Source of the DNA: Lachnospiraceae bacterium
GTDB taxonomy: Bacteria > Bacillota > Clostridia > Lachnospirales > Lachnospiraceae
Assembly (NCBI GenBank): GCA_022510525.1
Contig: JAFLTH010000010.1
Coordinates: 1-52,393 of the forward strand
Direction of reading: 5' to 3'
DNA length: 52,393 nucleotides
In this document: positions 1 through 52,393 of the stretch, in pieces
Position numbering within the stretch: the stretch's first letter is position 1
How the letters are laid out: each line of letters begins with the position of its first letter
Made by a program: the position numbers and the translations under genes
The notes under the pieces: model-generated
Told to the model about the DNA's origin: nothing
The model's database searches: none
Seen by the model: only the letters and a program-made list of their open reading frames with translations

Positions 1-2
1 TG

Positions 3-986
3 GATGAGATGAGTAACTGGTATGTCAGAAGAAGCCGTGAGCGTTTCTGGGCAAAGGGAATGGAGCAGGATAAAATCAATGCATATATGACATTGTATAC
101 GGCGCTTGTGGAGATATCCAAGTGTGCGGCTCCAATGATTCCTTTTATGACGGAAGAGATTTATCTTAATCTGGTAAAAAGTATAGATGCGTCTGCTCCG
201 GAAAGCATTCATCTGTGCGACTTCCCTGTAGCCAATGATAAGATGATTGATAAGAAACTTGAAGAGGATATGGATGAGGTTCTTAAGATTGTCGTAATGG
301 GACGAGCTGCACGTAATGCTGCCAACATCAAGAATCGTCAGCCTATCGGAACAATGTTTGTGAAGGCTGAAAATGAGCTTGGCGATTTTTATAAAGATAT
401 AATAAAAGAGGAGCTTAACGTAAAAGAAATCAAATTTACAGAGGATGTAAGGGAGTTTACAAGTTACAGCTTTAAACCGCAGCTTCGAACCGTAGGACCT
501 AAGTATGGCAAACAGCTGGGCGGCATCCAGAAGGTGCTTGGAAGTCTGGACGGCAACAAGGCAATGGACGAGCTTAATGCAAACGGAGTCCTTAAATTTG
601 ATGTGGACGGTACTGAAATTGCATTGACAAAAGATGATTTGTTGATAGAGATGGCTCAAAAAGAAGGTTATGTATCCGAGGCCGATAACAATATTACGGT
701 TGTACTTGATACTAATTTAACAAACGAGCTGATTGAAGAAGGTTTTGTATATGAGGTAATAAGCAAGATTCAGACCATGCGTAAGGATGCTGACTTTGAA
801 GTTATGGATCATATAAAGGTATCAATCAATGATAACGAAAAAGTAGCAACTATTGTACGGAATAACGCAGAAATAATTTCCGGAAAGGTGCTTGCAGAGG
901 AGATTGTATCCGGTGAAACCCTGTCTGTATCCAAAGAATGGAATGTCAATGGAGAAAAGGTTGTTATCGGAATAGAAAAGAAGTAG
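3..986 (+). CDS. ileS: Isoleucine-tRNA ligase, C-terminal part (partial at window edge)
   Basis: This is the 3' end of isoleucyl-tRNA synthetase, which charges tRNA-Ile in the cytoplasm. The frame is open from base 3, so the start and the catalytic core with HIGH and KMSKS motifs lie outside the window. The first residues (SNWYVRRSRERFW) and the following stretch with PMIPFMTEEIY are the anticodon-binding helical domain typical of class I Ile/Val/Leu enzymes. The last 150 residues (VVLDTNLTNELIEEGF, then IQTMRKDADFEV) match the tail of the eukaryote-like IleRS2 type, with no C-terminal zinc-finger cysteines as in E. coli IleRS. Family identity is very secure; the IleRS2 subtype is inferred from the tail only. 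glgP follows after a 90-bp gap with its own promoter. Confidence 0.96.
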   Translation, partial: DEMSNWYVRRSRERFWAKGMEQDKINAYMTLYTALVEISKCAAPMIPFMTEEIYLNLVKSIDASAPESIHLCDFPVANDKMIDKKLEEDMDEVLKIVVMGRAARNAANIKNRQPIGTMFVKAENELGDFYKDIIKEELNVKEIKFTEDVREFTSYSFKPQLRTVGPKYGKQLGGIQKVLGSLDGNKAMDELNANGVLKFDVDGTEIALTKDDLLIEMAQKEGYVSEADNNITVVLDTNLTNELIEEGFVYEVISKIQTMRKDADFEVMDHIKVSINDNEKVATIVRNNAEIISGKVLAEEIVSGETLSVSKEWNVNGEKVVIGIEKK

Positions 987-1003
987 CAAAGAACTCGTCA
1001 ATC

Positions 1004-1012
1004 TGATATAAT
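1004..1012 (+). promoter_or_regulatory. Extended -10 promoter candidate for glgP
   Basis: TGATATAAT is an extended -10 box (TGn-TATAAT) 65 bp before the glgP start. The -35 position holds only a weak match (TAGCAA). A small AGCC/GGCT stem follows in the leader. Confidence 0.45.
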
Positions 1013-1076
1013 AGACTAGAGCCTAGCGGCTTTATGGTTCTTGATAAGTTGCGACATATTTTGAGGAGGTAGATGC

Positions 1077-3563
1077 ATGCAAAAGAAAACAGCAACATTT
1101 GATACAGAGCTCTTTAAAAGAAGTGTGCTTTATAATGTAAAGACACTTTATAGGAAAACTCTGGAGGAAGCAACTGACCAGCAGATTTTTCAGGCAGTGT
1201 CCTATGCAGTTAAGGATGCAATTGTAGACCAGTGGCTTGCAACCCAGGAAGAATATGAAAAACAGGATCCCAAGATGGTGTATTATCTGTCCATGGAATT
1301 CCTTATGGGTCGTGCACTCGGTAATAATATGATTAATTTACAGGCATATGACGTTTTTAAAGATGCATTGGAAGAACTTGGTATTGATATCAATATAATT
1401 GAAGATCAGGAGCCGGATGCAGCTCTTGGAAACGGAGGCTTGGGAAGGCTTGCAGCTTGTTTCCTGGATTCACTTGCGACTCTTGGTTATGCTGCATATG
1501 GCTGTGGTATACGTTACCGTTATGGTATGTTTAAGCAGGAAATAAAAGACGGTTATCAGGTAGAAGCTCCGGATAACTGGTTACAGGACGGTAACCCGTT
1601 TGAGCTGCGCAGACCGGAATATGCCAAAGAGGTTAAATTCGGCGGCTATGTTAATGTGTATGTAGATGAAAACGGCAGAAACAACTTCAAACAGGAAGGC
1701 TACCAGTCAGTTCGTGCAATTCCTTACGATATTCCGGTTGTCGGTTATGGCAACGGTATTGTAAATACACTGCGTATCTGGGATGCAGAGCCGGTAGAAT
1801 GTTTCCATCTGGATTCTTTTGACAAGGGTGATTATCACAAGGCTGTTGAGCAGGAGAATCTTGCAAGAAACATCGTAGAGGTGTTGTATCCGAACGATAA
1901 CCATTATGCAGGAAAAGAGCTGCGTTTAAAACAGCAGTACTTCTTTATCTCCGCATCCGTACAGGAAGCTGTGGAAAAATATATGCGTAAGCATAAAAAT
2001 ATAAAGAAGTTCCATGAAAAAGTTACGTTCCAGTTGAATGATACCCATCCGACAGTTGCAGTTGCAGAGTTGATGCGTATTCTGATGGATGAATATTATC
2101 TTACCTGGGATGAGGCATGGGATGTTACAACCAAGACCTGTGCTTACACAAACCATACGATTATGGCAGAAGCCTTGGAAAAATGGCCTATTGAGCTTTT
2201 CTCCAGACTGCTTCCTCGTGTATATCAGATTGTAGAGGAGATTAACCGTAGATTCATTGCACAGATTGAGCAGCGCTATCCCGGTGATCAGGAAAAAATT
2301 AAAAAGATGGCTATTATCTATGACGGTCAGGTTAAGATGGCACATCTTGCAATTGCATCCGGCTATTCGGTTAACGGTGTAGCAAGATTACATACAGAAA
2401 TCCTGAAGAATCAGGAATTAAAAGACTTCTATGAGATGATGCCTGAGAAGTTCAATAACAAGACAAACGGCATTACGCAGAGGCGTTTCTTATTGCACGG
2501 AAATCCGTTACTTGCAAAATGGGTTACCGACCATGTAGGAAGTGACTGGATTACAGACCTGCCTAAGATTAATAAATTGAAAGTCTATGCTGATGATGAA
2601 AAGGCACAGCAGGAATTTATGAACATTAAGTATCAAAACAAAGTGCGCCTTGCAAAATATATCAAGGAGCATAACGGTATTGATGTAGATCCCCGCTCAA
2701 TCTTTGATGTGCAGGTAAAGAGGCTTCATGAGTATAAACGTCAGTTGTTGAATATTTTGCATGTTATGTATCTATACAATGAGCTTAAAGAACATCCGGA
2801 TATGGATTTCTATCCGAGAACATTTATCTTTGGTGCCAAAGCGGCAGCAGGCTATCTCAATGCGAAGCTGACCATCAAACTTATTAATTCGGTTGCTGAT
2901 GTGATCAATAATGATGCAAGTATCAACGGTAAGATTAAAGTAGTCTTCATAGAGAATTACCGCGTATCCAATGCTGAGATGATTTTTGCAGCTGCCGATG
3001 TATCTGAGCAGATTTCAACTGCAAGTAAAGAGGCATCCGGTACAGGAAATATGAAGTTTATGTTGAACGGCGCACTCACAATCGGCACTATGGATGGTGC
3101 AAATGTTGAGATTGTTGAAGAGGTTGGAGAAGAGAATGCATTTATCTTTGGTTTAAGTTCCGATGAAGTTATCCGGTTTGAGAACTTTGGCGGATATAAT
3201 CCGATGGATATATTTAATAACGATCCTGATATTAGAAAAGTACTTATGCAGTTGATCAACGGAACTTACTCACCGAATGATCCTGACCTGTTCAGAACCT
3301 TATATAACTCATTACTTAATACGCAGAGTACGTCTAAAGCAGATACTTACTTTATTCTGAAAGATTTCAAATCTTATGCTGAGGCTCAGAAGAAAGTAGA
3401 AGCAGCATACAAGAATGAAAAAGGCTGGGCTAAGAGCGCTATTCTGAATGTGGCCTGCTCCGGTAAGTTTACTTCTGACAGAACTATTCAGGAGTATGTA
3501 GACGATATCTGGAAGCTGGATAAGGTAGTTATTCCGGCGAAGACAGGTAAGTCTTCCAAATAG
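1077..3563 (+). CDS. glgP: Glycogen/alpha-glucan phosphorylase
   Basis: The product is an 828-aa glycogen/starch phosphorylase (GT35), which releases glucose-1-phosphate from alpha-1,4-glucans using pyridoxal phosphate. The length is normal for bacterial GlgP. The hallmark PLP site SGTGNMKFMLNGALTIG is intact, with the Schiff-base lysine at residue 660. GNGGLGRLAACFLDS near residue 120 and VKRLHEYKRQ in the C-terminal domain are also classic. The ATG at 1077 is set by GAGGAGG ending 7 nt upstream. The gene stands alone between its own promoter and a strong terminator at 3590, so it is probably monocistronic and not in a glg operon here. The assignment is secure; whether glycogen or maltodextrin is the main substrate cannot be read from sequence. 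Confidence 0.98.
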   Translation: MQKKTATFDTELFKRSVLYNVKTLYRKTLEEATDQQIFQAVSYAVKDAIVDQWLATQEEYEKQDPKMVYYLSMEFLMGRALGNNMINLQAYDVFKDALEELGIDINIIEDQEPDAALGNGGLGRLAACFLDSLATLGYAAYGCGIRYRYGMFKQEIKDGYQVEAPDNWLQDGNPFELRRPEYAKEVKFGGYVNVYVDENGRNNFKQEGYQSVRAIPYDIPVVGYGNGIVNTLRIWDAEPVECFHLDSFDKGDYHKAVEQENLARNIVEVLYPNDNHYAGKELRLKQQYFFISASVQEAVEKYMRKHKNIKKFHEKVTFQLNDTHPTVAVAELMRILMDEYYLTWDEAWDVTTKTCAYTNHTIMAEALEKWPIELFSRLLPRVYQIVEEINRRFIAQIEQRYPGDQEKIKKMAIIYDGQVKMAHLAIASGYSVNGVARLHTEILKNQELKDFYEMMPEKFNNKTNGITQRRFLLHGNPLLAKWVTDHVGSDWITDLPKINKLKVYADDEKAQQEFMNIKYQNKVRLAKYIKEHNGIDVDPRSIFDVQVKRLHEYKRQLLNILHVMYLYNELKEHPDMDFYPRTFIFGAKAAAGYLNAKLTIKLINSVADVINNDASINGKIKVVFIENYRVSNAEMIFAAADVSEQISTASKEASGTGNMKFMLNGALTIGTMDGANVEIVEEVGEENAFIFGLSSDEVIRFENFGGYNPMDIFNNDPDIRKVLMQLINGTYSPNDPDLFRTLYNSLLNTQSTSKADTYFILKDFKSYAEAQKKVEAAYKNEKGWAKSAILNVACSGKFTSDRTIQEYVDDIWKLDKVVIPAKTGKSSK

Positions 3564-3589
3564 AAATATTTAATTAATTGCTCAGAACT

Positions 3590-3627
3590 AAAACACCATG
3601 CGGATTTTAACCCGTATGGTGTTTTTA
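3590..3627 (+). terminator. Rho-independent terminator of glgP
   Basis: A 14-bp stem (AAAACACCATGCGG at 3590-3603 with CCGTATGGTGTTTT at 3612-3625, one G-U pair) is followed by a T-rich tail. It lies 27 bp after the glgP stop. The A-rich left flank would let it work in both directions. Confidence 0.9.
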
Positions 3628-3669
3628 TTACATAAAATCTTTAATTCATTACAATTATTATCATGTGTA

Positions 3670-3698
3670 TGGACAAAAGTGTAGATATTGGTTATAAT
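3670..3698 (+). promoter_or_regulatory. SigA-type promoter for the 3725 gene
   Basis: TGGACA (3670-3675), a 17-bp spacer and a perfect TATAAT (3693-3698) lie 27 bp before the start codon, leaving a leader of about 20 nt. Confidence 0.75.
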
Positions 3699-3724
3699 AT
3701 ATATACTTAAAAGGGGTGATTCCA

Positions 3725-4168
3725 ATGTACATAAATAATCTTGGAATGCGTGATGAAGCGGCACAAAGTATTGCTGCAAACGTAAATGCAAATAATATAA
3801 CAGGTTCAAAGTCTTCCGGTGCAAAGACTGCAAATAAAACAAATTTCCCTACGGCGCTTGAAAGTGCTGTGGAAAGTCAGGTTGCAGCGTTGGCTGAAGA
3901 TCCCAAAACAACTCTTACTATTGAGGAAGCTCTTGCACGTTTGAAGAATGACCCTGAATGGGAAGATGTTGGAACAGCATTGTCAGCTTTGTATAATAAC
4001 CAGCATAGGATGCAGGTGCAGATGAGTCTTATGTCTGCTGGGATTACAAACGGACTCACAGGTCTTTCATCCTACTCGCAATATGGACTTGGTGCGCTGG
4101 CAACATCAGCTTATGGTGGAGTTTCCAATATTCTTGGAAGCAGTATTTTCGCTGACCAGTTAATATAA
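3725..4168 (+). CDS. Small unknown protein with flagellar-substrate-like N-terminus
   Basis: The product is 147 aa and belongs to no family I can name. The ATG at 3725 is preferred over the in-frame GTG at 3716 because the ribosome binding site AAGGGG (3711-3716) sits 8 nt before it and overlaps the GTG. There is no signal peptide or clear membrane segment. The first 20 residues (MYINNLGMRDEAAQSIAA) start with a short beta-type stretch and then a polar Ala/Asn/Ser-rich region, recalling leaderless proteins exported by the flagellar machinery. An acidic helix (residues 60-95) and a Gly/Ser/Ala/Leu-rich tail follow. It has its own promoter and a terminator, so it is a single-gene unit. The coding call is good; the function is unknown. 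Confidence 0.8.
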   Translation: MYINNLGMRDEAAQSIAANVNANNITGSKSSGAKTANKTNFPTALESAVESQVAALAEDPKTTLTIEEALARLKNDPEWEDVGTALSALYNNQHRMQVQMSLMSAGITNGLTGLSSYSQYGLGALATSAYGGVSNILGSSIFADQLI

Positions 4169-4224
4169 ATTTTAATCGTGTTGTATATACCTTTTAATAA
4201 ATAGAATAATGGTATTGTGATTTT

Positions 4225-4266
4225 AAAGAATCTTCGCTATATTTGATATAGTGAAGATTCTTTTTA
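4225..4266 (+). terminator. Rho-independent terminator
   Basis: Stem GAATCTTCGCTATA (4228-4241) pairs with TATAGTGAAGATTC (4247-4260) with one G-U pair, followed by TTTTT. It ends the 3725 transcript and its A-rich flank may also act on the other strand. Confidence 0.9.
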
Positions 4267-4337
4267 TGAGAGAAAGACTGAATTTCCTGCTTATAATTTG
4301 AATAAACACATTAGAATTGAAAGGTGTAATTATTAAT

Positions 4338-5648
4338 ATGGAAAAGGCGTTACTTGTAGGAGTTAATTTGAATAATGGTGAAGATTACAAACTGTCATTA
4401 GAGGAATTGGAAAACCTTGCGCAGGCGTGCGACATGGAAGTGGTCGCAATTGTAGAGCAGAACCTGCCGGAAATCCACAAGGCCTTTTACATTGGAACCG
4501 GAAAAGTGGATGAGGTTAAGGAAGAGGCGGAGTATCAGGATGCGGATGTGGTCATTTTTGATAACTCGCTTTCACCTATGCAGCTTCGTAACCTTCAGGA
4601 TAGAATCGGAATACCTGTTATGGATAGGAGTACGTTGATACTTGATATCTTTGCAAAAAGAGCACGTTCCGGAGAGGCCAAGCTTCAAGTGGAAGTGGCG
4701 AGATTGCAATATATGCTTCCAAGACTGGTAGGTCTTCATGCAGCCCTCAGCCGACAGGGCGGTGCAAGCGGCTCTATGAGTAACAGGGGTGCCGGTGAGA
4801 CGAAACTGGAATTGGACAGGCGTGTATTGGAGCATAGACTTGCCGAGTGTAAAAGGGAGCTTAAGGAAGTCAGTGCCCAACGGCAGGTGCAGCGTAAACA
4901 GCGTGCTTCATCCGGAATACCGCGGGTGGCGTTGGTGGGCTATACAAATGCAGGCAAGTCAACTTTGCTAAATGCTATGCTGGAGTTGTATGGCGTGGAT
5001 GAAATTGATGTGGAAGAGAAAAAAGTTATGGAGAAGGATATGCTTTTTGCGACTCTGGATACGACGGTGCGAAAGATAGCGCCTGAGAATCATCATACAT
5101 TTCTGCTTTCTGATACGGTCGGATTCATTCATAAGCTGCCGCATCACCTTGTAGATGCTTTTCGCTCTACGCTTGAGGAGGCAAAAGAGGCGGATATTCT
5201 GCTCCAGGTTATTGATTACAGTGACGAGCATTATAAGGAGCAGATTGCGGTTACGGAGAGGACTTTGAAGGAGCTTGGTGCGGAAGGCATACCTATGATT
5301 TATGTTTATAATAAGGCGGATAAGGTGTCGGTTGATGAGCTTCCGGGCTCCATGGCCATTGATGATAGACCGCATAGAAATCAACTACCAATTGTCACAT
5401 CTGACAGTATATATTTGTCTGCAAAAGAGAAAGTTGGCATGGAAGAACTGATTTGTCTGATCGAAGAAAAGCTGTCGGGCGGTTATAAGGAGTGCAGTAT
5501 GCTCATACCGTATACAGACGGAAGGGCGGTGTCTTATCTGAATGAGAATGCGGTGGTGTATGATACGCAGTATAAGGAAGACGGGGTTCTTATCAGGGTG
5601 AACTGCAAATTGGAAGATTATCAGTATTATAGTAAGTATTTAGTGTAA
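4338..5648 (+). CDS. hflX: GTPase HflX
   Basis: HflX is a ribosome-associated GTPase that splits or rescues stalled 50S/70S particles under stress. The N-terminal nucleotide-binding HflX domain (LVGVNL, later FYIGTGKVDEV) and the coiled linker with RGAGETKLELDRR are typical. The G domain carries G1 GYTNAGKST (about residue 200), G3 DTVGF (about 259) and G4 NKAD (about 324), all intact. I take ATG 4338 as the start (436 aa) because AAAGGTG lies 11 nt upstream. An in-frame TTG at 4317 has no ribosome binding site and would add seven residues not typical of the family. The gene is flanked by terminators on both sides and is probably monocistronic. Confidence 0.95.
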   Translation: MEKALLVGVNLNNGEDYKLSLEELENLAQACDMEVVAIVEQNLPEIHKAFYIGTGKVDEVKEEAEYQDADVVIFDNSLSPMQLRNLQDRIGIPVMDRSTLILDIFAKRARSGEAKLQVEVARLQYMLPRLVGLHAALSRQGGASGSMSNRGAGETKLELDRRVLEHRLAECKRELKEVSAQRQVQRKQRASSGIPRVALVGYTNAGKSTLLNAMLELYGVDEIDVEEKKVMEKDMLFATLDTTVRKIAPENHHTFLLSDTVGFIHKLPHHLVDAFRSTLEEAKEADILLQVIDYSDEHYKEQIAVTERTLKELGAEGIPMIYVYNKADKVSVDELPGSMAIDDRPHRNQLPIVTSDSIYLSAKEKVGMEELICLIEEKLSGGYKECSMLIPYTDGRAVSYLNENAVVYDTQYKEDGVLIRVNCKLEDYQYYSKYLV

Positions 5649-5665
5649 AGGTGTTGAACCTGAAC

Positions 5666-5714
5666 TGACCCCAACAGTTAGATTTTGGAATCTGACTGTT
5701 GGAGGTCATTTTTT
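5666..5714 (+). terminator. Rho-independent terminator of hflX
   Basis: A long stem (arms about 5666-5685 and 5690-5708, around the core CAACAGT/ACTGTTG with one G-U and a bulge) is followed by TTTTTT. It lies 18 bp after the hflX stop. Confidence 0.85.
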
Positions 5715-5753
5715 ATGCATATTTATATATTTTATATGGATATATGAGTTGTG

Positions 5754-5784
5754 ATTTGCAAATATAACTTAATTGAGTTATAAT
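5754..5784 (+). promoter_or_regulatory. Promoter with overlapping inverted-repeat operator candidate
   Basis: TTGCAA (5756-5761), a 17-bp spacer and TATAAT (5779-5784) form a good SigA promoter. The -35 lies inside the perfect palindrome ATTTGCAAAT (5754-5763). The spacer and -10 contain TATAACT (5763-5769) paired with AGTTATA (5776-5782), that is TATAAC-N8-GTTATA. The same arrangement occurs at 10454-10484. I infer a repressor or activator site for the paralogous surface-protein genes. Confidence 0.7.
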
Positions 5785-5906
5785 TGCAAAGAATTGCAAA
5801 AAATTTTTTAAATGTGCAACTTTTTGAAAAAAAGTATCTCTATATAAATAGAAAGAAGAATTAAGAGGGTACTTTACAAAATCTAAAGATAGGAGACAAA
5901 TTGAAA

Positions 5907-8900
5907 ATGAATCTATTAAAAAAAAGAATTGTTGCAAGTATGTTGGCTATTACAATGATTGTTTCGTCATTGCACTTTTCTACATATGAGGTTTATGCAG
6001 AAGAAGTGTCGAACGAAACAACAGATGTAATGGTAGATACCGGCGAAGGTGGAGAGGCTTCTTCATTACAAAGTGGTGATGATGAGAGCGGCTCTGAAAT
6101 CATTGAAAATGATGAGGATGAAAGCAACCCTGAAATCACCGAAGGTGCTGACTATGAAAGTGAGCCCGAAAATGTAGAAGACGGTGATAACGGAGGCTCA
6201 TCTGAAAACGTATCTGATGTTGATGACAGCAGTACTTCCGAATCTGAGCAGATTCCGACGGAAGAAGCAGAATATGCCGATTCACAAGAGCAGACTGATG
6301 AAGAAAACTCAGAGAATGAGGAATCCGCTTTTCCTATTGAAGCAAAGGCAAGCAGCGGCTATATCGCTAAGGGCAAATCCGGAAATATTACATGGTCGAT
6401 AGACAATAACGGTAAACTGCTGGTTGAAGGAACCGGAGATTTTGAAGAAGAGGATTATGATGAGGATGATTTTTATAATGAGTTTGCAAGAGCGCCATGG
6501 TATGGTTATTGTACACGCATTAAATTTGCTGAGGTTAATGTAACCGGTATGACTGATGCATCATGGATGTTTTATAACTTAGAGAGTCTGACAAGGATTG
6601 ATCTAAGTGGCTTTGACACGAGCAAGATAACGGATATGAGTCATATGTTTGACGAATGTACTGGATTAACCAGCATAGATGTGAGTGGTTTTGATACTTC
6701 TAATGTAATAAATATGGAAGGTATGTTTTCTGCCTGCTCGTCTTTAAACCATTTGGATTTAAGTAATTTTAATACCGAAAAAGTGACAAATATGTCATAT
6801 ATGTTTGGATGCTATATATTAAGAAGACTGGATATAAGCAGTTTTGATACAAAAAATGTGACAAATATGTCAAATATGTTCAGTTGTGCAAGACTCACGG
6901 ATTTGGATGTCAGTAAGTTTAATACCGCAAATGTAACTGACATGAGTTATATGTTTTCAGGTTGTGGAAGCTTAAGCAGCATAGATGTAAGCGGTTTTAA
7001 TACCGCAAATGTAACTGACATGAGTTATATGTTTTCAAATTGCGAAAACTTAACAAACATAGATTTAAGAGGTTTTAATACTGAAAAAGTAACAAAGGTG
7101 GATCGTATTATTGATGGCTGTGCAAGTTTGAAAAGTGTAGATATGAGTAACTTTAATATCGGCAATGCAACAGACCTGCACGATTTGTTTGGTTCGTGCG
7201 ACAGTCTTGAATCGATCAAAACCCCATGCGGGGTTACGCAATACATCTATCTGCCGGTACAGTCAGGTGAGGCATGGATTACACCTGATGAAGAGAGAAT
7301 CACTTACCTGCCAATGAATTTGGAAGAAAGTGTTGTTATAACAAAAATTAAATTAGATGTTGAAGATGGCGGCAATGTTGAAGAGAGAAACGGCAGCTAT
7401 GAAAATATTACATGGACAATTGATAAATACGGTAAGCTGACGGTTGAGGGTACGGGGAATTTTGCTCCTATTTTGACGAAGGACGAAGATGGCTATTATG
7501 AATATGCATATGACAGAGCGCCATGGTATAATTATGGCTATTATATTAAATCTGCCGAGATTAAAGTAAAAGGAATGACTGATGCATCCTATATGTTTTA
7601 TGAATGCAGGAACCTTACCAGTATAGATTTGAGTGATTTTGATACAAGTCAGGTTACAAATATGATTGGTATGTTTTCAGGTTGTGCAAAACTTACAAGT
7701 CTTGATCTTAGCGGCTTTAATACGGCTAAGGTAACAGCGATGGGCGAAATGTTTTGCTACTGTAAAAGTCTTACCGATTTGAATGTAAGCTTTTTTAACA
7801 CCGCTAAAGTCACGGATATGCATATGATGTTTGATGGTTGTGCGAGTCTGACAAGCCTTGACCTTAGCAATTTTAATACTGCTAATGTAACCGATATGTC
7901 TTATATGATTGGAGATTGCTTCAGCCTGACTGATGTAAATCTGAGTAGTTTTAACACCGCAAAAGTGCAGGATATTTACGGCATGTTTAGTGGTACTTAC
8001 AGTTTGGAGAGCCTAGACCTTAGCAATTTTAATCTGTCTAAAGCAACTACACAATATTCGGTTGCCGGTATGTTTGCCGGCTGCGGCAGCTTGTCCAAGA
8101 TATTGGCGCCGATTAATCTGAAAGGAAATGTTACGCTGCCGGTATTGGTCGGTGATAAATGGTATCAGTCTGACAGAAAAGAGGTTATTTCACTGCCGCT
8201 GAATTTAAAGAAAAGTATTGTATTAACGAAAAACAGAATTCCCGATGCAGCTGAAAATCCCAGCGGTTCCATAAATCAGTCAAATATAAAAGTTGAGCTT
8301 GTTTCCGAGAAACCCTGTATCTATACCGGATATGCAATCACTCCAAAGATTGTGGCAAGCTATAATGGCATAGAGCTTAACGAGGGCAGCGACTACACGG
8401 TTAAGTACAGCAATAACATCAAAGCCGGAAGTGGTAAGATTACTGTGACCGGAAAGGGTAACCTGAGCGGAAGCAAAACTGTATTATTTACTATTGAGCA
8501 AAAACGTCTCGACAACGAGGATTATGACCCTGATGATGAAACGGCTTTTAAAGTGGAAGGCGATGTTGTAACGGTTGTCGAAGGCTCCAAGATATCTCCG
8601 GTATTGGTATACGGCGGTGTAAAACTTACAACCAAGGATTTCAAAGTGCCCGATGAATATAAAAATTACAGCTGGAAATTGTCAGATAATACTGCTAATA
8701 ATAATAGCTACAAAACGATAACCGTCACCGCTGATTCAACCGGTAATTTTAAAGGCTCAAGGGAACTTATCGTTAAAGTAATACCTAAGTCAGAGCAGAA
8801 AAACTATAAGCTTGCCGTAAGCGTAGCTAAAACTGCCAAAAACTTTGACTATACCGGTCAACCGAGAAAGCTGAAAGTAGGCGAAGAACTTACAGTATCT

Positions 8901-9938
8901 ACCAGAAATATGCCTACCGGTCTTATAGAGGGGGAGGATTATATCATATCCTATCCCAATGATGTAACAAGCGCAGGAACCAAGAAATTCACCGTTACAG
9001 GCATAAGTGACAGATGTATGGGCGCTGTAACCCAGTCCTATACCATTAAGCCTAAAAAAATAGAGTTCAGCGTAGCATATGATGAGGATAAGAGCGGATA
9101 TACTTTTGTAAGCACCGGAACTAAAGTGGACGATCTGGTAGTTAAGGACGGTGGAACAACATTGGTAGAGGGAAAGGATTATAAGGTTTCCTACAGCGGT
9201 AATAAAAAAGTCGGAACCAATGCAAAACTCACTGTAACAGGTTTGGGAAGTTATAAGGGCAGCAAGTACAAAGGCAGCTTTACAATCAATCCGGCAGTTT
9301 TAAATAATAATCCAAATAGTACGGTCGGCATGACTGACAACCTTAAAATTGCAGCTGCCGATAAAGTGTTTAAGAAGGCCGGAATTTACAAATCCGCTCC
9401 CTATGTGAGCATAAACGGAGTGTTATTGAAGGCCTCTGATTACACTGTTACATACTATCTGGATGACCCTGCAGCTAATTCTAATGCTAGAGTGATGGGT
9501 AAGGACAACAAGGTGACCAATGAAAACGGTGACACAACCATATGGGTAAAAATTGTAGGTAAAGGTAATTACAAGCCGGCAGACGAAATTGCAAATAACA
9601 CATGTTATGCAATTGCATCCTATAAGGTTCGCAGCCTGGCTTCATCAGACAGTTATGACTTATCTAAGGCAAAGGTAACTTTCCGGGATAAGACCGGAAA
9701 TACTGTCAAGAAAGCATCATACACAGGCACTCCCATCACCGGTGAAAATATAGGTGTGGTGGTTACATACAAGATAGGAAAAGAAACGGTTACACTTACT
9801 GAGGGAGAGCATTACACCGTAGAATTCATAAACAATGTGAATAAAGGCAAGGCAACCGTAGTGATTACCGGGAAAGACGATCAGACTAAGTATGTTGGAA
9901 GCAAGAGCGCAAGCTTTAGCATTGCAGTCGGTAAATAA
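5907..9938 (+). CDS. BspA-like (DUF285) secreted surface protein 1
   Basis: The product is a 1343-aa exported protein. Residues 1-31 form a signal peptide (KKR, hydrophobic core, cleavage after VYA). Residues 32 to about 148 are an Asp/Glu/Ser/Thr-rich linker. Two modules each start with a W-ID--GKL-VEGTG stretch and an APWY motif, then about nine and seven DUF285 units of about 26 residues (DMSxMFxxCxxLTSLDLSxFDTSxVT). From about residue 790 a tail of Ig-like repeats (YTG---P, DYTVKYSNN, VTGKGN) runs to the end. There is no LPXTG motif or C-terminal membrane anchor. ATG 5907 is chosen because AGGAGA-N10-ATG recurs at the paralog at 16536; a TTG at 5901 is the alternative. BspA-type proteins are known for binding host matrix or other cells; the ligand here is unknown. 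Confidence 0.92.
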   Translation: MNLLKKRIVASMLAITMIVSSLHFSTYEVYAEEVSNETTDVMVDTGEGGEASSLQSGDDESGSEIIENDEDESNPEITEGADYESEPENVEDGDNGGSSENVSDVDDSSTSESEQIPTEEAEYADSQEQTDEENSENEESAFPIEAKASSGYIAKGKSGNITWSIDNNGKLLVEGTGDFEEEDYDEDDFYNEFARAPWYGYCTRIKFAEVNVTGMTDASWMFYNLESLTRIDLSGFDTSKITDMSHMFDECTGLTSIDVSGFDTSNVINMEGMFSACSSLNHLDLSNFNTEKVTNMSYMFGCYILRRLDISSFDTKNVTNMSNMFSCARLTDLDVSKFNTANVTDMSYMFSGCGSLSSIDVSGFNTANVTDMSYMFSNCENLTNIDLRGFNTEKVTKVDRIIDGCASLKSVDMSNFNIGNATDLHDLFGSCDSLESIKTPCGVTQYIYLPVQSGEAWITPDEERITYLPMNLEESVVITKIKLDVEDGGNVEERNGSYENITWTIDKYGKLTVEGTGNFAPILTKDEDGYYEYAYDRAPWYNYGYYIKSAEIKVKGMTDASYMFYECRNLTSIDLSDFDTSQVTNMIGMFSGCAKLTSLDLSGFNTAKVTAMGEMFCYCKSLTDLNVSFFNTAKVTDMHMMFDGCASLTSLDLSNFNTANVTDMSYMIGDCFSLTDVNLSSFNTAKVQDIYGMFSGTYSLESLDLSNFNLSKATTQYSVAGMFAGCGSLSKILAPINLKGNVTLPVLVGDKWYQSDRKEVISLPLNLKKSIVLTKNRIPDAAENPSGSINQSNIKVELVSEKPCIYTGYAITPKIVASYNGIELNEGSDYTVKYSNNIKAGSGKITVTGKGNLSGSKTVLFTIEQKRLDNEDYDPDDETAFKVEGDVVTVVEGSKISPVLVYGGVKLTTKDFKVPDEYKNYSWKLSDNTANNNSYKTITVTADSTGNFKGSRELIVKVIPKSEQKNYKLAVSVAKTAKNFDYTGQPRKLKVGEELTVSTRNMPTGLIEGEDYIISYPNDVTSAGTKKFTVTGISDRCMGAVTQSYTIKPKKIEFSVAYDEDKSGYTFVSTGTKVDDLVVKDGGTTLVEGKDYKVSYSGNKKVGTNAKLTVTGLGSYKGSKYKGSFTINPAVLNNNPNSTVGMTDNLKIAAADKVFKKAGIYKSAPYVSINGVLLKASDYTVTYYLDDPAANSNARVMGKDNKVTNENGDTTIWVKIVGKGNYKPADEIANNTCYAIASYKVRSLASSDSYDLSKAKVTFRDKTGNTVKKASYTGTPITGENIGVVVTYKIGKETVTLTEGEHYTVEFINNVNKGKATVVITGKDDQTKYVGSKSASFSIAVGK

Positions 9939-9944
9939 TCTTTA

Positions 9945-10042
9945 GAAATCGGGTAAAATTTCGGGTTAAACTTTTATTGGCTTATCTTGAAAGTGATGTT
10001 TAATAAAAGTTTACCCGAAGGCTCATCCCGAAAAGCCGATTT
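9945..10042. terminator. Convergent nested hairpin region (bidirectional terminator candidate)
   Basis: Between the surface gene and the convergent XRE gene, CGGGTTAAACTTTTATT (9962-9978) pairs with AATAAAAGTTTACCCG (10002-10017), one base unpaired. An outer pairing of AAATCGG with CCGATTT (near 9947 and 10036) brackets it, followed by a T-rich run. It probably ends both transcripts, but the T-tract is not adjacent to the inner stem. Confidence 0.5.
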
Positions 10043-10371
10043 TATTTTTTACAGAGGCCCCTTAAATATGCCTGTAAAAGTTCCTTGTCTTTGCCAGACA
10101 GCGAATTATATGAATTTATGATATCCTGTTCCTCCTCTGATATGTTTTCGTTTCGGATAGGATTTTCCTTAAATTCAAAAAATTCTGAGAGACTTATGTT
10201 AAAACCGTCGCATATTCTTTCAAGAGTAGCAATGGTCGGACAGGTTCTGCGATGGAACAGATTGTTCAGGCTTGAATAGGAAAGGCCTGATGATTTAGCA
10301 AGTTTATATACACTCCAATGATTAAATTTGAGAAAATATTGGATTCTGTCAAGTATATTATCCTCTATCAA
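10042..10371 (-). CDS. XRE-family HTH transcriptional regulator
   Basis: A 109-aa one-domain regulator. Residues 5-62 form a Cro/C1-type helix-turn-helix: WSVYKLAKSSGLSYSSLNNLFHR is the HTH pair, and TIATLERICDGFNISLSEFF is the following helix set. The C-terminal 45 residues are a charged helical tail ending near SGKDKELLQAYLRG. The start is a TTG at 10371 (ribosome binding site TAAGGTG about 9 nt upstream); the nearby ATG reads out of frame into a stop. It is transcribed towards surface gene 1 and divergently from surface gene 2. Because the two flanking promoters share an inverted repeat over the -10 box, I infer that it regulates them, and possibly itself. No sensor domain is present. Confidence 0.9.
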   Translation of the reverse strand: MIEDNILDRIQYFLKFNHWSVYKLAKSSGLSYSSLNNLFHRRTCPTIATLERICDGFNISLSEFFEFKENPIRNENISEEEQDIINSYNSLSGKDKELLQAYLRGLCKK

Positions 10372-10453
10372 ATCATGTCACCTTACTTTCTGTATTTGTA
10401 TTAATTGTACCCATTTTAAAAAATAACACATAGATAGCGAGTTGAATTATAAA

Positions 10454-10484
10454 TTGTAATTATAACCATATCGAGTTATAATTA
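10454..10484 (+). promoter_or_regulatory. Promoter with 10-bp perfect inverted repeat (operator candidate)
   Basis: TTGTAA (10454-10459), a 17-bp spacer and TATAAT (10477-10482) match the promoter upstream of 5907. TAATTATAAC (10457-10466) and GTTATAATTA (10475-10484) form a perfect 10-bp inverted repeat with an 8-bp spacer over the -10 box. The block from TATAAC to about AAAAT, some 42 bp, aligns without gaps to 5763-5804. It lies in the divergent region shared with the XRE gene. Confidence 0.72.
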
Positions 10485-10567
10485 TGAAGAGTATCATAAA
10501 ATGAGTTATATCGCGGTTTATTTTTAAGATGATAAATATTCTTTATAAAGGGAAGGAGACTCTATTT

Positions 10568-13500
10568 ATGAAAATAGTAAAAAGAAATATGGCGTTGTTG
10601 CTTGTACTCAGTCTGATATGCAGCAGTTACGAGGGTAGCAGTGTATTAGCAGCAGATAACATTTCTGATATAGTTGGAAGTGTAGAGGAGGCTGAGTTTG
10701 TAGATGGTGAGTTAGCCAATCCGGAAAGTGAGGATGCTGTCAATCAGGGAAATGAGGATACTGCTAATCGGGAAAACGAGGATACTGCAGACTCAGAAAG
10801 CGAGAATGATAGCGATTCAGAAAAAGAAGACAATTCTAATTTAGGAAGTCAGGAAGATAAAAAAGTTACGGATAATGATTCATCTGAAGGTAATGAGAAT
10901 GAAGCCGGTATGGAGAATGATTTTGGTTCAGATTCAGATGAAAAAACTGATGCGTCAGAAGTTGACGCAGATGTATCTGAGGATGTTCAGGAATCGGAAG
11001 AAATAGCAGCAGAAAAGACTGATTCTATGGATGTAGACAGTCTGTTAGCCATGGGTGCGGAGGACAGACTTGCTGCGATGAGTTCTGCTGATGATATTGA
11101 TGGCGGATTTTATGAAGACGTGGCATGGGTTATTGATGTTAATGGAAAGCTGACGGTGATAGGAACGGGGGAGTTTATTAGCGCGCCTAGTTATTGGAGC
11201 AGGAGTAAAGCATCGATTATATCTGCGGAAATTTATTTGACAGGCACGAAGTATGCTTCTTATATGTTTCACGACTGTATATATATGGAAAGTGTTGATT
11301 TGAGCAACTTTGACACATCTCAAGTTACAAATATGCGATGTATGTTTTATGGTTGTGAAAGTCTGACAAGTCTCGATGTTAGCAATTTTGATACCAGTCA
11401 AGTAACAGATATGAGTCTCATGTTTTATTACTGCTTAAATTTAAAAAGTCTGGATACAAGTAGCTTTAATACTGCTAAAGTTGAAACTATGGAAGACATG
11501 TTTGGATGGTGTCAAGTTCTGGAAAGCGTAGATACAAGCGGCTTTAATACCAGTCAGGTAACAAATATGAGAGGCATGTTTGGCAATTGTCCAAAGCTGA
11601 CATATGTAGATGCAAGCGGGTTTGATACCAGCCTGGTAACAAATATGAATTACATGTTCGCACATTGTAGAAGTCTGAAGGATTTGGATGTAAGCAGTTT
11701 TAATACCAGTCGGGTTACGGATATGAGTAGTATGTTTTCAAATTGCAGCAGCTTGACAGGTTTGGATTTAAGTGGTTTTGATACCAGAAAAGTAACCAAT
11801 ATGGATGAAATGTTTTTTAATTGCAAATGTACAAGTCTGGATTTAAGCGGCTTTGACACTAGCAAGATAACAAGTATGTGGAATATGTTTTATGGTTGCA
11901 GCAGACTGACAAGTTTAGATTTAAGCAGTTTTGATACCAGTCAGGTAACAAATATGGAATCTATGTTTTGGGATTGTGATGGACTTGAAAGCTTGGATGT
12001 GAGTAATTTTGATACCGGCAAGGTGACAAATATGCATTATATGTTTGCGCATTGCAGCAGTTTGCAAAGCTTGGATTTGAGCAGTTTTGATACCAGTCAG
12101 GTAAAAGATATGGAAGGCATGTTTACTGAGTGCAAAAGCCTGACAAGCATAGATTTAAGTAGTTTTGATACCGGTCAAGTTGTAGATATGAAATTTATGT
12201 TTTTAAAGTGCAGCGGTCTTGAAAGCATAGATTTAAGTGCATTAGATACCAGTCAGGTAACAAGTATGTATAGAATGTTTGTTGATTGCAGAAACCTGAA
12301 AAGTGTAAATTTAAGTGGCTTAAATACTGCTCAGGTAACAGATATGCAAGCTATGTTTTTAGGGTGTACTAACTTAAAAAGTATTGATATGAGTAATTGT
12401 GATGTCGGTAGTGTAACAACTTTTAATAAAATATTTGACGACTGTGACAGCCTGACAACAATAAAAACACCATGTAATCTTAAAATATCTGTTCCATTAC
12501 CTGTGAATAAGCGTGAAGTATGGATTACATCTGACAAAAAGCAAATTACAGAGCTGCCGCAGAATTCAAGTGACAGTATTGAAATAACCAAAAAACACGG
12601 TGGATTCTATGAGGAAATATTATGGTTAATTGATGACGATGGTAAATTGACAGTAGAGGGAACGGGAGAAATCTCCGCATCTAGCTCAGAAACTAACAGA
12701 GCAAGAGCGCCGTGGTATGATGATAGGGAATATATTATATCTGCAGAAATTAATGTAACAGGAATGAAAAATGCATATGCTATGTTCTACGGATGTGGAA
12801 ATATGGTGAGTGTAGATTTAAGCAATTTTGACATGGCTGATGTAACAAATGCCACATATATGTTTGAAAGTTGTAGCAGCCTGACAACAGTAAAAACACC
12901 ATTAAATCTTGGACTTTCTGTAGAATTGCCTATACAAATCAATACAGTATGGTATGATCCTGATGGAGAAAATGTAACAGAGTTACCAAAGAGTTTAAGT
13001 TACAGCATAGAATTAACTAAAAATAAAATTGATGTTGGAGAAGGAACTTATGGTAATATCGAATGGCTTATTGATAAAGACTTGAAGCTGACGGTAAAAG
13101 GAACAGGGGAAATTTCAGATACTAAGGGTTATTATAGAGCACCGTGGTATTCTTATAGAAATTATATCGAATCTGCTAAAATTGAAGTGACCGGTATGAC
13201 AGATGCATCTTATATGTTTTATGCGTGCAGCAGTCTGACGAGTGTGGATTTGAGTGACTTTGATGCCAGCCAAATTACTGATATGAGTGGCATGTTTTAT
13301 GGCTGCAAAAGTTTAACAAGTCTTGATTTGAGCAGCTTGGATACCACTCAATTAGCAAATATGAGTGATATGTTTAATTGGTGCGTGAGTCTGAAAAGTG
13401 TAAATTTGGGAGATTTTAATACCAGCCGGGTTACTGATATGAGTGGTATGTTTTCTAGGTGTGATATTTCATTGATCAGTGATTTTCTAAGCAGTGTTGA

Positions 13501-16291
13501 TACAGGAAATGTAACAAATATGAGTGGAATATTTTCGTATTGTCAAAGTATTACAAGCATGGACTTTCTAAGCAGTATTGATACAGGAAATGTTACTGAT
13601 ATGAGTGACATGTTTAACTCGACAGGTCTTCTCAGTATGAATTTCAGCGCAATTAATACAAAAAATGTAACAAATATGAGTGGTATGTTTTCATACACGC
13701 GTGTGAACAGCGTAGATTTCAGCGGAGCAGATACAAGCAATGTTACAAATATGAGTTATATGTTAAGTCGCACTGGGTTTAATAGTATAAACTTAAGCGG
13801 ACTCGATACAAGTAATGTAACAGATATGAGCCATATGTTTGATGATTGCTATTCTGTAAAAAGCATAGATTTAAGCGGACTTGATACAAGTAATGTAACA
13901 GATATGAGCTATATGTTTTATAAATGCAGCAGGTTGACAAGCGTGGATTTCGGTGGAGCCAATATCCAAAATGTAACAGATATGAGTAATATGTTTTATG
14001 ATTGCAGCAATCTGACAAATGTAGATTTTGGCAGTTCTAGTGCAAATGTAAGTAATATAGATTTTATGTTTCGTAATTGCAGAAGTCTGATTAGTGTAGA
14101 TTTGAGTCGTTTTGATACCGGTAATTTATTAAGTGATAATGCTCGAAATATATTTTATAACGCTGACAGTCTGGTAAGAATTAATACGCCACTTAATTTA
14201 TCAATATCAACTATTAGCCTTCCCACAATAAAAGGTGGACACTGGGTTAGATCAGATAACGGAGAAGCAGTCAAGTCTTTGCCAACTAATTTAAGCTACA
14301 GCGTATTATTAGTTAGAGAAAGTGAAAATGACGAGGAAAAGCCGCCGGTTCTGACAAATCCTTATATTGCAGTCATCAAAACAAAGACAAGATATGTAGT
14401 CGGAGATAAGCTAAACATCGACGACATGACAGTAATCTATTACGACAGCAAGGGTGTAGCTTCTGAAGTCACCGACTACAGCACAAACGCAGCCGAAATA
14501 GACATGTCTTCCGCAGGAATAAAAGAGCTGGTAGTAACATACAAAGAATTGACCATATTAGTCAATATATATGTAACATCCGGAAACAAGGAAGGCATAA
14601 AGATAGAACTTGAAGACACCGGCAAAACTTACATCTACACCGGAACCGCAGTCACTCCAAAGGTTAAGGTAACCAACAATGGCGAGCCGCTTACCGAAGG
14701 CATTGACTATACGGTTAAATATTCCAATAATATTAAAGCCTCTGCCGCTGCCAAGATTACCGTAACCGGAAAGGGCAATTTGACCCAAAGCTATATCAAG
14801 CTATTTACTATTGAGAAAAAACAGCTTAATAATACAGATATTAATAATGATGATATGACTTTGGACGATGAAACGTCTCCAAAAGTAGAGGGAGATTATG
14901 TAACGGTAGTGGAAGGTTCCAAGATTTCTCCGGTGCTGTTGTATGGAGGTACTAAGCTGACCGCAAAGGACTTCAAAGTACCTGACGAATACAAGAGCTA
15001 CAAGTGGAAGCTGGAAGATAAAAATGATGAAAGTAAAAAGACAATAACCGTCACAGGTCAGGGAAATTTCCAAGGCACCCGCACCCTTACTGTTAAAATC
15101 ATATCCAAGGCTGAACAGAAGAATTATAAACTTAACGTAAGCCTCGGTAAAGAAGCAAAGAATCTTACATATGACGCTCAGCCTAAGGATATTAAAGCAC
15201 TTGGCCTGCTTACCATATCGACCAATAATACACCGGCTGCAGAATTGATAGAGGCAAAAGAGGGCGAAAACGGTGATTACATCATATCCTACCCGAACGA
15301 CATAACAAGCGCAGGAACCAAGAAGTTCACTGTCACCGGCATAAGCGACAGATGTATCGGTACTGTTACAAAATCTTTTACCATTAAGCCGAAGAAGACA
15401 GAATTTAGCGTGGAATATGATAAGGATAATAAGGGGTATGATTTTGTAAGTACCGGTACGACGATTCCTGATGATGAATTGATAGTCAGGGATCCGCAAT
15501 TTATAGATGGAGCGCCTTTAATAAAAGGCAAGGACTACAAGGTATCTTACAGTGGCAACAAGAAAGTGGGAACAGGCAAAATTATAATAACAGGACTCGG
15601 AAGTTACAAAGGCAGTAAATGTACCAAAACTTTTACGATCAATAAGGCTGTACTGAATAATAATCCCAGTAGTACTACCGCTAAAACCAAGGGTCTTGAA
15701 ATCGCAGTTGCCGACAAGGTTTTCAACAAAGCGGGAGTCTACAAGTCTGCACCTTATGTGAGCATAGACGGAGTATTGCTGAAAGCATCCAATTACACCG
15801 TAACTTACTATCTGGATAACCCTGTAGTCAATGCCGGTCCCAGAGTGATGGACAGTAAGAACAAGGTTACCGGTGGAGAGACAACTGTTTGGGTAAAGAT
15901 TGTAGGCAAGGGCAATTATGCTGCCGATGATGAAACATGTTATGCAACTGCTTCATACAGGGTGCGCAGCAAAGCCTCAACAGACAGTTATGACTTATCT
16001 AAGGCAAAGATTAGCTTTCAGGATAAGGATGGCAATCCCATAAAGAAAGCGGAATTTAACGGCAAACCGATAACTAATGAAGATATTAAAGTAGTAGTTA
16101 CTTATAAATCAGGAAGTGAAACCGTTACGCTTGATGCGACTTGGGACTATACGGTGACATTCGTAAACAATGTGAACAAAGGCAAGGCAACCGTCGTGAT
16201 TACAGGAAGACCAGGTCAGAATCGGTATGTTGGAAGTAAGACGGCATCCTTTAGCATTGTGGCGAATAATCTGAAAAATTTATTATTATAG
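10568..16291 (+). CDS. BspA-like (DUF285) secreted surface protein 2
   Basis: The largest paralog, 1907 aa. The signal peptide (residues 1 to about 29, cleavage near VLAA) differs in sequence from those of the other two. A long acidic, Ser-rich linker follows (to about 165). There are three DUF285 blocks of about 16, 2 and 13 repeats, each opened by a W-ID--GKL-V-GTG module; two of these carry APWY. Many units keep the pattern MFxxC..LTSLDLSxFDTSQVTxM; several in the last block lack the Cys and have shortened loops. The tail (about 1258-1900) holds a bacterial Ig-like domain (YVVGDKLNIDDMTVIYYD) and Ig-like repeats. ATG 10568 is set by AAGGAG 9 nt upstream. No sorting signal is visible. It is probably a cell-associated or secreted adhesin. 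Confidence 0.92.
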   Translation: MKIVKRNMALLLVLSLICSSYEGSSVLAADNISDIVGSVEEAEFVDGELANPESEDAVNQGNEDTANRENEDTADSESENDSDSEKEDNSNLGSQEDKKVTDNDSSEGNENEAGMENDFGSDSDEKTDASEVDADVSEDVQESEEIAAEKTDSMDVDSLLAMGAEDRLAAMSSADDIDGGFYEDVAWVIDVNGKLTVIGTGEFISAPSYWSRSKASIISAEIYLTGTKYASYMFHDCIYMESVDLSNFDTSQVTNMRCMFYGCESLTSLDVSNFDTSQVTDMSLMFYYCLNLKSLDTSSFNTAKVETMEDMFGWCQVLESVDTSGFNTSQVTNMRGMFGNCPKLTYVDASGFDTSLVTNMNYMFAHCRSLKDLDVSSFNTSRVTDMSSMFSNCSSLTGLDLSGFDTRKVTNMDEMFFNCKCTSLDLSGFDTSKITSMWNMFYGCSRLTSLDLSSFDTSQVTNMESMFWDCDGLESLDVSNFDTGKVTNMHYMFAHCSSLQSLDLSSFDTSQVKDMEGMFTECKSLTSIDLSSFDTGQVVDMKFMFLKCSGLESIDLSALDTSQVTSMYRMFVDCRNLKSVNLSGLNTAQVTDMQAMFLGCTNLKSIDMSNCDVGSVTTFNKIFDDCDSLTTIKTPCNLKISVPLPVNKREVWITSDKKQITELPQNSSDSIEITKKHGGFYEEILWLIDDDGKLTVEGTGEISASSSETNRARAPWYDDREYIISAEINVTGMKNAYAMFYGCGNMVSVDLSNFDMADVTNATYMFESCSSLTTVKTPLNLGLSVELPIQINTVWYDPDGENVTELPKSLSYSIELTKNKIDVGEGTYGNIEWLIDKDLKLTVKGTGEISDTKGYYRAPWYSYRNYIESAKIEVTGMTDASYMFYACSSLTSVDLSDFDASQITDMSGMFYGCKSLTSLDLSSLDTTQLANMSDMFNWCVSLKSVNLGDFNTSRVTDMSGMFSRCDISLISDFLSSVDTGNVTNMSGIFSYCQSITSMDFLSSIDTGNVTDMSDMFNSTGLLSMNFSAINTKNVTNMSGMFSYTRVNSVDFSGADTSNVTNMSYMLSRTGFNSINLSGLDTSNVTDMSHMFDDCYSVKSIDLSGLDTSNVTDMSYMFYKCSRLTSVDFGGANIQNVTDMSNMFYDCSNLTNVDFGSSSANVSNIDFMFRNCRSLISVDLSRFDTGNLLSDNARNIFYNADSLVRINTPLNLSISTISLPTIKGGHWVRSDNGEAVKSLPTNLSYSVLLVRESENDEEKPPVLTNPYIAVIKTKTRYVVGDKLNIDDMTVIYYDSKGVASEVTDYSTNAAEIDMSSAGIKELVVTYKELTILVNIYVTSGNKEGIKIELEDTGKTYIYTGTAVTPKVKVTNNGEPLTEGIDYTVKYSNNIKASAAAKITVTGKGNLTQSYIKLFTIEKKQLNNTDINNDDMTLDDETSPKVEGDYVTVVEGSKISPVLLYGGTKLTAKDFKVPDEYKSYKWKLEDKNDESKKTITVTGQGNFQGTRTLTVKIISKAEQKNYKLNVSLGKEAKNLTYDAQPKDIKALGLLTISTNNTPAAELIEAKEGENGDYIISYPNDITSAGTKKFTVTGISDRCIGTVTKSFTIKPKKTEFSVEYDKDNKGYDFVSTGTTIPDDELIVRDPQFIDGAPLIKGKDYKVSYSGNKKVGTGKIIITGLGSYKGSKCTKTFTINKAVLNNNPSSTTAKTKGLEIAVADKVFNKAGVYKSAPYVSIDGVLLKASNYTVTYYLDNPVVNAGPRVMDSKNKVTGGETTVWVKIVGKGNYAADDETCYATASYRVRSKASTDSYDLSKAKISFQDKDGNPIKKAEFNGKPITNEDIKVVVTYKSGSETVTLDATWDYTVTFVNNVNKGKATVVITGRPGQNRYVGSKTASFSIVANNLKNLLL

Positions 16292-16316
16292 GTTGGATTT
16301 TGTAATGTAAAGATTA

Positions 16317-16345
16317 ATGGCGTGTATCCAATGGATGTGCGCCAT
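16317..16345 (+). terminator. 3' hairpin of surface gene 2
   Basis: GGCGTGTATCC (16319-16329) pairs with GGATGTGCGCC (16333-16343) through three G-U pairs, with a 3-nt loop. The left arm and loop start match the hairpin after surface gene 3 (21698-21731). It lacks a clear T-tract, so terminator activity is uncertain. Confidence 0.5.
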
Positions 16346-16435
16346 AATTGTTATAATACGGTTTGTTTTTGCAGATAATTGATGTCTTAAAGTAAGAAAA
16401 AAGAAATGGTAATGATAATGCAAAAAGGCTGGTTT

Positions 16436-16473
16436 TTGACAAGATAAAACAAAAAGAATAGAAATGTTCTATT
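16436..16473 (+). promoter_or_regulatory. Promoter candidate with palindrome over the -10 box
   Basis: A perfect TTGACA (16436-16441) is 17 bp from TAGAAA (16459-16464). The inverted repeat AATAGAA-ATG-TTCTATT (16457-16473) covers the -10 box and start region. It differs from the TATAAC-N8-GTTATA repeat of the other two surface genes, so a different regulator is likely. TATTAT at 16482 is an alternative -10. Confidence 0.5.
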
Positions 16474-16500
16474 TCATATGGTATTATGATATAGGTAATG

Positions 16501-16514
16501 TTGCCATACGGCAA
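16501..16514 (+). promoter_or_regulatory. Short palindrome in the leader of surface gene 3
   Basis: TTGCC-ATAC-GGCAA is a perfect 5-bp inverted repeat just before the ribosome binding site AGGAGA (16520-16525). It could be an operator half-pair or a small RNA hairpin. Confidence 0.35.
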
Positions 16515-16535
16515 TCGAGAGGAGATGCATTTTCA

Positions 16536-19500
16536 ATGAATTTATTTAAAAAGCGGATTATTGCAGGCTTATTAGCCGTAACAATGGTAGTTTCATCACT
16601 GCAAATTTCTACATATGAGGTTTATGCAGAAGAATTGTCAGAGGAAACATCAGATGTGATGGCTGAGACAGAGGAGGAAGCGCCTTCATCATTAGATATC
16701 AGCGAGGAAGAAAGTCCTTATGAGAACGTAGAAGCAGCAGACCTGAGTGATATTTACCAGTTTGGTGGGGCACCATCAAGGGAGGCATTGGAAGCTGCTG
16801 AACCATCGTTATCTATTGAATCAGATAATCTGGCTGATGAGGTTGAAGGATTAACGGTAGAAGAGTACATTTACCGGCAGATGATGGCGAAAAATGAAAA
16901 TATAGATATTAGCGCTTTTAATGTGACTTATAGCGGAGCTAAATTTATTAGTGATATTGTACATGGTGTGATTAATGATAATCCTTCTCTTTACTTTGTC
17001 AAGCCTATACAATATTGGAATAATGGGAAAATTTATACTGTAATCAATGTGGCTTATGATGATAGTTATATCGTTGAAAATTTTGAAAAAGAAACAAAAA
17101 CTGCATTATCTTTTGTTGACAATCAAATGAGCGACTTGCAAAAAGCGATTATATTACATGATTATTTAGCAGTTAACTGTGCGTATGATTATGATAATTA
17201 TTTAAATGGTCATATTCCTGATGCGTCCTATAATGCTTATGGAGTATTGGTAGAAGGAAAGGCTGTGTGTCAAGGTTATGCGCTTGCTTATAAATATCTG
17301 CTAAACCAGGTGGGTATTGAGTGTTACATGGTAACCAGTGATGTGATGAATCATGCATGGAATCTTATAAAGCTTGATGGTGAATATTATCAGGTTGATG
17401 TCACTTGGGATGACCCTGTGTGGGATTTGACCGGTAGAGCACGCCATCTATATATGTTTCTTAGTGACGATACATTTGCTTTAACCGGAGATGAGGATCC
17501 GAATAAAAGACACCGTAACTGGGAAGTAACATCCGGCAGTAAAGTAGTAGATTATAAGGCTACTGATGATAAATATGATTCGGCTTTTTGGGCGAATTCC
17601 AATGCTCCTTTTGTATTGACCGGAGATGACTGGAATACTTGTTATTATGTAAATTATGATACTAAGGGAGTAATTAATCAAACAGAGCTTTCCGACATAT
17701 CCGATAAAGGAGAAACTATTTATGAATTTGAAAGTTGGGGTTGGAAAAACACATATTCAGGATTGTTCCAGTATAATGGCCGTTTGTATTTTAACGATAA
17801 AACGTCCATTCGTAGTATGGCGCTTGATGATATAAGTGATAACCGAGTTGAGTTTACTCCGGAAACTTCTTCAGGTAATTACATTTTTGGCAGTGCTCTC
17901 TGTCGGGGAAAAGTACTTTATTCTTTACATACAACTCCAAACATAACTGAAACAGAGACCGTATATGAGGCAAATATTAATGGTATAGAAACTGAAGAAC
18001 CAGAGGTAACACTTGTAGATAAAATCGAACTGGATAAGTATACATTGACATTGGAAGAAGGTGAAACAGCCGAACTGACAGCCACAGTGTCTCCGGCTGA
18101 ATCAACATATACTAATGTTATATGGAAGAGCAGTGATTCTTCAATCGCGGAGGTAAAATCCGGAGTAGTAACGGCAGTTTCGGCAGGTAGTTGTACTATT
18201 ACTGCATCAGTGGGAGATGTAAAAGCTATTTGCAGTGTGACTGTGAAGAGTGGGTCAACAGATATTCCTGTAGAAGGTATTGAATTGCATCCTACTGAAT
18301 TAACCTTGAAAGTAGGAGAAGCATCAGAACTTGAAGCTGCAGTTACTCCAGAAAACGCAACAAATGCAGCTATAACATGGGAGAGTAGCAATCCTTTAAT
18401 TGCAGAGGTGGAATCTGCAACAAATAAATCTGTTGTCGTAAGAGCACTTTCAAAAGGAAACTGTACTATAACAGTGTCTTCATGTGGAGTGGAAGCCGTT
18501 TGTAATGTGATTGTTATTGCTAATGAAAAAAATGATAATATTGCCGAAGGCAGTTATGAAGGTATTAGGTGGGTAATAGATAAGAACTATAAACTGACGG
18601 TTGACGGAAACGGAGATTTTGCAGAACCGACGGGTGACAATGATTACTATTATATGGAAGATAGGGCGCCATGGTATGGCTATGAGATAAAGTCCGCTGA
18701 AGTTAATGTGACCGGTATGACTGATGCTTCCTTTATGTTTGCTTATTGTCATGATCTTATTGATGTAGATTTTAGAAATTTTGATACATCTGAAGTTACA
18801 AATATGAGTGGTATGTTTGAAGGATGCAGCAGTCTGACAAGCTTAGACTTGAGCGATTTAGATACCGGCCACGTGACAAATATAAGTGGTATCTTTTCTG
18901 GTTGCGAAAGTATTACAAATATGGATTTTCTAAGAAGCATTGATACAAGAAATGTAACAGATATGAGTCGTGTATTTTCAGGCTGCGACAAGCTGACAAG
19001 TGTAGATTTTAGTGGAATTGATACCCAAAATGTAACAAATATGAGTGGAATGTTTTATGGCTGCAGTAGTCTGATAAGTGCGGATTTGAGCGAAGCAGAT
19101 GCCCGAAATATAACAAATATGAGCAAGATGTTTTATAATTGCGTCGACATGGTAAATTTGAATATTAGGGGAATTTATACACCATATCTAACGGATATGA
19201 GTGAAATGTTTTATTCTTGTAGAAAGCTGACAAGTCTGGATATTAGTGGAATTGATACCCGAAATGTATCAAATATGAGTGGTATGTTTGAAAGATGCGG
19301 CAGCCTGACAAGTATGGATTTTAGTAATCTTTATTTTACCACTCCAGTCAATATGAACGGAATGTTTTATAGCTGCAGCAGTCTGATAAATGTGGAGTTT
19401 GGTGATTCTAACATATGTGTGAGTGATATAAGTAGAATGTTTGATTACTGTGAAAATCTGACTAGTATAGATTTGAGTAATATAGATTTGGGCAGTATGA

Positions 19501-21674
19501 ACGACGGTAATGTAAATAATAGTACAACATTATTTAACGGTTGTGGCAGCCTGATAAGAATTAATTCTCCACATAGTGTAAGATTACGTCTGTATCTTCC
19601 TAAAAGAACCGGTGAATACTGGGTTAGGTCAGATAACGGAGAAACGGTTGAGTATTTGCCAACTGATTTAAGCTACAGCGTATTATTAGTTATAAAAAAA
19701 GATCCTAACGACCAAGGCACGGAAGACCAACCGATTCCGACAGATGCTTATATTACAGTAAGCAAGTTAAAGACTGGCTATATTATTAGCGAAACCCTGA
19801 ATACCGACGATCTAACGGTAACCTATTACGACAGCCTGGGAGCCGCTTCCGAAGTCGTCAGATACACCACAAACGCAGACGAAATTGATATGTCCACTGC
19901 AGGAACAAAAGAGTTGACTGTAACTTACAAAGAATTGACTGCATCGGTCAATATATATGTGACATCTGGCAATAGGGAAGGCATAAAGGTAGAGTTTGCA
20001 GACCCGCATAAGGCTTATATTTATACCGGAAAAGCCATAACTCCTAAGATTAAGGTAACAAACAACGGAGAACCGCTTACCGAAGGAACTGACTATACCG
20101 TTAAGTATTCCAATAATGTCAAAGCTTCCGAATCCGCGAAAGTTGTCGTAACCGGAAAGGGCAACATGTTCAAAAGCTATACTAAGGTATTCATCATTCA
20201 GAGGAAACAGCTTGATAATACAGATCTTATTAATAGGGATGTCGCGCCTGACGCTGTTGCGGCTCCTATGGTAGAAGGAGATTATGTAACGGTCGTTGAA
20301 GGCGCCAAGATATCTCCGGTGCTTATGTATAACGGCATGAAGCTGACAGCCAAGGACTTCAAAGTGACTGATGAATACAAGAACTACAAGTGGAAGCTGG
20401 AAGATAAAGATGATAACAGCAAGAAAACCATAACCGTCACAGGGCAGGGCAATTATCAAGGCACTCGAACCCTTGCTGTTAAAGTTATATCAAAGGCTGA
20501 GCAGAATAATGTCAAGCTTATAGTAAGCATCGGAAAAGATGCAAAGAAAATTACTTATGACGGCGAACCTAAGGATATTGCCGCGCTTGGCCTGCTGACA
20601 GTATCGACTAAGAATACGCCGGCATCAGAGCTTAAAGAAGCTAAGGACGGAAAGGACGGCGACTATGTCATATACTATCCGGATGATATAACAGGCGCAG
20701 GAACTAAGAAGTTCACAATTACCGGCATAAGCGAAAGGTGTATGGGAACTGTCACCAAATCCTTTGCCATTAAGCCGAAGAAAGCAGATTTCATCGTAAC
20801 ATATGATGAGGATAACCGAGGATATGATTTTGTAAGCACCGGAACGAAGGTTGGCGATTTAGTAGTCAAGGACGGAGAAACCGTATTAGATGAAGGCATA
20901 GACTATAAGGTAACCTATAGCGGCAACAAGAAGGCTGGTAACACTGCGAAGTTCACCATAACAGGCATAGGAAGCTACAAGGGCAGTAAATGCACCAAGA
21001 CCTTTACCATCAATAAAGGGGTGTTGAATAATAATGCAAAGAGTATCGCAGAGAGAACGAAAAATCTAGAGATTGCCGTTGCAGACAAGGTATTCAATAA
21101 AGCGGGCATTTACAAATCAGCACCGTATGTGAGCATAGACGGCGTACAGTTGAAGGCCTCCAATTACACCGTAACCTACTATCTGGATAACCCTGCAGTC
21201 AATTCAAATCCTAGGGTGATGGATGGCAAGAACAAAGTTACTAGGGGAGAGACAACCGTATGGGTGAAAATTATAGGTAAGGGTAATTATGCTACCACAG
21301 ATGATACCTGTTATGTAACTGCTTCATACAGGGTACGCAGCCTGGCTTCATCCGACAGCTATGACTTATCCAAGGCAAGTGTGACTTTCCGGGATAAGGA
21401 TGGAAACCCCATCAAGAAGATAGAATATACCGGCGAACCGATTACTGGGGATGATATCAAAGTGGTGGTTACATACAAGATAGGAAAAGAAACATATACG
21501 CTGGGCGAAACCAATGACTACACACTAACATTTATAAACAATGTGAACAAAGGAAAGGCTACTGTACTGATTACAGGAAGACCCGGCCAGAGCGGATATG
21601 TTGGAAGCAAGACGGCTTCGTTCAGCATTACGGCAGGTAATTTGAGTAATGTATTGAGTAATACAGCAGGATAG
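16536..21674 (+). CDS. BspA-like surface protein 3 with transglutaminase-like and Big_2 domains
   Basis: A 1712-aa exported protein. The signal peptide (cleavage after residue 31) is nearly the same as in surface protein 1. Residues about 160-300 form a transglutaminase-like domain with Cys245 (AVCQGYA), His273 (NHAWN) and Asp288 (VDVTWDDP) in the expected order and spacing, so it may be an active protease or cross-linker. Two Big_2 Ig-like domains (about 492-575 and 578-662) follow, then a W-ID module with APWY, about 11 DUF285 repeats (722-1008) and the Ig-like tail shared with the paralogs. No sorting motif is present. AGGAGA-N10-ATG sets the start. Upstream in-frame codons exist but would precede the signal peptide. 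Confidence 0.92.
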   Translation: MNLFKKRIIAGLLAVTMVVSSLQISTYEVYAEELSEETSDVMAETEEEAPSSLDISEEESPYENVEAADLSDIYQFGGAPSREALEAAEPSLSIESDNLADEVEGLTVEEYIYRQMMAKNENIDISAFNVTYSGAKFISDIVHGVINDNPSLYFVKPIQYWNNGKIYTVINVAYDDSYIVENFEKETKTALSFVDNQMSDLQKAIILHDYLAVNCAYDYDNYLNGHIPDASYNAYGVLVEGKAVCQGYALAYKYLLNQVGIECYMVTSDVMNHAWNLIKLDGEYYQVDVTWDDPVWDLTGRARHLYMFLSDDTFALTGDEDPNKRHRNWEVTSGSKVVDYKATDDKYDSAFWANSNAPFVLTGDDWNTCYYVNYDTKGVINQTELSDISDKGETIYEFESWGWKNTYSGLFQYNGRLYFNDKTSIRSMALDDISDNRVEFTPETSSGNYIFGSALCRGKVLYSLHTTPNITETETVYEANINGIETEEPEVTLVDKIELDKYTLTLEEGETAELTATVSPAESTYTNVIWKSSDSSIAEVKSGVVTAVSAGSCTITASVGDVKAICSVTVKSGSTDIPVEGIELHPTELTLKVGEASELEAAVTPENATNAAITWESSNPLIAEVESATNKSVVVRALSKGNCTITVSSCGVEAVCNVIVIANEKNDNIAEGSYEGIRWVIDKNYKLTVDGNGDFAEPTGDNDYYYMEDRAPWYGYEIKSAEVNVTGMTDASFMFAYCHDLIDVDFRNFDTSEVTNMSGMFEGCSSLTSLDLSDLDTGHVTNISGIFSGCESITNMDFLRSIDTRNVTDMSRVFSGCDKLTSVDFSGIDTQNVTNMSGMFYGCSSLISADLSEADARNITNMSKMFYNCVDMVNLNIRGIYTPYLTDMSEMFYSCRKLTSLDISGIDTRNVSNMSGMFERCGSLTSMDFSNLYFTTPVNMNGMFYSCSSLINVEFGDSNICVSDISRMFDYCENLTSIDLSNIDLGSMNDGNVNNSTTLFNGCGSLIRINSPHSVRLRLYLPKRTGEYWVRSDNGETVEYLPTDLSYSVLLVIKKDPNDQGTEDQPIPTDAYITVSKLKTGYIISETLNTDDLTVTYYDSLGAASEVVRYTTNADEIDMSTAGTKELTVTYKELTASVNIYVTSGNREGIKVEFADPHKAYIYTGKAITPKIKVTNNGEPLTEGTDYTVKYSNNVKASESAKVVVTGKGNMFKSYTKVFIIQRKQLDNTDLINRDVAPDAVAAPMVEGDYVTVVEGAKISPVLMYNGMKLTAKDFKVTDEYKNYKWKLEDKDDNSKKTITVTGQGNYQGTRTLAVKVISKAEQNNVKLIVSIGKDAKKITYDGEPKDIAALGLLTVSTKNTPASELKEAKDGKDGDYVIYYPDDITGAGTKKFTITGISERCMGTVTKSFAIKPKKADFIVTYDEDNRGYDFVSTGTKVGDLVVKDGETVLDEGIDYKVTYSGNKKAGNTAKFTITGIGSYKGSKCTKTFTINKGVLNNNAKSIAERTKNLEIAVADKVFNKAGIYKSAPYVSIDGVQLKASNYTVTYYLDNPAVNSNPRVMDGKNKVTRGETTVWVKIIGKGNYATTDDTCYVTASYRVRSLASSDSYDLSKASVTFRDKDGNPIKKIEYTGEPITGDDIKVVVTYKIGKETYTLGETNDYTLTFINNVNKGKATVLITGRPGQSGYVGSKTASFSITAGNLSNVLSNTAG

Positions 21675-21697
21675 ATAGGTTTACATAACACAAAAAT

Positions 21698-21731
21698 TAA
21701 AGGCGTGTATCCAAGAGGGTATACGCCTTTA
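21698..21731 (+). terminator. Terminator-like hairpin after surface gene 3
   Basis: A 15-bp stem (21698-21712 with 21717-21731, two G-U pairs, loop AAGA) ends in CCTTTA. It has the same GGCGTGTATCCAA core as the hairpin at 16317, so the duplicated genes seem to have kept their 3' flank. Confidence 0.7.
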
Positions 21732-21740
21732 TGTATGGGC

Positions 21741-21769
21741 TTGCACACCTACTTTTTATCCTATATAAT
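21741..21769 (+). promoter_or_regulatory. SigA-type promoter for the hydratase gene
   Basis: TTGCAC (21741-21746), a 17-bp spacer and TATAAT (21764-21769) lie 72 bp before the start codon. Confidence 0.75.
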
Positions 21770-21841
21770 AAATAATTGGGCGGGTTTATGTTTAATACTT
21801 AATTTATAAAGTTAAATTATTATATATAGGAGGACTTTCAA

Positions 21842-24139
21842 ATGATCAAATTATCAGACAGCGGCGCTTATCTAATTAACGGCACACAAATAATCCCGGA
21901 TAATGCCGATGCCGCAGCACAGATAAAGAACCAGACTGGAAAAGAGATTTCCAAACAGGATGCTAAACAGGGTACGATTGCATATTCTGTTTTAAAGGAA
22001 CATAATACTTCCGGCAATATGGAGAAACTCAAAATCAAGTTCGACAAGCTGACTTCCCACGATATCACCTTCGTAGGAATAATTCAGACAGCGAGAGCTT
22101 CAGGGCTTACCAAATTTCCGATTCCGTATGTTCTGACCAACTGCCACAATTCTTTATGTGCGGTAGGCGGCACCATCAACGAGGATGACCACATGTTTGG
22201 TCTTACCTGTGCAAAGCGTTACGGCGGAGTTTATGTACCTCCTCATCAGGCTGTTATACATCAGTATGCAAGGGAGATGCTTGCCGGAGGCGGTAAGATG
22301 ATCCTGGGATCCGATTCCCATACCAGATACGGTGCACTGGGAACTATGGCTGTAGGCGAGGGTGGACCTGAGCTTGTTAAGCAGCTGCTTTCACAAACCT
22401 ATGATATTAACATGCCCGAAGTTGTTGGCGTATATCTGAAAGGCGAACCCGTCAAAGGCGTAGGACCTCAGGACATTGCACTGGCTATCATAGGTGCGGT
22501 TTTTGCCAATGGCTATGTTAAAAATAAAGTAATGGAATTTGTCGGTCCCGGCGTAAAAAACTTAAGCGCTGATTTCCGTATAGGTGTTGATGTCATGACA
22601 ACCGAGACTACCTGCCTTTCTTCCATATGGACTACTGATGAAAATATTAAAGAGTTCTATGACATCCATGGAAGAAGCGAAGATTATAAGGAACTTAATC
22701 CGGATGAAATAGCATACTATGACGGAATGATTGAAGTTGATCTGTCGGCTGTAAGACCAATGATTGCGATGCCGTTCCATCCAAGCAATACATACACTAT
22801 TGATGAATTAAATGCTAACCTTACCGATATACTGCATGACGTGGAAGAGAAAGCGAAAGTCAGCCTGGACGGAGCCGTGCCTTATTCTCTTCAGGACAAA
22901 GTGGTAAACGGTAAGTTCATGGTAGACCAGGGGATTATAGCAGGTTGTGCAGGTGGCGGATTTGAGAACATATGTTCGGCGGCGGATATACTCAAAGGCT
23001 CATACATAGGTTCCGACGGTTTCACCCTGAGCGTGTATCCTGCATCTATGCCTGTTTATATGGAGCTTATTAAAAACGGCTGCGCGGCAACGATTCTTGA
23101 AACCGGAGCGGTTATTAAGACCGCATTCTGCGGACCGTGCTTTGGTGCAGGCGATACTCCGGCTAACAATGCCTTTAGTATCCGCCATTCCACAAGAAAC
23201 TTCCCGAACCGTGAAGGTTCCAAGCTGCAAAGCGGACAAATTTCCTCCGTTGCGCTTATGGATGCGCGTTCCATTGCGGCAACTGCGGCTAATAAGGGAG
23301 TGCTTACGTCTGCAACCGAATTTGACGGGGAAATCGGTAAATATAAATATCATTTTGATGCAAATATTTATGCCAACCGCGTATTTGATTCAAAAGGTGT
23401 GGCAGATGAAAGTGTTGAGATTCAGTTTGGTCCTAATATAAAAGACTGGCCTGCAATGGGTGAGCTTCCGGAGAATCTGGTACTGCGCGTTGTTTCGGAG
23501 ATTCATGACCCTGTTACAACAACGGATGAACTTATTCCTTCCGGAGAAACCTCATCGTACCGCTCCAACCCGTTAGGTCTTGCGGAATTTGCATTGTCAA
23601 GAAAAGACCCTGAATATGTAGGCCGTGCAAAGGATATACAGAAGGCGGAGAAAGCAAGAATGGCAGGCGAGCATCCGTGTCATGTACATCCTGATGTTAA
23701 ACCCGTTATGAATGTTGTAAAGAAGACCTTTGCGGATGCTTCACATGAAAATACAGGTTTTGGCTCAACTATTTTTGCGGTAAAACCGGGTGACGGTTCT
23801 GCTAGAGAACAGGCGGCAAGCTGTCAAAAAGTGCTTGGCGGCTGGGCTAACATTGCCAATGAATATGCTACCAAGAGATACCGCTCCAACCTCATTAACT
23901 GGGGTATGCTTCCTTTTGTGATAAAAGAGGGTGAGCTTCCGTTTAAGAATCTGGATTATCTTTTTATACCCGATATCAAAAAGGCGGTTGCAGAAAAGTG
24001 GGAGACGATTACAGCATATAAGGTTTCGTTAGAAGAAGATACCCTGAATTCTTTCGAACTTAAACTGGGCGAGCTGACTGATGAGGAACGTCAGATAATA
24101 CTTAAAGGCTGTTTGATTAACTATAACAGGGTGGATTAA
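21842..24139 (+). CDS. Aconitase-family hydratase
   Basis: A 765-aa member of the aconitase superfamily, [4Fe-4S] enzymes that interconvert hydroxy-acids by dehydration and rehydration. The substrate-binding SDSHTRYG motif is present, and the three cluster ligands appear as Cys369 (AGCAGGG), Cys430 and Cys433 (CGPCFGAG). The C-terminal swivel domain carries [11 protein letters not shown] and later [11 protein letters not shown]. The length matches a clostridial group annotated simply as hydratase, shorter than AcnA/AcnB (about 890). No citrate synthase or isocitrate dehydrogenase gene is nearby, so the true substrate is open. AGGAGG 9 nt before ATG 21842 sets the start. It has its own promoter. 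Confidence 0.88.
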
Positions 24140-24205
24140 ACAGTAATTGTAATATTTTGCCTGTATAGGATTAAGAAAAAAATAAAATGTCCGATATATT
24201 AATTA

Positions 24206-24243
24206 CAAGGGATGGCTGCATCTGGCCAGACAGTTACCCCTTG
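24206..24243 (+). ncRNA. Structured leader element of unknown class
   Basis: CAAGGG (24206-24211) pairs with CCCTTG (24238-24243), enclosing CTG/CAG and a CTGGCCAG palindrome. It sits 24 nt before a strong terminator hairpin and about 160 nt upstream of the 24372 gene. This looks like an aptamer-plus-terminator arrangement. It matches no riboswitch consensus I can recall. Confidence 0.35.
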
Positions 24244-24267
24244 AATATTAATATTATGCTTAGCCAC

Positions 24268-24320
24268 GGACGGTGTTTTTGCGGAAAAGGGAATTTCCAT
24301 AAAAATACCGTCCTTTAATT
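24268..24320 (+). terminator. Strong intrinsic terminator, possible attenuator of the 24372 gene
   Basis: A 20-bp stem (24268-24287 with 24294-24313) around GGACGGTGTTTTT and AAAAATACCGTCC has one mismatch and two G-U pairs, a 6-nt AGGGAA loop and a T-rich tail. It lies 130 bp after the hydratase and about 50 bp before the next gene. Confidence 0.8.
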
Positions 24321-24371
24321 TTGTCCAAAATCAGGTTGGGCAAATTAAGCTAAAGCAAAAAGGAGGTATAT

Positions 24372-25454
24372 TTGCGAATAAATTCCAGTTACATAGGAAT
24401 GGAATCCGCCAGAAATTATTCTTCAGTAACATCAAAATCAACCCTTTATTACGGGGCTAATACCAAAAGCTTGACAGCTGGAGACGGAAATGGATTTCTC
24501 GGAGGCTTTTGGGCAATGGAAGATGGAGAGGAGCAGAGCAAAGAAAGTAGTAATGCGCAGACTACTCTTGAGGATGTAACACTTCACTTCCGTAACCTGT
24601 CTAATACAGGCAGGGTAGAAGCAAGCGTGGAGGAGAAAAAAGCCATAGAAAATATCAGGCAGTCCTGCATGAACTTCTTAATGTATATTTTATTTGGCAG
24701 CAGTCATAGGAAACCATATGACTGGGGAGAAAATTGGCGAAACTCCCAATCTATTGATTCGGGAATGTCGTCCGCTAATTTTAAGGTTGGCTATACTGCC
24801 AGCTACTTTCACAGTGAGTCGGAGACAACATCATTTAACACGAATGGAGTTGTAAGAACCGCAGACGGAAGAGAGATCAGCTTTGGACTTAATATGGAAA
24901 TGAGCAGAAGCTTCCAGGAATATTATGAGGAGCATTATGACATGGAAGTAATGCAGCAAAGGTATCTTGATCCGTTGGTCATCAATCTTGACAGTAATAT
25001 AGCAGGGTTATCTGACCAGAAGTTCTACTTTGATCTGGACTGTGACGGTGAGGAAGATGAGATATCATCTTTGAATGCGGGAAGCGGTTTCCTGGCACTG
25101 GATCTGAATGGAGACGGTATCATTAATGATGGAAGCGAGTTGTTTGGAACTAAGTCAGGTGACGGTTTTAAGGACCTGGCTAAGTATGATTCCGATGGAG
25201 ACGGCTGGATTGACGAAGATGATGACATCTGGAGTAAGCTGTTAATCTGGTGCAAGGATGAAAACGGAAAGGATAAGCTGTATACACTTGCCGAAGCCGG
25301 AGTGGGAGCTATATGTCTGCAAAATGTTTCAACAGAGTTTTCGCTTAATTCTATGTCCAATAATCAAAATAACGGCATAATCAGAAATACCGGTATCTTC
25401 CTGTATGAAAACGGAGGTGTCGGCACTGTACAACATCTGGACCTTGCACAGTAA
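24372..25454 (+). CDS. Leaderless protein with EF-hand-like calcium loops
   Basis: A 360-aa protein of no named family. The start is TTG 24372, set by AGGAGG ending 5 nt upstream. The N-terminus MRINSSYIGMESARNYSS has no signal peptide and resembles the opening of flagellins, suggesting export by the flagellar route, but this is inference. The C-terminal half contains a calcium-binding type region. It starts with FDLDCDGEEDE (about 220), then DLNGDGIINDGSELFG (about 243) and DSDGDGWIDEDDD (about 273), followed by LLIWCKDENG. This run is common in secreted proteins. It precedes spoIID by 57 bp. The leader carries a terminator hairpin, so expression may be attenuated. Confidence 0.8.
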   Translation: MRINSSYIGMESARNYSSVTSKSTLYYGANTKSLTAGDGNGFLGGFWAMEDGEEQSKESSNAQTTLEDVTLHFRNLSNTGRVEASVEEKKAIENIRQSCMNFLMYILFGSSHRKPYDWGENWRNSQSIDSGMSSANFKVGYTASYFHSESETTSFNTNGVVRTADGREISFGLNMEMSRSFQEYYEEHYDMEVMQQRYLDPLVINLDSNIAGLSDQKFYFDLDCDGEEDEISSLNAGSGFLALDLNGDGIINDGSELFGTKSGDGFKDLAKYDSDGDGWIDEDDDIWSKLLIWCKDENGKDKLYTLAEAGVGAICLQNVSTEFSLNSMSNNQNNGIIRNTGIFLYENGGVGTVQHLDLAQ

Positions 25455-25511
25455 GAAATAGAGTTAGTATTAAAAATAGGACCTCGTACATAGACTTAAA
25501 AGAGGTGTCCT

Positions 25512-26534
25512 ATGAACTTATTTAAAATCGTCCGAAAAAGAACAGACAAAAGCATTGATAAAAGCAACCCTTACCGGGATGTGGGAACTGTGCTTTTGTT
25601 TGTTTTTTTGTTACCGTATGTGATTTCAAGTCTATGGGGACACGTAGGTGAAGAAACGGAAAATATATCAGATACGAAAAAGGAAAAGACAGATTGGATA
25701 GATGAAAAGTATGAGATTGCACTTTCGGGAAACTGGGGAATCAGAAAAATGTCTATGCATGAGTATCTTATAAGAAAACTGGAAATTGTGCTCGGGCAGG
25801 ATGAAGAAGAAAATATAACGTATGAGCTTGAGACATTGAAGGCGCAGGCAATACTTTTAAGGACAGAGTTGTGGGAGCTCATACTTAGTAATAATGGAAG
25901 GGATAATGATGATAATATAATCATACAGGATGACACGGTTATGTATGGTATAAAAGAAAAGAGTACGCTTTGCGAACAGGCAGTGGAGGATACTGACGGA
26001 ATTTATCTTGCTTATGAAAACCGGCCGGTTAAACCTGCCTTTTTTCCGGTAAGTAACGGACATACAAGATCGGCATCAGAGGTATGGGGAAGTATAAGTT
26101 ATCCATATCTGGTAAGTGTGGAATGTAATCAGGATATTCTGGCTGACGATTATCAAACTCAGGTCATTGTGTCCAAAGATGAATACTGCCGTATAATTCT
26201 AGAATTACACAAAAATGTCGAGACGTCAAATAATGAACTAAATAACGTATGGAACAACGCGGAGTTTTCATACGACAGTGCTGGTTATGTGGTTGAAGCA
26301 AATGTAGACGGATATTCTTTAAGCGGAGAAACTTTCAGAACCGCATTTGGTCTGAACTCGGCATGTTTTAATGTGGAATGGAAGGATGATGAAGTGATAT
26401 TTCATGTAACAGGGGTGGGCCATGGTTTTGGCATGAGTCAGTATGGCGCCAATGAAAGGGCGGTTTCGGGAGAAACTTTCGATCAGATTCTTAAATATTA
26501 CTTTTTTAATACAGAATTAGCAAAAATTGAATAA
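25512..26534 (+). CDS. spoIID: Stage II sporulation protein D (SpoIID/LytB family)
   Basis: A 340-aa SpoIID, the lytic transglycosylase of the DMP complex that thins peptidoglycan during forespore engulfment. Residues 25-42 form an N-terminal membrane anchor. The family motif ETLKAQAILLRTE keeps the conserved catalytic glutamate (E107). The C-terminus shows PVSNGHTRSASEVWG and GVGHGFGMSQYGANERA, the standard SpoIID signature. ATG 25512 has AGAGGTG 7 nt upstream. The SpoIIQ-like gene follows after 69 bp, the usual clostridial spoIID-spoIIQ neighbourhood. Transcription by SigE is expected from the family, but I see no convincing SigE promoter. Confidence 0.93.
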   Translation: MNLFKIVRKRTDKSIDKSNPYRDVGTVLLFVFLLPYVISSLWGHVGEETENISDTKKEKTDWIDEKYEIALSGNWGIRKMSMHEYLIRKLEIVLGQDEEENITYELETLKAQAILLRTELWELILSNNGRDNDDNIIIQDDTVMYGIKEKSTLCEQAVEDTDGIYLAYENRPVKPAFFPVSNGHTRSASEVWGSISYPYLVSVECNQDILADDYQTQVIVSKDEYCRIILELHKNVETSNNELNNVWNNAEFSYDSAGYVVEANVDGYSLSGETFRTAFGLNSACFNVEWKDDEVIFHVTGVGHGFGMSQYGANERAVSGETFDQILKYYFFNTELAKIE

Positions 26535-26603
26535 TGTGACAAATTCGGGAAAGACTAACACCATAAAACGAAAATGATTTCTCAGTAGGAGGCTATTTGA
26601 ATT

Positions 26604-27557
26604 ATGAGTATGAGAAGAAATAGAAATGGTGTTAAAAAAGAACGAATTATTATGCTGACTTCATCGGTCCTGGTTCTTGCGGCACTGACTGTTACGGGAG
26701 TCTTTGTGAGAAGTAACCGTCATGCGGACGAAGGCAGTAATGTAGTGGATTTCAGTGCAATTGAAAGCGGTGTTTCCGATGCCACGGAAAATATCCTGAA
26801 TAGTGAAGATATGAGCGCACTCTTTGCGGATGTAGGCACGGATGATCTTGATTATGATCCAAGTTTTCAGGAGGCTAACTCCGGAAATGTAGAAAACTCG
26901 GATACCGATAAAAATGAAAATAAGGATAATAAAAAGTCCGGAAGTAATAGTACAACCGCATCGGATACAAAGGAAAATAAAAACGAACAGGATAAAACCT
27001 CTGCAAAAGAAGACAATAAAAAAAGTGATGACAATAAAAACGGCAACAATGAAGAAGGTATGTTTGACGAGTCTAAGGAAACTATTAATGAGATGCCTGA
27101 AGATACTGAGGCAATTGCAACCACAGTTCAGCCTATGCTTGATTTTAGTGAAGATGATGGTTTGGTATGGCCTATAGTGGGTGATATTCTGCTTAATTAC
27201 AGTATGGACAAGACTATATATTTCCCGACTCTTCAACAGTATAAATATCATCCTGCAATAGTAATTTCCGCAACGGAAGGTGAAGCCATAACTGCGGCAG
27301 CAGACGGCAGGGTAATTTCAGTGGGATACGACCCGCAGCTGGGTAATACGGTCGTTATGGACCTTGGTAATCAATACGAGCTTACCTATGGACAGCTGGA
27401 CAATATAACGGTAAGTGAAGGCAGCTATGTGACAACCGGAGATATTATCGGAAATGTAGCATTCCCGACCAAATATTACAGTTTAGAAGGCGCAAATGTT
27501 TACTTCAAGCTGACTAAGGACGGAGAACCGGTTAATCCACTGCAAAGTCTCAATTAA
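26604..27557 (+). CDS. spoIIQ: SpoIIQ-like LytM (M23) domain protein with lost metal ligands
   Basis: A 317-aa single-pass protein: basic N-terminus, membrane segment at about residues 17-35, an Asn/Asp/Lys-rich flexible linker, and a LytM/M23 fold from about residue 190 (WPIVGDILLNYSMD to the end). SpoIIQ sits in the forespore membrane and joins SpoIIIAH across the intermembrane space. The zinc sites are missing: the HxxxD site reads HPAIV and the HLHF motif reads NVYF, so it should be a non-catalytic scaffold. Position right after spoIID supports SpoIIQ over an ordinary M23 peptidase. ATG 26604 has AGGAGG 11 nt upstream. The symbol is given on context plus domain layout. Confidence 0.85.
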   Translation: MSMRRNRNGVKKERIIMLTSSVLVLAALTVTGVFVRSNRHADEGSNVVDFSAIESGVSDATENILNSEDMSALFADVGTDDLDYDPSFQEANSGNVENSDTDKNENKDNKKSGSNSTTASDTKENKNEQDKTSAKEDNKKSDDNKNGNNEEGMFDESKETINEMPEDTEAIATTVQPMLDFSEDDGLVWPIVGDILLNYSMDKTIYFPTLQQYKYHPAIVISATEGEAITAAADGRVISVGYDPQLGNTVVMDLGNQYELTYGQLDNITVSEGSYVTTGDIIGNVAFPTKYYSLEGANVYFKLTKDGEPVNPLQSLN

Positions 27558-27573
27558 TGTGGAGGAAGCAGGC

Positions 27574-28749
27574 ATGCTTACTATTGTTCATGGAAAAATA
27601 AAGACGATGGCGGATGTGGTGTATGAGGACGGTTTTTTACAGATAGAAAACGGTAAGATTACTGCTATAGGAAGTATGACGGAATGTCCGCTGGGAAAAA
27701 GCGAGAATAATGATATACAAGTTATAAACGCCAGAGGTAATCTAGTAATGCCGGGAATCATAGAAGCACACTGTCATATGGGTATAACGGAAGAGAAAAA
27801 AGGTATGGAGGGGGACGACTGCAACGAAAGTGTTGATCCTGTCACTCCGTATCTGCGTGCCATTGATGCAATTAATCCAATGGATGCCGCATTCGATGAT
27901 GCGTTGAGAGCCGGCATAACTTCTGCAATGATAGGACCCGGAAGCTCCAATGTGGTTGGAGGACAGTTTGCATTTATCAAGACCCACGGAAGATGTATAG
28001 ACAATATGATAGTAAAGGCGCCTGCCGCTATGAAAATTGCCTTCGGAGAAAATCCGAAGGTGAATTTTTCGGGGAAAGACGTTTCACCGGCAACGAGAAT
28101 GGCAATAGCGGCAATGCTGCGTCAGGAAATTTTTAATGCAAAAGAATATTATAATAAACGTAAAAACGATAATTGCGCCGTGGATTTTCGATATGAATGC
28201 TGGATTCCGGTATTAGAAGGAAAGATTCCGTTAAAGGCGCATGTTCATCGTGCCGATGATATTCTGACCGCTATACGCATAGCCAGAGAGTATAATCTGT
28301 CAATGACACTGGACCATTGCAGTGAGGGGCATTTGATAGCGGAAGAAATTAAAGAGAGCGGCTTCCCCGCAATATTAGGACCCGATATGGCAAGCAGAAA
28401 TAAGATTGAAGTTCAGAATATGGCGTTTAAAACAGCCGGTATTTTAAGTCAGGCAGGAGTTCAGGTTGCGGTTACCACGGACCATCCGGTCTCAATGATT
28501 CAGTTCCTTCCAATCTGTGCGGGCCTTGCCGTTAAATCGGGATTATCCGAGGATGAGGGCTTCCGCGCGATTACAATAAATGCTGCTAAAATATGCGGTG
28601 TAGATGACAGAGTTGGAAGTCTTGAGGTAGGTAAGGACGGTGACGTAGTCATATTTGACGGGAATCCTATGGAAGTATTTACCAAAGCTTTGTGTACGAT
28701 TATAGAAGGAAAAATTGTTTATACTGATGAAAATGCAAAACTTTTGTGA
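27574..28749 (+). CDS. Amidohydrolase (imidazolonepropionase-like)
   Basis: A 391-aa metal-dependent amidohydrolase. Metal-site motifs are all present: H66-C-H68 (EAHCHMG), later HVHRADD, LDHCSEGH and TTDHP. The family pattern with SSNVVGGQFAFIKTHGR places it with imidazolonepropionase-like enzymes of unknown substrate common in Firmicutes. ATG 27574 is chosen: GGAGG ends 8 nt upstream, while an in-frame GTG at 27559 overlaps the ribosome binding site. It starts 16 nt after the spoIIQ-like stop, so the two are probably cotranscribed. A sporulation role is not implied by the domain itself. Confidence 0.9.
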   Translation: MLTIVHGKIKTMADVVYEDGFLQIENGKITAIGSMTECPLGKSENNDIQVINARGNLVMPGIIEAHCHMGITEEKKGMEGDDCNESVDPVTPYLRAIDAINPMDAAFDDALRAGITSAMIGPGSSNVVGGQFAFIKTHGRCIDNMIVKAPAAMKIAFGENPKVNFSGKDVSPATRMAIAAMLRQEIFNAKEYYNKRKNDNCAVDFRYECWIPVLEGKIPLKAHVHRADDILTAIRIAREYNLSMTLDHCSEGHLIAEEIKESGFPAILGPDMASRNKIEVQNMAFKTAGILSQAGVQVAVTTDHPVSMIQFLPICAGLAVKSGLSEDEGFRAITINAAKICGVDDRVGSLEVGKDGDVVIFDGNPMEVFTKALCTIIEGKIVYTDENAKLL

Positions 28750-28808
28750 TAAAATACTAACTGATGTAAATACAAAATTTTTATGGTAAAATACTGTAAG
28801 AGTATTTT
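28745..28808 (+). promoter_or_regulatory. Repeated TAAAATACT boxes and hairpin before the GH9-like gene
   Basis: GATAAAATACT (28748-28758) recurs as GGTAAAATACT (28785-28795), 37 bp apart. The second copy forms the perfect inverted repeat AAAATACT-GTAAG-AGTATTTT (28788-28808). The TAAAAT cores could be -10 boxes and the palindrome an operator. Confidence 0.4.
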
Positions 28809-28823
28809 GAAAGGTTAGTACTT

Positions 28824-30428
28824 ATGGATATAATTAAAAGATACATCAATAAGAGATATATTAGTGTTACAATTGCTGCAGTTTTGTGTATGGGACTATT
28901 ATCCGGCTGTAACGGACTTTCTGATTTATCACAAACAGGCGAGAATAATCAGGAGCAGGACAACGAGATTGCAAGTCTTGGACTGTCACCGGAATTTGAT
29001 TATGATATACCTGAAATCCTTCCCGATATTATGGTCAATCAGCTGGGATATGCATCGAACAGCAAAAAAATAGCGGTATTTCGCGGAGAAATACTGCCTG
29101 GTACATATGATCTGATAAATGCGGATACGGACGAGATTGTATACACCGGAGAGATTGAGCAGAAAGGGTATAACGAAATAACGCAGGAAAATATATGTCA
29201 TGGCGATTTTACGGATTATACAACTGCCGGCACATATTATCTGCAGGCCGATATAATCGGGCGCTCTTATACGTTTGTCATTGACGAAAATCCTTATGAG
29301 GATATTTTCAAAATGGCACTGAAACAGTACTATTATAATCGCTGTGGACTTACACTTGCTCCGGAGTTTGCAGGAGATACGGCGCATAATGCCTGTCATA
29401 CCAAAACCGCAAGGCTCATAGAGGATTCAGCGTCACAGGGGGCTTCGGAGTTCGATGTGTCAGGTGGATGGCATATTGACGGAAACGGCAGGAGAGATGT
29501 GGCGGATGGCTGTCAGGCGGCCACGGTCCTATTGCTGGCTTATGAATTTTACGGAAGTGCTTTTAACGATGATATTGGCATACCTGAAAGCGGGAATGGT
29601 ATTCCGGATATAATGGATGAAATAAAATATGAGATAGACTGGCTTCTTAAGATGCAGGATTCGTCCAGCGGTGCGGTATACTCCGCGGTCAGTGTGATTG
29701 ATAATTCCCAGGCGACATATCAGCTTTATCTGGAGCCTGTTTCGATGGAAGCAACAGTACGCTTTGCGTCCACAATGGCGAAGTTCAGTTATCTTTATCA
29801 GGGTTATGATTTAAATTTTGCAACAAAATGTCTTAATGCGGCTGACAGGGCATACCGTTATGCAGGAAAATATCTTAATGATGTTTCGCCGGAAGAATAT
29901 TTCTGCGCCGCTACGGAACTTTATAGAGCTACCGGAACATTTGGTTATCGTAAGGCTGCACAGGATTATCTGAATGCCGAAGCTTCCCCCGATATGGAAA
30001 ATGATTATGTTTTCTGGGGCTGTGTGACATATCTTTCCACGAAACAGAAAGTGGATGTAAATATATGTGATAAGCTGATCGGTATTTTGCTAAAGTATGT
30101 GGAGGAAGTATCATTTGACTCCAAGAGTTCCAAGTACTTGACTGAGGGAAATAAAGAGCAGGATAATAATGATGAACTGCTTCATAAAATGGAAAGACTG
30201 ACAGTGGTTGATCATATCATTACGAATCATGAGTATACAACGGTACTTGAAAATCATCTGCATTATTTTCTGGGAAGAAATGCAGGCTCCATTAGTTATC
30301 TGGATGGAATAGGCAGCAGAAATTATCAGTTTATCAATGAAAAAACCGGAATTATGAAACAGGTGGATTTGAATGCAAAATTTATTTTATTAATGAGTGC
30401 AATTGAAAAAAATCTGATTACGGAGTGA
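28824..30428 (+). CDS. GH9-like lipoprotein lacking catalytic residues
   Basis: A 534-aa lipoprotein (lipobox LLSGC, lipid Cys29). After an acidic linker comes a CelD_N-type Ig-like domain (VNQLGYASNSKKIAVF), then an (alpha/alpha)6 barrel of glycoside hydrolase family 9 type. The usual GH9 base motif GGW(Y/H)DAGD is here GGWHIDGNG (214-222), followed by GRRDVADG, so the DAGD aspartates are gone. The C-terminal end keeps a degenerate YFLGRNAGSISYLDG stretch, but the PHHR motif is absent and the acid site (N-E-x-A-x-D-Y-N-A) has no glutamate at the expected place. It is probably a non-hydrolytic glycan-binding or regulatory relative. Its stop codon abuts that of the convergent plsC gene. Confidence 0.82.
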   Translation: MDIIKRYINKRYISVTIAAVLCMGLLSGCNGLSDLSQTGENNQEQDNEIASLGLSPEFDYDIPEILPDIMVNQLGYASNSKKIAVFRGEILPGTYDLINADTDEIVYTGEIEQKGYNEITQENICHGDFTDYTTAGTYYLQADIIGRSYTFVIDENPYEDIFKMALKQYYYNRCGLTLAPEFAGDTAHNACHTKTARLIEDSASQGASEFDVSGGWHIDGNGRRDVADGCQAATVLLLAYEFYGSAFNDDIGIPESGNGIPDIMDEIKYEIDWLLKMQDSSSGAVYSAVSVIDNSQATYQLYLEPVSMEATVRFASTMAKFSYLYQGYDLNFATKCLNAADRAYRYAGKYLNDVSPEEYFCAATELYRATGTFGYRKAAQDYLNAEASPDMENDYVFWGCVTYLSTKQKVDVNICDKLIGILLKYVEEVSFDSKSSKYLTEGNKEQDNNDELLHKMERLTVVDHIITNHEYTTVLENHLHYFLGRNAGSISYLDGIGSRNYQFINEKTGIMKQVDLNAKFILLMSAIEKNLITE

Positions 30429-31163
30429 TTATACAAGCTCTTTATTTTTAAAATAAGTATCTTTGATAATCTCACGCACGGATGCACCGATTTTCTTCCT
30501 GTCCTCACGTGCCATCTCACTCATATAAATTGGTTTGCCGTATTCGATTACTACATGTGCCTTCTTAATTCTTGGAAATTGGTCTTCAAATATCGAGGCG
30601 GTGTTGTTGATGCTCATAGGGATAATTGCGCAGCCGCTTCTCTCTGCGATTTTAAAACTGCCTTCATGGAAGGGCAGGAAAGTGTCTTTTTCTTTATTGC
30701 GGGTTCCTTCAGGGAAAATACAGATGGAAATCCCGGAATTAATTTTTTCAATACCTTCTTTTATTGTTTCAAGTCCCTGCTTTATATCATCGCGGTCCAA
30801 AAACAGACAGTGCAGATATTTCATCCAGTTACGCAGAAGCGGATATTTCAACATTTCTTTTTTCGCAACATACCCGGTAGGTCTGGGAACTCTTACGTAT
30901 GTAATCAGTATGTCGAAGTAACTCCTGTGATTACCGATATACAGTACAGGTTTGTCCGTCGGAACGTTTTCCTCGCCTATGACGGTAACTTTGGTTCCGG
31001 CTATAAATAAACAGACGCCGAATGCCCAGTTGACGATTGCCAGTGAACTGCGGTTCTTAACATCCATGTTAAATTTGCCGATAAAATATTCGATTATCAA
31101 AAGCGGTATACTGCAGATTAAAAAGAGTACTACAAAAATTACAATTATAATAAACCTGATCAT
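30429..31163 (-). CDS. plsC: 1-acyl-sn-glycerol-3-phosphate acyltransferase
   Basis: A 244-aa PlsC-type acyltransferase, which makes phosphatidic acid from lysophosphatidic acid at the membrane. Residues 2-28 form a hydrophobic N-terminal anchor. The catalytic HX4D motif is NHRSYFD (His near 79), and the substrate-binding motif FPEGTRNKE is intact near residue 150. The length is normal for the family. Its stop codon directly abuts the stop of the convergent GH9-like gene with no terminator between. Upstream, in sense orientation, lies a two-hairpin element (31189-31240) also found before ispE, so a leader-mediated control shared by the two genes is possible. Confidence 0.93.
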   Translation of the reverse strand: MIRFIIIVIFVVLFLICSIPLLIIEYFIGKFNMDVKNRSSLAIVNWAFGVCLFIAGTKVTVIGEENVPTDKPVLYIGNHRSYFDILITYVRVPRPTGYVAKKEMLKYPLLRNWMKYLHCLFLDRDDIKQGLETIKEGIEKINSGISICIFPEGTRNKEKDTFLPFHEGSFKIAERSGCAIIPMSINNTASIFEDQFPRIKKAHVVIEYGKPIYMSEMAREDRKKIGASVREIIKDTYFKNKELV

Positions 31164-31188
31164 AAAGCCCTACCTACTTGCTTATTTT

Positions 31189-31240
31189 GCGATGTTTGTG
31201 CATAAGCACAAACTCGCGGGTGAAATTTTTAATTTCACCC
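31189..31240 (-). ncRNA. Two-hairpin leader element, copy 1 (upstream of plsC)
   Basis: Read on the minus strand: GGGTGAAATT-AAA-AATTTCACCC (31240-31218), then GCGA, GTTTGTGC-TTAT-GCACAAAC (31213-31194), then ATCGC. GCGA and TCGC extend the second stem across one bulged A. Copy 2 at 38914-38968 has the same order and conserved core. On the plus strand the first hairpin is followed by TTTTATTTTAT and could also act as a terminator. Confidence 0.6.
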
Positions 31241-31283
31241 TTTTATTTTATAATAAATCACTTTTTTAATCAATAGGAATAGA

Positions 31284-31338
31284 CCTTTCTGTTTTCTAAT
31301 AAATTAGTAATAACAATGATTCATTGTAAATAGAAAGG
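31284..31338 (+). promoter_or_regulatory. Multi-stem leader enclosing the ribosome binding site of the 31352 gene
   Basis: CCTTTCT (31284-31290) pairs with AGAAAGG (31332-31338), which overlaps the AAGGAAAG ribosome binding site. Inside lie CTAAT-AA-ATTAG (31296-31307) and ACAATG-ATT-CATTGT (31313-31327). A TATAAT at 31249-31254 would place the whole structure in the leader, though its -35 is poor. Confidence 0.35.
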
Positions 31339-31351
31339 AAAGACTGTTGCT

Positions 31352-31771
31352 ATGTATGATTTAGAAAAAAGGATATGGAGTGTCATTTTGGCAGCACTCT
31401 TGTGTCTTGGAGTAATTGCCTGCGGAGTAAAGCAGGATCCGATGGAGAAGATCAGGGATTTGGAGTTCAGTGTAATTGCGGAGGATAATCTGCCTGAAGA
31501 ACTGCTCAGTATAATTTCGGAGAAAAAAGCATCTCCTTTTAAACTGACATTTCAGGATCAGGGATATGTATATATCTGTATCGGCTATGGCGAGCAGGAG
31601 ACAGGAGGTTACAGTATTACGGTGAATGAGCTGTATGAAACAAGTAATGCAATTTATATTGATACAAATCTGATTGGACCCGGAGTTGAGGATAAAGGGA
31701 AAAAGTCACCAAGTTATCCATATGTTGTGGCAAAGACTGAGTATATTGATAAGCCGGTGGTTTTTAAGTGA
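31352..31771 (+). CDS. Lipoprotein with PrcB-like C-terminal domain
   Basis: A 139-aa small lipoprotein. The N-terminus has a hydrophobic segment ending in the lipobox VIAC (lipid Cys24). The second half matches the PrcB_C pattern: FQDQGYVYICIGYGEQETGG, then YSITVNELYETSNAIYIDT and a final SYPYVVAKTEYIDKPVVF. PrcB is a partner of the PrtP/dentilisin protease complex in spirochaetes; in Firmicutes the domain is widespread in lipoproteins of unknown role, so the name does not prove a protease link. ATG 31352 has AAGGAAAG 9 nt upstream. pyrC follows after 48 bp, though a functional tie is not evident. Confidence 0.82.
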   Translation: MYDLEKRIWSVILAALLCLGVIACGVKQDPMEKIRDLEFSVIAEDNLPEELLSIISEKKASPFKLTFQDQGYVYICIGYGEQETGGYSITVNELYETSNAIYIDTNLIGPGVEDKGKKSPSYPYVVAKTEYIDKPVVFK

Positions 31772-31819
31772 GAAATGTGATACAATATTAACTATATCAA
31801 GGTATAGAGGATAAAGATC

Positions 31820-33133
31820 ATGCTTTATATTAAAGGCGGTTATATAATAGATCCGAAATCAGGACTGGAAGGGTTAAGGGATATTCTGATTAAGGATGAT
31901 CGAATAGCTTGTATTTCACAGACGGGAAGCACTCTTGCTGAATTACTAAATCAGAATGGTTTGGAAGCGTATGCGGAGCATATGGATGAAATTGACAGGA
32001 TAGATGCTCAGGGTATGATTGTTTCACCGGGGCTTGTGGATGTGCATGTACATTTCAGGGATCCCGGATTTACCTATAAGGAAGATATTGAAAGCGGTAC
32101 AAAGGCTGCGGCCGGGGGCGGTTTTACGAGTGTGGTATTGATGGCGAATACCAGGCCGGCGGTTGATAACATAGAGACTCTTAGGTATGTGCTTGAAAAA
32201 GGGAAAAAAACCGGAATCCGGGTATATAGCTGCGCCAATGTCACCAAGGGCATGAAGGGTGAAGAACCGGTTGATATGGAGGCTTTGAGTAATGCGGGTG
32301 CGGCCGGTTTTACGGATGACGGGATTCCCATCCTGGATGAAGTTTTGCTGCGTGATGCTTTGAGGCAGGCTGCGAAGCTTGGAAAACCGGTAAGTCTGCA
32401 TGAGGAAAATCCGGAGTATATTACGAATAACGGTATTAATGCAGGCAAGGCGGCACAATACTATGGAATAGGCGGCTCACCGAGAGAAGCTGAAATCAGT
32501 ATGGTGGAGCGCGACATTAAAATCGCGGTTGAAGAAGAGGCGGATTTGTCCATTCAACATATAAGTACAAAAGAGGCAGTGGAACTTGTGAGACAAGCAA
32601 AACGACACTCGTGTCATATTTTTGCGGAAGCTACACCTCACCATTTTGCATTGACTGAAGATGCGGCAATTAAACATGGAACACTGGCCAAAATGAATCC
32701 TCCGCTTCGTGAAGAATCGGATAGGCTTGCGATAATAGAGGGACTTAAAGATGGCACAATCGATATGATAGCCACAGATCATGCTCCGCATTCTGCGGAA
32801 GAGAAAGAGAAACCAATCACCGAAGCTCCCAGCGGAATCATAGGTCTGGAGACTGCGCTGTCTCTTGGGATAAGGGAACTGGTGCAGCCCGGACATCTTA
32901 CTATGATGGAACTTATAGATAAGATGAGCCTTGCACCTGCAAAACTATATAAGCTGGATGCAGGATATCTGGCTGAGAATGCACCGGCTGATTTGATTAT
33001 TTTTGATAAGGATGCCGGGTGGAAAGTTGAAAACTTTGCATCTAAATCTGCCAACTCGCCGTTTATCGGAGAAGCAATGCCCGGAGTTATAAAGTATACG
33101 ATATGTGGTGGAAAAATTATTTACGAGGCATAA
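31820..33133 (+). CDS. pyrC: Dihydroorotase
   Basis: A 437-aa dihydroorotase (type I, multifunctional-like class), which cyclises carbamoyl-aspartate in pyrimidine synthesis. The zinc motif DVHVHFRDPG gives His76 and His78. Further metal or catalytic motifs are present: LHEEN, IQHIS, and IATDHAPH with the catalytic Asp. The N-terminal strand domain holds an insertion at about residues 36-60, making it slightly longer than average. It heads a tight pyrC-pyrK-pyrD run; pyrB and carbamoyl-phosphate synthase genes are not in the window. Confidence 0.96.
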   Translation: MLYIKGGYIIDPKSGLEGLRDILIKDDRIACISQTGSTLAELLNQNGLEAYAEHMDEIDRIDAQGMIVSPGLVDVHVHFRDPGFTYKEDIESGTKAAAGGGFTSVVLMANTRPAVDNIETLRYVLEKGKKTGIRVYSCANVTKGMKGEEPVDMEALSNAGAAGFTDDGIPILDEVLLRDALRQAAKLGKPVSLHEENPEYITNNGINAGKAAQYYGIGGSPREAEISMVERDIKIAVEEEADLSIQHISTKEAVELVRQAKRHSCHIFAEATPHHFALTEDAAIKHGTLAKMNPPLREESDRLAIIEGLKDGTIDMIATDHAPHSAEEKEKPITEAPSGIIGLETALSLGIRELVQPGHLTMMELIDKMSLAPAKLYKLDAGYLAENAPADLIIFDKDAGWKVENFASKSANSPFIGEAMPGVIKYTICGGKIIYEA

Positions 33134-33183
33134 TATATACTGAATTAATAATGTTTGATTAATTTATATGGAAAGGAAACGAT

Positions 33184-33960
33184 ATGGCACAGAAGAAGAA
33201 AGTAAAAACGACAGTAGTGTCACAAACTATAATTGCAGAAAATGTCTATGATTTACTTCTCGAAACCGATCTCGCCATGGATGTCAGACCGGGACAATTT
33301 GTAGGCGTTTATCCTAATAATGCATCTACTTTGCTTCCGAGGCCAATAAGCATATGTGAGGCAGACAAAGAGCGCAAAAGGCTTCGTCTCGTATATCGTG
33401 TTACGGGGAAAGGAACCAGAGAATTTGCCTCATATCATTCGGGAGATACACTTGAGGTTATTGGAGTTCTCGGCAACGGATTCCCTCTGGAGAAAGCTGA
33501 CGGTAAAAGCGTTCTTATAATAGGCGGCGGCATAGGCATTCCGCCGATGCTTCAGCTTACCAAGGAACTTAAATCCGATAAGATAATTGTTCTTGGATAC
33601 AGAGATGAGAATGTTTGTCTTCAGGAGGAATTTTCTCATTACGGAAAGGTGTATATTGCAACCGAGGACGGAAGTGTGGGCAGTAAGGGCAATGTCATGG
33701 ACGCAATATGGGAAAACGACTTAAGCGCCGATATTATTATGGCCTGCGGTCCTTTGCCGATGCTGCGTGCAATTAAGCAATATGCGGCAAAGAATAATAT
33801 TGAGGCTTATATTTCCCTTGAAGAGAGGATGGCCTGCGGTGTGGGAGCCTGCCTTGGCTGCGTCTGCAAGACTAAGGAAGTGGACCATCACTCGCATGTG
33901 AATAATGCACGTATTTGTACCGATGGTCCGGTATTTGAAGCAAAAGAGGTGGATATCTGA
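33184..33960 (+). CDS. pyrK: Dihydroorotate dehydrogenase B, electron-transfer subunit
   Basis: A 258-aa PyrK, the FAD and [2Fe-2S] subunit that passes electrons from PyrD to NAD+. The FAD-binding RPISICEAD and the NAD-binding GGGIGIPPM regions are visible. The C-terminal cluster ligands are Cys218, Cys223, Cys226 and Cys245 (ACGVGACLGCVC, then RICTDGP). The stop codon overlaps the pyrD start by one base (TGATG), implying translational coupling that fits the fixed PyrD-PyrK stoichiometry. Confidence 0.96.
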   Translation: MAQKKKVKTTVVSQTIIAENVYDLLLETDLAMDVRPGQFVGVYPNNASTLLPRPISICEADKERKRLRLVYRVTGKGTREFASYHSGDTLEVIGVLGNGFPLEKADGKSVLIIGGGIGIPPMLQLTKELKSDKIIVLGYRDENVCLQEEFSHYGKVYIATEDGSVGSKGNVMDAIWENDLSADIIMACGPLPMLRAIKQYAAKNNIEAYISLEERMACGVGACLGCVCKTKEVDHHSHVNNARICTDGPVFEAKEVDI

Positions 33961-34862
33961 TGAATACAAAGGTAACAATTGCAGGAGTCACATTTAAAAA
34001 TCCGGTTATGACAGCTTCGGGTACGTTTGGCTCCGGAATGGAATATAGTGAATTTGTGGATTTAAACAGGCTGGGTGCGGTAGTTACCAAGGGTGTTGCC
34101 AATGTGCCCTGGCCGGGGAATCCGACGCCGCGTGTGGCTGAGGTTTACGGCGGAATGTTAAATGCAATCGGCTTGCAGAATCCGGGAATAGATGTTTTCG
34201 TAGAAAGAGATATTCCTTATTTAAAACAATATGATACAGGGGTTATTGTAAATGTCTGCGGAAAAACGGTTGAAGACTATCTTGAGGTTGTGGAAAGGCT
34301 GGCGGACGAACCGGTAGATATGCTGGAAATCAATGTTTCCTGCCCGAATGTAAAAGAAGGTGCAATCGCTTTTGGTCAAAAAGCAGACTGCCTTTATGAC
34401 ATAACCTCGCAGATAAAGAAAAAGGCTAAACAGCCCATAATAATGAAATTAAGTCCAAACGTTACCGATATTACGGAGATGGCCAAAGCTGCCGAAGCGG
34501 CAGGTGCGGATGCTCTTTCGTTGATAAATACGATAACGGGAATGAAAATTGATATTTATAATAAAAAATTTGTGCTTGCCAATAAAACAGGCGGCCTCTC
34601 CGGTCCCGCTATTAAACCTGTGGCAGTCAGGATGGTGTATCAGACAGCTCAGGCCGTAAAGATTCCGATTATAGGAATGGGCGGTATTGCATCTGCGGAG
34701 GATGCAATTGAATTTCTGCTTGCAGGAGCGTCTGCTGTGGCTGTCGGCGCAATGAATTTTGTCAATCCCTATGCAACCATAGAAGTGATTGAGGGAATTG
34801 AAGCATATATGCGGGATAACGGAGTGGAAGATATAAGTGAATTAATCGGTGCGGTACAATAA
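33960..34862 (+). CDS. pyrD: Dihydroorotate dehydrogenase B, catalytic subunit
   Basis: A 300-aa class 1B dihydroorotate dehydrogenase that oxidises dihydroorotate to orotate with FMN. The catalytic loop INVSCPNVKEG carries Cys128, the base typical of class 1 enzymes. GGLSGPAIKPVAVRMV and the phosphate-binding IIGMGGIASAEDA near the C-terminus are intact. Pairing with the overlapping pyrK confirms the 1B type. The next gene (sipL-like) begins 82 bp later with its own ribosome binding site. Confidence 0.97.
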   Translation: MNTKVTIAGVTFKNPVMTASGTFGSGMEYSEFVDLNRLGAVVTKGVANVPWPGNPTPRVAEVYGGMLNAIGLQNPGIDVFVERDIPYLKQYDTGVIVNVCGKTVEDYLEVVERLADEPVDMLEINVSCPNVKEGAIAFGQKADCLYDITSQIKKKAKQPIIMKLSPNVTDITEMAKAAEAAGADALSLINTITGMKIDIYNKKFVLANKTGGLSGPAIKPVAVRMVYQTAQAVKIPIIGMGGIASAEDAIEFLLAGASAVAVGAMNFVNPYATIEVIEGIEAYMRDNGVEDISELIGAVQ

Positions 34863-34944
34863 CAGGGTAAATTCATTTTCACCTTGGAATATATTACCTT
34901 CATGCGGCATACAATACAGTAAGTATACGCATGGAGGTATTTTT

Positions 34945-36501
34945 GTGGAATTAGTGAAGAAAAAGATACATATGGATCGCATTGCAAACCAGGCAGGAAC
35001 CCAGATGGTATTGGAAGAGGATGTAAATATATCTGATAATAGACCGGACGCCAGCAATCTGATTGCTTCAAAGGGAGAGGTCATCGTGGATGAAGTCCGT
35101 ATAAATGACGACCGTGTCAGTTTGAGGGGAAAGCTGCAAGTGCAGATGTTGTACATGACTGAAGAAGAGGGTATGTGTGCAAGTATGGATGCCGAGCTTC
35201 CGTTTGAAGAAAAAATTAATATGGAGGGAATACATAGCGGAGATTCGGTACTGACCTCATGGACGGTTGAGGATTTGAGTGTAGGACTTATCAACTCCAG
35301 AAAAATGAGTGTGCAGGCGATGATTTCTTTCGAAATGGAACAGGAAGAAAGAATGGAACAGGAAGCTGCAGTGGATATTTATCATGATGAACCGGTGGAA
35401 TATCGCAAACAGCAGTATCCGCTTTTACAGATGTCGGTTAATAAGAAAGATATCTTCCGTATTAAGGAAGAAATGGAGCTTCCAAGTAATCTGCCCAATG
35501 CTTTTAACCCGATCTGGCACAGTATAACACTGAATAATGTGGAGTTTAAGGCGCTGGATGGAAAAATCGGTATTCAGGGCGAGATGAAAGCCTTTTTCAT
35601 TTATGAGGGCGAGGGTGATAATGACAGGGCTATTTGGTATGAAAATACCGTGCCGTTCAGCGGTATGATAGAGTGTCAGGGCTGCCGGGAAAATATGATA
35701 CCGGATATCCGGTATACAACTTCACAATGCAGTGTGGAAATCAGACAGGACTTTGACGGAGAAGAAAGGGTATTTTGTGTAGAGAATGTATTGGATCTCG
35801 AAATCCGCCTCTATGAAGAGGAGAATCTTGAGGTGCTTTCGGATATCTATGGTGTGGCCAAAGAAATTGAAGCAATAACGACAGATGTGTCATTAAAGAG
35901 CCTTCTTCATCGCAACAGCGGAAAATGCAGAGTGACAGGTCATGCTAAGATTGAAAATACGGAAATGCACATGTATCAGCTTGTACATAGTGAATGTGAA
36001 CTTCAGATTGGGGAACAGAGTATAGTTGATAACGGAATTTCGATAACGGGTACGCTTAATGTTACAACGGTATATCTGTGTACAAACGGACAAAATACTT
36101 TGTATGCAACCAGGAGCTCCCTGCCTTTCCAATATCTCATCGATGTACCCGGTATAGATGAGTTCTGCATTTATCATATTAACTGGAATTCGGAGCAGCT
36201 TTCCGTAACGATGCTGGACAGCGATGAACTGGACATCAAGGCTGTGATTAATTTTGACGTGCTTGTCTTTACAACGAAAAAAACCAGCCTGATAACTGAC
36301 ATAAATGTTTCGGAACTGGATATGAACAAAGTCAGTGAACTTCCCGGAATGGTTATTTACATTGCAGGTGTCGGTGACACACTGTGGGATATAGGAAAGA
36401 AATATTATGTGCCTATTGCACAGCTTAAAGAAATCAATGAGCTTACTACTGAAGATATCAAGGCCGGAGATAAAATTCTTGTGGTAAAAGGAATTTCCTA
36501 G
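34945..36501 (+). CDS. sipL: SipL-like sporulation protein (SPOCS domains plus LysM)
   Basis: A 518-aa protein built of repeated SPOCS (DUF3794) beta-domains and one C-terminal LysM domain (VGDTLWDIGKKYYVPIAQL, ending KAGDKILVV). This is the layout and size of SipL of Clostridioides difficile, which binds SpoIVA and anchors the spore coat. SPOCS signatures include DVNISDNRPDASNLIASKG and a second, weaker copy around residues 180-290. The start is GTG 34945, with GGAGG ending 7 nt upstream; in-frame codons further upstream lack a ribosome binding site. The gene ends in a clear terminator. The name is by architecture, not direct alignment. Confidence 0.88.
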   Translation: MELVKKKIHMDRIANQAGTQMVLEEDVNISDNRPDASNLIASKGEVIVDEVRINDDRVSLRGKLQVQMLYMTEEEGMCASMDAELPFEEKINMEGIHSGDSVLTSWTVEDLSVGLINSRKMSVQAMISFEMEQEERMEQEAAVDIYHDEPVEYRKQQYPLLQMSVNKKDIFRIKEEMELPSNLPNAFNPIWHSITLNNVEFKALDGKIGIQGEMKAFFIYEGEGDNDRAIWYENTVPFSGMIECQGCRENMIPDIRYTTSQCSVEIRQDFDGEERVFCVENVLDLEIRLYEEENLEVLSDIYGVAKEIEAITTDVSLKSLLHRNSGKCRVTGHAKIENTEMHMYQLVHSECELQIGEQSIVDNGISITGTLNVTTVYLCTNGQNTLYATRSSLPFQYLIDVPGIDEFCIYHINWNSEQLSVTMLDSDELDIKAVINFDVLVFTTKKTSLITDINVSELDMNKVSELPGMVIYIAGVGDTLWDIGKKYYVPIAQLKEINELTTEDIKAGDKILVVKGIS

Positions 36502-36529
36502 TAAATCCGGAGTTATATATGGATAAAAT

Positions 36530-36571
36530 CGGGTGAAAATTCATTATTATGCGAGTTTTCGCCCGTTTTTT
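36530..36571 (+). terminator. Rho-independent terminator of the sipL-like gene
   Basis: CGGGTGAAAA (36530-36539) pairs with TTTTCGCCCG (36556-36565), one G-U pair, 16-nt loop, followed by TTTTTT. Confidence 0.85.
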
Positions 36572-36686
36572 CGTATAATTTTCTCAATGTGGCACTTAAG
36601 TTGTTTTATTTTTTTAAAATTTGTGTTATTATGATAATAAGTGTAATTATGCTTACAGTTAGTTAAATAAAGTTATGGGGGTTAAA

Positions 36687-37424
36687 ATGAAACGTAAAGG
36701 ACACAAACATAAGGAATCCTTTTCCATATTGCTTATATCCAATGCAGGTAATGAAGGCAGGAAATTTCATATTTCTCAGCTTACACTTCGTCTGCTTATC
36801 TGTATGTTTGTTCTGATATGCGTAGTGGCATTATCTATGAGCTTTATAGTGTTTGGTTTTTATCCTGTCGGAGCAGGACACCGGAATCTGAGCAAACAGT
36901 TGGAAACGCAGGAGCAGCTGGTAGCACAGCTGGAGGCGGAAAAGGAAAATTTGAATAATGAGATATTGGCTCTTCAAGAGGAGAATGAGACTCTTAAGCA
37001 GGCATCTGAAAATAATGATGACGAAACTGATAAAGAGCCGGAATCCGATTCGGATTCTACAATTCCGCGCCGCTATCCGTCTTCAGGGGTAAGTGCGGTT
37101 CTTGCATCCTACTCTGAGGAACAGCCATATCTTTCAATAAACACACATACCGAAGGGAATATAGTAGCAACCGGTAACGGTACGGTGACTACAGTCACAT
37201 CAGACGAAACATACCCGATTATAATTGAAGTAGAACACGACAAAGGCTACAAGTCGCGTTATATGTGCCATCAGGATGCAGAGGTGCAGGCAACCGAGGG
37301 CGCACAGGTTGAAGCAGGCGATACTTTGTTTACTATTACCATAGATGACACACAGCTGGATTATCAGATTACCTTTGAGGAAAATCCAATAGATCCGCTG
37401 ACGGTAATTGAGGCGAAAGGATAA
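36687..37424 (+). CDS. Membrane-anchored coiled-coil protein with degenerate LytM domain
   Basis: A 245-aa inner-membrane protein. Basic residues come first, then a membrane segment at about residues 30-55, a coiled coil rich in Glu/Gln/Leu (about 65-110), a Ser/Asp/Glu linker and a C-terminal beta domain of LytM type (GNIVATGNGTVTTV, then GDTLFTI). M23 metal ligands are not kept: the HLHF position reads DYQITF. So it is probably a cell-wall-associated scaffold or a regulator of a hydrolase. ATG 36687 is preferred over 36675 because GGGGG sits 5 nt before it. It directly precedes a bactofilin gene, a pairing known in many bacteria where the LytM partner helps shape the wall. Confidence 0.82.
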   Translation: MKRKGHKHKESFSILLISNAGNEGRKFHISQLTLRLLICMFVLICVVALSMSFIVFGFYPVGAGHRNLSKQLETQEQLVAQLEAEKENLNNEILALQEENETLKQASENNDDETDKEPESDSDSTIPRRYPSSGVSAVLASYSEEQPYLSINTHTEGNIVATGNGTVTTVTSDETYPIIIEVEHDKGYKSRYMCHQDAEVQATEGAQVEAGDTLFTITIDDTQLDYQITFEENPIDPLTVIEAKG

Positions 37425-37440
37425 AAAGGAGGAGTATATA

Positions 37441-37926
37441 ATGATGGGAAAAAACAAAAACGCAAATTCAGGAACGGAATTAAAGGCCAGAGTCGGAACA
37501 CTGATTGGTAAAGGAGCGGTATTCGATGGTAATCTTTCCGCACCGGAAACTCTTCGAGTAGACGGCACAGTGAATGGTAACTGTGAATGTAAAGAGATAC
37601 TTATTATAGGTGTAGACGGGCAGATTAATGGCGATATTACAGCGCAGAGTGTAATTATTTCCGGCAAAGTAACGGGTGATATTGTGGCGCAGGCAAAATT
37701 AGAGCTTCACTCCACCGGTAAGGTCTCCGGAAATATTACTGCAAGATCTCTTGTAATTGATGAAGATGCATTCTTCGACGGAAGGTGCAGCATGACAACT
37801 AATTCATCAGGGACACCGGTATCTGTAAGCGGAAATACATCCGATAAGTCAGATGGCAAAAAAAATGATAATGACAACAAGTCTGAATCATCAAACGATA
37901 ATGATAAAAATAAGAAAAAATACTAA
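37441..37926 (+). CDS. Bactofilin (polymer-forming cytoskeletal protein)
   Basis: A 161-aa bactofilin. The core (about residues 15-120) is a run of short beta-turn repeats of the right-handed helix type: LIGKGAVFDGNLSAPETLRVDG, then INGDITAQSVIISGKVTGDI and VSGNITARSLVI (read as separate turns). The N- and C-terminal tails are polar and disordered, the latter rich in Ser/Asp/Asn/Lys. Bactofilins self-assemble into nucleotide-free filaments that localise wall enzymes. ATG 37441 has AGGAGGAG 6 nt upstream and lies 16 nt after the LytM-like gene, so the two form an operon. Confidence 0.93.
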   Translation: MMGKNKNANSGTELKARVGTLIGKGAVFDGNLSAPETLRVDGTVNGNCECKEILIIGVDGQINGDITAQSVIISGKVTGDIVAQAKLELHSTGKVSGNITARSLVIDEDAFFDGRCSMTTNSSGTPVSVSGNTSDKSDGKKNDNDNKSESSNDNDKNKKKY

Positions 37927-38094
37927 TTTGTCATAAACGGGTTTATAAATGTAATGAAATTACATAAAAATGGTAAATAAATTATTATTGCCTATAATGT
38001 TTTTTAATGAACCGTACGATATAATTAACAGAAGTGTCAGAACCAATAGGTTCCGAACAGTAACTATTTTAAAATTTTCCAAGGAGGGATTAGC

Positions 38095-38754
38095 ATGAGT
38101 GTAAATGGAGTTACCGGTGCAACCAGCACCTATGATGCTTATCAGACAAGCCAGTCAACTGCATCAAAGGCAGAAGAAAATGTAACAAATAATGGCACAT
38201 CAACAGCTGAGGATAAAGGTGTTGTTTATGAGCCGTCTAACGAAAAAGTAACAGATTCAACAAAGAAAACATATACCCAGAATACAGATTTGGTTAATAA
38301 AATGAAAGCAGATGCTGAAAACAGACAGAAGCAGCTGCAGAGCATTGTTGAGAAGTTATTGGGCCAGCAGGGTCAGACATATAACATTGCAAACGATCTT
38401 TGGAGTATCTTATCAGGCGGTAAGATTGAAGTGGATGAGGCTACCAGATTACAAGCTCAGAAGGATATAGCTGATGACGGATACTGGGGTGTAAATCAGA
38501 CTTCAGACCGTATCCTTGATTTTGCTAAGGCTCTTACAGGAGGAGATCCGGATAAGATTGAAGAGATGCGTGAAGCATTTGAAAAAGGCTACAAGCAGGC
38601 TGAGAAAACCTGGGGCGGTAAGCTTCCTGAGATTTCCAAGCAAACATATGATGCTGTTTTAGAGAAATTTGACAAGTGGGCTGAGGAAGCTGCACAGGCT
38701 AAAACAACAACAGATGCTGCAGCAGAAGCATCAACAACAACTAATACTAATTAA
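38095..38754 (+). CDS. Leaderless unknown protein, Thr/Ala-rich ends
   Basis: A 219-aa protein of unknown function. The N-terminal 60 residues (MSVNGVTGATSTYDAYQT and a Ser/Thr/Asn/Glu-rich stretch) are polar without a signal peptide, like substrates of the flagellar secretion path. The middle is helical and charged, with a conserved-looking ILDFAKALTGGDPDKIEEM and FEKGYKQAEKTWGGKLPEIS; the last 20 residues are Ala/Thr repeats. AAGGAGGG lies 8 nt before ATG 38095. It has a terminator of its own. A TACGATAT box at 38018 with TAAT 16 bp upstream weakly resembles a SigD-type promoter. Coding call firm, function open. Confidence 0.8.
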   Translation: MSVNGVTGATSTYDAYQTSQSTASKAEENVTNNGTSTAEDKGVVYEPSNEKVTDSTKKTYTQNTDLVNKMKADAENRQKQLQSIVEKLLGQQGQTYNIANDLWSILSGGKIEVDEATRLQAQKDIADDGYWGVNQTSDRILDFAKALTGGDPDKIEEMREAFEKGYKQAEKTWGGKLPEISKQTYDAVLEKFDKWAEEAAQAKTTTDAAAEASTTTNTN

Positions 38755-38770
38755 TTATTAGTATGCATTA

Positions 38771-38788
38771 TGCCATATAGGTATGGCA
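38771..38788 (+). repeat. Perfect 7-bp hairpin TGCCATA-TAGG-TATGGCA
   Basis: A short stem-loop between the stop of the 38095 gene and its terminator, with no T-tract of its own. Confidence 0.5.
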
Positions 38789-38804
38789 GTTTGAATTATA
38801 GAAT

Positions 38805-38848
38805 AAAACTCCCGACATTAAAGAGTGACTTTGGTGGCGGGAGTTTTT
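38805..38848 (+). terminator. Rho-independent terminator
   Basis: AAAACTCCCG (38805-38814) pairs perfectly with CGGGAGTTTT (38838-38847), with a minor AAAG/CTTT inner stem and a T tail. Confidence 0.88.
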
Positions 38849-38855
38849 AATTACA

Positions 38856-38884
38856 TTGACAAATTATGCAGGATTGTATAAAAT
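38856..38884 (+). promoter_or_regulatory. SigA-type promoter for ispE-gntR
   Basis: A perfect TTGACA (38856-38861), a 17-bp spacer and TAAAAT (38879-38884) lie about 110 bp before ispE. The resulting leader contains the palindrome GTATAC-T-GTATAC and the two-hairpin element. Confidence 0.65.
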
Positions 38885-38913
38885 TAAGTACAATCTATGG
38901 TATACTGTATACA

Positions 38914-38968
38914 AGGTGAAAAACGATGTTTTTCACCTGCAAGTTTGTACCTGCGGCACAAACATCGC
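38914..38968 (+). ncRNA. Two-hairpin leader element, copy 2 (upstream of ispE)
   Basis: AGGTGAAAAAC-GAT-GTTTTTCACCT (38914-38938, perfect 11-bp stem) is followed by GCAA, then GTTTGT...ACAAAC (38943-38963) and ATCGC. The order, the linker and the GTTTGT/ACAAAC-ATCGC core match copy 1 upstream of plsC in the same sense relative to the gene, while the first-stem sequences differ with pairing kept. Confidence 0.6.
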
Positions 38969-38993
38969 GGGGGTGTGGATAGGCAGGGTTGGT

Positions 38994-39854
38994 ATGGACA
39001 ATATTACTAAGAAAGCATATGCAAAAATAAATCTGGGATTGGATGTTCTAAAGCGCAGGCCGGATGGTTATCATGAAGTAAAGATGGTTATGCAGACAGT
39101 GGACATTTATGATACGCTTACGTTTAATGTCAGCGCACAGCCCGGTATTGTTTTAAATACGGACAATAATGAACTGCCGACAGGGAATGATAATTTAATC
39201 TGCAAGGCAGCGGGAAAACTTCTTGAGGAAAGCGGTATAAAGCAGGGAGTAGAGATTTTTTTGGAAAAAAAGATTCCTGTTGCGGCAGGGATGGCAGGCG
39301 GCAGTGCGGATGCCGCTGCCACATTACTTGGACTGAATGAATTGTTTGAGCTTGGATATTCTCTTGAAGAATTGCAGAAAATAGGCGTCAAGCTGGGTGC
39401 GGATATTCCATACTGTCTTATGGGCGGTACGTCTTTGTCTGAGGGAATAGGAGAGATTTTAACAAAGCTGCCGACACCTCCTCAGTGTACATTACTGATT
39501 GCCAAGCCTGATATCAATGTTTCTACTAAATTTGTCTATGAAAATCTGCATGCAGACAGCCTGACTTATCATCCGGATATTGACGGGATGATAGCAGCCA
39601 TTAAAGAGGGGAGCCTTAGCGGCATAACAGGCAGACTTGGAAATGTTCTTGAAACAGTTACGGTTCGGGAATATCCTGTAATAAATGAAATAAAAACCCT
39701 GATGAAGGATGAGGGCGCGGAAGGTGCACTGATGAGCGGAAGCGGACCAACGGTATTTGGTATTTTTACAGACGCAAAAGCGGCAAAAAATGCCGCAAAG
39801 GAAATTGCGATAGAGGAACTTGCAAAACAGGTCTTTGTGACCGGATTCATTTGA
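38994..39854 (+). CDS. ispE: 4-diphosphocytidyl-2-C-methyl-D-erythritol kinase
   Basis: A 286-aa GHMP kinase of the MEP isoprenoid pathway. The N-terminal AYAKINLGLDVLKRRPDGYHEV and the ATP loop PVAAGMAGGSADAAATL are family signatures, and MSGSGPTVFGIF near the end is the third GHMP motif. ATG 38994 is the start by alignment to the family; upstream the ribosome binding site is weak (GGGTTGG), so the structured leader may affect initiation. A GntR regulator gene follows after 13 bp, so the two are cotranscribed. Confidence 0.95.
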   Translation: MDNITKKAYAKINLGLDVLKRRPDGYHEVKMVMQTVDIYDTLTFNVSAQPGIVLNTDNNELPTGNDNLICKAAGKLLEESGIKQGVEIFLEKKIPVAAGMAGGSADAAATLLGLNELFELGYSLEELQKIGVKLGADIPYCLMGGTSLSEGIGEILTKLPTPPQCTLLIAKPDINVSTKFVYENLHADSLTYHPDIDGMIAAIKEGSLSGITGRLGNVLETVTVREYPVINEIKTLMKDEGAEGALMSGSGPTVFGIFTDAKAAKNAAKEIAIEELAKQVFVTGFI

Positions 39855-39867
39855 TGGGGGAACATAT

Positions 39868-40551
39868 ATGGGTGATAGTTTTCAGGCTGATATGGATGAA
39901 TTCCTTCCTTTGAGGGATGTTGTGTTCAATACACTCAGAAAGGCGATTTTAACCGGAGAATTGAAGCCGGGAGAGCACCTTATGGAAATACATCTTGCCA
40001 ACAAACTAGGGGTCAGCAGGACGCCTATAAGAGAGGCGATTCGTAAGCTGGAGCTGGAAGGTCTTGTAATCATGATTCCAAGACGCGGGGCTTTAGTGGC
40101 ACAGATTACCGAAAAGGATCTTAAAGATGTACTGGAGGTAAGAAGAGCTCTGGATGCACTCTGTGCCGAACTGGCCTGTGAAAGAATCACACAGGAAGAA
40201 AAGCAGCAGTTAAAAGCAGCCTGTGATGAGTTTGAAAAAGCAACAAAGACAGGTGATACAACAACCATAGCGACAGCGGATGTAAAACTGCATGAAATCA
40301 TTGTGGAAGCTACCGGGAACCGGAGGCTTATCCAAATGATCAAAAAACTTTCGGATCAGATGTACAGATATCGTTTTGAATATATTAAAGAAAAAGACCA
40401 GCATAATAATCTGATAGAAGAACATAGAATGATTTATGAAAGCATAATTAATAATGACAAGGAACAGGCAGCCAGAGCTGCCAAGGTGCACATTGATAAT
40501 CAGGAGAAATCCATAATCAAGCAGATAAGGATGGAGAATAAAGAGAAATAA
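39868..40551 (+). CDS. GntR-family regulator, FadR subfamily (FCD domain)
   Basis: A 227-aa regulator. Residues 10-75 form the winged helix (LRKAILTGELKPGEHL, then GVSRTPIREAIRKLELEGLV). Residues about 85-220 are the all-helical FCD ligand domain; histidines in KLHEIIVEATGN and EEHRMIYESI are the usual metal or ligand sites. FCD ligands are typically organic acids; the one here is unknown. Genes of this type right after ispE are common in Clostridia, but a regulatory tie to isoprenoids is not established. Confidence 0.93.
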   Translation: MGDSFQADMDEFLPLRDVVFNTLRKAILTGELKPGEHLMEIHLANKLGVSRTPIREAIRKLELEGLVIMIPRRGALVAQITEKDLKDVLEVRRALDALCAELACERITQEEKQQLKAACDEFEKATKTGDTTTIATADVKLHEIIVEATGNRRLIQMIKKLSDQMYRYRFEYIKEKDQHNNLIEEHRMIYESIINNDKEQAARAAKVHIDNQEKSIIKQIRMENKEK

Positions 40552-40592
40552 AATATATTATTATCGGAATATTCATCAAGTTACAGGCAATA

Positions 40593-40634
40593 CTCCTTTA
40601 TAAGCCAGATACAGACGTATTGGCATAAAGGAGG
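40593..40634 (+). promoter_or_regulatory. Ribosome-binding-site-sequestering hairpin
   Basis: CTCCTTTAT-aa-GCCA (40593-40607) pairs with TGGC-ATAAAGGAG (40621-40633): a 13-bp stem with a 2-nt bulge that buries most of the AAAGGAGG of the 40642 gene. CTCCTTTAT is a full anti-Shine-Dalgarno. Translation should be low unless the stem opens. Confidence 0.55.
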
Positions 40635-40641
40635 ATATAAG

Positions 40642-40974
40642 ATGAATTATTTAAGAAGTTTCTTTTTAGGAATATATAATAAGGTATATAGCTTGAGCAA
40701 GAATCAGTATATTCAGCTCACAGGCGCGGCAGTAGGACTTGTAGCTCTGGTCTGGTGGTGTGTGCTTTATCCGGAGCTTTGTTTTCCAAGGGATACTTAT
40801 GAGGCCGTTTATGAGACGGATGATATATATGAGGATGTAATTACTGAGGCAGAGGATGAAAATAAGGAATCCGATTTCGGAACATCCGGAATATATCCTG
40901 ATATACTGAGAGCCAATGACGAACAAATAGTTATTAAGAGCAGACTGTTTGAGTGGCTTAGTCAGAAAAAATAA
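40642..40974 (+). CDS. Small single-pass membrane protein, unknown
   Basis: A 110-aa protein. Residues about 26-46 (LTGAAVGLVALVWWCVLYPEL) form one membrane segment, with a basic N-terminal side (YNKVYSLSKNQ). An acidic tail follows (EAVYETDDIYEDVITEAEDENKE) and a short basic end. No family is recognised. AAAGGAGG lies 7 nt before ATG 40642 but inside a hairpin. It sits between gntR and murI; the spacing of 51 bp to murI leaves cotranscription possible. Confidence 0.75.
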   Translation: MNYLRSFFLGIYNKVYSLSKNQYIQLTGAAVGLVALVWWCVLYPELCFPRDTYEAVYETDDIYEDVITEAEDENKESDFGTSGIYPDILRANDEQIVIKSRLFEWLSQKK

Positions 40975-41025
40975 TATTTAGAAAATCATCGGAGAAAAAA
41001 GAAATAAAAGGAGTATTGGCATGTT

Positions 41026-41859
41026 ATGAAAAATAATGATTTGCTTTGTAATGCGCCGATAGGGGTTTTTGATTCCGGAGTCGGCGGATTGACAGTGGCA
41101 AGAGAAATAATGCGCCAGCTGCCGAATGAAAGGATAGTGTATTTTGGTGATACTGCAAGAGTGCCTTACGGCAGTAAATCACGGGATACAATAACAAGAT
41201 TTTCGAGACAGATTGTCAGATTTCTGCAGATGCAGGAAGTAAAGGCAATTGTAGTTGCCTGCAATACCGCAAGCGCATACGCACTCGATGAACTGGAGCA
41301 TGAAGTGGACATACCGATAATCGGAGTGGTAAAGCCGGGAGCCAGAACTGCAATAGAAGCAACGCACAATGGTAAAATAGGAGTTATTGCTACCGAAGCA
41401 ACCATTGGGAGCGGAATCTATAAAAGATACATAGAAGAAAATGACACAAGTGTCAGTGTGATAGAGAAAGCCTGTCCGCTATTTGTGCCGCTTGTAGAAG
41501 AAGGGTTATGGGAAGACCCGGTTACGGATGAGATAGCCAGAAGGTATCTTACGGAATTGATTGATATAGACATTGATACCCTGATTCTTGGATGTACGCA
41601 TTATCCGCTGATACGTTCAACCGTTGGCAAGGTTATGGGAGATAAAGTGACCCTTGTCAATCCGGCTTATGAAACTGCAAGAGAGTTAAAAGAGCTGCTT
41701 GAAAAAGAGGGACTTGAGAGTGAAAAAAGACCCGAGCTTGGGACCGAGTTGTATCGCTTTTTTGTAAGTGATGCCGCGGATAAGTTTCAGAAGTTTGCCA
41801 ATTCCATTATTCCTTACGGGATTCTTTCTGCTAAGGCAATCAATATAGAGGAATATTAG
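41026..41859 (+). CDS. murI: Glutamate racemase
   Basis: A 277-aa racemase that supplies D-glutamate for peptidoglycan. The opening GVFDSGVGGLTVAREI and the two catalytic cysteines, Cys79 (VVACNTASA) and Cys190 (LILGCTHYPLI), are intact. ATG 41026 is preceded by AAGGAG 12 nt upstream, slightly long; an ATG at 41020 opens only a two-codon frame. A DUF1934 gene follows 35 bp downstream. Confidence 0.96.
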   Translation: MKNNDLLCNAPIGVFDSGVGGLTVAREIMRQLPNERIVYFGDTARVPYGSKSRDTITRFSRQIVRFLQMQEVKAIVVACNTASAYALDELEHEVDIPIIGVVKPGARTAIEATHNGKIGVIATEATIGSGIYKRYIEENDTSVSVIEKACPLFVPLVEEGLWEDPVTDEIARRYLTELIDIDIDTLILGCTHYPLIRSTVGKVMGDKVTLVNPAYETARELKELLEKEGLESEKRPELGTELYRFFVSDAADKFQKFANSIIPYGILSAKAINIEEY

Positions 41860-41893
41860 GTTTGTATGCTGAAAGAAAGGTCCGGTTATTGTT

Positions 41894-42319
41894 ATGACCA
41901 AAGATGTGTTGATAGAGTTTAGTTCCGTCCAGTACGGTGCAGAATCCGTATCATCTAAAACCGAATATACCGTACAAGGTGTATATTATGAGAAAAACAA
42001 GAAGCATTATCTTCTCTATGACGAAGTTATGGAAGGTTTCAAAGAACCTGTAAAAAACAAGGTCAAATTTGGAAAAGATAATCTTGAAATCATAAGAAGC
42101 GGACCTGTAAATGTGCGTATGTTTTTTGAAAGCGGCAAGAAAAACGTCGCAAATTATAACACTCCTTATGGAGAGATACAGCTTGGCATAAACACTAAAA
42201 AAATTATTATTTCTCATTCTCCCGATAATATTTCAATAAACGTGGAATATTCGATTGAGTCCGACGGCCAGCCGCTTTCAGAGTGTATTATCAGCATAAA
42301 AATACAACCTTCTATTTAA
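41894..42319 (+). CDS. DUF1934 (YwiB-type) beta-barrel protein
   Basis: A 141-aa protein of the DUF1934 family, small lipocalin-like barrels of unknown function in Firmicutes, often next to argS or wall genes. The characteristic alternation is visible: EYTVQGVYYEKNKKHYLLYDE, then VKFGKDNLEIIRSG and NTPYGEIQLGINTKKI (shown as separate strands). It lies 35 bp after murI and is likely cotranscribed. Its last 8 bp overlap the end of the convergent 42312 gene. Confidence 0.88.
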   Translation: MTKDVLIEFSSVQYGAESVSSKTEYTVQGVYYEKNKKHYLLYDEVMEGFKEPVKNKVKFGKDNLEIIRSGPVNVRMFFESGKKNVANYNTPYGEIQLGINTKKIIISHSPDNISINVEYSIESDGQPLSECIISIKIQPSI

Positions 42320-42788
42320 CAGGTGTAGCACCGGCTTTTTCCTGCGCTTTTTCAATAGCGCGTTTGAAGAAGCCTTTTTTCTTCTGTTCTACCGGCGCCT
42401 GTTTACCATGAAGACCTTTGACATCGGTAATATATATTCCGCTTACAACGGCTTTTACTTCTTTTTTTACAGGTATGGAATCGAAAATCTTCTCATCCGA
42501 GATTAGGGACATTATCTGTGGACCGACCTTTGCCTTTACAATTGGCAATTTAGAGTTCCTAAGCATCTTGGGAGTCTGATCAACGACCATTTGCGGCAGT
42601 CCGGCATCCTTTAGCCGCATTCGCTTTTTATCGATTATAAGCATCGAAACAGTCTGTTTCATAGCATCTATCTGAGCCTGCTGCTCTTCCTGCTTCTTCT
42701 GCATTTTTTTGCCTAAAAAGTATAAAACTACCATTGCGATTATAAGAACCGCCACAATGCACAATATTACTATTGTTGCTGTTTTCAT
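42312..42788 (-). CDS. Single-pass membrane protein, unknown
   Basis: A 158-aa protein. ATG 42788 is chosen (GGGGG about 11 nt upstream) because it gives a membrane segment right at the start (residues 5-27, TIVILCIVAVLIIAMVVLYF). A short coiled region rich in Gln/Lys (KKMQKKQEEQQAQIDAMKQ) follows, then a soluble domain with conserved-looking RLKDAGLPQMVVDQTPKML, and a Lys-rich end. I do not recognise the family. It may be a conserved Lachnospiraceae protein. The 3' end overlaps the convergent DUF1934 gene by 8 bp, with no terminator between. Confidence 0.75.
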   Translation of the reverse strand: MKTATIVILCIVAVLIIAMVVLYFLGKKMQKKQEEQQAQIDAMKQTVSMLIIDKKRMRLKDAGLPQMVVDQTPKMLRNSKLPIVKAKVGPQIMSLISDEKIFDSIPVKKEVKAVVSGIYITDVKGLHGKQAPVEQKKKGFFKRAIEKAQEKAGATPVK

Positions 42789-42972
42789 ATTAATAAACCC
42801 CCGTTCTTGTGGTCGAAAAATTTTCAACCTTTCTAAAGCCTGATATTCCATATTTTAGCATTGAATTGAATATTAGGCAAGGGATGGAGAGATTATTTTA
42901 TAATAAACACTTTCGTTAAATGCCAAATTATGATATATTTATCTGTATATAAAACAAGAAAGGCAAGCTGTT

Positions 42973-44163
42973 ATGTTTAGAAAAAAAATTGCGTTATTGT
43001 CGGCAGTTGTGCTGACTGTAGGCATGTTGTCCGCGTGTGGAAACAATACGTCAGAAAATAATGCAGACAATAGTGTGGAAAATACCGTGGACAGTAAGGC
43101 GGATAATGATGCGGGAAATACCACTGATAATAGTGTAGATAATACATCAGGCAATGATGCAGACTATGTATATATCAGTGAATTAAAGGCTGATGATTAT
43201 GTCACATTGGGTGAATATAAAGGTATTGAGCTTAATGAGACACCACCATCAGTTTCCGAGGATGACGTTAGTCAATATATCAATACTTATGTTCTGTCGT
43301 CACAAGCAACTACTGTACCTGTAGAAGACAGAACTGATGTTCGAGAAGGGGATACGGTCAATATTGATTATGCCGGTTATAAAGACGGAGTTGCATTTTC
43401 CGGAGGTACGGCACAGGGCTATGACCTGACTATCGGTTCAGGGACTTTTATTCCGGGATTTGAGGATGGACTTATCGGAAGTAATCTAGGAGATACCGTC
43501 TCACTGGATCTGACTTTTCCGGAGAATTACGGTAATGCTGATCTGGCAGGTGCTGCGGTAGTTTTCGAGGTTAAAGTTAATAGTATCTCGGTTACGGAAG
43601 TGCCGGAGCTTACAGACGAACTGGTACAGGAACTGAATATCGGAGACTGCTCTACTGTAGAAGAATTAAGAGATTATATGTATGATTATTTATATTCAAA
43701 TGCAGAAAGCACATATAGCACGACACTTAGAAATGATATAACTAAAGCGGTTAAGGCAAATTGCACATTTAAAGAAGAACTTCCGGAGAAACTGATAGAC
43801 CGCTATTATGATTTATTGATAGAAGATATGTTAGCGGCTGCATCATATTATGGTATGGATTTAAGTACTTACATTCAGAATGCTTACAACATGGATGAAG
43901 AGACTTATACCGAAATCGCAAGAGACAATGCACGGAATATGGCTGAGCAGTATATAATGTTTCAGGCGATTGCTGATATGGAAGAACTCAATATGACAGA
44001 TGAAGAAATAGATACGACCAGTGAAGAATGGGCGTCCAATTATGGATATGAATCGGTTGATGCCTTATTAAATCAGATAGATAAAGATACACTTAGTGAG
44101 TATTTTATGGCGGAAAAAGTAGTAGAATTCCTGCTTGAAAATGCAAATATTAATACAAATTAA
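42973..44163 (+). CDS. Lipoprotein FKBP-type peptidyl-prolyl isomerase (trigger-factor-like)
   Basis: A 396-aa lipoprotein (lipobox LSAC, lipid Cys22). An Asn/Asp/Thr linker of about 45 residues follows with imperfect short repeats. The FKBP domain (about residues 115-205) shows GDTVNIDYAGYKDGVAFSGG and GSGTFIPGFEDGLIG, the usual catalytic region. The rest is a trigger-factor-like C-terminal helical chaperone part (LTDELVQELNIGDCSTVEEL onwards). It therefore looks like an extracytoplasmic trigger factor that folds exported proteins, perhaps including the large surface proteins here, but that is inference. AsnRS follows after 65 bp. Confidence 0.9.
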   Translation: MFRKKIALLSAVVLTVGMLSACGNNTSENNADNSVENTVDSKADNDAGNTTDNSVDNTSGNDADYVYISELKADDYVTLGEYKGIELNETPPSVSEDDVSQYINTYVLSSQATTVPVEDRTDVREGDTVNIDYAGYKDGVAFSGGTAQGYDLTIGSGTFIPGFEDGLIGSNLGDTVSLDLTFPENYGNADLAGAAVVFEVKVNSISVTEVPELTDELVQELNIGDCSTVEELRDYMYDYLYSNAESTYSTTLRNDITKAVKANCTFKEELPEKLIDRYYDLLIEDMLAAASYYGMDLSTYIQNAYNMDEETYTEIARDNARNMAEQYIMFQAIADMEELNMTDEEIDTTSEEWASNYGYESVDALLNQIDKDTLSEYFMAEKVVEFLLENANINTN

Positions 44164-44228
44164 CCGGAGTGAGAGATAAGTTTGATTATACTAATAAACC
44201 ATAATAAATGAAAGGTAAGGTTATAGAG

Positions 44229-45620
44229 ATGGATTTAACAGATATCAGGGATTTATACCGTAACAAAGGAGAATATATTGATAAGGAGATAACAGTCGGC
44301 GGCTGGGTGAGAAGTATCAGGGATTCCAAGACTTTTGGATTTATCGTGGTTAACGACGGAACTTTTTTTGAACCGCTGCAGATAGTATATAGCGATGCAC
44401 TTGAGAATTTTGACACTATATCCAAACTTAATGTAGGCTCTGCAATTGTGGCAAAAGGAAAAATTGTGGCAACACCAAATGCAAAACAGCCTTTTGAAAT
44501 GCAGGCGCAGGAAATCATGGTGGAAGGCCCCTCTACTGCGGATTATCCTTTGCAGAAAAAGAGACATACATTTGAGTATCTTAGAACAATTTCCCATTTG
44601 AGACCAAGGACAAATACCTTCCAGGCAACTTTTCGTGTACGCTCACTGATTGCCTATGCGATACACACTTTTTTCCAGGAGAGAGGCTTCGTATATGTGC
44701 ACACACCGATTATTACAAGCAGCGACTGTGAGGGTGCAGGTGAGATGTTCCAGGTAACTACGCTGGATTTGGAGAATATTCCAAGAAATGAAGACGGAAG
44801 TGTAGATTACTCACAGGATTTCTTCGGAAAGCAGACCAGCCTTACGGTAAGCGGACAGCTGAATGTAGAAACGTACGCTTTTGCATTTAAAAACGTATAC
44901 ACATTCGGACCTACTTTCCGCGCGGAAAATTCCAATACAACAAGGCATGCGGCTGAATTCTGGATGATTGAGCCGGAAATAGCTTTTGCGGATCTAACCG
45001 ATGACATGATGCTTGCGGAAGCAATGCTTAAGCACATTATCCGCTATGTACTGGATAATGCACCGGAGGAAATGAACTTTTTTAACCAGTTTGTAGATAA
45101 AGGTCTGATTGATAGATTAAACCATGTTCTGAATTCGGACTTTGGACATGTGACTTATACAGAGGCAATAAATATTCTGGAAAAGCACAATGACGAATTT
45201 GAATATAAGGTATCATGGGGCTGTGACCTTCAGACAGAGCATGAGAGATATCTGACGGAGCAGGAGTTCAAAAGACCTGTGTTTGTAACGGATTACCCGA
45301 AGGAAATCAAGGCCTTTTATATGAAGCTGAACGAGGATGGTAAAACAGTCGCAGCTATGGACTGTCTGGTTCCGGGAATTGGAGAGATCATCGGAGGCAG
45401 CCAGAGAGAAGATGACCTGGAAACATTGGAAAAAAGAATGGATGAGCTCGGACTTAACAAGGAAGATTACCGGTTTTATCTTGACCTTAGAAAGTACGGC
45501 TCCGCAAGACATGCCGGTTTCGGTCTTGGCTTTGAAAGATGTGTTATGTATCTGACCGGTATGGGTAATATAAGAGATGTTGTGCCCTTCCCGAGAACGG
45601 TTAATAATTGTGAGTTATAA
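44229..45620 (+). CDS. asnS: Asparagine-tRNA ligase
   Basis: A 463-aa class IIb asparaginyl-tRNA synthetase. The N-terminal OB fold ([19 protein letters not shown]) binds the anticodon. Motif 2 [15 protein letters not shown] and motif 3 [13 protein letters not shown] are intact. ATG 44229 is taken as the start: it fits the family N-terminus and has AAGG 8 nt upstream; an ATG at 44208 would add seven residues. No T-box leader is visible upstream. Confidence 0.96.
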
Positions 45621-45690
45621 TAGCGTGAAATAATATATTCTTCCTACAGATTTGAGATACTGCAAAGCATATTTGCAAGATGAGGTACGT

Positions 45691-46935
45691 ATGAAAAAGC
45701 AGATTATAAAATTTGTAAGCTTAATAACGGTTTTGACTATGCTTGCCATAATGGTTGAGCCGGTATCGGCCACCACAATTTCCGACATACAGAAGGAAAA
45801 AGAAGAGAATGAATCACATCTTAAAGATGTAAATAAACAGATTTCCAATTATGTGGGAGCACAGGCTGACATCGGAAGTGAAATAGAAGATTTGGATGCG
45901 GAAATGGTCAGCCTGCTTACAGACATAAATCTTATTGAAGAAGAAATCACTCGTAAAGAGGAAGAGATAGAAACAACTCAGATGGATTACGATGCTGCGG
46001 TGGCAAACAAAGACGAGCAGTATGAGTCAATGAAAATCAGGATTAAGTTCATGTATGAACAAGGCGATGCATCATATCTGCAGCTCTTTCTGGAATCAGC
46101 CAATGTGGCCGATATGATGAATAAGGTGGAGTATGTTGAAAAGCTTTATGAATACGACAGAAATCTGCTTGAAGAATACCAGGCAACCGTTGAAGAAGTT
46201 GCGGCTCTGCAGGATAAACTGGAAGAGGAAAAGTCCGAATTACAGACCTCTAAGTATGAGCTTGAGGAAGAACAGACCTATGTAGAAGAAACACTTGCTA
46301 GGAAAAAAAACGAATATGAGAATTATGAGGTAATGCTGGCTAAGGCAAGACAGGAAGCTGCCGCTTATACGACTAAAATCAAACAGGAAACCGCACAGAT
46401 TAAGAAGTTGGAAGAAGAGGAAGCCAGAAGGAAGGCTGAGGAGGAAGAAAGAAAAAGAAAAGAGCAGGAAGCCTTGCTTACACAGAACGAAGATGCCGAT
46501 AACTCAAACGATGGAAATTCAGACAAAAGCAATGGTGATTCGGGAAGTGATTCTTCCAAGCAGGAAAAGCCTAAAGCTTCACCTTCAGGCAGCTCAAAAG
46601 GCCAGGAAATTGCAAATTACGCCTGCAAATGGGTAGGTAATCCCTACAAGGCTGGAGGTACCAGCCTTACGGACGGTGCAGACTGCTCCGGTTTCGTGTG
46701 GGCGGTTTATAATCATTTCGGATATAATCTGCCGAGAAGCTCATACGCGCAGTCCTCAATAGGAAAAGGAGTTTCTTATTCGGAGGCGCAGCCGGGAGAT
46801 ATTATTTATTATGGCGGACATGTGGGACTTTATATTGGAAATGGACAGATTGTGCATGCCAGTACCGAGAAGACCGGGATAAAGATTGCGCCGGCTACAT
46901 ATAGGAGTATTATTACTATTAGGCGGGTTTTGTGA
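45691..46935 (+). CDS. Secreted NlpC/P60 peptidoglycan hydrolase with coiled coil
   Basis: A 414-aa exported hydrolase. The signal peptide (residues 1 to about 25) ends near VSATT. Residues about 30-260 form a long coiled coil (PcsB/CwlO-like: IQKEKEENESHLKDVNKQIS, then YEQGDASYLQLFLESANVADMM in separate helices), a known auto-inhibitory or FtsEX-binding module. A Ser/Asn/Asp linker leads to NlpC/P60 with the catalytic Cys in DGADCSGFVWAVYNHFG and the His in GGHVGLYIG. ATG 45691 has GAGG 5 nt upstream. It cuts D-Glu to diamino-acid bonds in the wall by family. Confidence 0.93.
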   Translation: MKKQIIKFVSLITVLTMLAIMVEPVSATTISDIQKEKEENESHLKDVNKQISNYVGAQADIGSEIEDLDAEMVSLLTDINLIEEEITRKEEEIETTQMDYDAAVANKDEQYESMKIRIKFMYEQGDASYLQLFLESANVADMMNKVEYVEKLYEYDRNLLEEYQATVEEVAALQDKLEEEKSELQTSKYELEEEQTYVEETLARKKNEYENYEVMLAKARQEAAAYTTKIKQETAQIKKLEEEEARRKAEEEERKRKEQEALLTQNEDADNSNDGNSDKSNGDSGSDSSKQEKPKASPSGSSKGQEIANYACKWVGNPYKAGGTSLTDGADCSGFVWAVYNHFGYNLPRSSYAQSSIGKGVSYSEAQPGDIIYYGGHVGLYIGNGQIVHASTEKTGIKIAPATYRSIITIRRVL

Positions 46936-47245
46936 GAATAGAACCCAATAACATCTGGATATGCGAAAGAATAGAACGCGTTAAGCTTATGCCTTGGAGA
47001 ATGGCTTTGATGGATTCCTAATTTTAAGGAATTGCTGAGTAAATTAGGATAAAATGCATAATGCATTTTCAATGTGTAGATCTCTTTAAATACTTTAATA
47101 TTTTTGGAACACAAAAAAGACAATGAACCATAGGGTTATTGTCTTTTTTGTTCTTAATTAAGCTGCCTCTTACAATCAAAATTATATTAACGCAACTTTT
47201 ATGTAATTGATTAATTAAATACTTCAAGAAGAATATTTCTTAGTT
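46936..47245. other. Intergenic region with palindromes, no gene seen
   Basis: About 310 bp between the NlpC/P60 gene and the TIR gene. It holds CCTAATTT paired with AAATTAGG (47017-47049), the near-perfect palindrome AAAATGCAT-A-ATGCATTTT (47051-47069) and a direct repeat GAATAGAAC (46935 and 46969). No credible reading frame with a ribosome binding site was found. Confidence 0.5.
47107..47153. terminator. Bidirectional terminator between NlpC/P60 and TIR genes
   Basis: GAACacAAAAAAGACAAT (47107-47124) pairs with ATTGTCTTTTTTGTTC (47138-47153); AACC-ATAG-GGTT forms the inner stem. The A-rich and T-rich arms let it act on both converging transcripts. Confidence 0.85.
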
Positions 47246-48433
47246 TTAAAATGAACTGCCAAAGGTTAGCATACCTATTATAAAGAGAATGAACATTATG
47301 CCAAATCTTGGGCCAAAATTCATTTTTATTTTAATCTTTGGGCATATTATGAGACCTCCTACAATGAAACACACAGCAGCCATAAAGCTTGTGCTAAATA
47401 CAGTAAGGCAACATAATATCATTATACTTGTTGCAAACCACATAATAAATTCTTTAATTGAATTAGCAAATGAACTAAGCTTACTTACTGATTGAGGTTT
47501 ATAGCTATGCTCTTGTGAAATCGATTCTTTAAATGATTCTACAAGTGAACTAAGCTTATTAATAAATTGTGGTTTATCCTTCTGAACTTCGGTATTTGAT
47601 TGTTGCATATGCTGCGTCTGCTGCGTCTGCTGATATTGTGGTTCGGGTTCAGGCATTTTTACTAATGATTCTTCGGTTTCCTCATTGCCTTGAACATCCA
47701 AAACCGTTTCTTTTGACTCAACGGTGACGAAATCTTCTTTATCGGATGTCTTGGATGCAAGCGACTTGTCAAATACTTCTTTGCTGACAGAGCTTATCGT
47801 ACGTTTTATTGCCTTAAGGTCATTTATTGACTTTTTATTTATTGAGGCATCTCGGAAAAAGTTTATAAACGCGTCTGAAATATCATATCTGGACAGCGCA
47901 TCCTGCTCCAACAGGGTCGAAATGCTTGTATAAGCGGATTTCATTGCCCTCATCAAATCGTTTGAAGTGTTGTTTGTGTTTGTAGCAATATTTGACCCTT
48001 GATTGATTATCTCGGTTTTTACGCCTCGTTCCACATCAGGTTGATCGGTCGTATCTCCAAGATGAAGATTCTCCTCAACTGACACAAATACTATCGGCTT
48101 TTTGTTATTGACAGCAGTTAAAAGCTCCAGAAAACAAGCATAGCTCTCTATGTAGCTTTGACTTACGAACGCTACTATTACATCTGCACCGCGAATGTTT
48201 CGTAACATAGGTACGATCCACTTGTCGTTCACCTTATCAAATGCCTTATCTGCATATGCACATAGACCATATTGTTGCTGGAGCGGTACAACGACATTCT
48301 TAAATACTGTCTCCCAGTTGTCACTTGAGTAGCTAATAAAAGCGTAAGGCTTTCTCTGAGAACACTCTGTTATCACCAGATTTTTTTCGAGATAATCCGA
48401 ACGTTCTCTCTTTTGTGATTCATTCAATGCCAT
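47246..48433 (-). CDS. TIR-domain protein with C-terminal membrane segments
   Basis: A 395-aa protein. Residues 29-120 form a TIR domain: YAFISYSSDNWETVF opens it, DVIVAFVSQSYIES is the central strand, and SYACFLEL matches the S-x2-C-x2-E motif with the probable catalytic glutamate at 103. TIR domains of this type hydrolyse or modify NAD+ in bacterial immunity. The middle is charged and Gln-rich, with two copies of a SxLSSxxxSxKE segment (about 284-330). Residues 329-349, 351-364 and 377-392 form three hydrophobic segments. ATG 48433 has GAGGAG about 10 nt upstream. It lies downstream of the RyR-like gene on the same strand but has its own promoter candidate. Confidence 0.85.
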   Translation of the reverse strand: MALNESQKRERSDYLEKNLVITECSQRKPYAFISYSSDNWETVFKNVVVPLQQQYGLCAYADKAFDKVNDKWIVPMLRNIRGADVIVAFVSQSYIESYACFLELLTAVNNKKPIVFVSVEENLHLGDTTDQPDVERGVKTEIINQGSNIATNTNNTSNDLMRAMKSAYTSISTLLEQDALSRYDISDAFINFFRDASINKKSINDLKAIKRTISSVSKEVFDKSLASKTSDKEDFVTVESKETVLDVQGNEETEESLVKMPEPEPQYQQTQQTQHMQQSNTEVQKDKPQFINKLSSLVESFKESISQEHSYKPQSVSKLSSFANSIKEFIMWFATSIMILCCLTVFSTSFMAAVCFIVGGLIICPKIKIKMNFGPRFGIMFILFIIGMLTFGSSF

Positions 48434-48457
48434 TGTTTTTACTCCTCTCAATTTGCT

Positions 48458-48473
48458 GGTATTATAAAATACC
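48458..48473 (-). promoter_or_regulatory. Inverted repeat in the leader of the TIR gene
   Basis: GGTATT-ATAA-AATACC, perfect 6-bp arms with a 4-nt centre, lies between the predicted transcription start and the ribosome binding site. Confidence 0.4.
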
Positions 48474-48487
48474 ATATATTAGAGCAT

Positions 48488-48516
48488 ATTTTATCATATA
48501 TTGCGTCTTATAACAA
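48488..48516 (-). promoter_or_regulatory. Promoter candidate of the TIR gene
   Basis: On the minus strand TTGTTA (48516-48511), a 17-bp spacer and TAAAAT (48493-48488) lie about 55 bp before the start codon. Confidence 0.5.
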
Positions 48517-48563
48517 GATTTTTGAAGCTTTTTATCGGAAATTGGCTGAACGGGAAACTTAAT

Positions 48564-49949
48564 TTATTCGTTATTTTGCATTTTGCTTTTTATTGCCTCA
48601 ACATTCTTTAATTTCTCTTCTGTGCTGAGTTCAGAAAACGGTATAAGACTGCTATGTATACGTCTGCTACTGTCTGTATCCGTACCATATTTCCAATTGT
48701 GTATATAATGATATCTGCACCACCTGATATGTTCAAGTTCTGCAATACTTAACAAAGGAACTCCCTTTTCAATTAATCGGTTTATTACGTGCATATAGTC
48801 CGATGAACTTACATTGGAATACCTTTTGAAACAGTCAAGCTTTTCCCATGGGGCACCCCCATGTTGGTTTACATAAAAATTGTGCTGTTTGCGGGCGGCT
48901 TCAATTGATTTTTCATTCAGAATTATGTCGATGGAAGCCATCTCCTTTGCTGTTCCGAAACATATAAGTCTGTCTTTTCCAAAAAGGTTTGTTATAATAT
49001 CACCATTAGGGGTATATATATAAATCTGCTGATTGACCGGTGCTGCTGAAAGTAATTTACTTACGGCTTCGATGTTTCTGTTCTCATCTGAACTGGCGCA
49101 TACTATGATTCTGTCAAAATCCGGCATCTTGGCAAATTCGTAATTGCCGTCGTCATGAAATATTATTTCATCTGGTGCCATTTTATTAAGCTCGGTATGT
49201 TCTCGCCTGAATTCTGTTCCATCACCATAAATGTGATATTCAAAATGTTGTCCGGGATCGATAATGTTCATCTGAAGTCCATATAGCAAAATATTTTTGC
49301 CTACATTTTCAAATCCGATTATTGCAATTTTTTCACTTTTTTCAACCGGATAATCTCTCCAATACTGCCTTGCGCAGTTTTCTGCAATGCTAAAGACTGT
49401 TATCATAGAGTTTTCGATATTTTGTCTTGATATATTTTCCAACATTATGTACACATTTTTATCTTTGAGAGATTCGTAATTTTTATTATAAAATTTTAGA
49501 TTTTGAGTATCACTTGAAAACATAAGCAGATACCTTGAAGCATTTTTTATAAACTTTTTATCTCCTCGTATTCTCATTCGCGGGTTTAAACTATCAAATA
49601 TGTATTCGGCATAACTTGAATTACCATAAACGACTGTTACGCTTGAGACTCGAAGTTTAAGCCAGTTTATTATATCATTCATCTTGTTGAATATATTCAT
49701 CAAGATGCTGAAAGTTGCTGCCAGCGCCATAAATCGTGCAATCTGAAGAAGTCCGTCAGCGGGTACTTCACTTTCGGTACTGCCGCCATACAGCTTGATA
49801 GATGCATAAATCGCGTCCAAAAGAGGAAATTTGTGAGTGTCTTTTTGTTCCCTAAAAGCAGGACAGTAACTGTAGATTCCTATAAAAAATGGAAGAATCT
49901 TATATAATACATTTAGGAATTTATTGAATATTTGAATATTTTTTTTCAT
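48564..49949 (-). CDS. Membrane protein with tandem RCK-like Rossmann regions and RyR-like C-terminus
   Basis: A 461-aa protein. Two hydrophobic segments (about 11-32 and 66-88) flank a short loop. Residues about 102-200 and 206-345 look like two Rossmann folds of RCK/TrkA-N type: the first opens VTVVYGNSSYAEYIF, the second KIAIIGFENVGKNIL, with later strands RIIVCASSD and QIYIYTPNG. Residues about 345-457 carry the RyR (ryanodine-receptor repeat) pattern: KSIEAARKQHNFY, AELEHIRWCRYHY, NWKYG and SSLIPFSELSTEEK. Bacterial TrkA-N plus RyR proteins are known but poorly understood, thought to sense nucleotides or ions. AAGGAG lies 5 nt before ATG 49949. It is followed by the TIR gene after 130 bp. 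Confidence 0.8.
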   Translation of the reverse strand: MKKNIQIFNKFLNVLYKILPFFIGIYSYCPAFREQKDTHKFPLLDAIYASIKLYGGSTESEVPADGLLQIARFMALAATFSILMNIFNKMNDIINWLKLRVSSVTVVYGNSSYAEYIFDSLNPRMRIRGDKKFIKNASRYLLMFSSDTQNLKFYNKNYESLKDKNVYIMLENISRQNIENSMITVFSIAENCARQYWRDYPVEKSEKIAIIGFENVGKNILLYGLQMNIIDPGQHFEYHIYGDGTEFRREHTELNKMAPDEIIFHDDGNYEFAKMPDFDRIIVCASSDENRNIEAVSKLLSAAPVNQQIYIYTPNGDIITNLFGKDRLICFGTAKEMASIDIILNEKSIEAARKQHNFYVNQHGGAPWEKLDCFKRYSNVSSSDYMHVINRLIEKGVPLLSIAELEHIRWCRYHYIHNWKYGTDTDSSRRIHSSLIPFSELSTEEKLKNVEAIKSKMQNNE

Positions 49950-50415
49950 AATGACTCCTTATTTATCAATATCTTTCTGACAAACTTGCAGAATATAATC
50001 GATTTGTGTTGAATTTAGCATAATTACTATAGCATATATTCACAATCATATCTATATGGGACGACATAAATATTGTGAAGGAATTTAATATATATCAAGC
50101 AGTCATTTTACTCATTTTTTTATTTACAATAATGGTGCTCTTATCTACAATTTGTGCAGTTTGTTCCCTTAAAATTGCGATTTGTTCCTAATATATTGCA
50201 ATTAATAATAAATTGTGTTATATAGAAATTTACTGAATTTTACATTCTATATCAAAATTTCAACATTTTTTTGGTTAAATTTTGTTTTTTTTCTATTGAC
50301 TAAACTGGTTAATTTATATATTATTACTCTGTATAAATATACCATAAAATCATTATTTCAACATAATTATATTATAATTGACATTTATGTATAAAAGAGA
50401 AAGGCAGGAGTGTGC
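49950..50415. other. AT-rich divergent regulatory region
   Basis: About 465 bp between the RyR-like gene and the right-hand surface gene, with no reading frame seen. It holds TTCACAAT paired with ATTGTGAA (50039-50046 and 50072-50079), a TTTGTTCC direct repeat (near 50160 and 50182, each followed by ATTGC), and a weak minus-strand promoter TTGTGA-17-TATGCT (50045-50017) for the RyR-like gene. Confidence 0.45.
50296..50324 (+). promoter_or_regulatory. SigA-type promoter for the right-edge surface gene
   Basis: TTGACT (50296-50301), a 17-bp spacer and TATTAT (50319-50324), about 90 bp before the start codon. Confidence 0.6.
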
Positions 50416-52393
50416 ATGGATCATCAAGCTATGTTTTTAATTACGATTTTCGCATTAGTTATTTATTACATAATAGCGGAGTTTGCATGGCAGCTTATGA
50501 AAAAGCAATTCAGAAGGAGACTGGTCATAGGTGTCCTTTTAGCGGCGCTGTTGTTTACCCAGATAGATTTTGTAAATCTATTTACACAAACAAACGCTGA
50601 AACAGTGTCGGCTGCTACAGAGGATGATGAAGCCGCTATAGATATGGAATCTGTATCAAACATGGAAGCCGATAACGGCATAGCAGAACTTCCTGCCGAT
50701 ACTACGCTGTCTGATGATATAACTGAGCAGACCGAGCCTGAGGAAGAAACTGCACCCGAAGGTGAACCCACCGTGGATGGAGAAAGCACTCCCGAAGGTG
50801 AACCCGCCGTGGACGGAGAAAGCACTCCCGAAAGTGAATCTGCCGTGGACGGAGAAAGCGCTTCTGAAGGTGAACCCACTGTAGATGGGGAAAGTGTGCC
50901 CAAAGGTGAATCCACCGTGGATGGGGAAAGCACTCCCAAAGATGAATCCAAGGAGGAGAAAGAAGGCACATCTAAAGATGAAACCACAGCAGATGGAGAG
51001 ACTGCTCCAGATGTGAAAACTCCTAATAACGAAATTCCCTCGAATATGGAAACGCCGGATGAAAAGAGCATATCGGATGCAGAAAAACAGGAAAATTCTG
51101 AGGATGATACTAAAGAAGTAAATGAGACGCATATAAAATATGTCATAAATGAAAAAATTTTGAAATCTGCAGGCGGGATTGCCTTGTTTTCAGTAGATGA
51201 TGTGATGGCGATATCGGAGACAGCTGATACTGATATGGATATTCATGACAGCCTCGATTGGAAAAAATGGGAAGATACCAGTAGTCTACCAACCTCAGGT
51301 AACTATTATCTGGATAAGGATGTAGTGCTTGATAAGTTTGAATGGAAATTGACTGGAACACTCAATCTCTGTTTTAATGGTAATAAATTTTCAGGTAGCA
51401 TTTTGGGTATTAAAACAGACCCTTTTGAACTGAATATTCATGACTGTCGCGGTGATAGTTCACACATAAGCTATAAAATCTTTTATTATAAAAATTATGG
51501 AACGGATGCAAAGTATGAGTATGAGGGCAGATATACATATGGGAAAGGTTTGACATCACTGTATGTTCCACCGAAGAGGACTGGCTATACCTTTGAGGGG
51601 TGGTATAAGGATTCGAATTGCAACGAAGATGATAAGGTGACGAGCATTAGCGAAACAGATGAAGGTAATATGGATCTTTATGCGAAGTGGGAAGTAGAGA
51701 CCTACACGATCACTTATTATCTAAACAATGAGAATGGATCTCATACGGACAGCTATGCATATGGAGAGGGTTTGGAACCACTGTATGAACCACCGGAGTG
51801 GAAAGGCCACAAGTTTTTAGGTTGGTATAAGGATTCGGATTTAAGTGACGGGCCAGTGACAAGCATTAGAGAAGATGAAACAGGTGATAAGAAGTTTTAT
51901 GCGAAGTGGGAAGCAGAGACCTACAAAATCACTTATTACAAAAACGATGGAACAGATGAATCGTTTGAGGGCAGCTATACATATGGAGTAGGCTTGGAAT
52001 CACTGGATTCTCCACCGGAAAGGACCGGATACACCTTTGAGGGATGGTATGAAGACTCCAAATGCAACGGAGAAGAAGTGACAAACATTAGCGATACTGA
52101 AACAGATGATAAGGAATTTTATGCGAAGTGGACACTAGAGACCTACACAATCACTTATTATATAAACGATGGAACGGAAGCATCGTATACGAGAAGTTAT
52201 ACATATTTAGATACAGTCACACTGGAGGCGCCACAAACCAACAGGGATCACTACAGCTTTAAGGGTTGGTATGAGAACGCGGATTGCAGCGGAGAAGAAG
52301 TGAAAAGCGTTGGGCCTGGTGAAGCTGGTGACAAGATATTTTATGCGAAATGGGAAGCAGAAAGCTACAAGATCACATATCATCTGAACAATG
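50416..52393 (+). CDS. InlB/Flg_new-repeat surface protein (partial, runs off window)
   Basis: The frame is open from ATG 50416 (GGAG 5 nt upstream) to the window end, at least 659 residues. Two hydrophobic segments open it: MFLITIFALVIYYIIAEF, then after KKQFRRR the segment LVIGVLLAALLFTQIDFV, the latter followed by a likely export cleavage near TNAETVSAA. Residues about 75-240 are acidic and Pro/Thr/Ser-rich, with five copies of a 12-residue repeat (PEGEPTVDGEST). A region with SGNYYLDKDVVLD and GTLNLCFNGNKF follows. From about residue 355 come Listeria-Bacteroides (Flg_new, InlB B-repeat type) units of about 74 residues (GYTFEGWYKDS ... LYAKW, then TYTITYY). It is probably a cell-surface protein; the C-terminal anchor lies outside. 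Confidence 0.88.
   Translation, partial: MDHQAMFLITIFALVIYYIIAEFAWQLMKKQFRRRLVIGVLLAALLFTQIDFVNLFTQTNAETVSAATEDDEAAIDMESVSNMEADNGIAELPADTTLSDDITEQTEPEEETAPEGEPTVDGESTPEGEPAVDGESTPESESAVDGESASEGEPTVDGESVPKGESTVDGESTPKDESKEEKEGTSKDETTADGETAPDVKTPNNEIPSNMETPDEKSISDAEKQENSEDDTKEVNETHIKYVINEKILKSAGGIALFSVDDVMAISETADTDMDIHDSLDWKKWEDTSSLPTSGNYYLDKDVVLDKFEWKLTGTLNLCFNGNKFSGSILGIKTDPFELNIHDCRGDSSHISYKIFYYKNYGTDAKYEYEGRYTYGKGLTSLYVPPKRTGYTFEGWYKDSNCNEDDKVTSISETDEGNMDLYAKWEVETYTITYYLNNENGSHTDSYAYGEGLEPLYEPPEWKGHKFLGWYKDSDLSDGPVTSIREDETGDKKFYAKWEAETYKITYYKNDGTDESFEGSYTYGVGLESLDSPPERTGYTFEGWYEDSKCNGEEVTNISDTETDDKEFYAKWTLETYTITYYINDGTEASYTRSYTYLDTVTLEAPQTNRDHYSFKGWYENADCSGEEVKSVGPGEAGDKIFYAKWEAESYKITYHLNN
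50755..50934 (+). repeat. 36-bp tandem repeat (five units)
   Basis: Units start at 50755, 50791, 50827, 50863 and 50899, with a degraded sixth at 50935. Each encodes a 12-residue P-x-G-E-x-x-V-D-G-E-S-x variant. The in-frame period allows copy-number change without frameshift. Confidence 0.9.
51470..52393 (+). repeat. Flg_new/InlB-type repeats, period about 222 bp
   Basis: The G-x-x-F-x-GWY-x-(D/N) core recurs at about 51587, 51809, 52030 and 52251, each followed by FYAKW or LYAKW and TYxITYY. A fifth unit begins at the window end. Confidence 0.88.

Follow-up and report, generated by a model that had tools for sequence, protein, structure and literature searches.

Many bacterial TIR proteins are NAD-depleting effectors, Cat1 is a TIR protein, and macro-type ThsA has a transmembrane (TM) part. 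In Thoeris, ThsA uses SIR2-SLOG or macro domains (PMC11204291). Phage RyR domains bind or cleave cADPR, a product of TIRs, as reported in a May 2026 preprint (PMC13232231). The same preprint describes RyDEP, a phage RyR-domain anti-Thoeris protein whose contacts to 2'/3'cADPR include His75, Trp78 and His100 and whose catalytic residue is Asp117; it reports that phage proteins of this type end TIR signals as an enzyme or a sponge, and that the tested phage homologs apart from RyDEP gave no hydrolysis despite high conservation (PMC13232231). We analyzed a window of 52,393 nucleotides from a gut bacterium, contig JAFLTH010000010.1 of GCA_022510525.1 (Lachnospiraceae bacterium; positions 1 to 52,393, forward strand), in which a TIR gene adjoins a gene for a membrane protein with a C-terminal RyR domain (RyR-TM). 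The pair most likely forms a circuit for defense or stress, with the TIR protein producing a small messenger that opens a channel.

The TIR protein and its membrane-bound RyR neighbor

The initial annotation had described two adjacent minus-strand genes, one for a TIR protein and one for a membrane protein with RCK and RyR domains, and this was confirmed by the open reading frames, matches to PF13676 and PF02026 and the predicted folds. Based on ORF, profile and alignment, the TIR gene (47246..48433, minus strand; 395 aa) begins at M15 within ORF 47246-48475, the longest one; residue numbers follow this longest ORF, with Glu117 corresponding to Glu103 when counted from M15. The TIR profile match was significant and a TIR fold was predicted, placing the domain at residues 42-136 (48068..48352, minus strand; PF13676, fold). 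The S-x2-C-x2-E motif, already annotated as intact with Glu103, indeed retains its Glu (Glu117, 48125-48127), and the catalytic Glu was found in 53/53 aligned TIR domains near RyR genes, the window included. By analogy with TIR biochemistry elsewhere, the intact Glu suggests that the protein would turn NAD+ into a cyclic ADP-ribose-type signal.

The TIR domain is followed by a conserved helical extension common to the aligned TIR relatives (residues 137-236; 47768..48067, minus strand; alignment, model) and by C-terminal hydrophobic helices at residues 333-377 and 389-406 (47258..47479, minus strand; alignment, model), a predicted membrane anchor. The window protein is without MORN repeats, and its hydrophobic helices stand where many relatives have TM-MORN. 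Among the 120 TIR relatives listed, 87 were picked as MORN-bearing by repeat pattern; in 87/87 the TIR and MORN parts are separated by a strong hydrophobic segment, and the K/R content around this segment is richer on the TIR side in 84/87 and equal in 3/87, therefore placing MORN outside. The TIR family of the window may detect at or outside the membrane.

The RyR-TM gene (48564..49949, minus strand; ORF, PF02026, AlphaFold2, VIA-align) encodes 461 aa, and the AlphaFold2 model (pLDDT 87.3) predicts a membrane receptor or channel in which two RCK-like Rossmann domains are followed by an RyR domain at the C-terminus. TM1, the first of two hydrophobic segments, falls within a long helix at residues 2-34 (49848..49946, minus strand; model). 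A short helix at residues 42-55 (49785..49826, minus strand; model, alignment), followed by GGSTE, stands where a pore helix and filter would be, and a second long helix at residues 66-101 (49647..49754, minus strand; model) contains the second hydrophobic segment (TM2). This long-short-long order ahead of the Rossmann domains, as modeled, would fit TM1-pore helix-TM2. The Rossmann domains (residues 105-345; 48915..49637, minus strand; AlphaFold2, VIA-align) are predicted to form a tandem RCK-like gating ring, and in VIA-align, which barely covered the TM part, the model resembled the gating rings of CASTOR/DMI1 and also TrkA, GsuK and RyR. The PF02026 match of the C-terminus was also above the cut-off and an RyR fold was predicted for it; the profile and structure checks proposed with the initial annotation gave a significant TIR profile, a significant RyR profile and the RCK-like and RyR folds.

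The K+ filter motif is TVGYG. The window copy lacks the GYG of this selectivity filter and has YGGSTE at the filter place; among distant RyR-TM relatives the place is filled by GYGD in L035 and by NYGD or DYGD in several others. We compared the TM region by hhalign with 17 PF07885 pores, a filter motif having been obtained from 17 of the 30 loci fetched. All 77 rows together gave Prob 1.6 (permuted maximum 1.3), close members 0.5 versus a permuted maximum of 1.5, and distant members 0.6 versus 1.4, each with 30 shuffles. As these scores barely differ from the permuted controls, a K+ channel pore identified by sequence was rejected as unproven. No K+ channel came up either in a profile search of solved structures, where the best 60 of 61 hits were all RyR chains, or in a second such search, which gave RyR chains and one unrelated hit (E 1.1); a typed pore peptide matched inorganic pyrophosphatase alone (E 0.21). 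Because the pore profiles hardly match K+ channel pores, the channel reading rests on the predicted architecture, according to which the RyR-TM protein is built like a ligand-gated ion channel.

The RyR domain (residues 398-456; 48582..48758, minus strand; PF02026, alignment) was aligned without gaps to chain 35tm_A of PDB 35tm, which from its residues we take to be RyDEP, the numbering agreeing with that of RyDEP at an offset of one. In this alignment the RyDEP sites fall on H407, W410, H432 and N449, such that three of the four RyDEP contacts to 2'/3'cADPR are kept with identical spacing and the catalytic Asp117 is matched by Asn449. The equivalents of H407, W410 and H432 are identical in 78/78 full-length family members (window and paralog included), and position 449 is D in 70/78, N in 6/78 and a gap in 2/78. 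From this conservation we infer that the RyR domain may bind a TIR-derived ADPR-type signal. To take D449N as proof of a non-hydrolyzing receptor would be an overcall, because the tested phage homologs other than RyDEP itself did not hydrolyze despite their high conservation (PMC13232231). The same site bears on an alternative that we consider unlikely, namely that the RyR protein guards against the TIR or switches it off: bound to the membrane, it would soak up the TIR's own signal or slowly cleave it as a glycosidase and so protect the cell from the TIR, with NAD+ loss through the TIR doing the killing. Phage RyDEP proteins are described as acting on TIR signals in this manner (PMC13232231), and the cleavage Asp is kept in most of the family (70/78), but a sponge would need neither membrane helices nor a gating ring, the RCK-like architecture of the model suggests gating, and in the window the catalytic position is occupied by Asn.

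RyR-TM genes and their TIR partners across genomes

When 84,980 species genomes were searched using the alignment of RyR proteins, 96/102 stretches were confirmed and 80 loci were kept, 25 from the close subfamily (L005-L028, L030) and 55 from the distant subfamily. An iterated TIR profile applied to all ORFs of these loci found a TIR gene in 50/80 (close 19/25, distant 31/55). The earlier proposal of a functional pair tied to NAD-derived nucleotide signaling looks right, and homologs of the two proteins are neighbors in many other genomes. In gene order, 50 TIR genes (49 loci) were among the 410 genes at most three positions from the RyR gene and 0 were among the 397 genes further out (Fisher test on counts in which the genes are not all independent and L063 is counted twice); at the 50th locus, L070, TIR ORFs missing from the gene list lie 114 and 2691 bp away. 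The TIR gene is downstream on the same strand, at 9 to 141 bp, in 14/25 close loci. No TIR was found in 30/80 loci, some of them on short contigs; in two of the 30, L038 and L040, a TIR-like DUF4062 protein adjoins the RyR protein. When one neighbor each from 19 of these 30 loci was searched against Pfam, 2 were DUF4062, 13 belonged to ordinary families (an ordinary enzyme, transporter, helicase or transglutaminase) and 4 had no hit, one of the four (L077) being an RyR-domain protein of cluster c2.

The extra domains of the TIR partners vary and include MORN, TPR, WD40 with ThsB_TIR, AAA/NB-ARC-TPR, PDZ, Sel1 and DUF6273. What stays the same across these loci is the RyR protein, a pattern expected if one receptor serves many sensor-synthases. 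At L059, a TIR of the window family (467 bits) is joined to an RyR protein of the distant subfamily (230 bits), by these scores a partner exchange. The initial annotation had the RyR-RCK protein sensing a nucleotide or ion change and activating the TIR, with the NADase as effector. In favor of this model, ligand sensing is a function of RCK and RyR domains and many bacterial TIRs deplete NAD, but it leaves unexplained both the single kind of RyR protein found with TIRs that bear their own, differing sensor-like domains and the match of the RyR site to binders of TIR products; we regard it as quite unlikely, and the direction is probably the reverse. We favor the RyR protein as the receiver because it is constant where its TIR partners carry varied sensor-like parts, because L059 shows partner exchange, and because the RyDEP cADPR contacts are kept in the RyR domain and the catalytic Glu in every aligned TIR domain near RyR genes.

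Other genes recur at these loci. TIRs of one cluster lie beside RyR-TM genes at L079:3774-6113, L035:5448-7799, L044:9448-11925 and L067:527-2953; the member that was scanned, from L079, has AAA/NB-ARC and TPR, a layout near that of plant TIR-NLRs. The c2 clusters (L072:2701-9323, also L061, L063, L064, L078, L080, L081 and L084) contain a TIR gene, an RyR-TM gene and the gene of a c2 protein, which is ~660-770 aa long and ends in an RyR domain. The c2 protein occurs in 13 loci; a Pfam scan of the 665-aa c2 protein gave no significant hit, and by eye we take it to be HD-like. A gene of the PDDEXK_4 cluster joins four c2-type clusters, and its member in L072, one of these four loci, matches the PADLOC candidate PDC-S26. 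A protein of ~510-570 aa is found at most three genes from RyR-TM in L006, L007, L008, L009, L010, L013, L014 and L059, and the L013 member is DHH/DHHA1, a possible signal-degrading phosphodiesterase.

RyR-TM matches were present in 39/397 genomes of the same family, the window's own included (E 1e-20), and in 8/391 genomes across the class (E 1e-25). In the family sample, a TIR_2 match was present within 5 kb of 12/41 RyR-TM loci, compared with ~0.2 expected if evenly placed, yet 29/41 were without TIR_2 within 5 kb; the TIR-RyR link is thus strong but not universal. No TIR_2 match (E 0.01) was found in 14/39 of the RyR-TM genomes. Where the open frame measured 523-571 aa, a TIR was present within 5 kb at 2/20 loci, compared with 10/21 of the other loci. 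RyR-TM-like genes with frames of 529-553 aa were seen in G004, G010, G012, G021, G057, G111, G130 and G192, and none of these eight had a TIR_2 match within 5 kb. In eight longer proteins of the sample searched with PF02026, the match is near the end, two of them falling below the cut-off. G175:C35 lacks TIR_2; its coordinates equal those of the DUF4062 carrier L040, and the two presumably are one record.

The same pattern is seen within the window's own genome (3.5 Mb), where one RyR-TM gene lies on C2 (the window), another on C13, and a 111-aa RyR gene stands by itself. Of the TIR_2 matches in this genome, the two above the cut-off are each less than 3 kb from an RyR-TM gene; a further TIR match, on C1 and below threshold, is not within that distance. 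The second set (L085:3399-8063, C13) comprises a 909-aa TIR, an RyR gene and an RyR-TM gene of the distant subfamily. The 111-aa RyR of L085 (PF02026 E 2.9e-37) is on the opposite strand and has the second ligand His replaced by Asn; this small protein might serve the host itself as a sponge or off-switch.

A proposed circuit and its genomic surroundings

We consider it fairly probable that the two genes form a Thoeris-like circuit, with a cADPR-type signal passing from the TIR to an RyR-gated membrane channel. The membrane-anchored TIR protein would be the sensor-synthase, most of the listed relatives having a variable sensor-like region fused to the TIR, and upon activation it would convert NAD+ to a cyclic ADP-ribose-type signal. 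The RyR domain of the neighboring protein, given its RyDEP-type contacts, would bind this signal, and the ligand-bound domain would move the RCK-like gating ring and open the transmembrane pathway suggested by the predicted architecture. The opened pathway might then depolarize the membrane or leak ions, such that the cell stops, as in abortive infection. A more specific reading, tentative and on balance doubtful, is a bacterial cADPR-ryanodine-receptor pathway with the TIR inside and the sensor outside, in which the cADPR-type signal directly gates an RCK-type channel via RyR; as an equally tentative part of this joint reading, a membrane receptor with an outside sensor and an inside TIR would have a Toll-like layout with the order reversed.

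A stem-loop at 47112..47150 (RNA fold z -5.8 for the plus and -6.1 for the minus strand), which has a T run on either strand, likely is a terminator that the TIR gene shares with the NlpC/P60 gene facing it, in agreement with the bidirectional terminator of the initial annotation; a simple terminator scan did not list it. On the other side, ~460 bp without a listed ORF separate the RyR gene from a facing, divergent gene, 50410-52393(+), which runs past the end of the window and has an acidic repeat tract at ~50730-50990 and what by eye we take to be InlB-type repeats. Elsewhere in the window, 42973-44163(+) encodes trigger-factor C-terminal and FKBP domains with a lipoprotein-type signal, LSACG, noted by eye, and likely is a surface prolyl isomerase. 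The genes at 5901-9938, 10529-16291 and 16464-21674 encode very large proteins of surface type that contain DUF285/BspA leucine-rich repeats, to which the last adds Big_2 and transglutaminase domains.

The AsnRS-NlpC/P60 block is kept in two same-genus genomes, and the content beyond it differs in each of the three genomes compared; an RyR-TM match was absent from the two same-genus genomes examined. PADLOC gave no hit among the ten window genes upstream of the pair. A phage-borne system was considered and rejected, the 30 pattern matches on viral contigs including no relative. It is very unlikely that this is a housekeeping or envelope-stress pair, whose outward MORN or membrane part reads the surface and whose RyR channel adjusts ion balance. 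The outside placement of MORN by the hydrophobic segment (87/87) and K/R bias (84/87) and the PADLOC result for the ten upstream genes agree with such a function, whereas the patchy presence (39/397 family genomes, absent from the two same-genus genomes examined), the varying site content among three genomes, partners like TIR-NB-ARC-TPR that show no obvious external part, and the PDDEXK_4 gene of one operon type that matches a PADLOC defense candidate do not. Because of this patchy presence and variable site, the TIR-NB-ARC and DUF4062 partners and the PDDEXK_4/PDC-S26 gene, we infer a role in defense, and with modest confidence place defense or damage-limiting suicide ahead of housekeeping; the PADLOC result for the ten upstream genes and the lack of relatives among the viral-contig matches count against it.

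Comparison with known systems

Thoeris already offers an example of a TIR next to a nucleotide receptor; the TM-RCK-RCK-RyR receptor is new as far as the literature searched shows. No TIR-RyR gene pair was described in that literature, nor a bacterial TIR-RyR operon in the searched passages of PMC13232231; a preprint on new TIR systems by Yirmiya (2025; 10.64898/2025.12.03.692087) may already list it. As in Thoeris (ThsB and ThsA), the TIR gene adjoins a gene with a kind of domain that binds ADP-ribose-type signals, and would do so here, but the candidate receptor is TM-RCK-RCK-RyR, and the ThsA/ThsB models of PADLOC 2.0.0 (2023, a library without the later Thoeris types; E 1) matched neither protein. 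DUF4062 proteins, TIR-like NADases known from Swarozyc (PMC13174449), lie beside the RyR protein in L038 and L040 and are absent from the window pair. The RyR fold and three ligand contacts with identical spacing are shared with RyDEP; RyDEP, however, is a free-standing phage protein that terminates the signal as an enzyme or sponge, whereas the RyR domain here is on a host membrane protein beside a TIR, and RyDEP's Asp117 is Asn in the window copy. The two RCK-like Rossmann domains and, as modeled, the long-short-long order of the helices before them are similar to those of GsuK, MthK, BK (hSlo1), CASTOR, DMI1 and TrkA/KtrA, but in contrast to RCK-gated channels the window protein adds a C-terminal RyR domain, is without GYG and has scant pore sequence support.

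If the proposed circuit is correct, bacterial TIR signaling would gain a ligand-gated ion channel as a readout, giving a TIR system with ion flux, not NAD loss, as output, and the readout domain would be one that phages use against TIR signals and animals carry in ryanodine receptors. In animal physiology, the action of cADPR on the RyR domain itself is disputed. Like animal ryanodine receptors (Repeat12 domain), the bacterial protein has an RyR domain with matching residues in a predicted ion channel, but it is ~1/10 of their size and has an RCK-type ring; if the circuit holds, this 461-aa protein beside the likely source of its signal would provide a simple model for the link between cADPR and the animal RyR.
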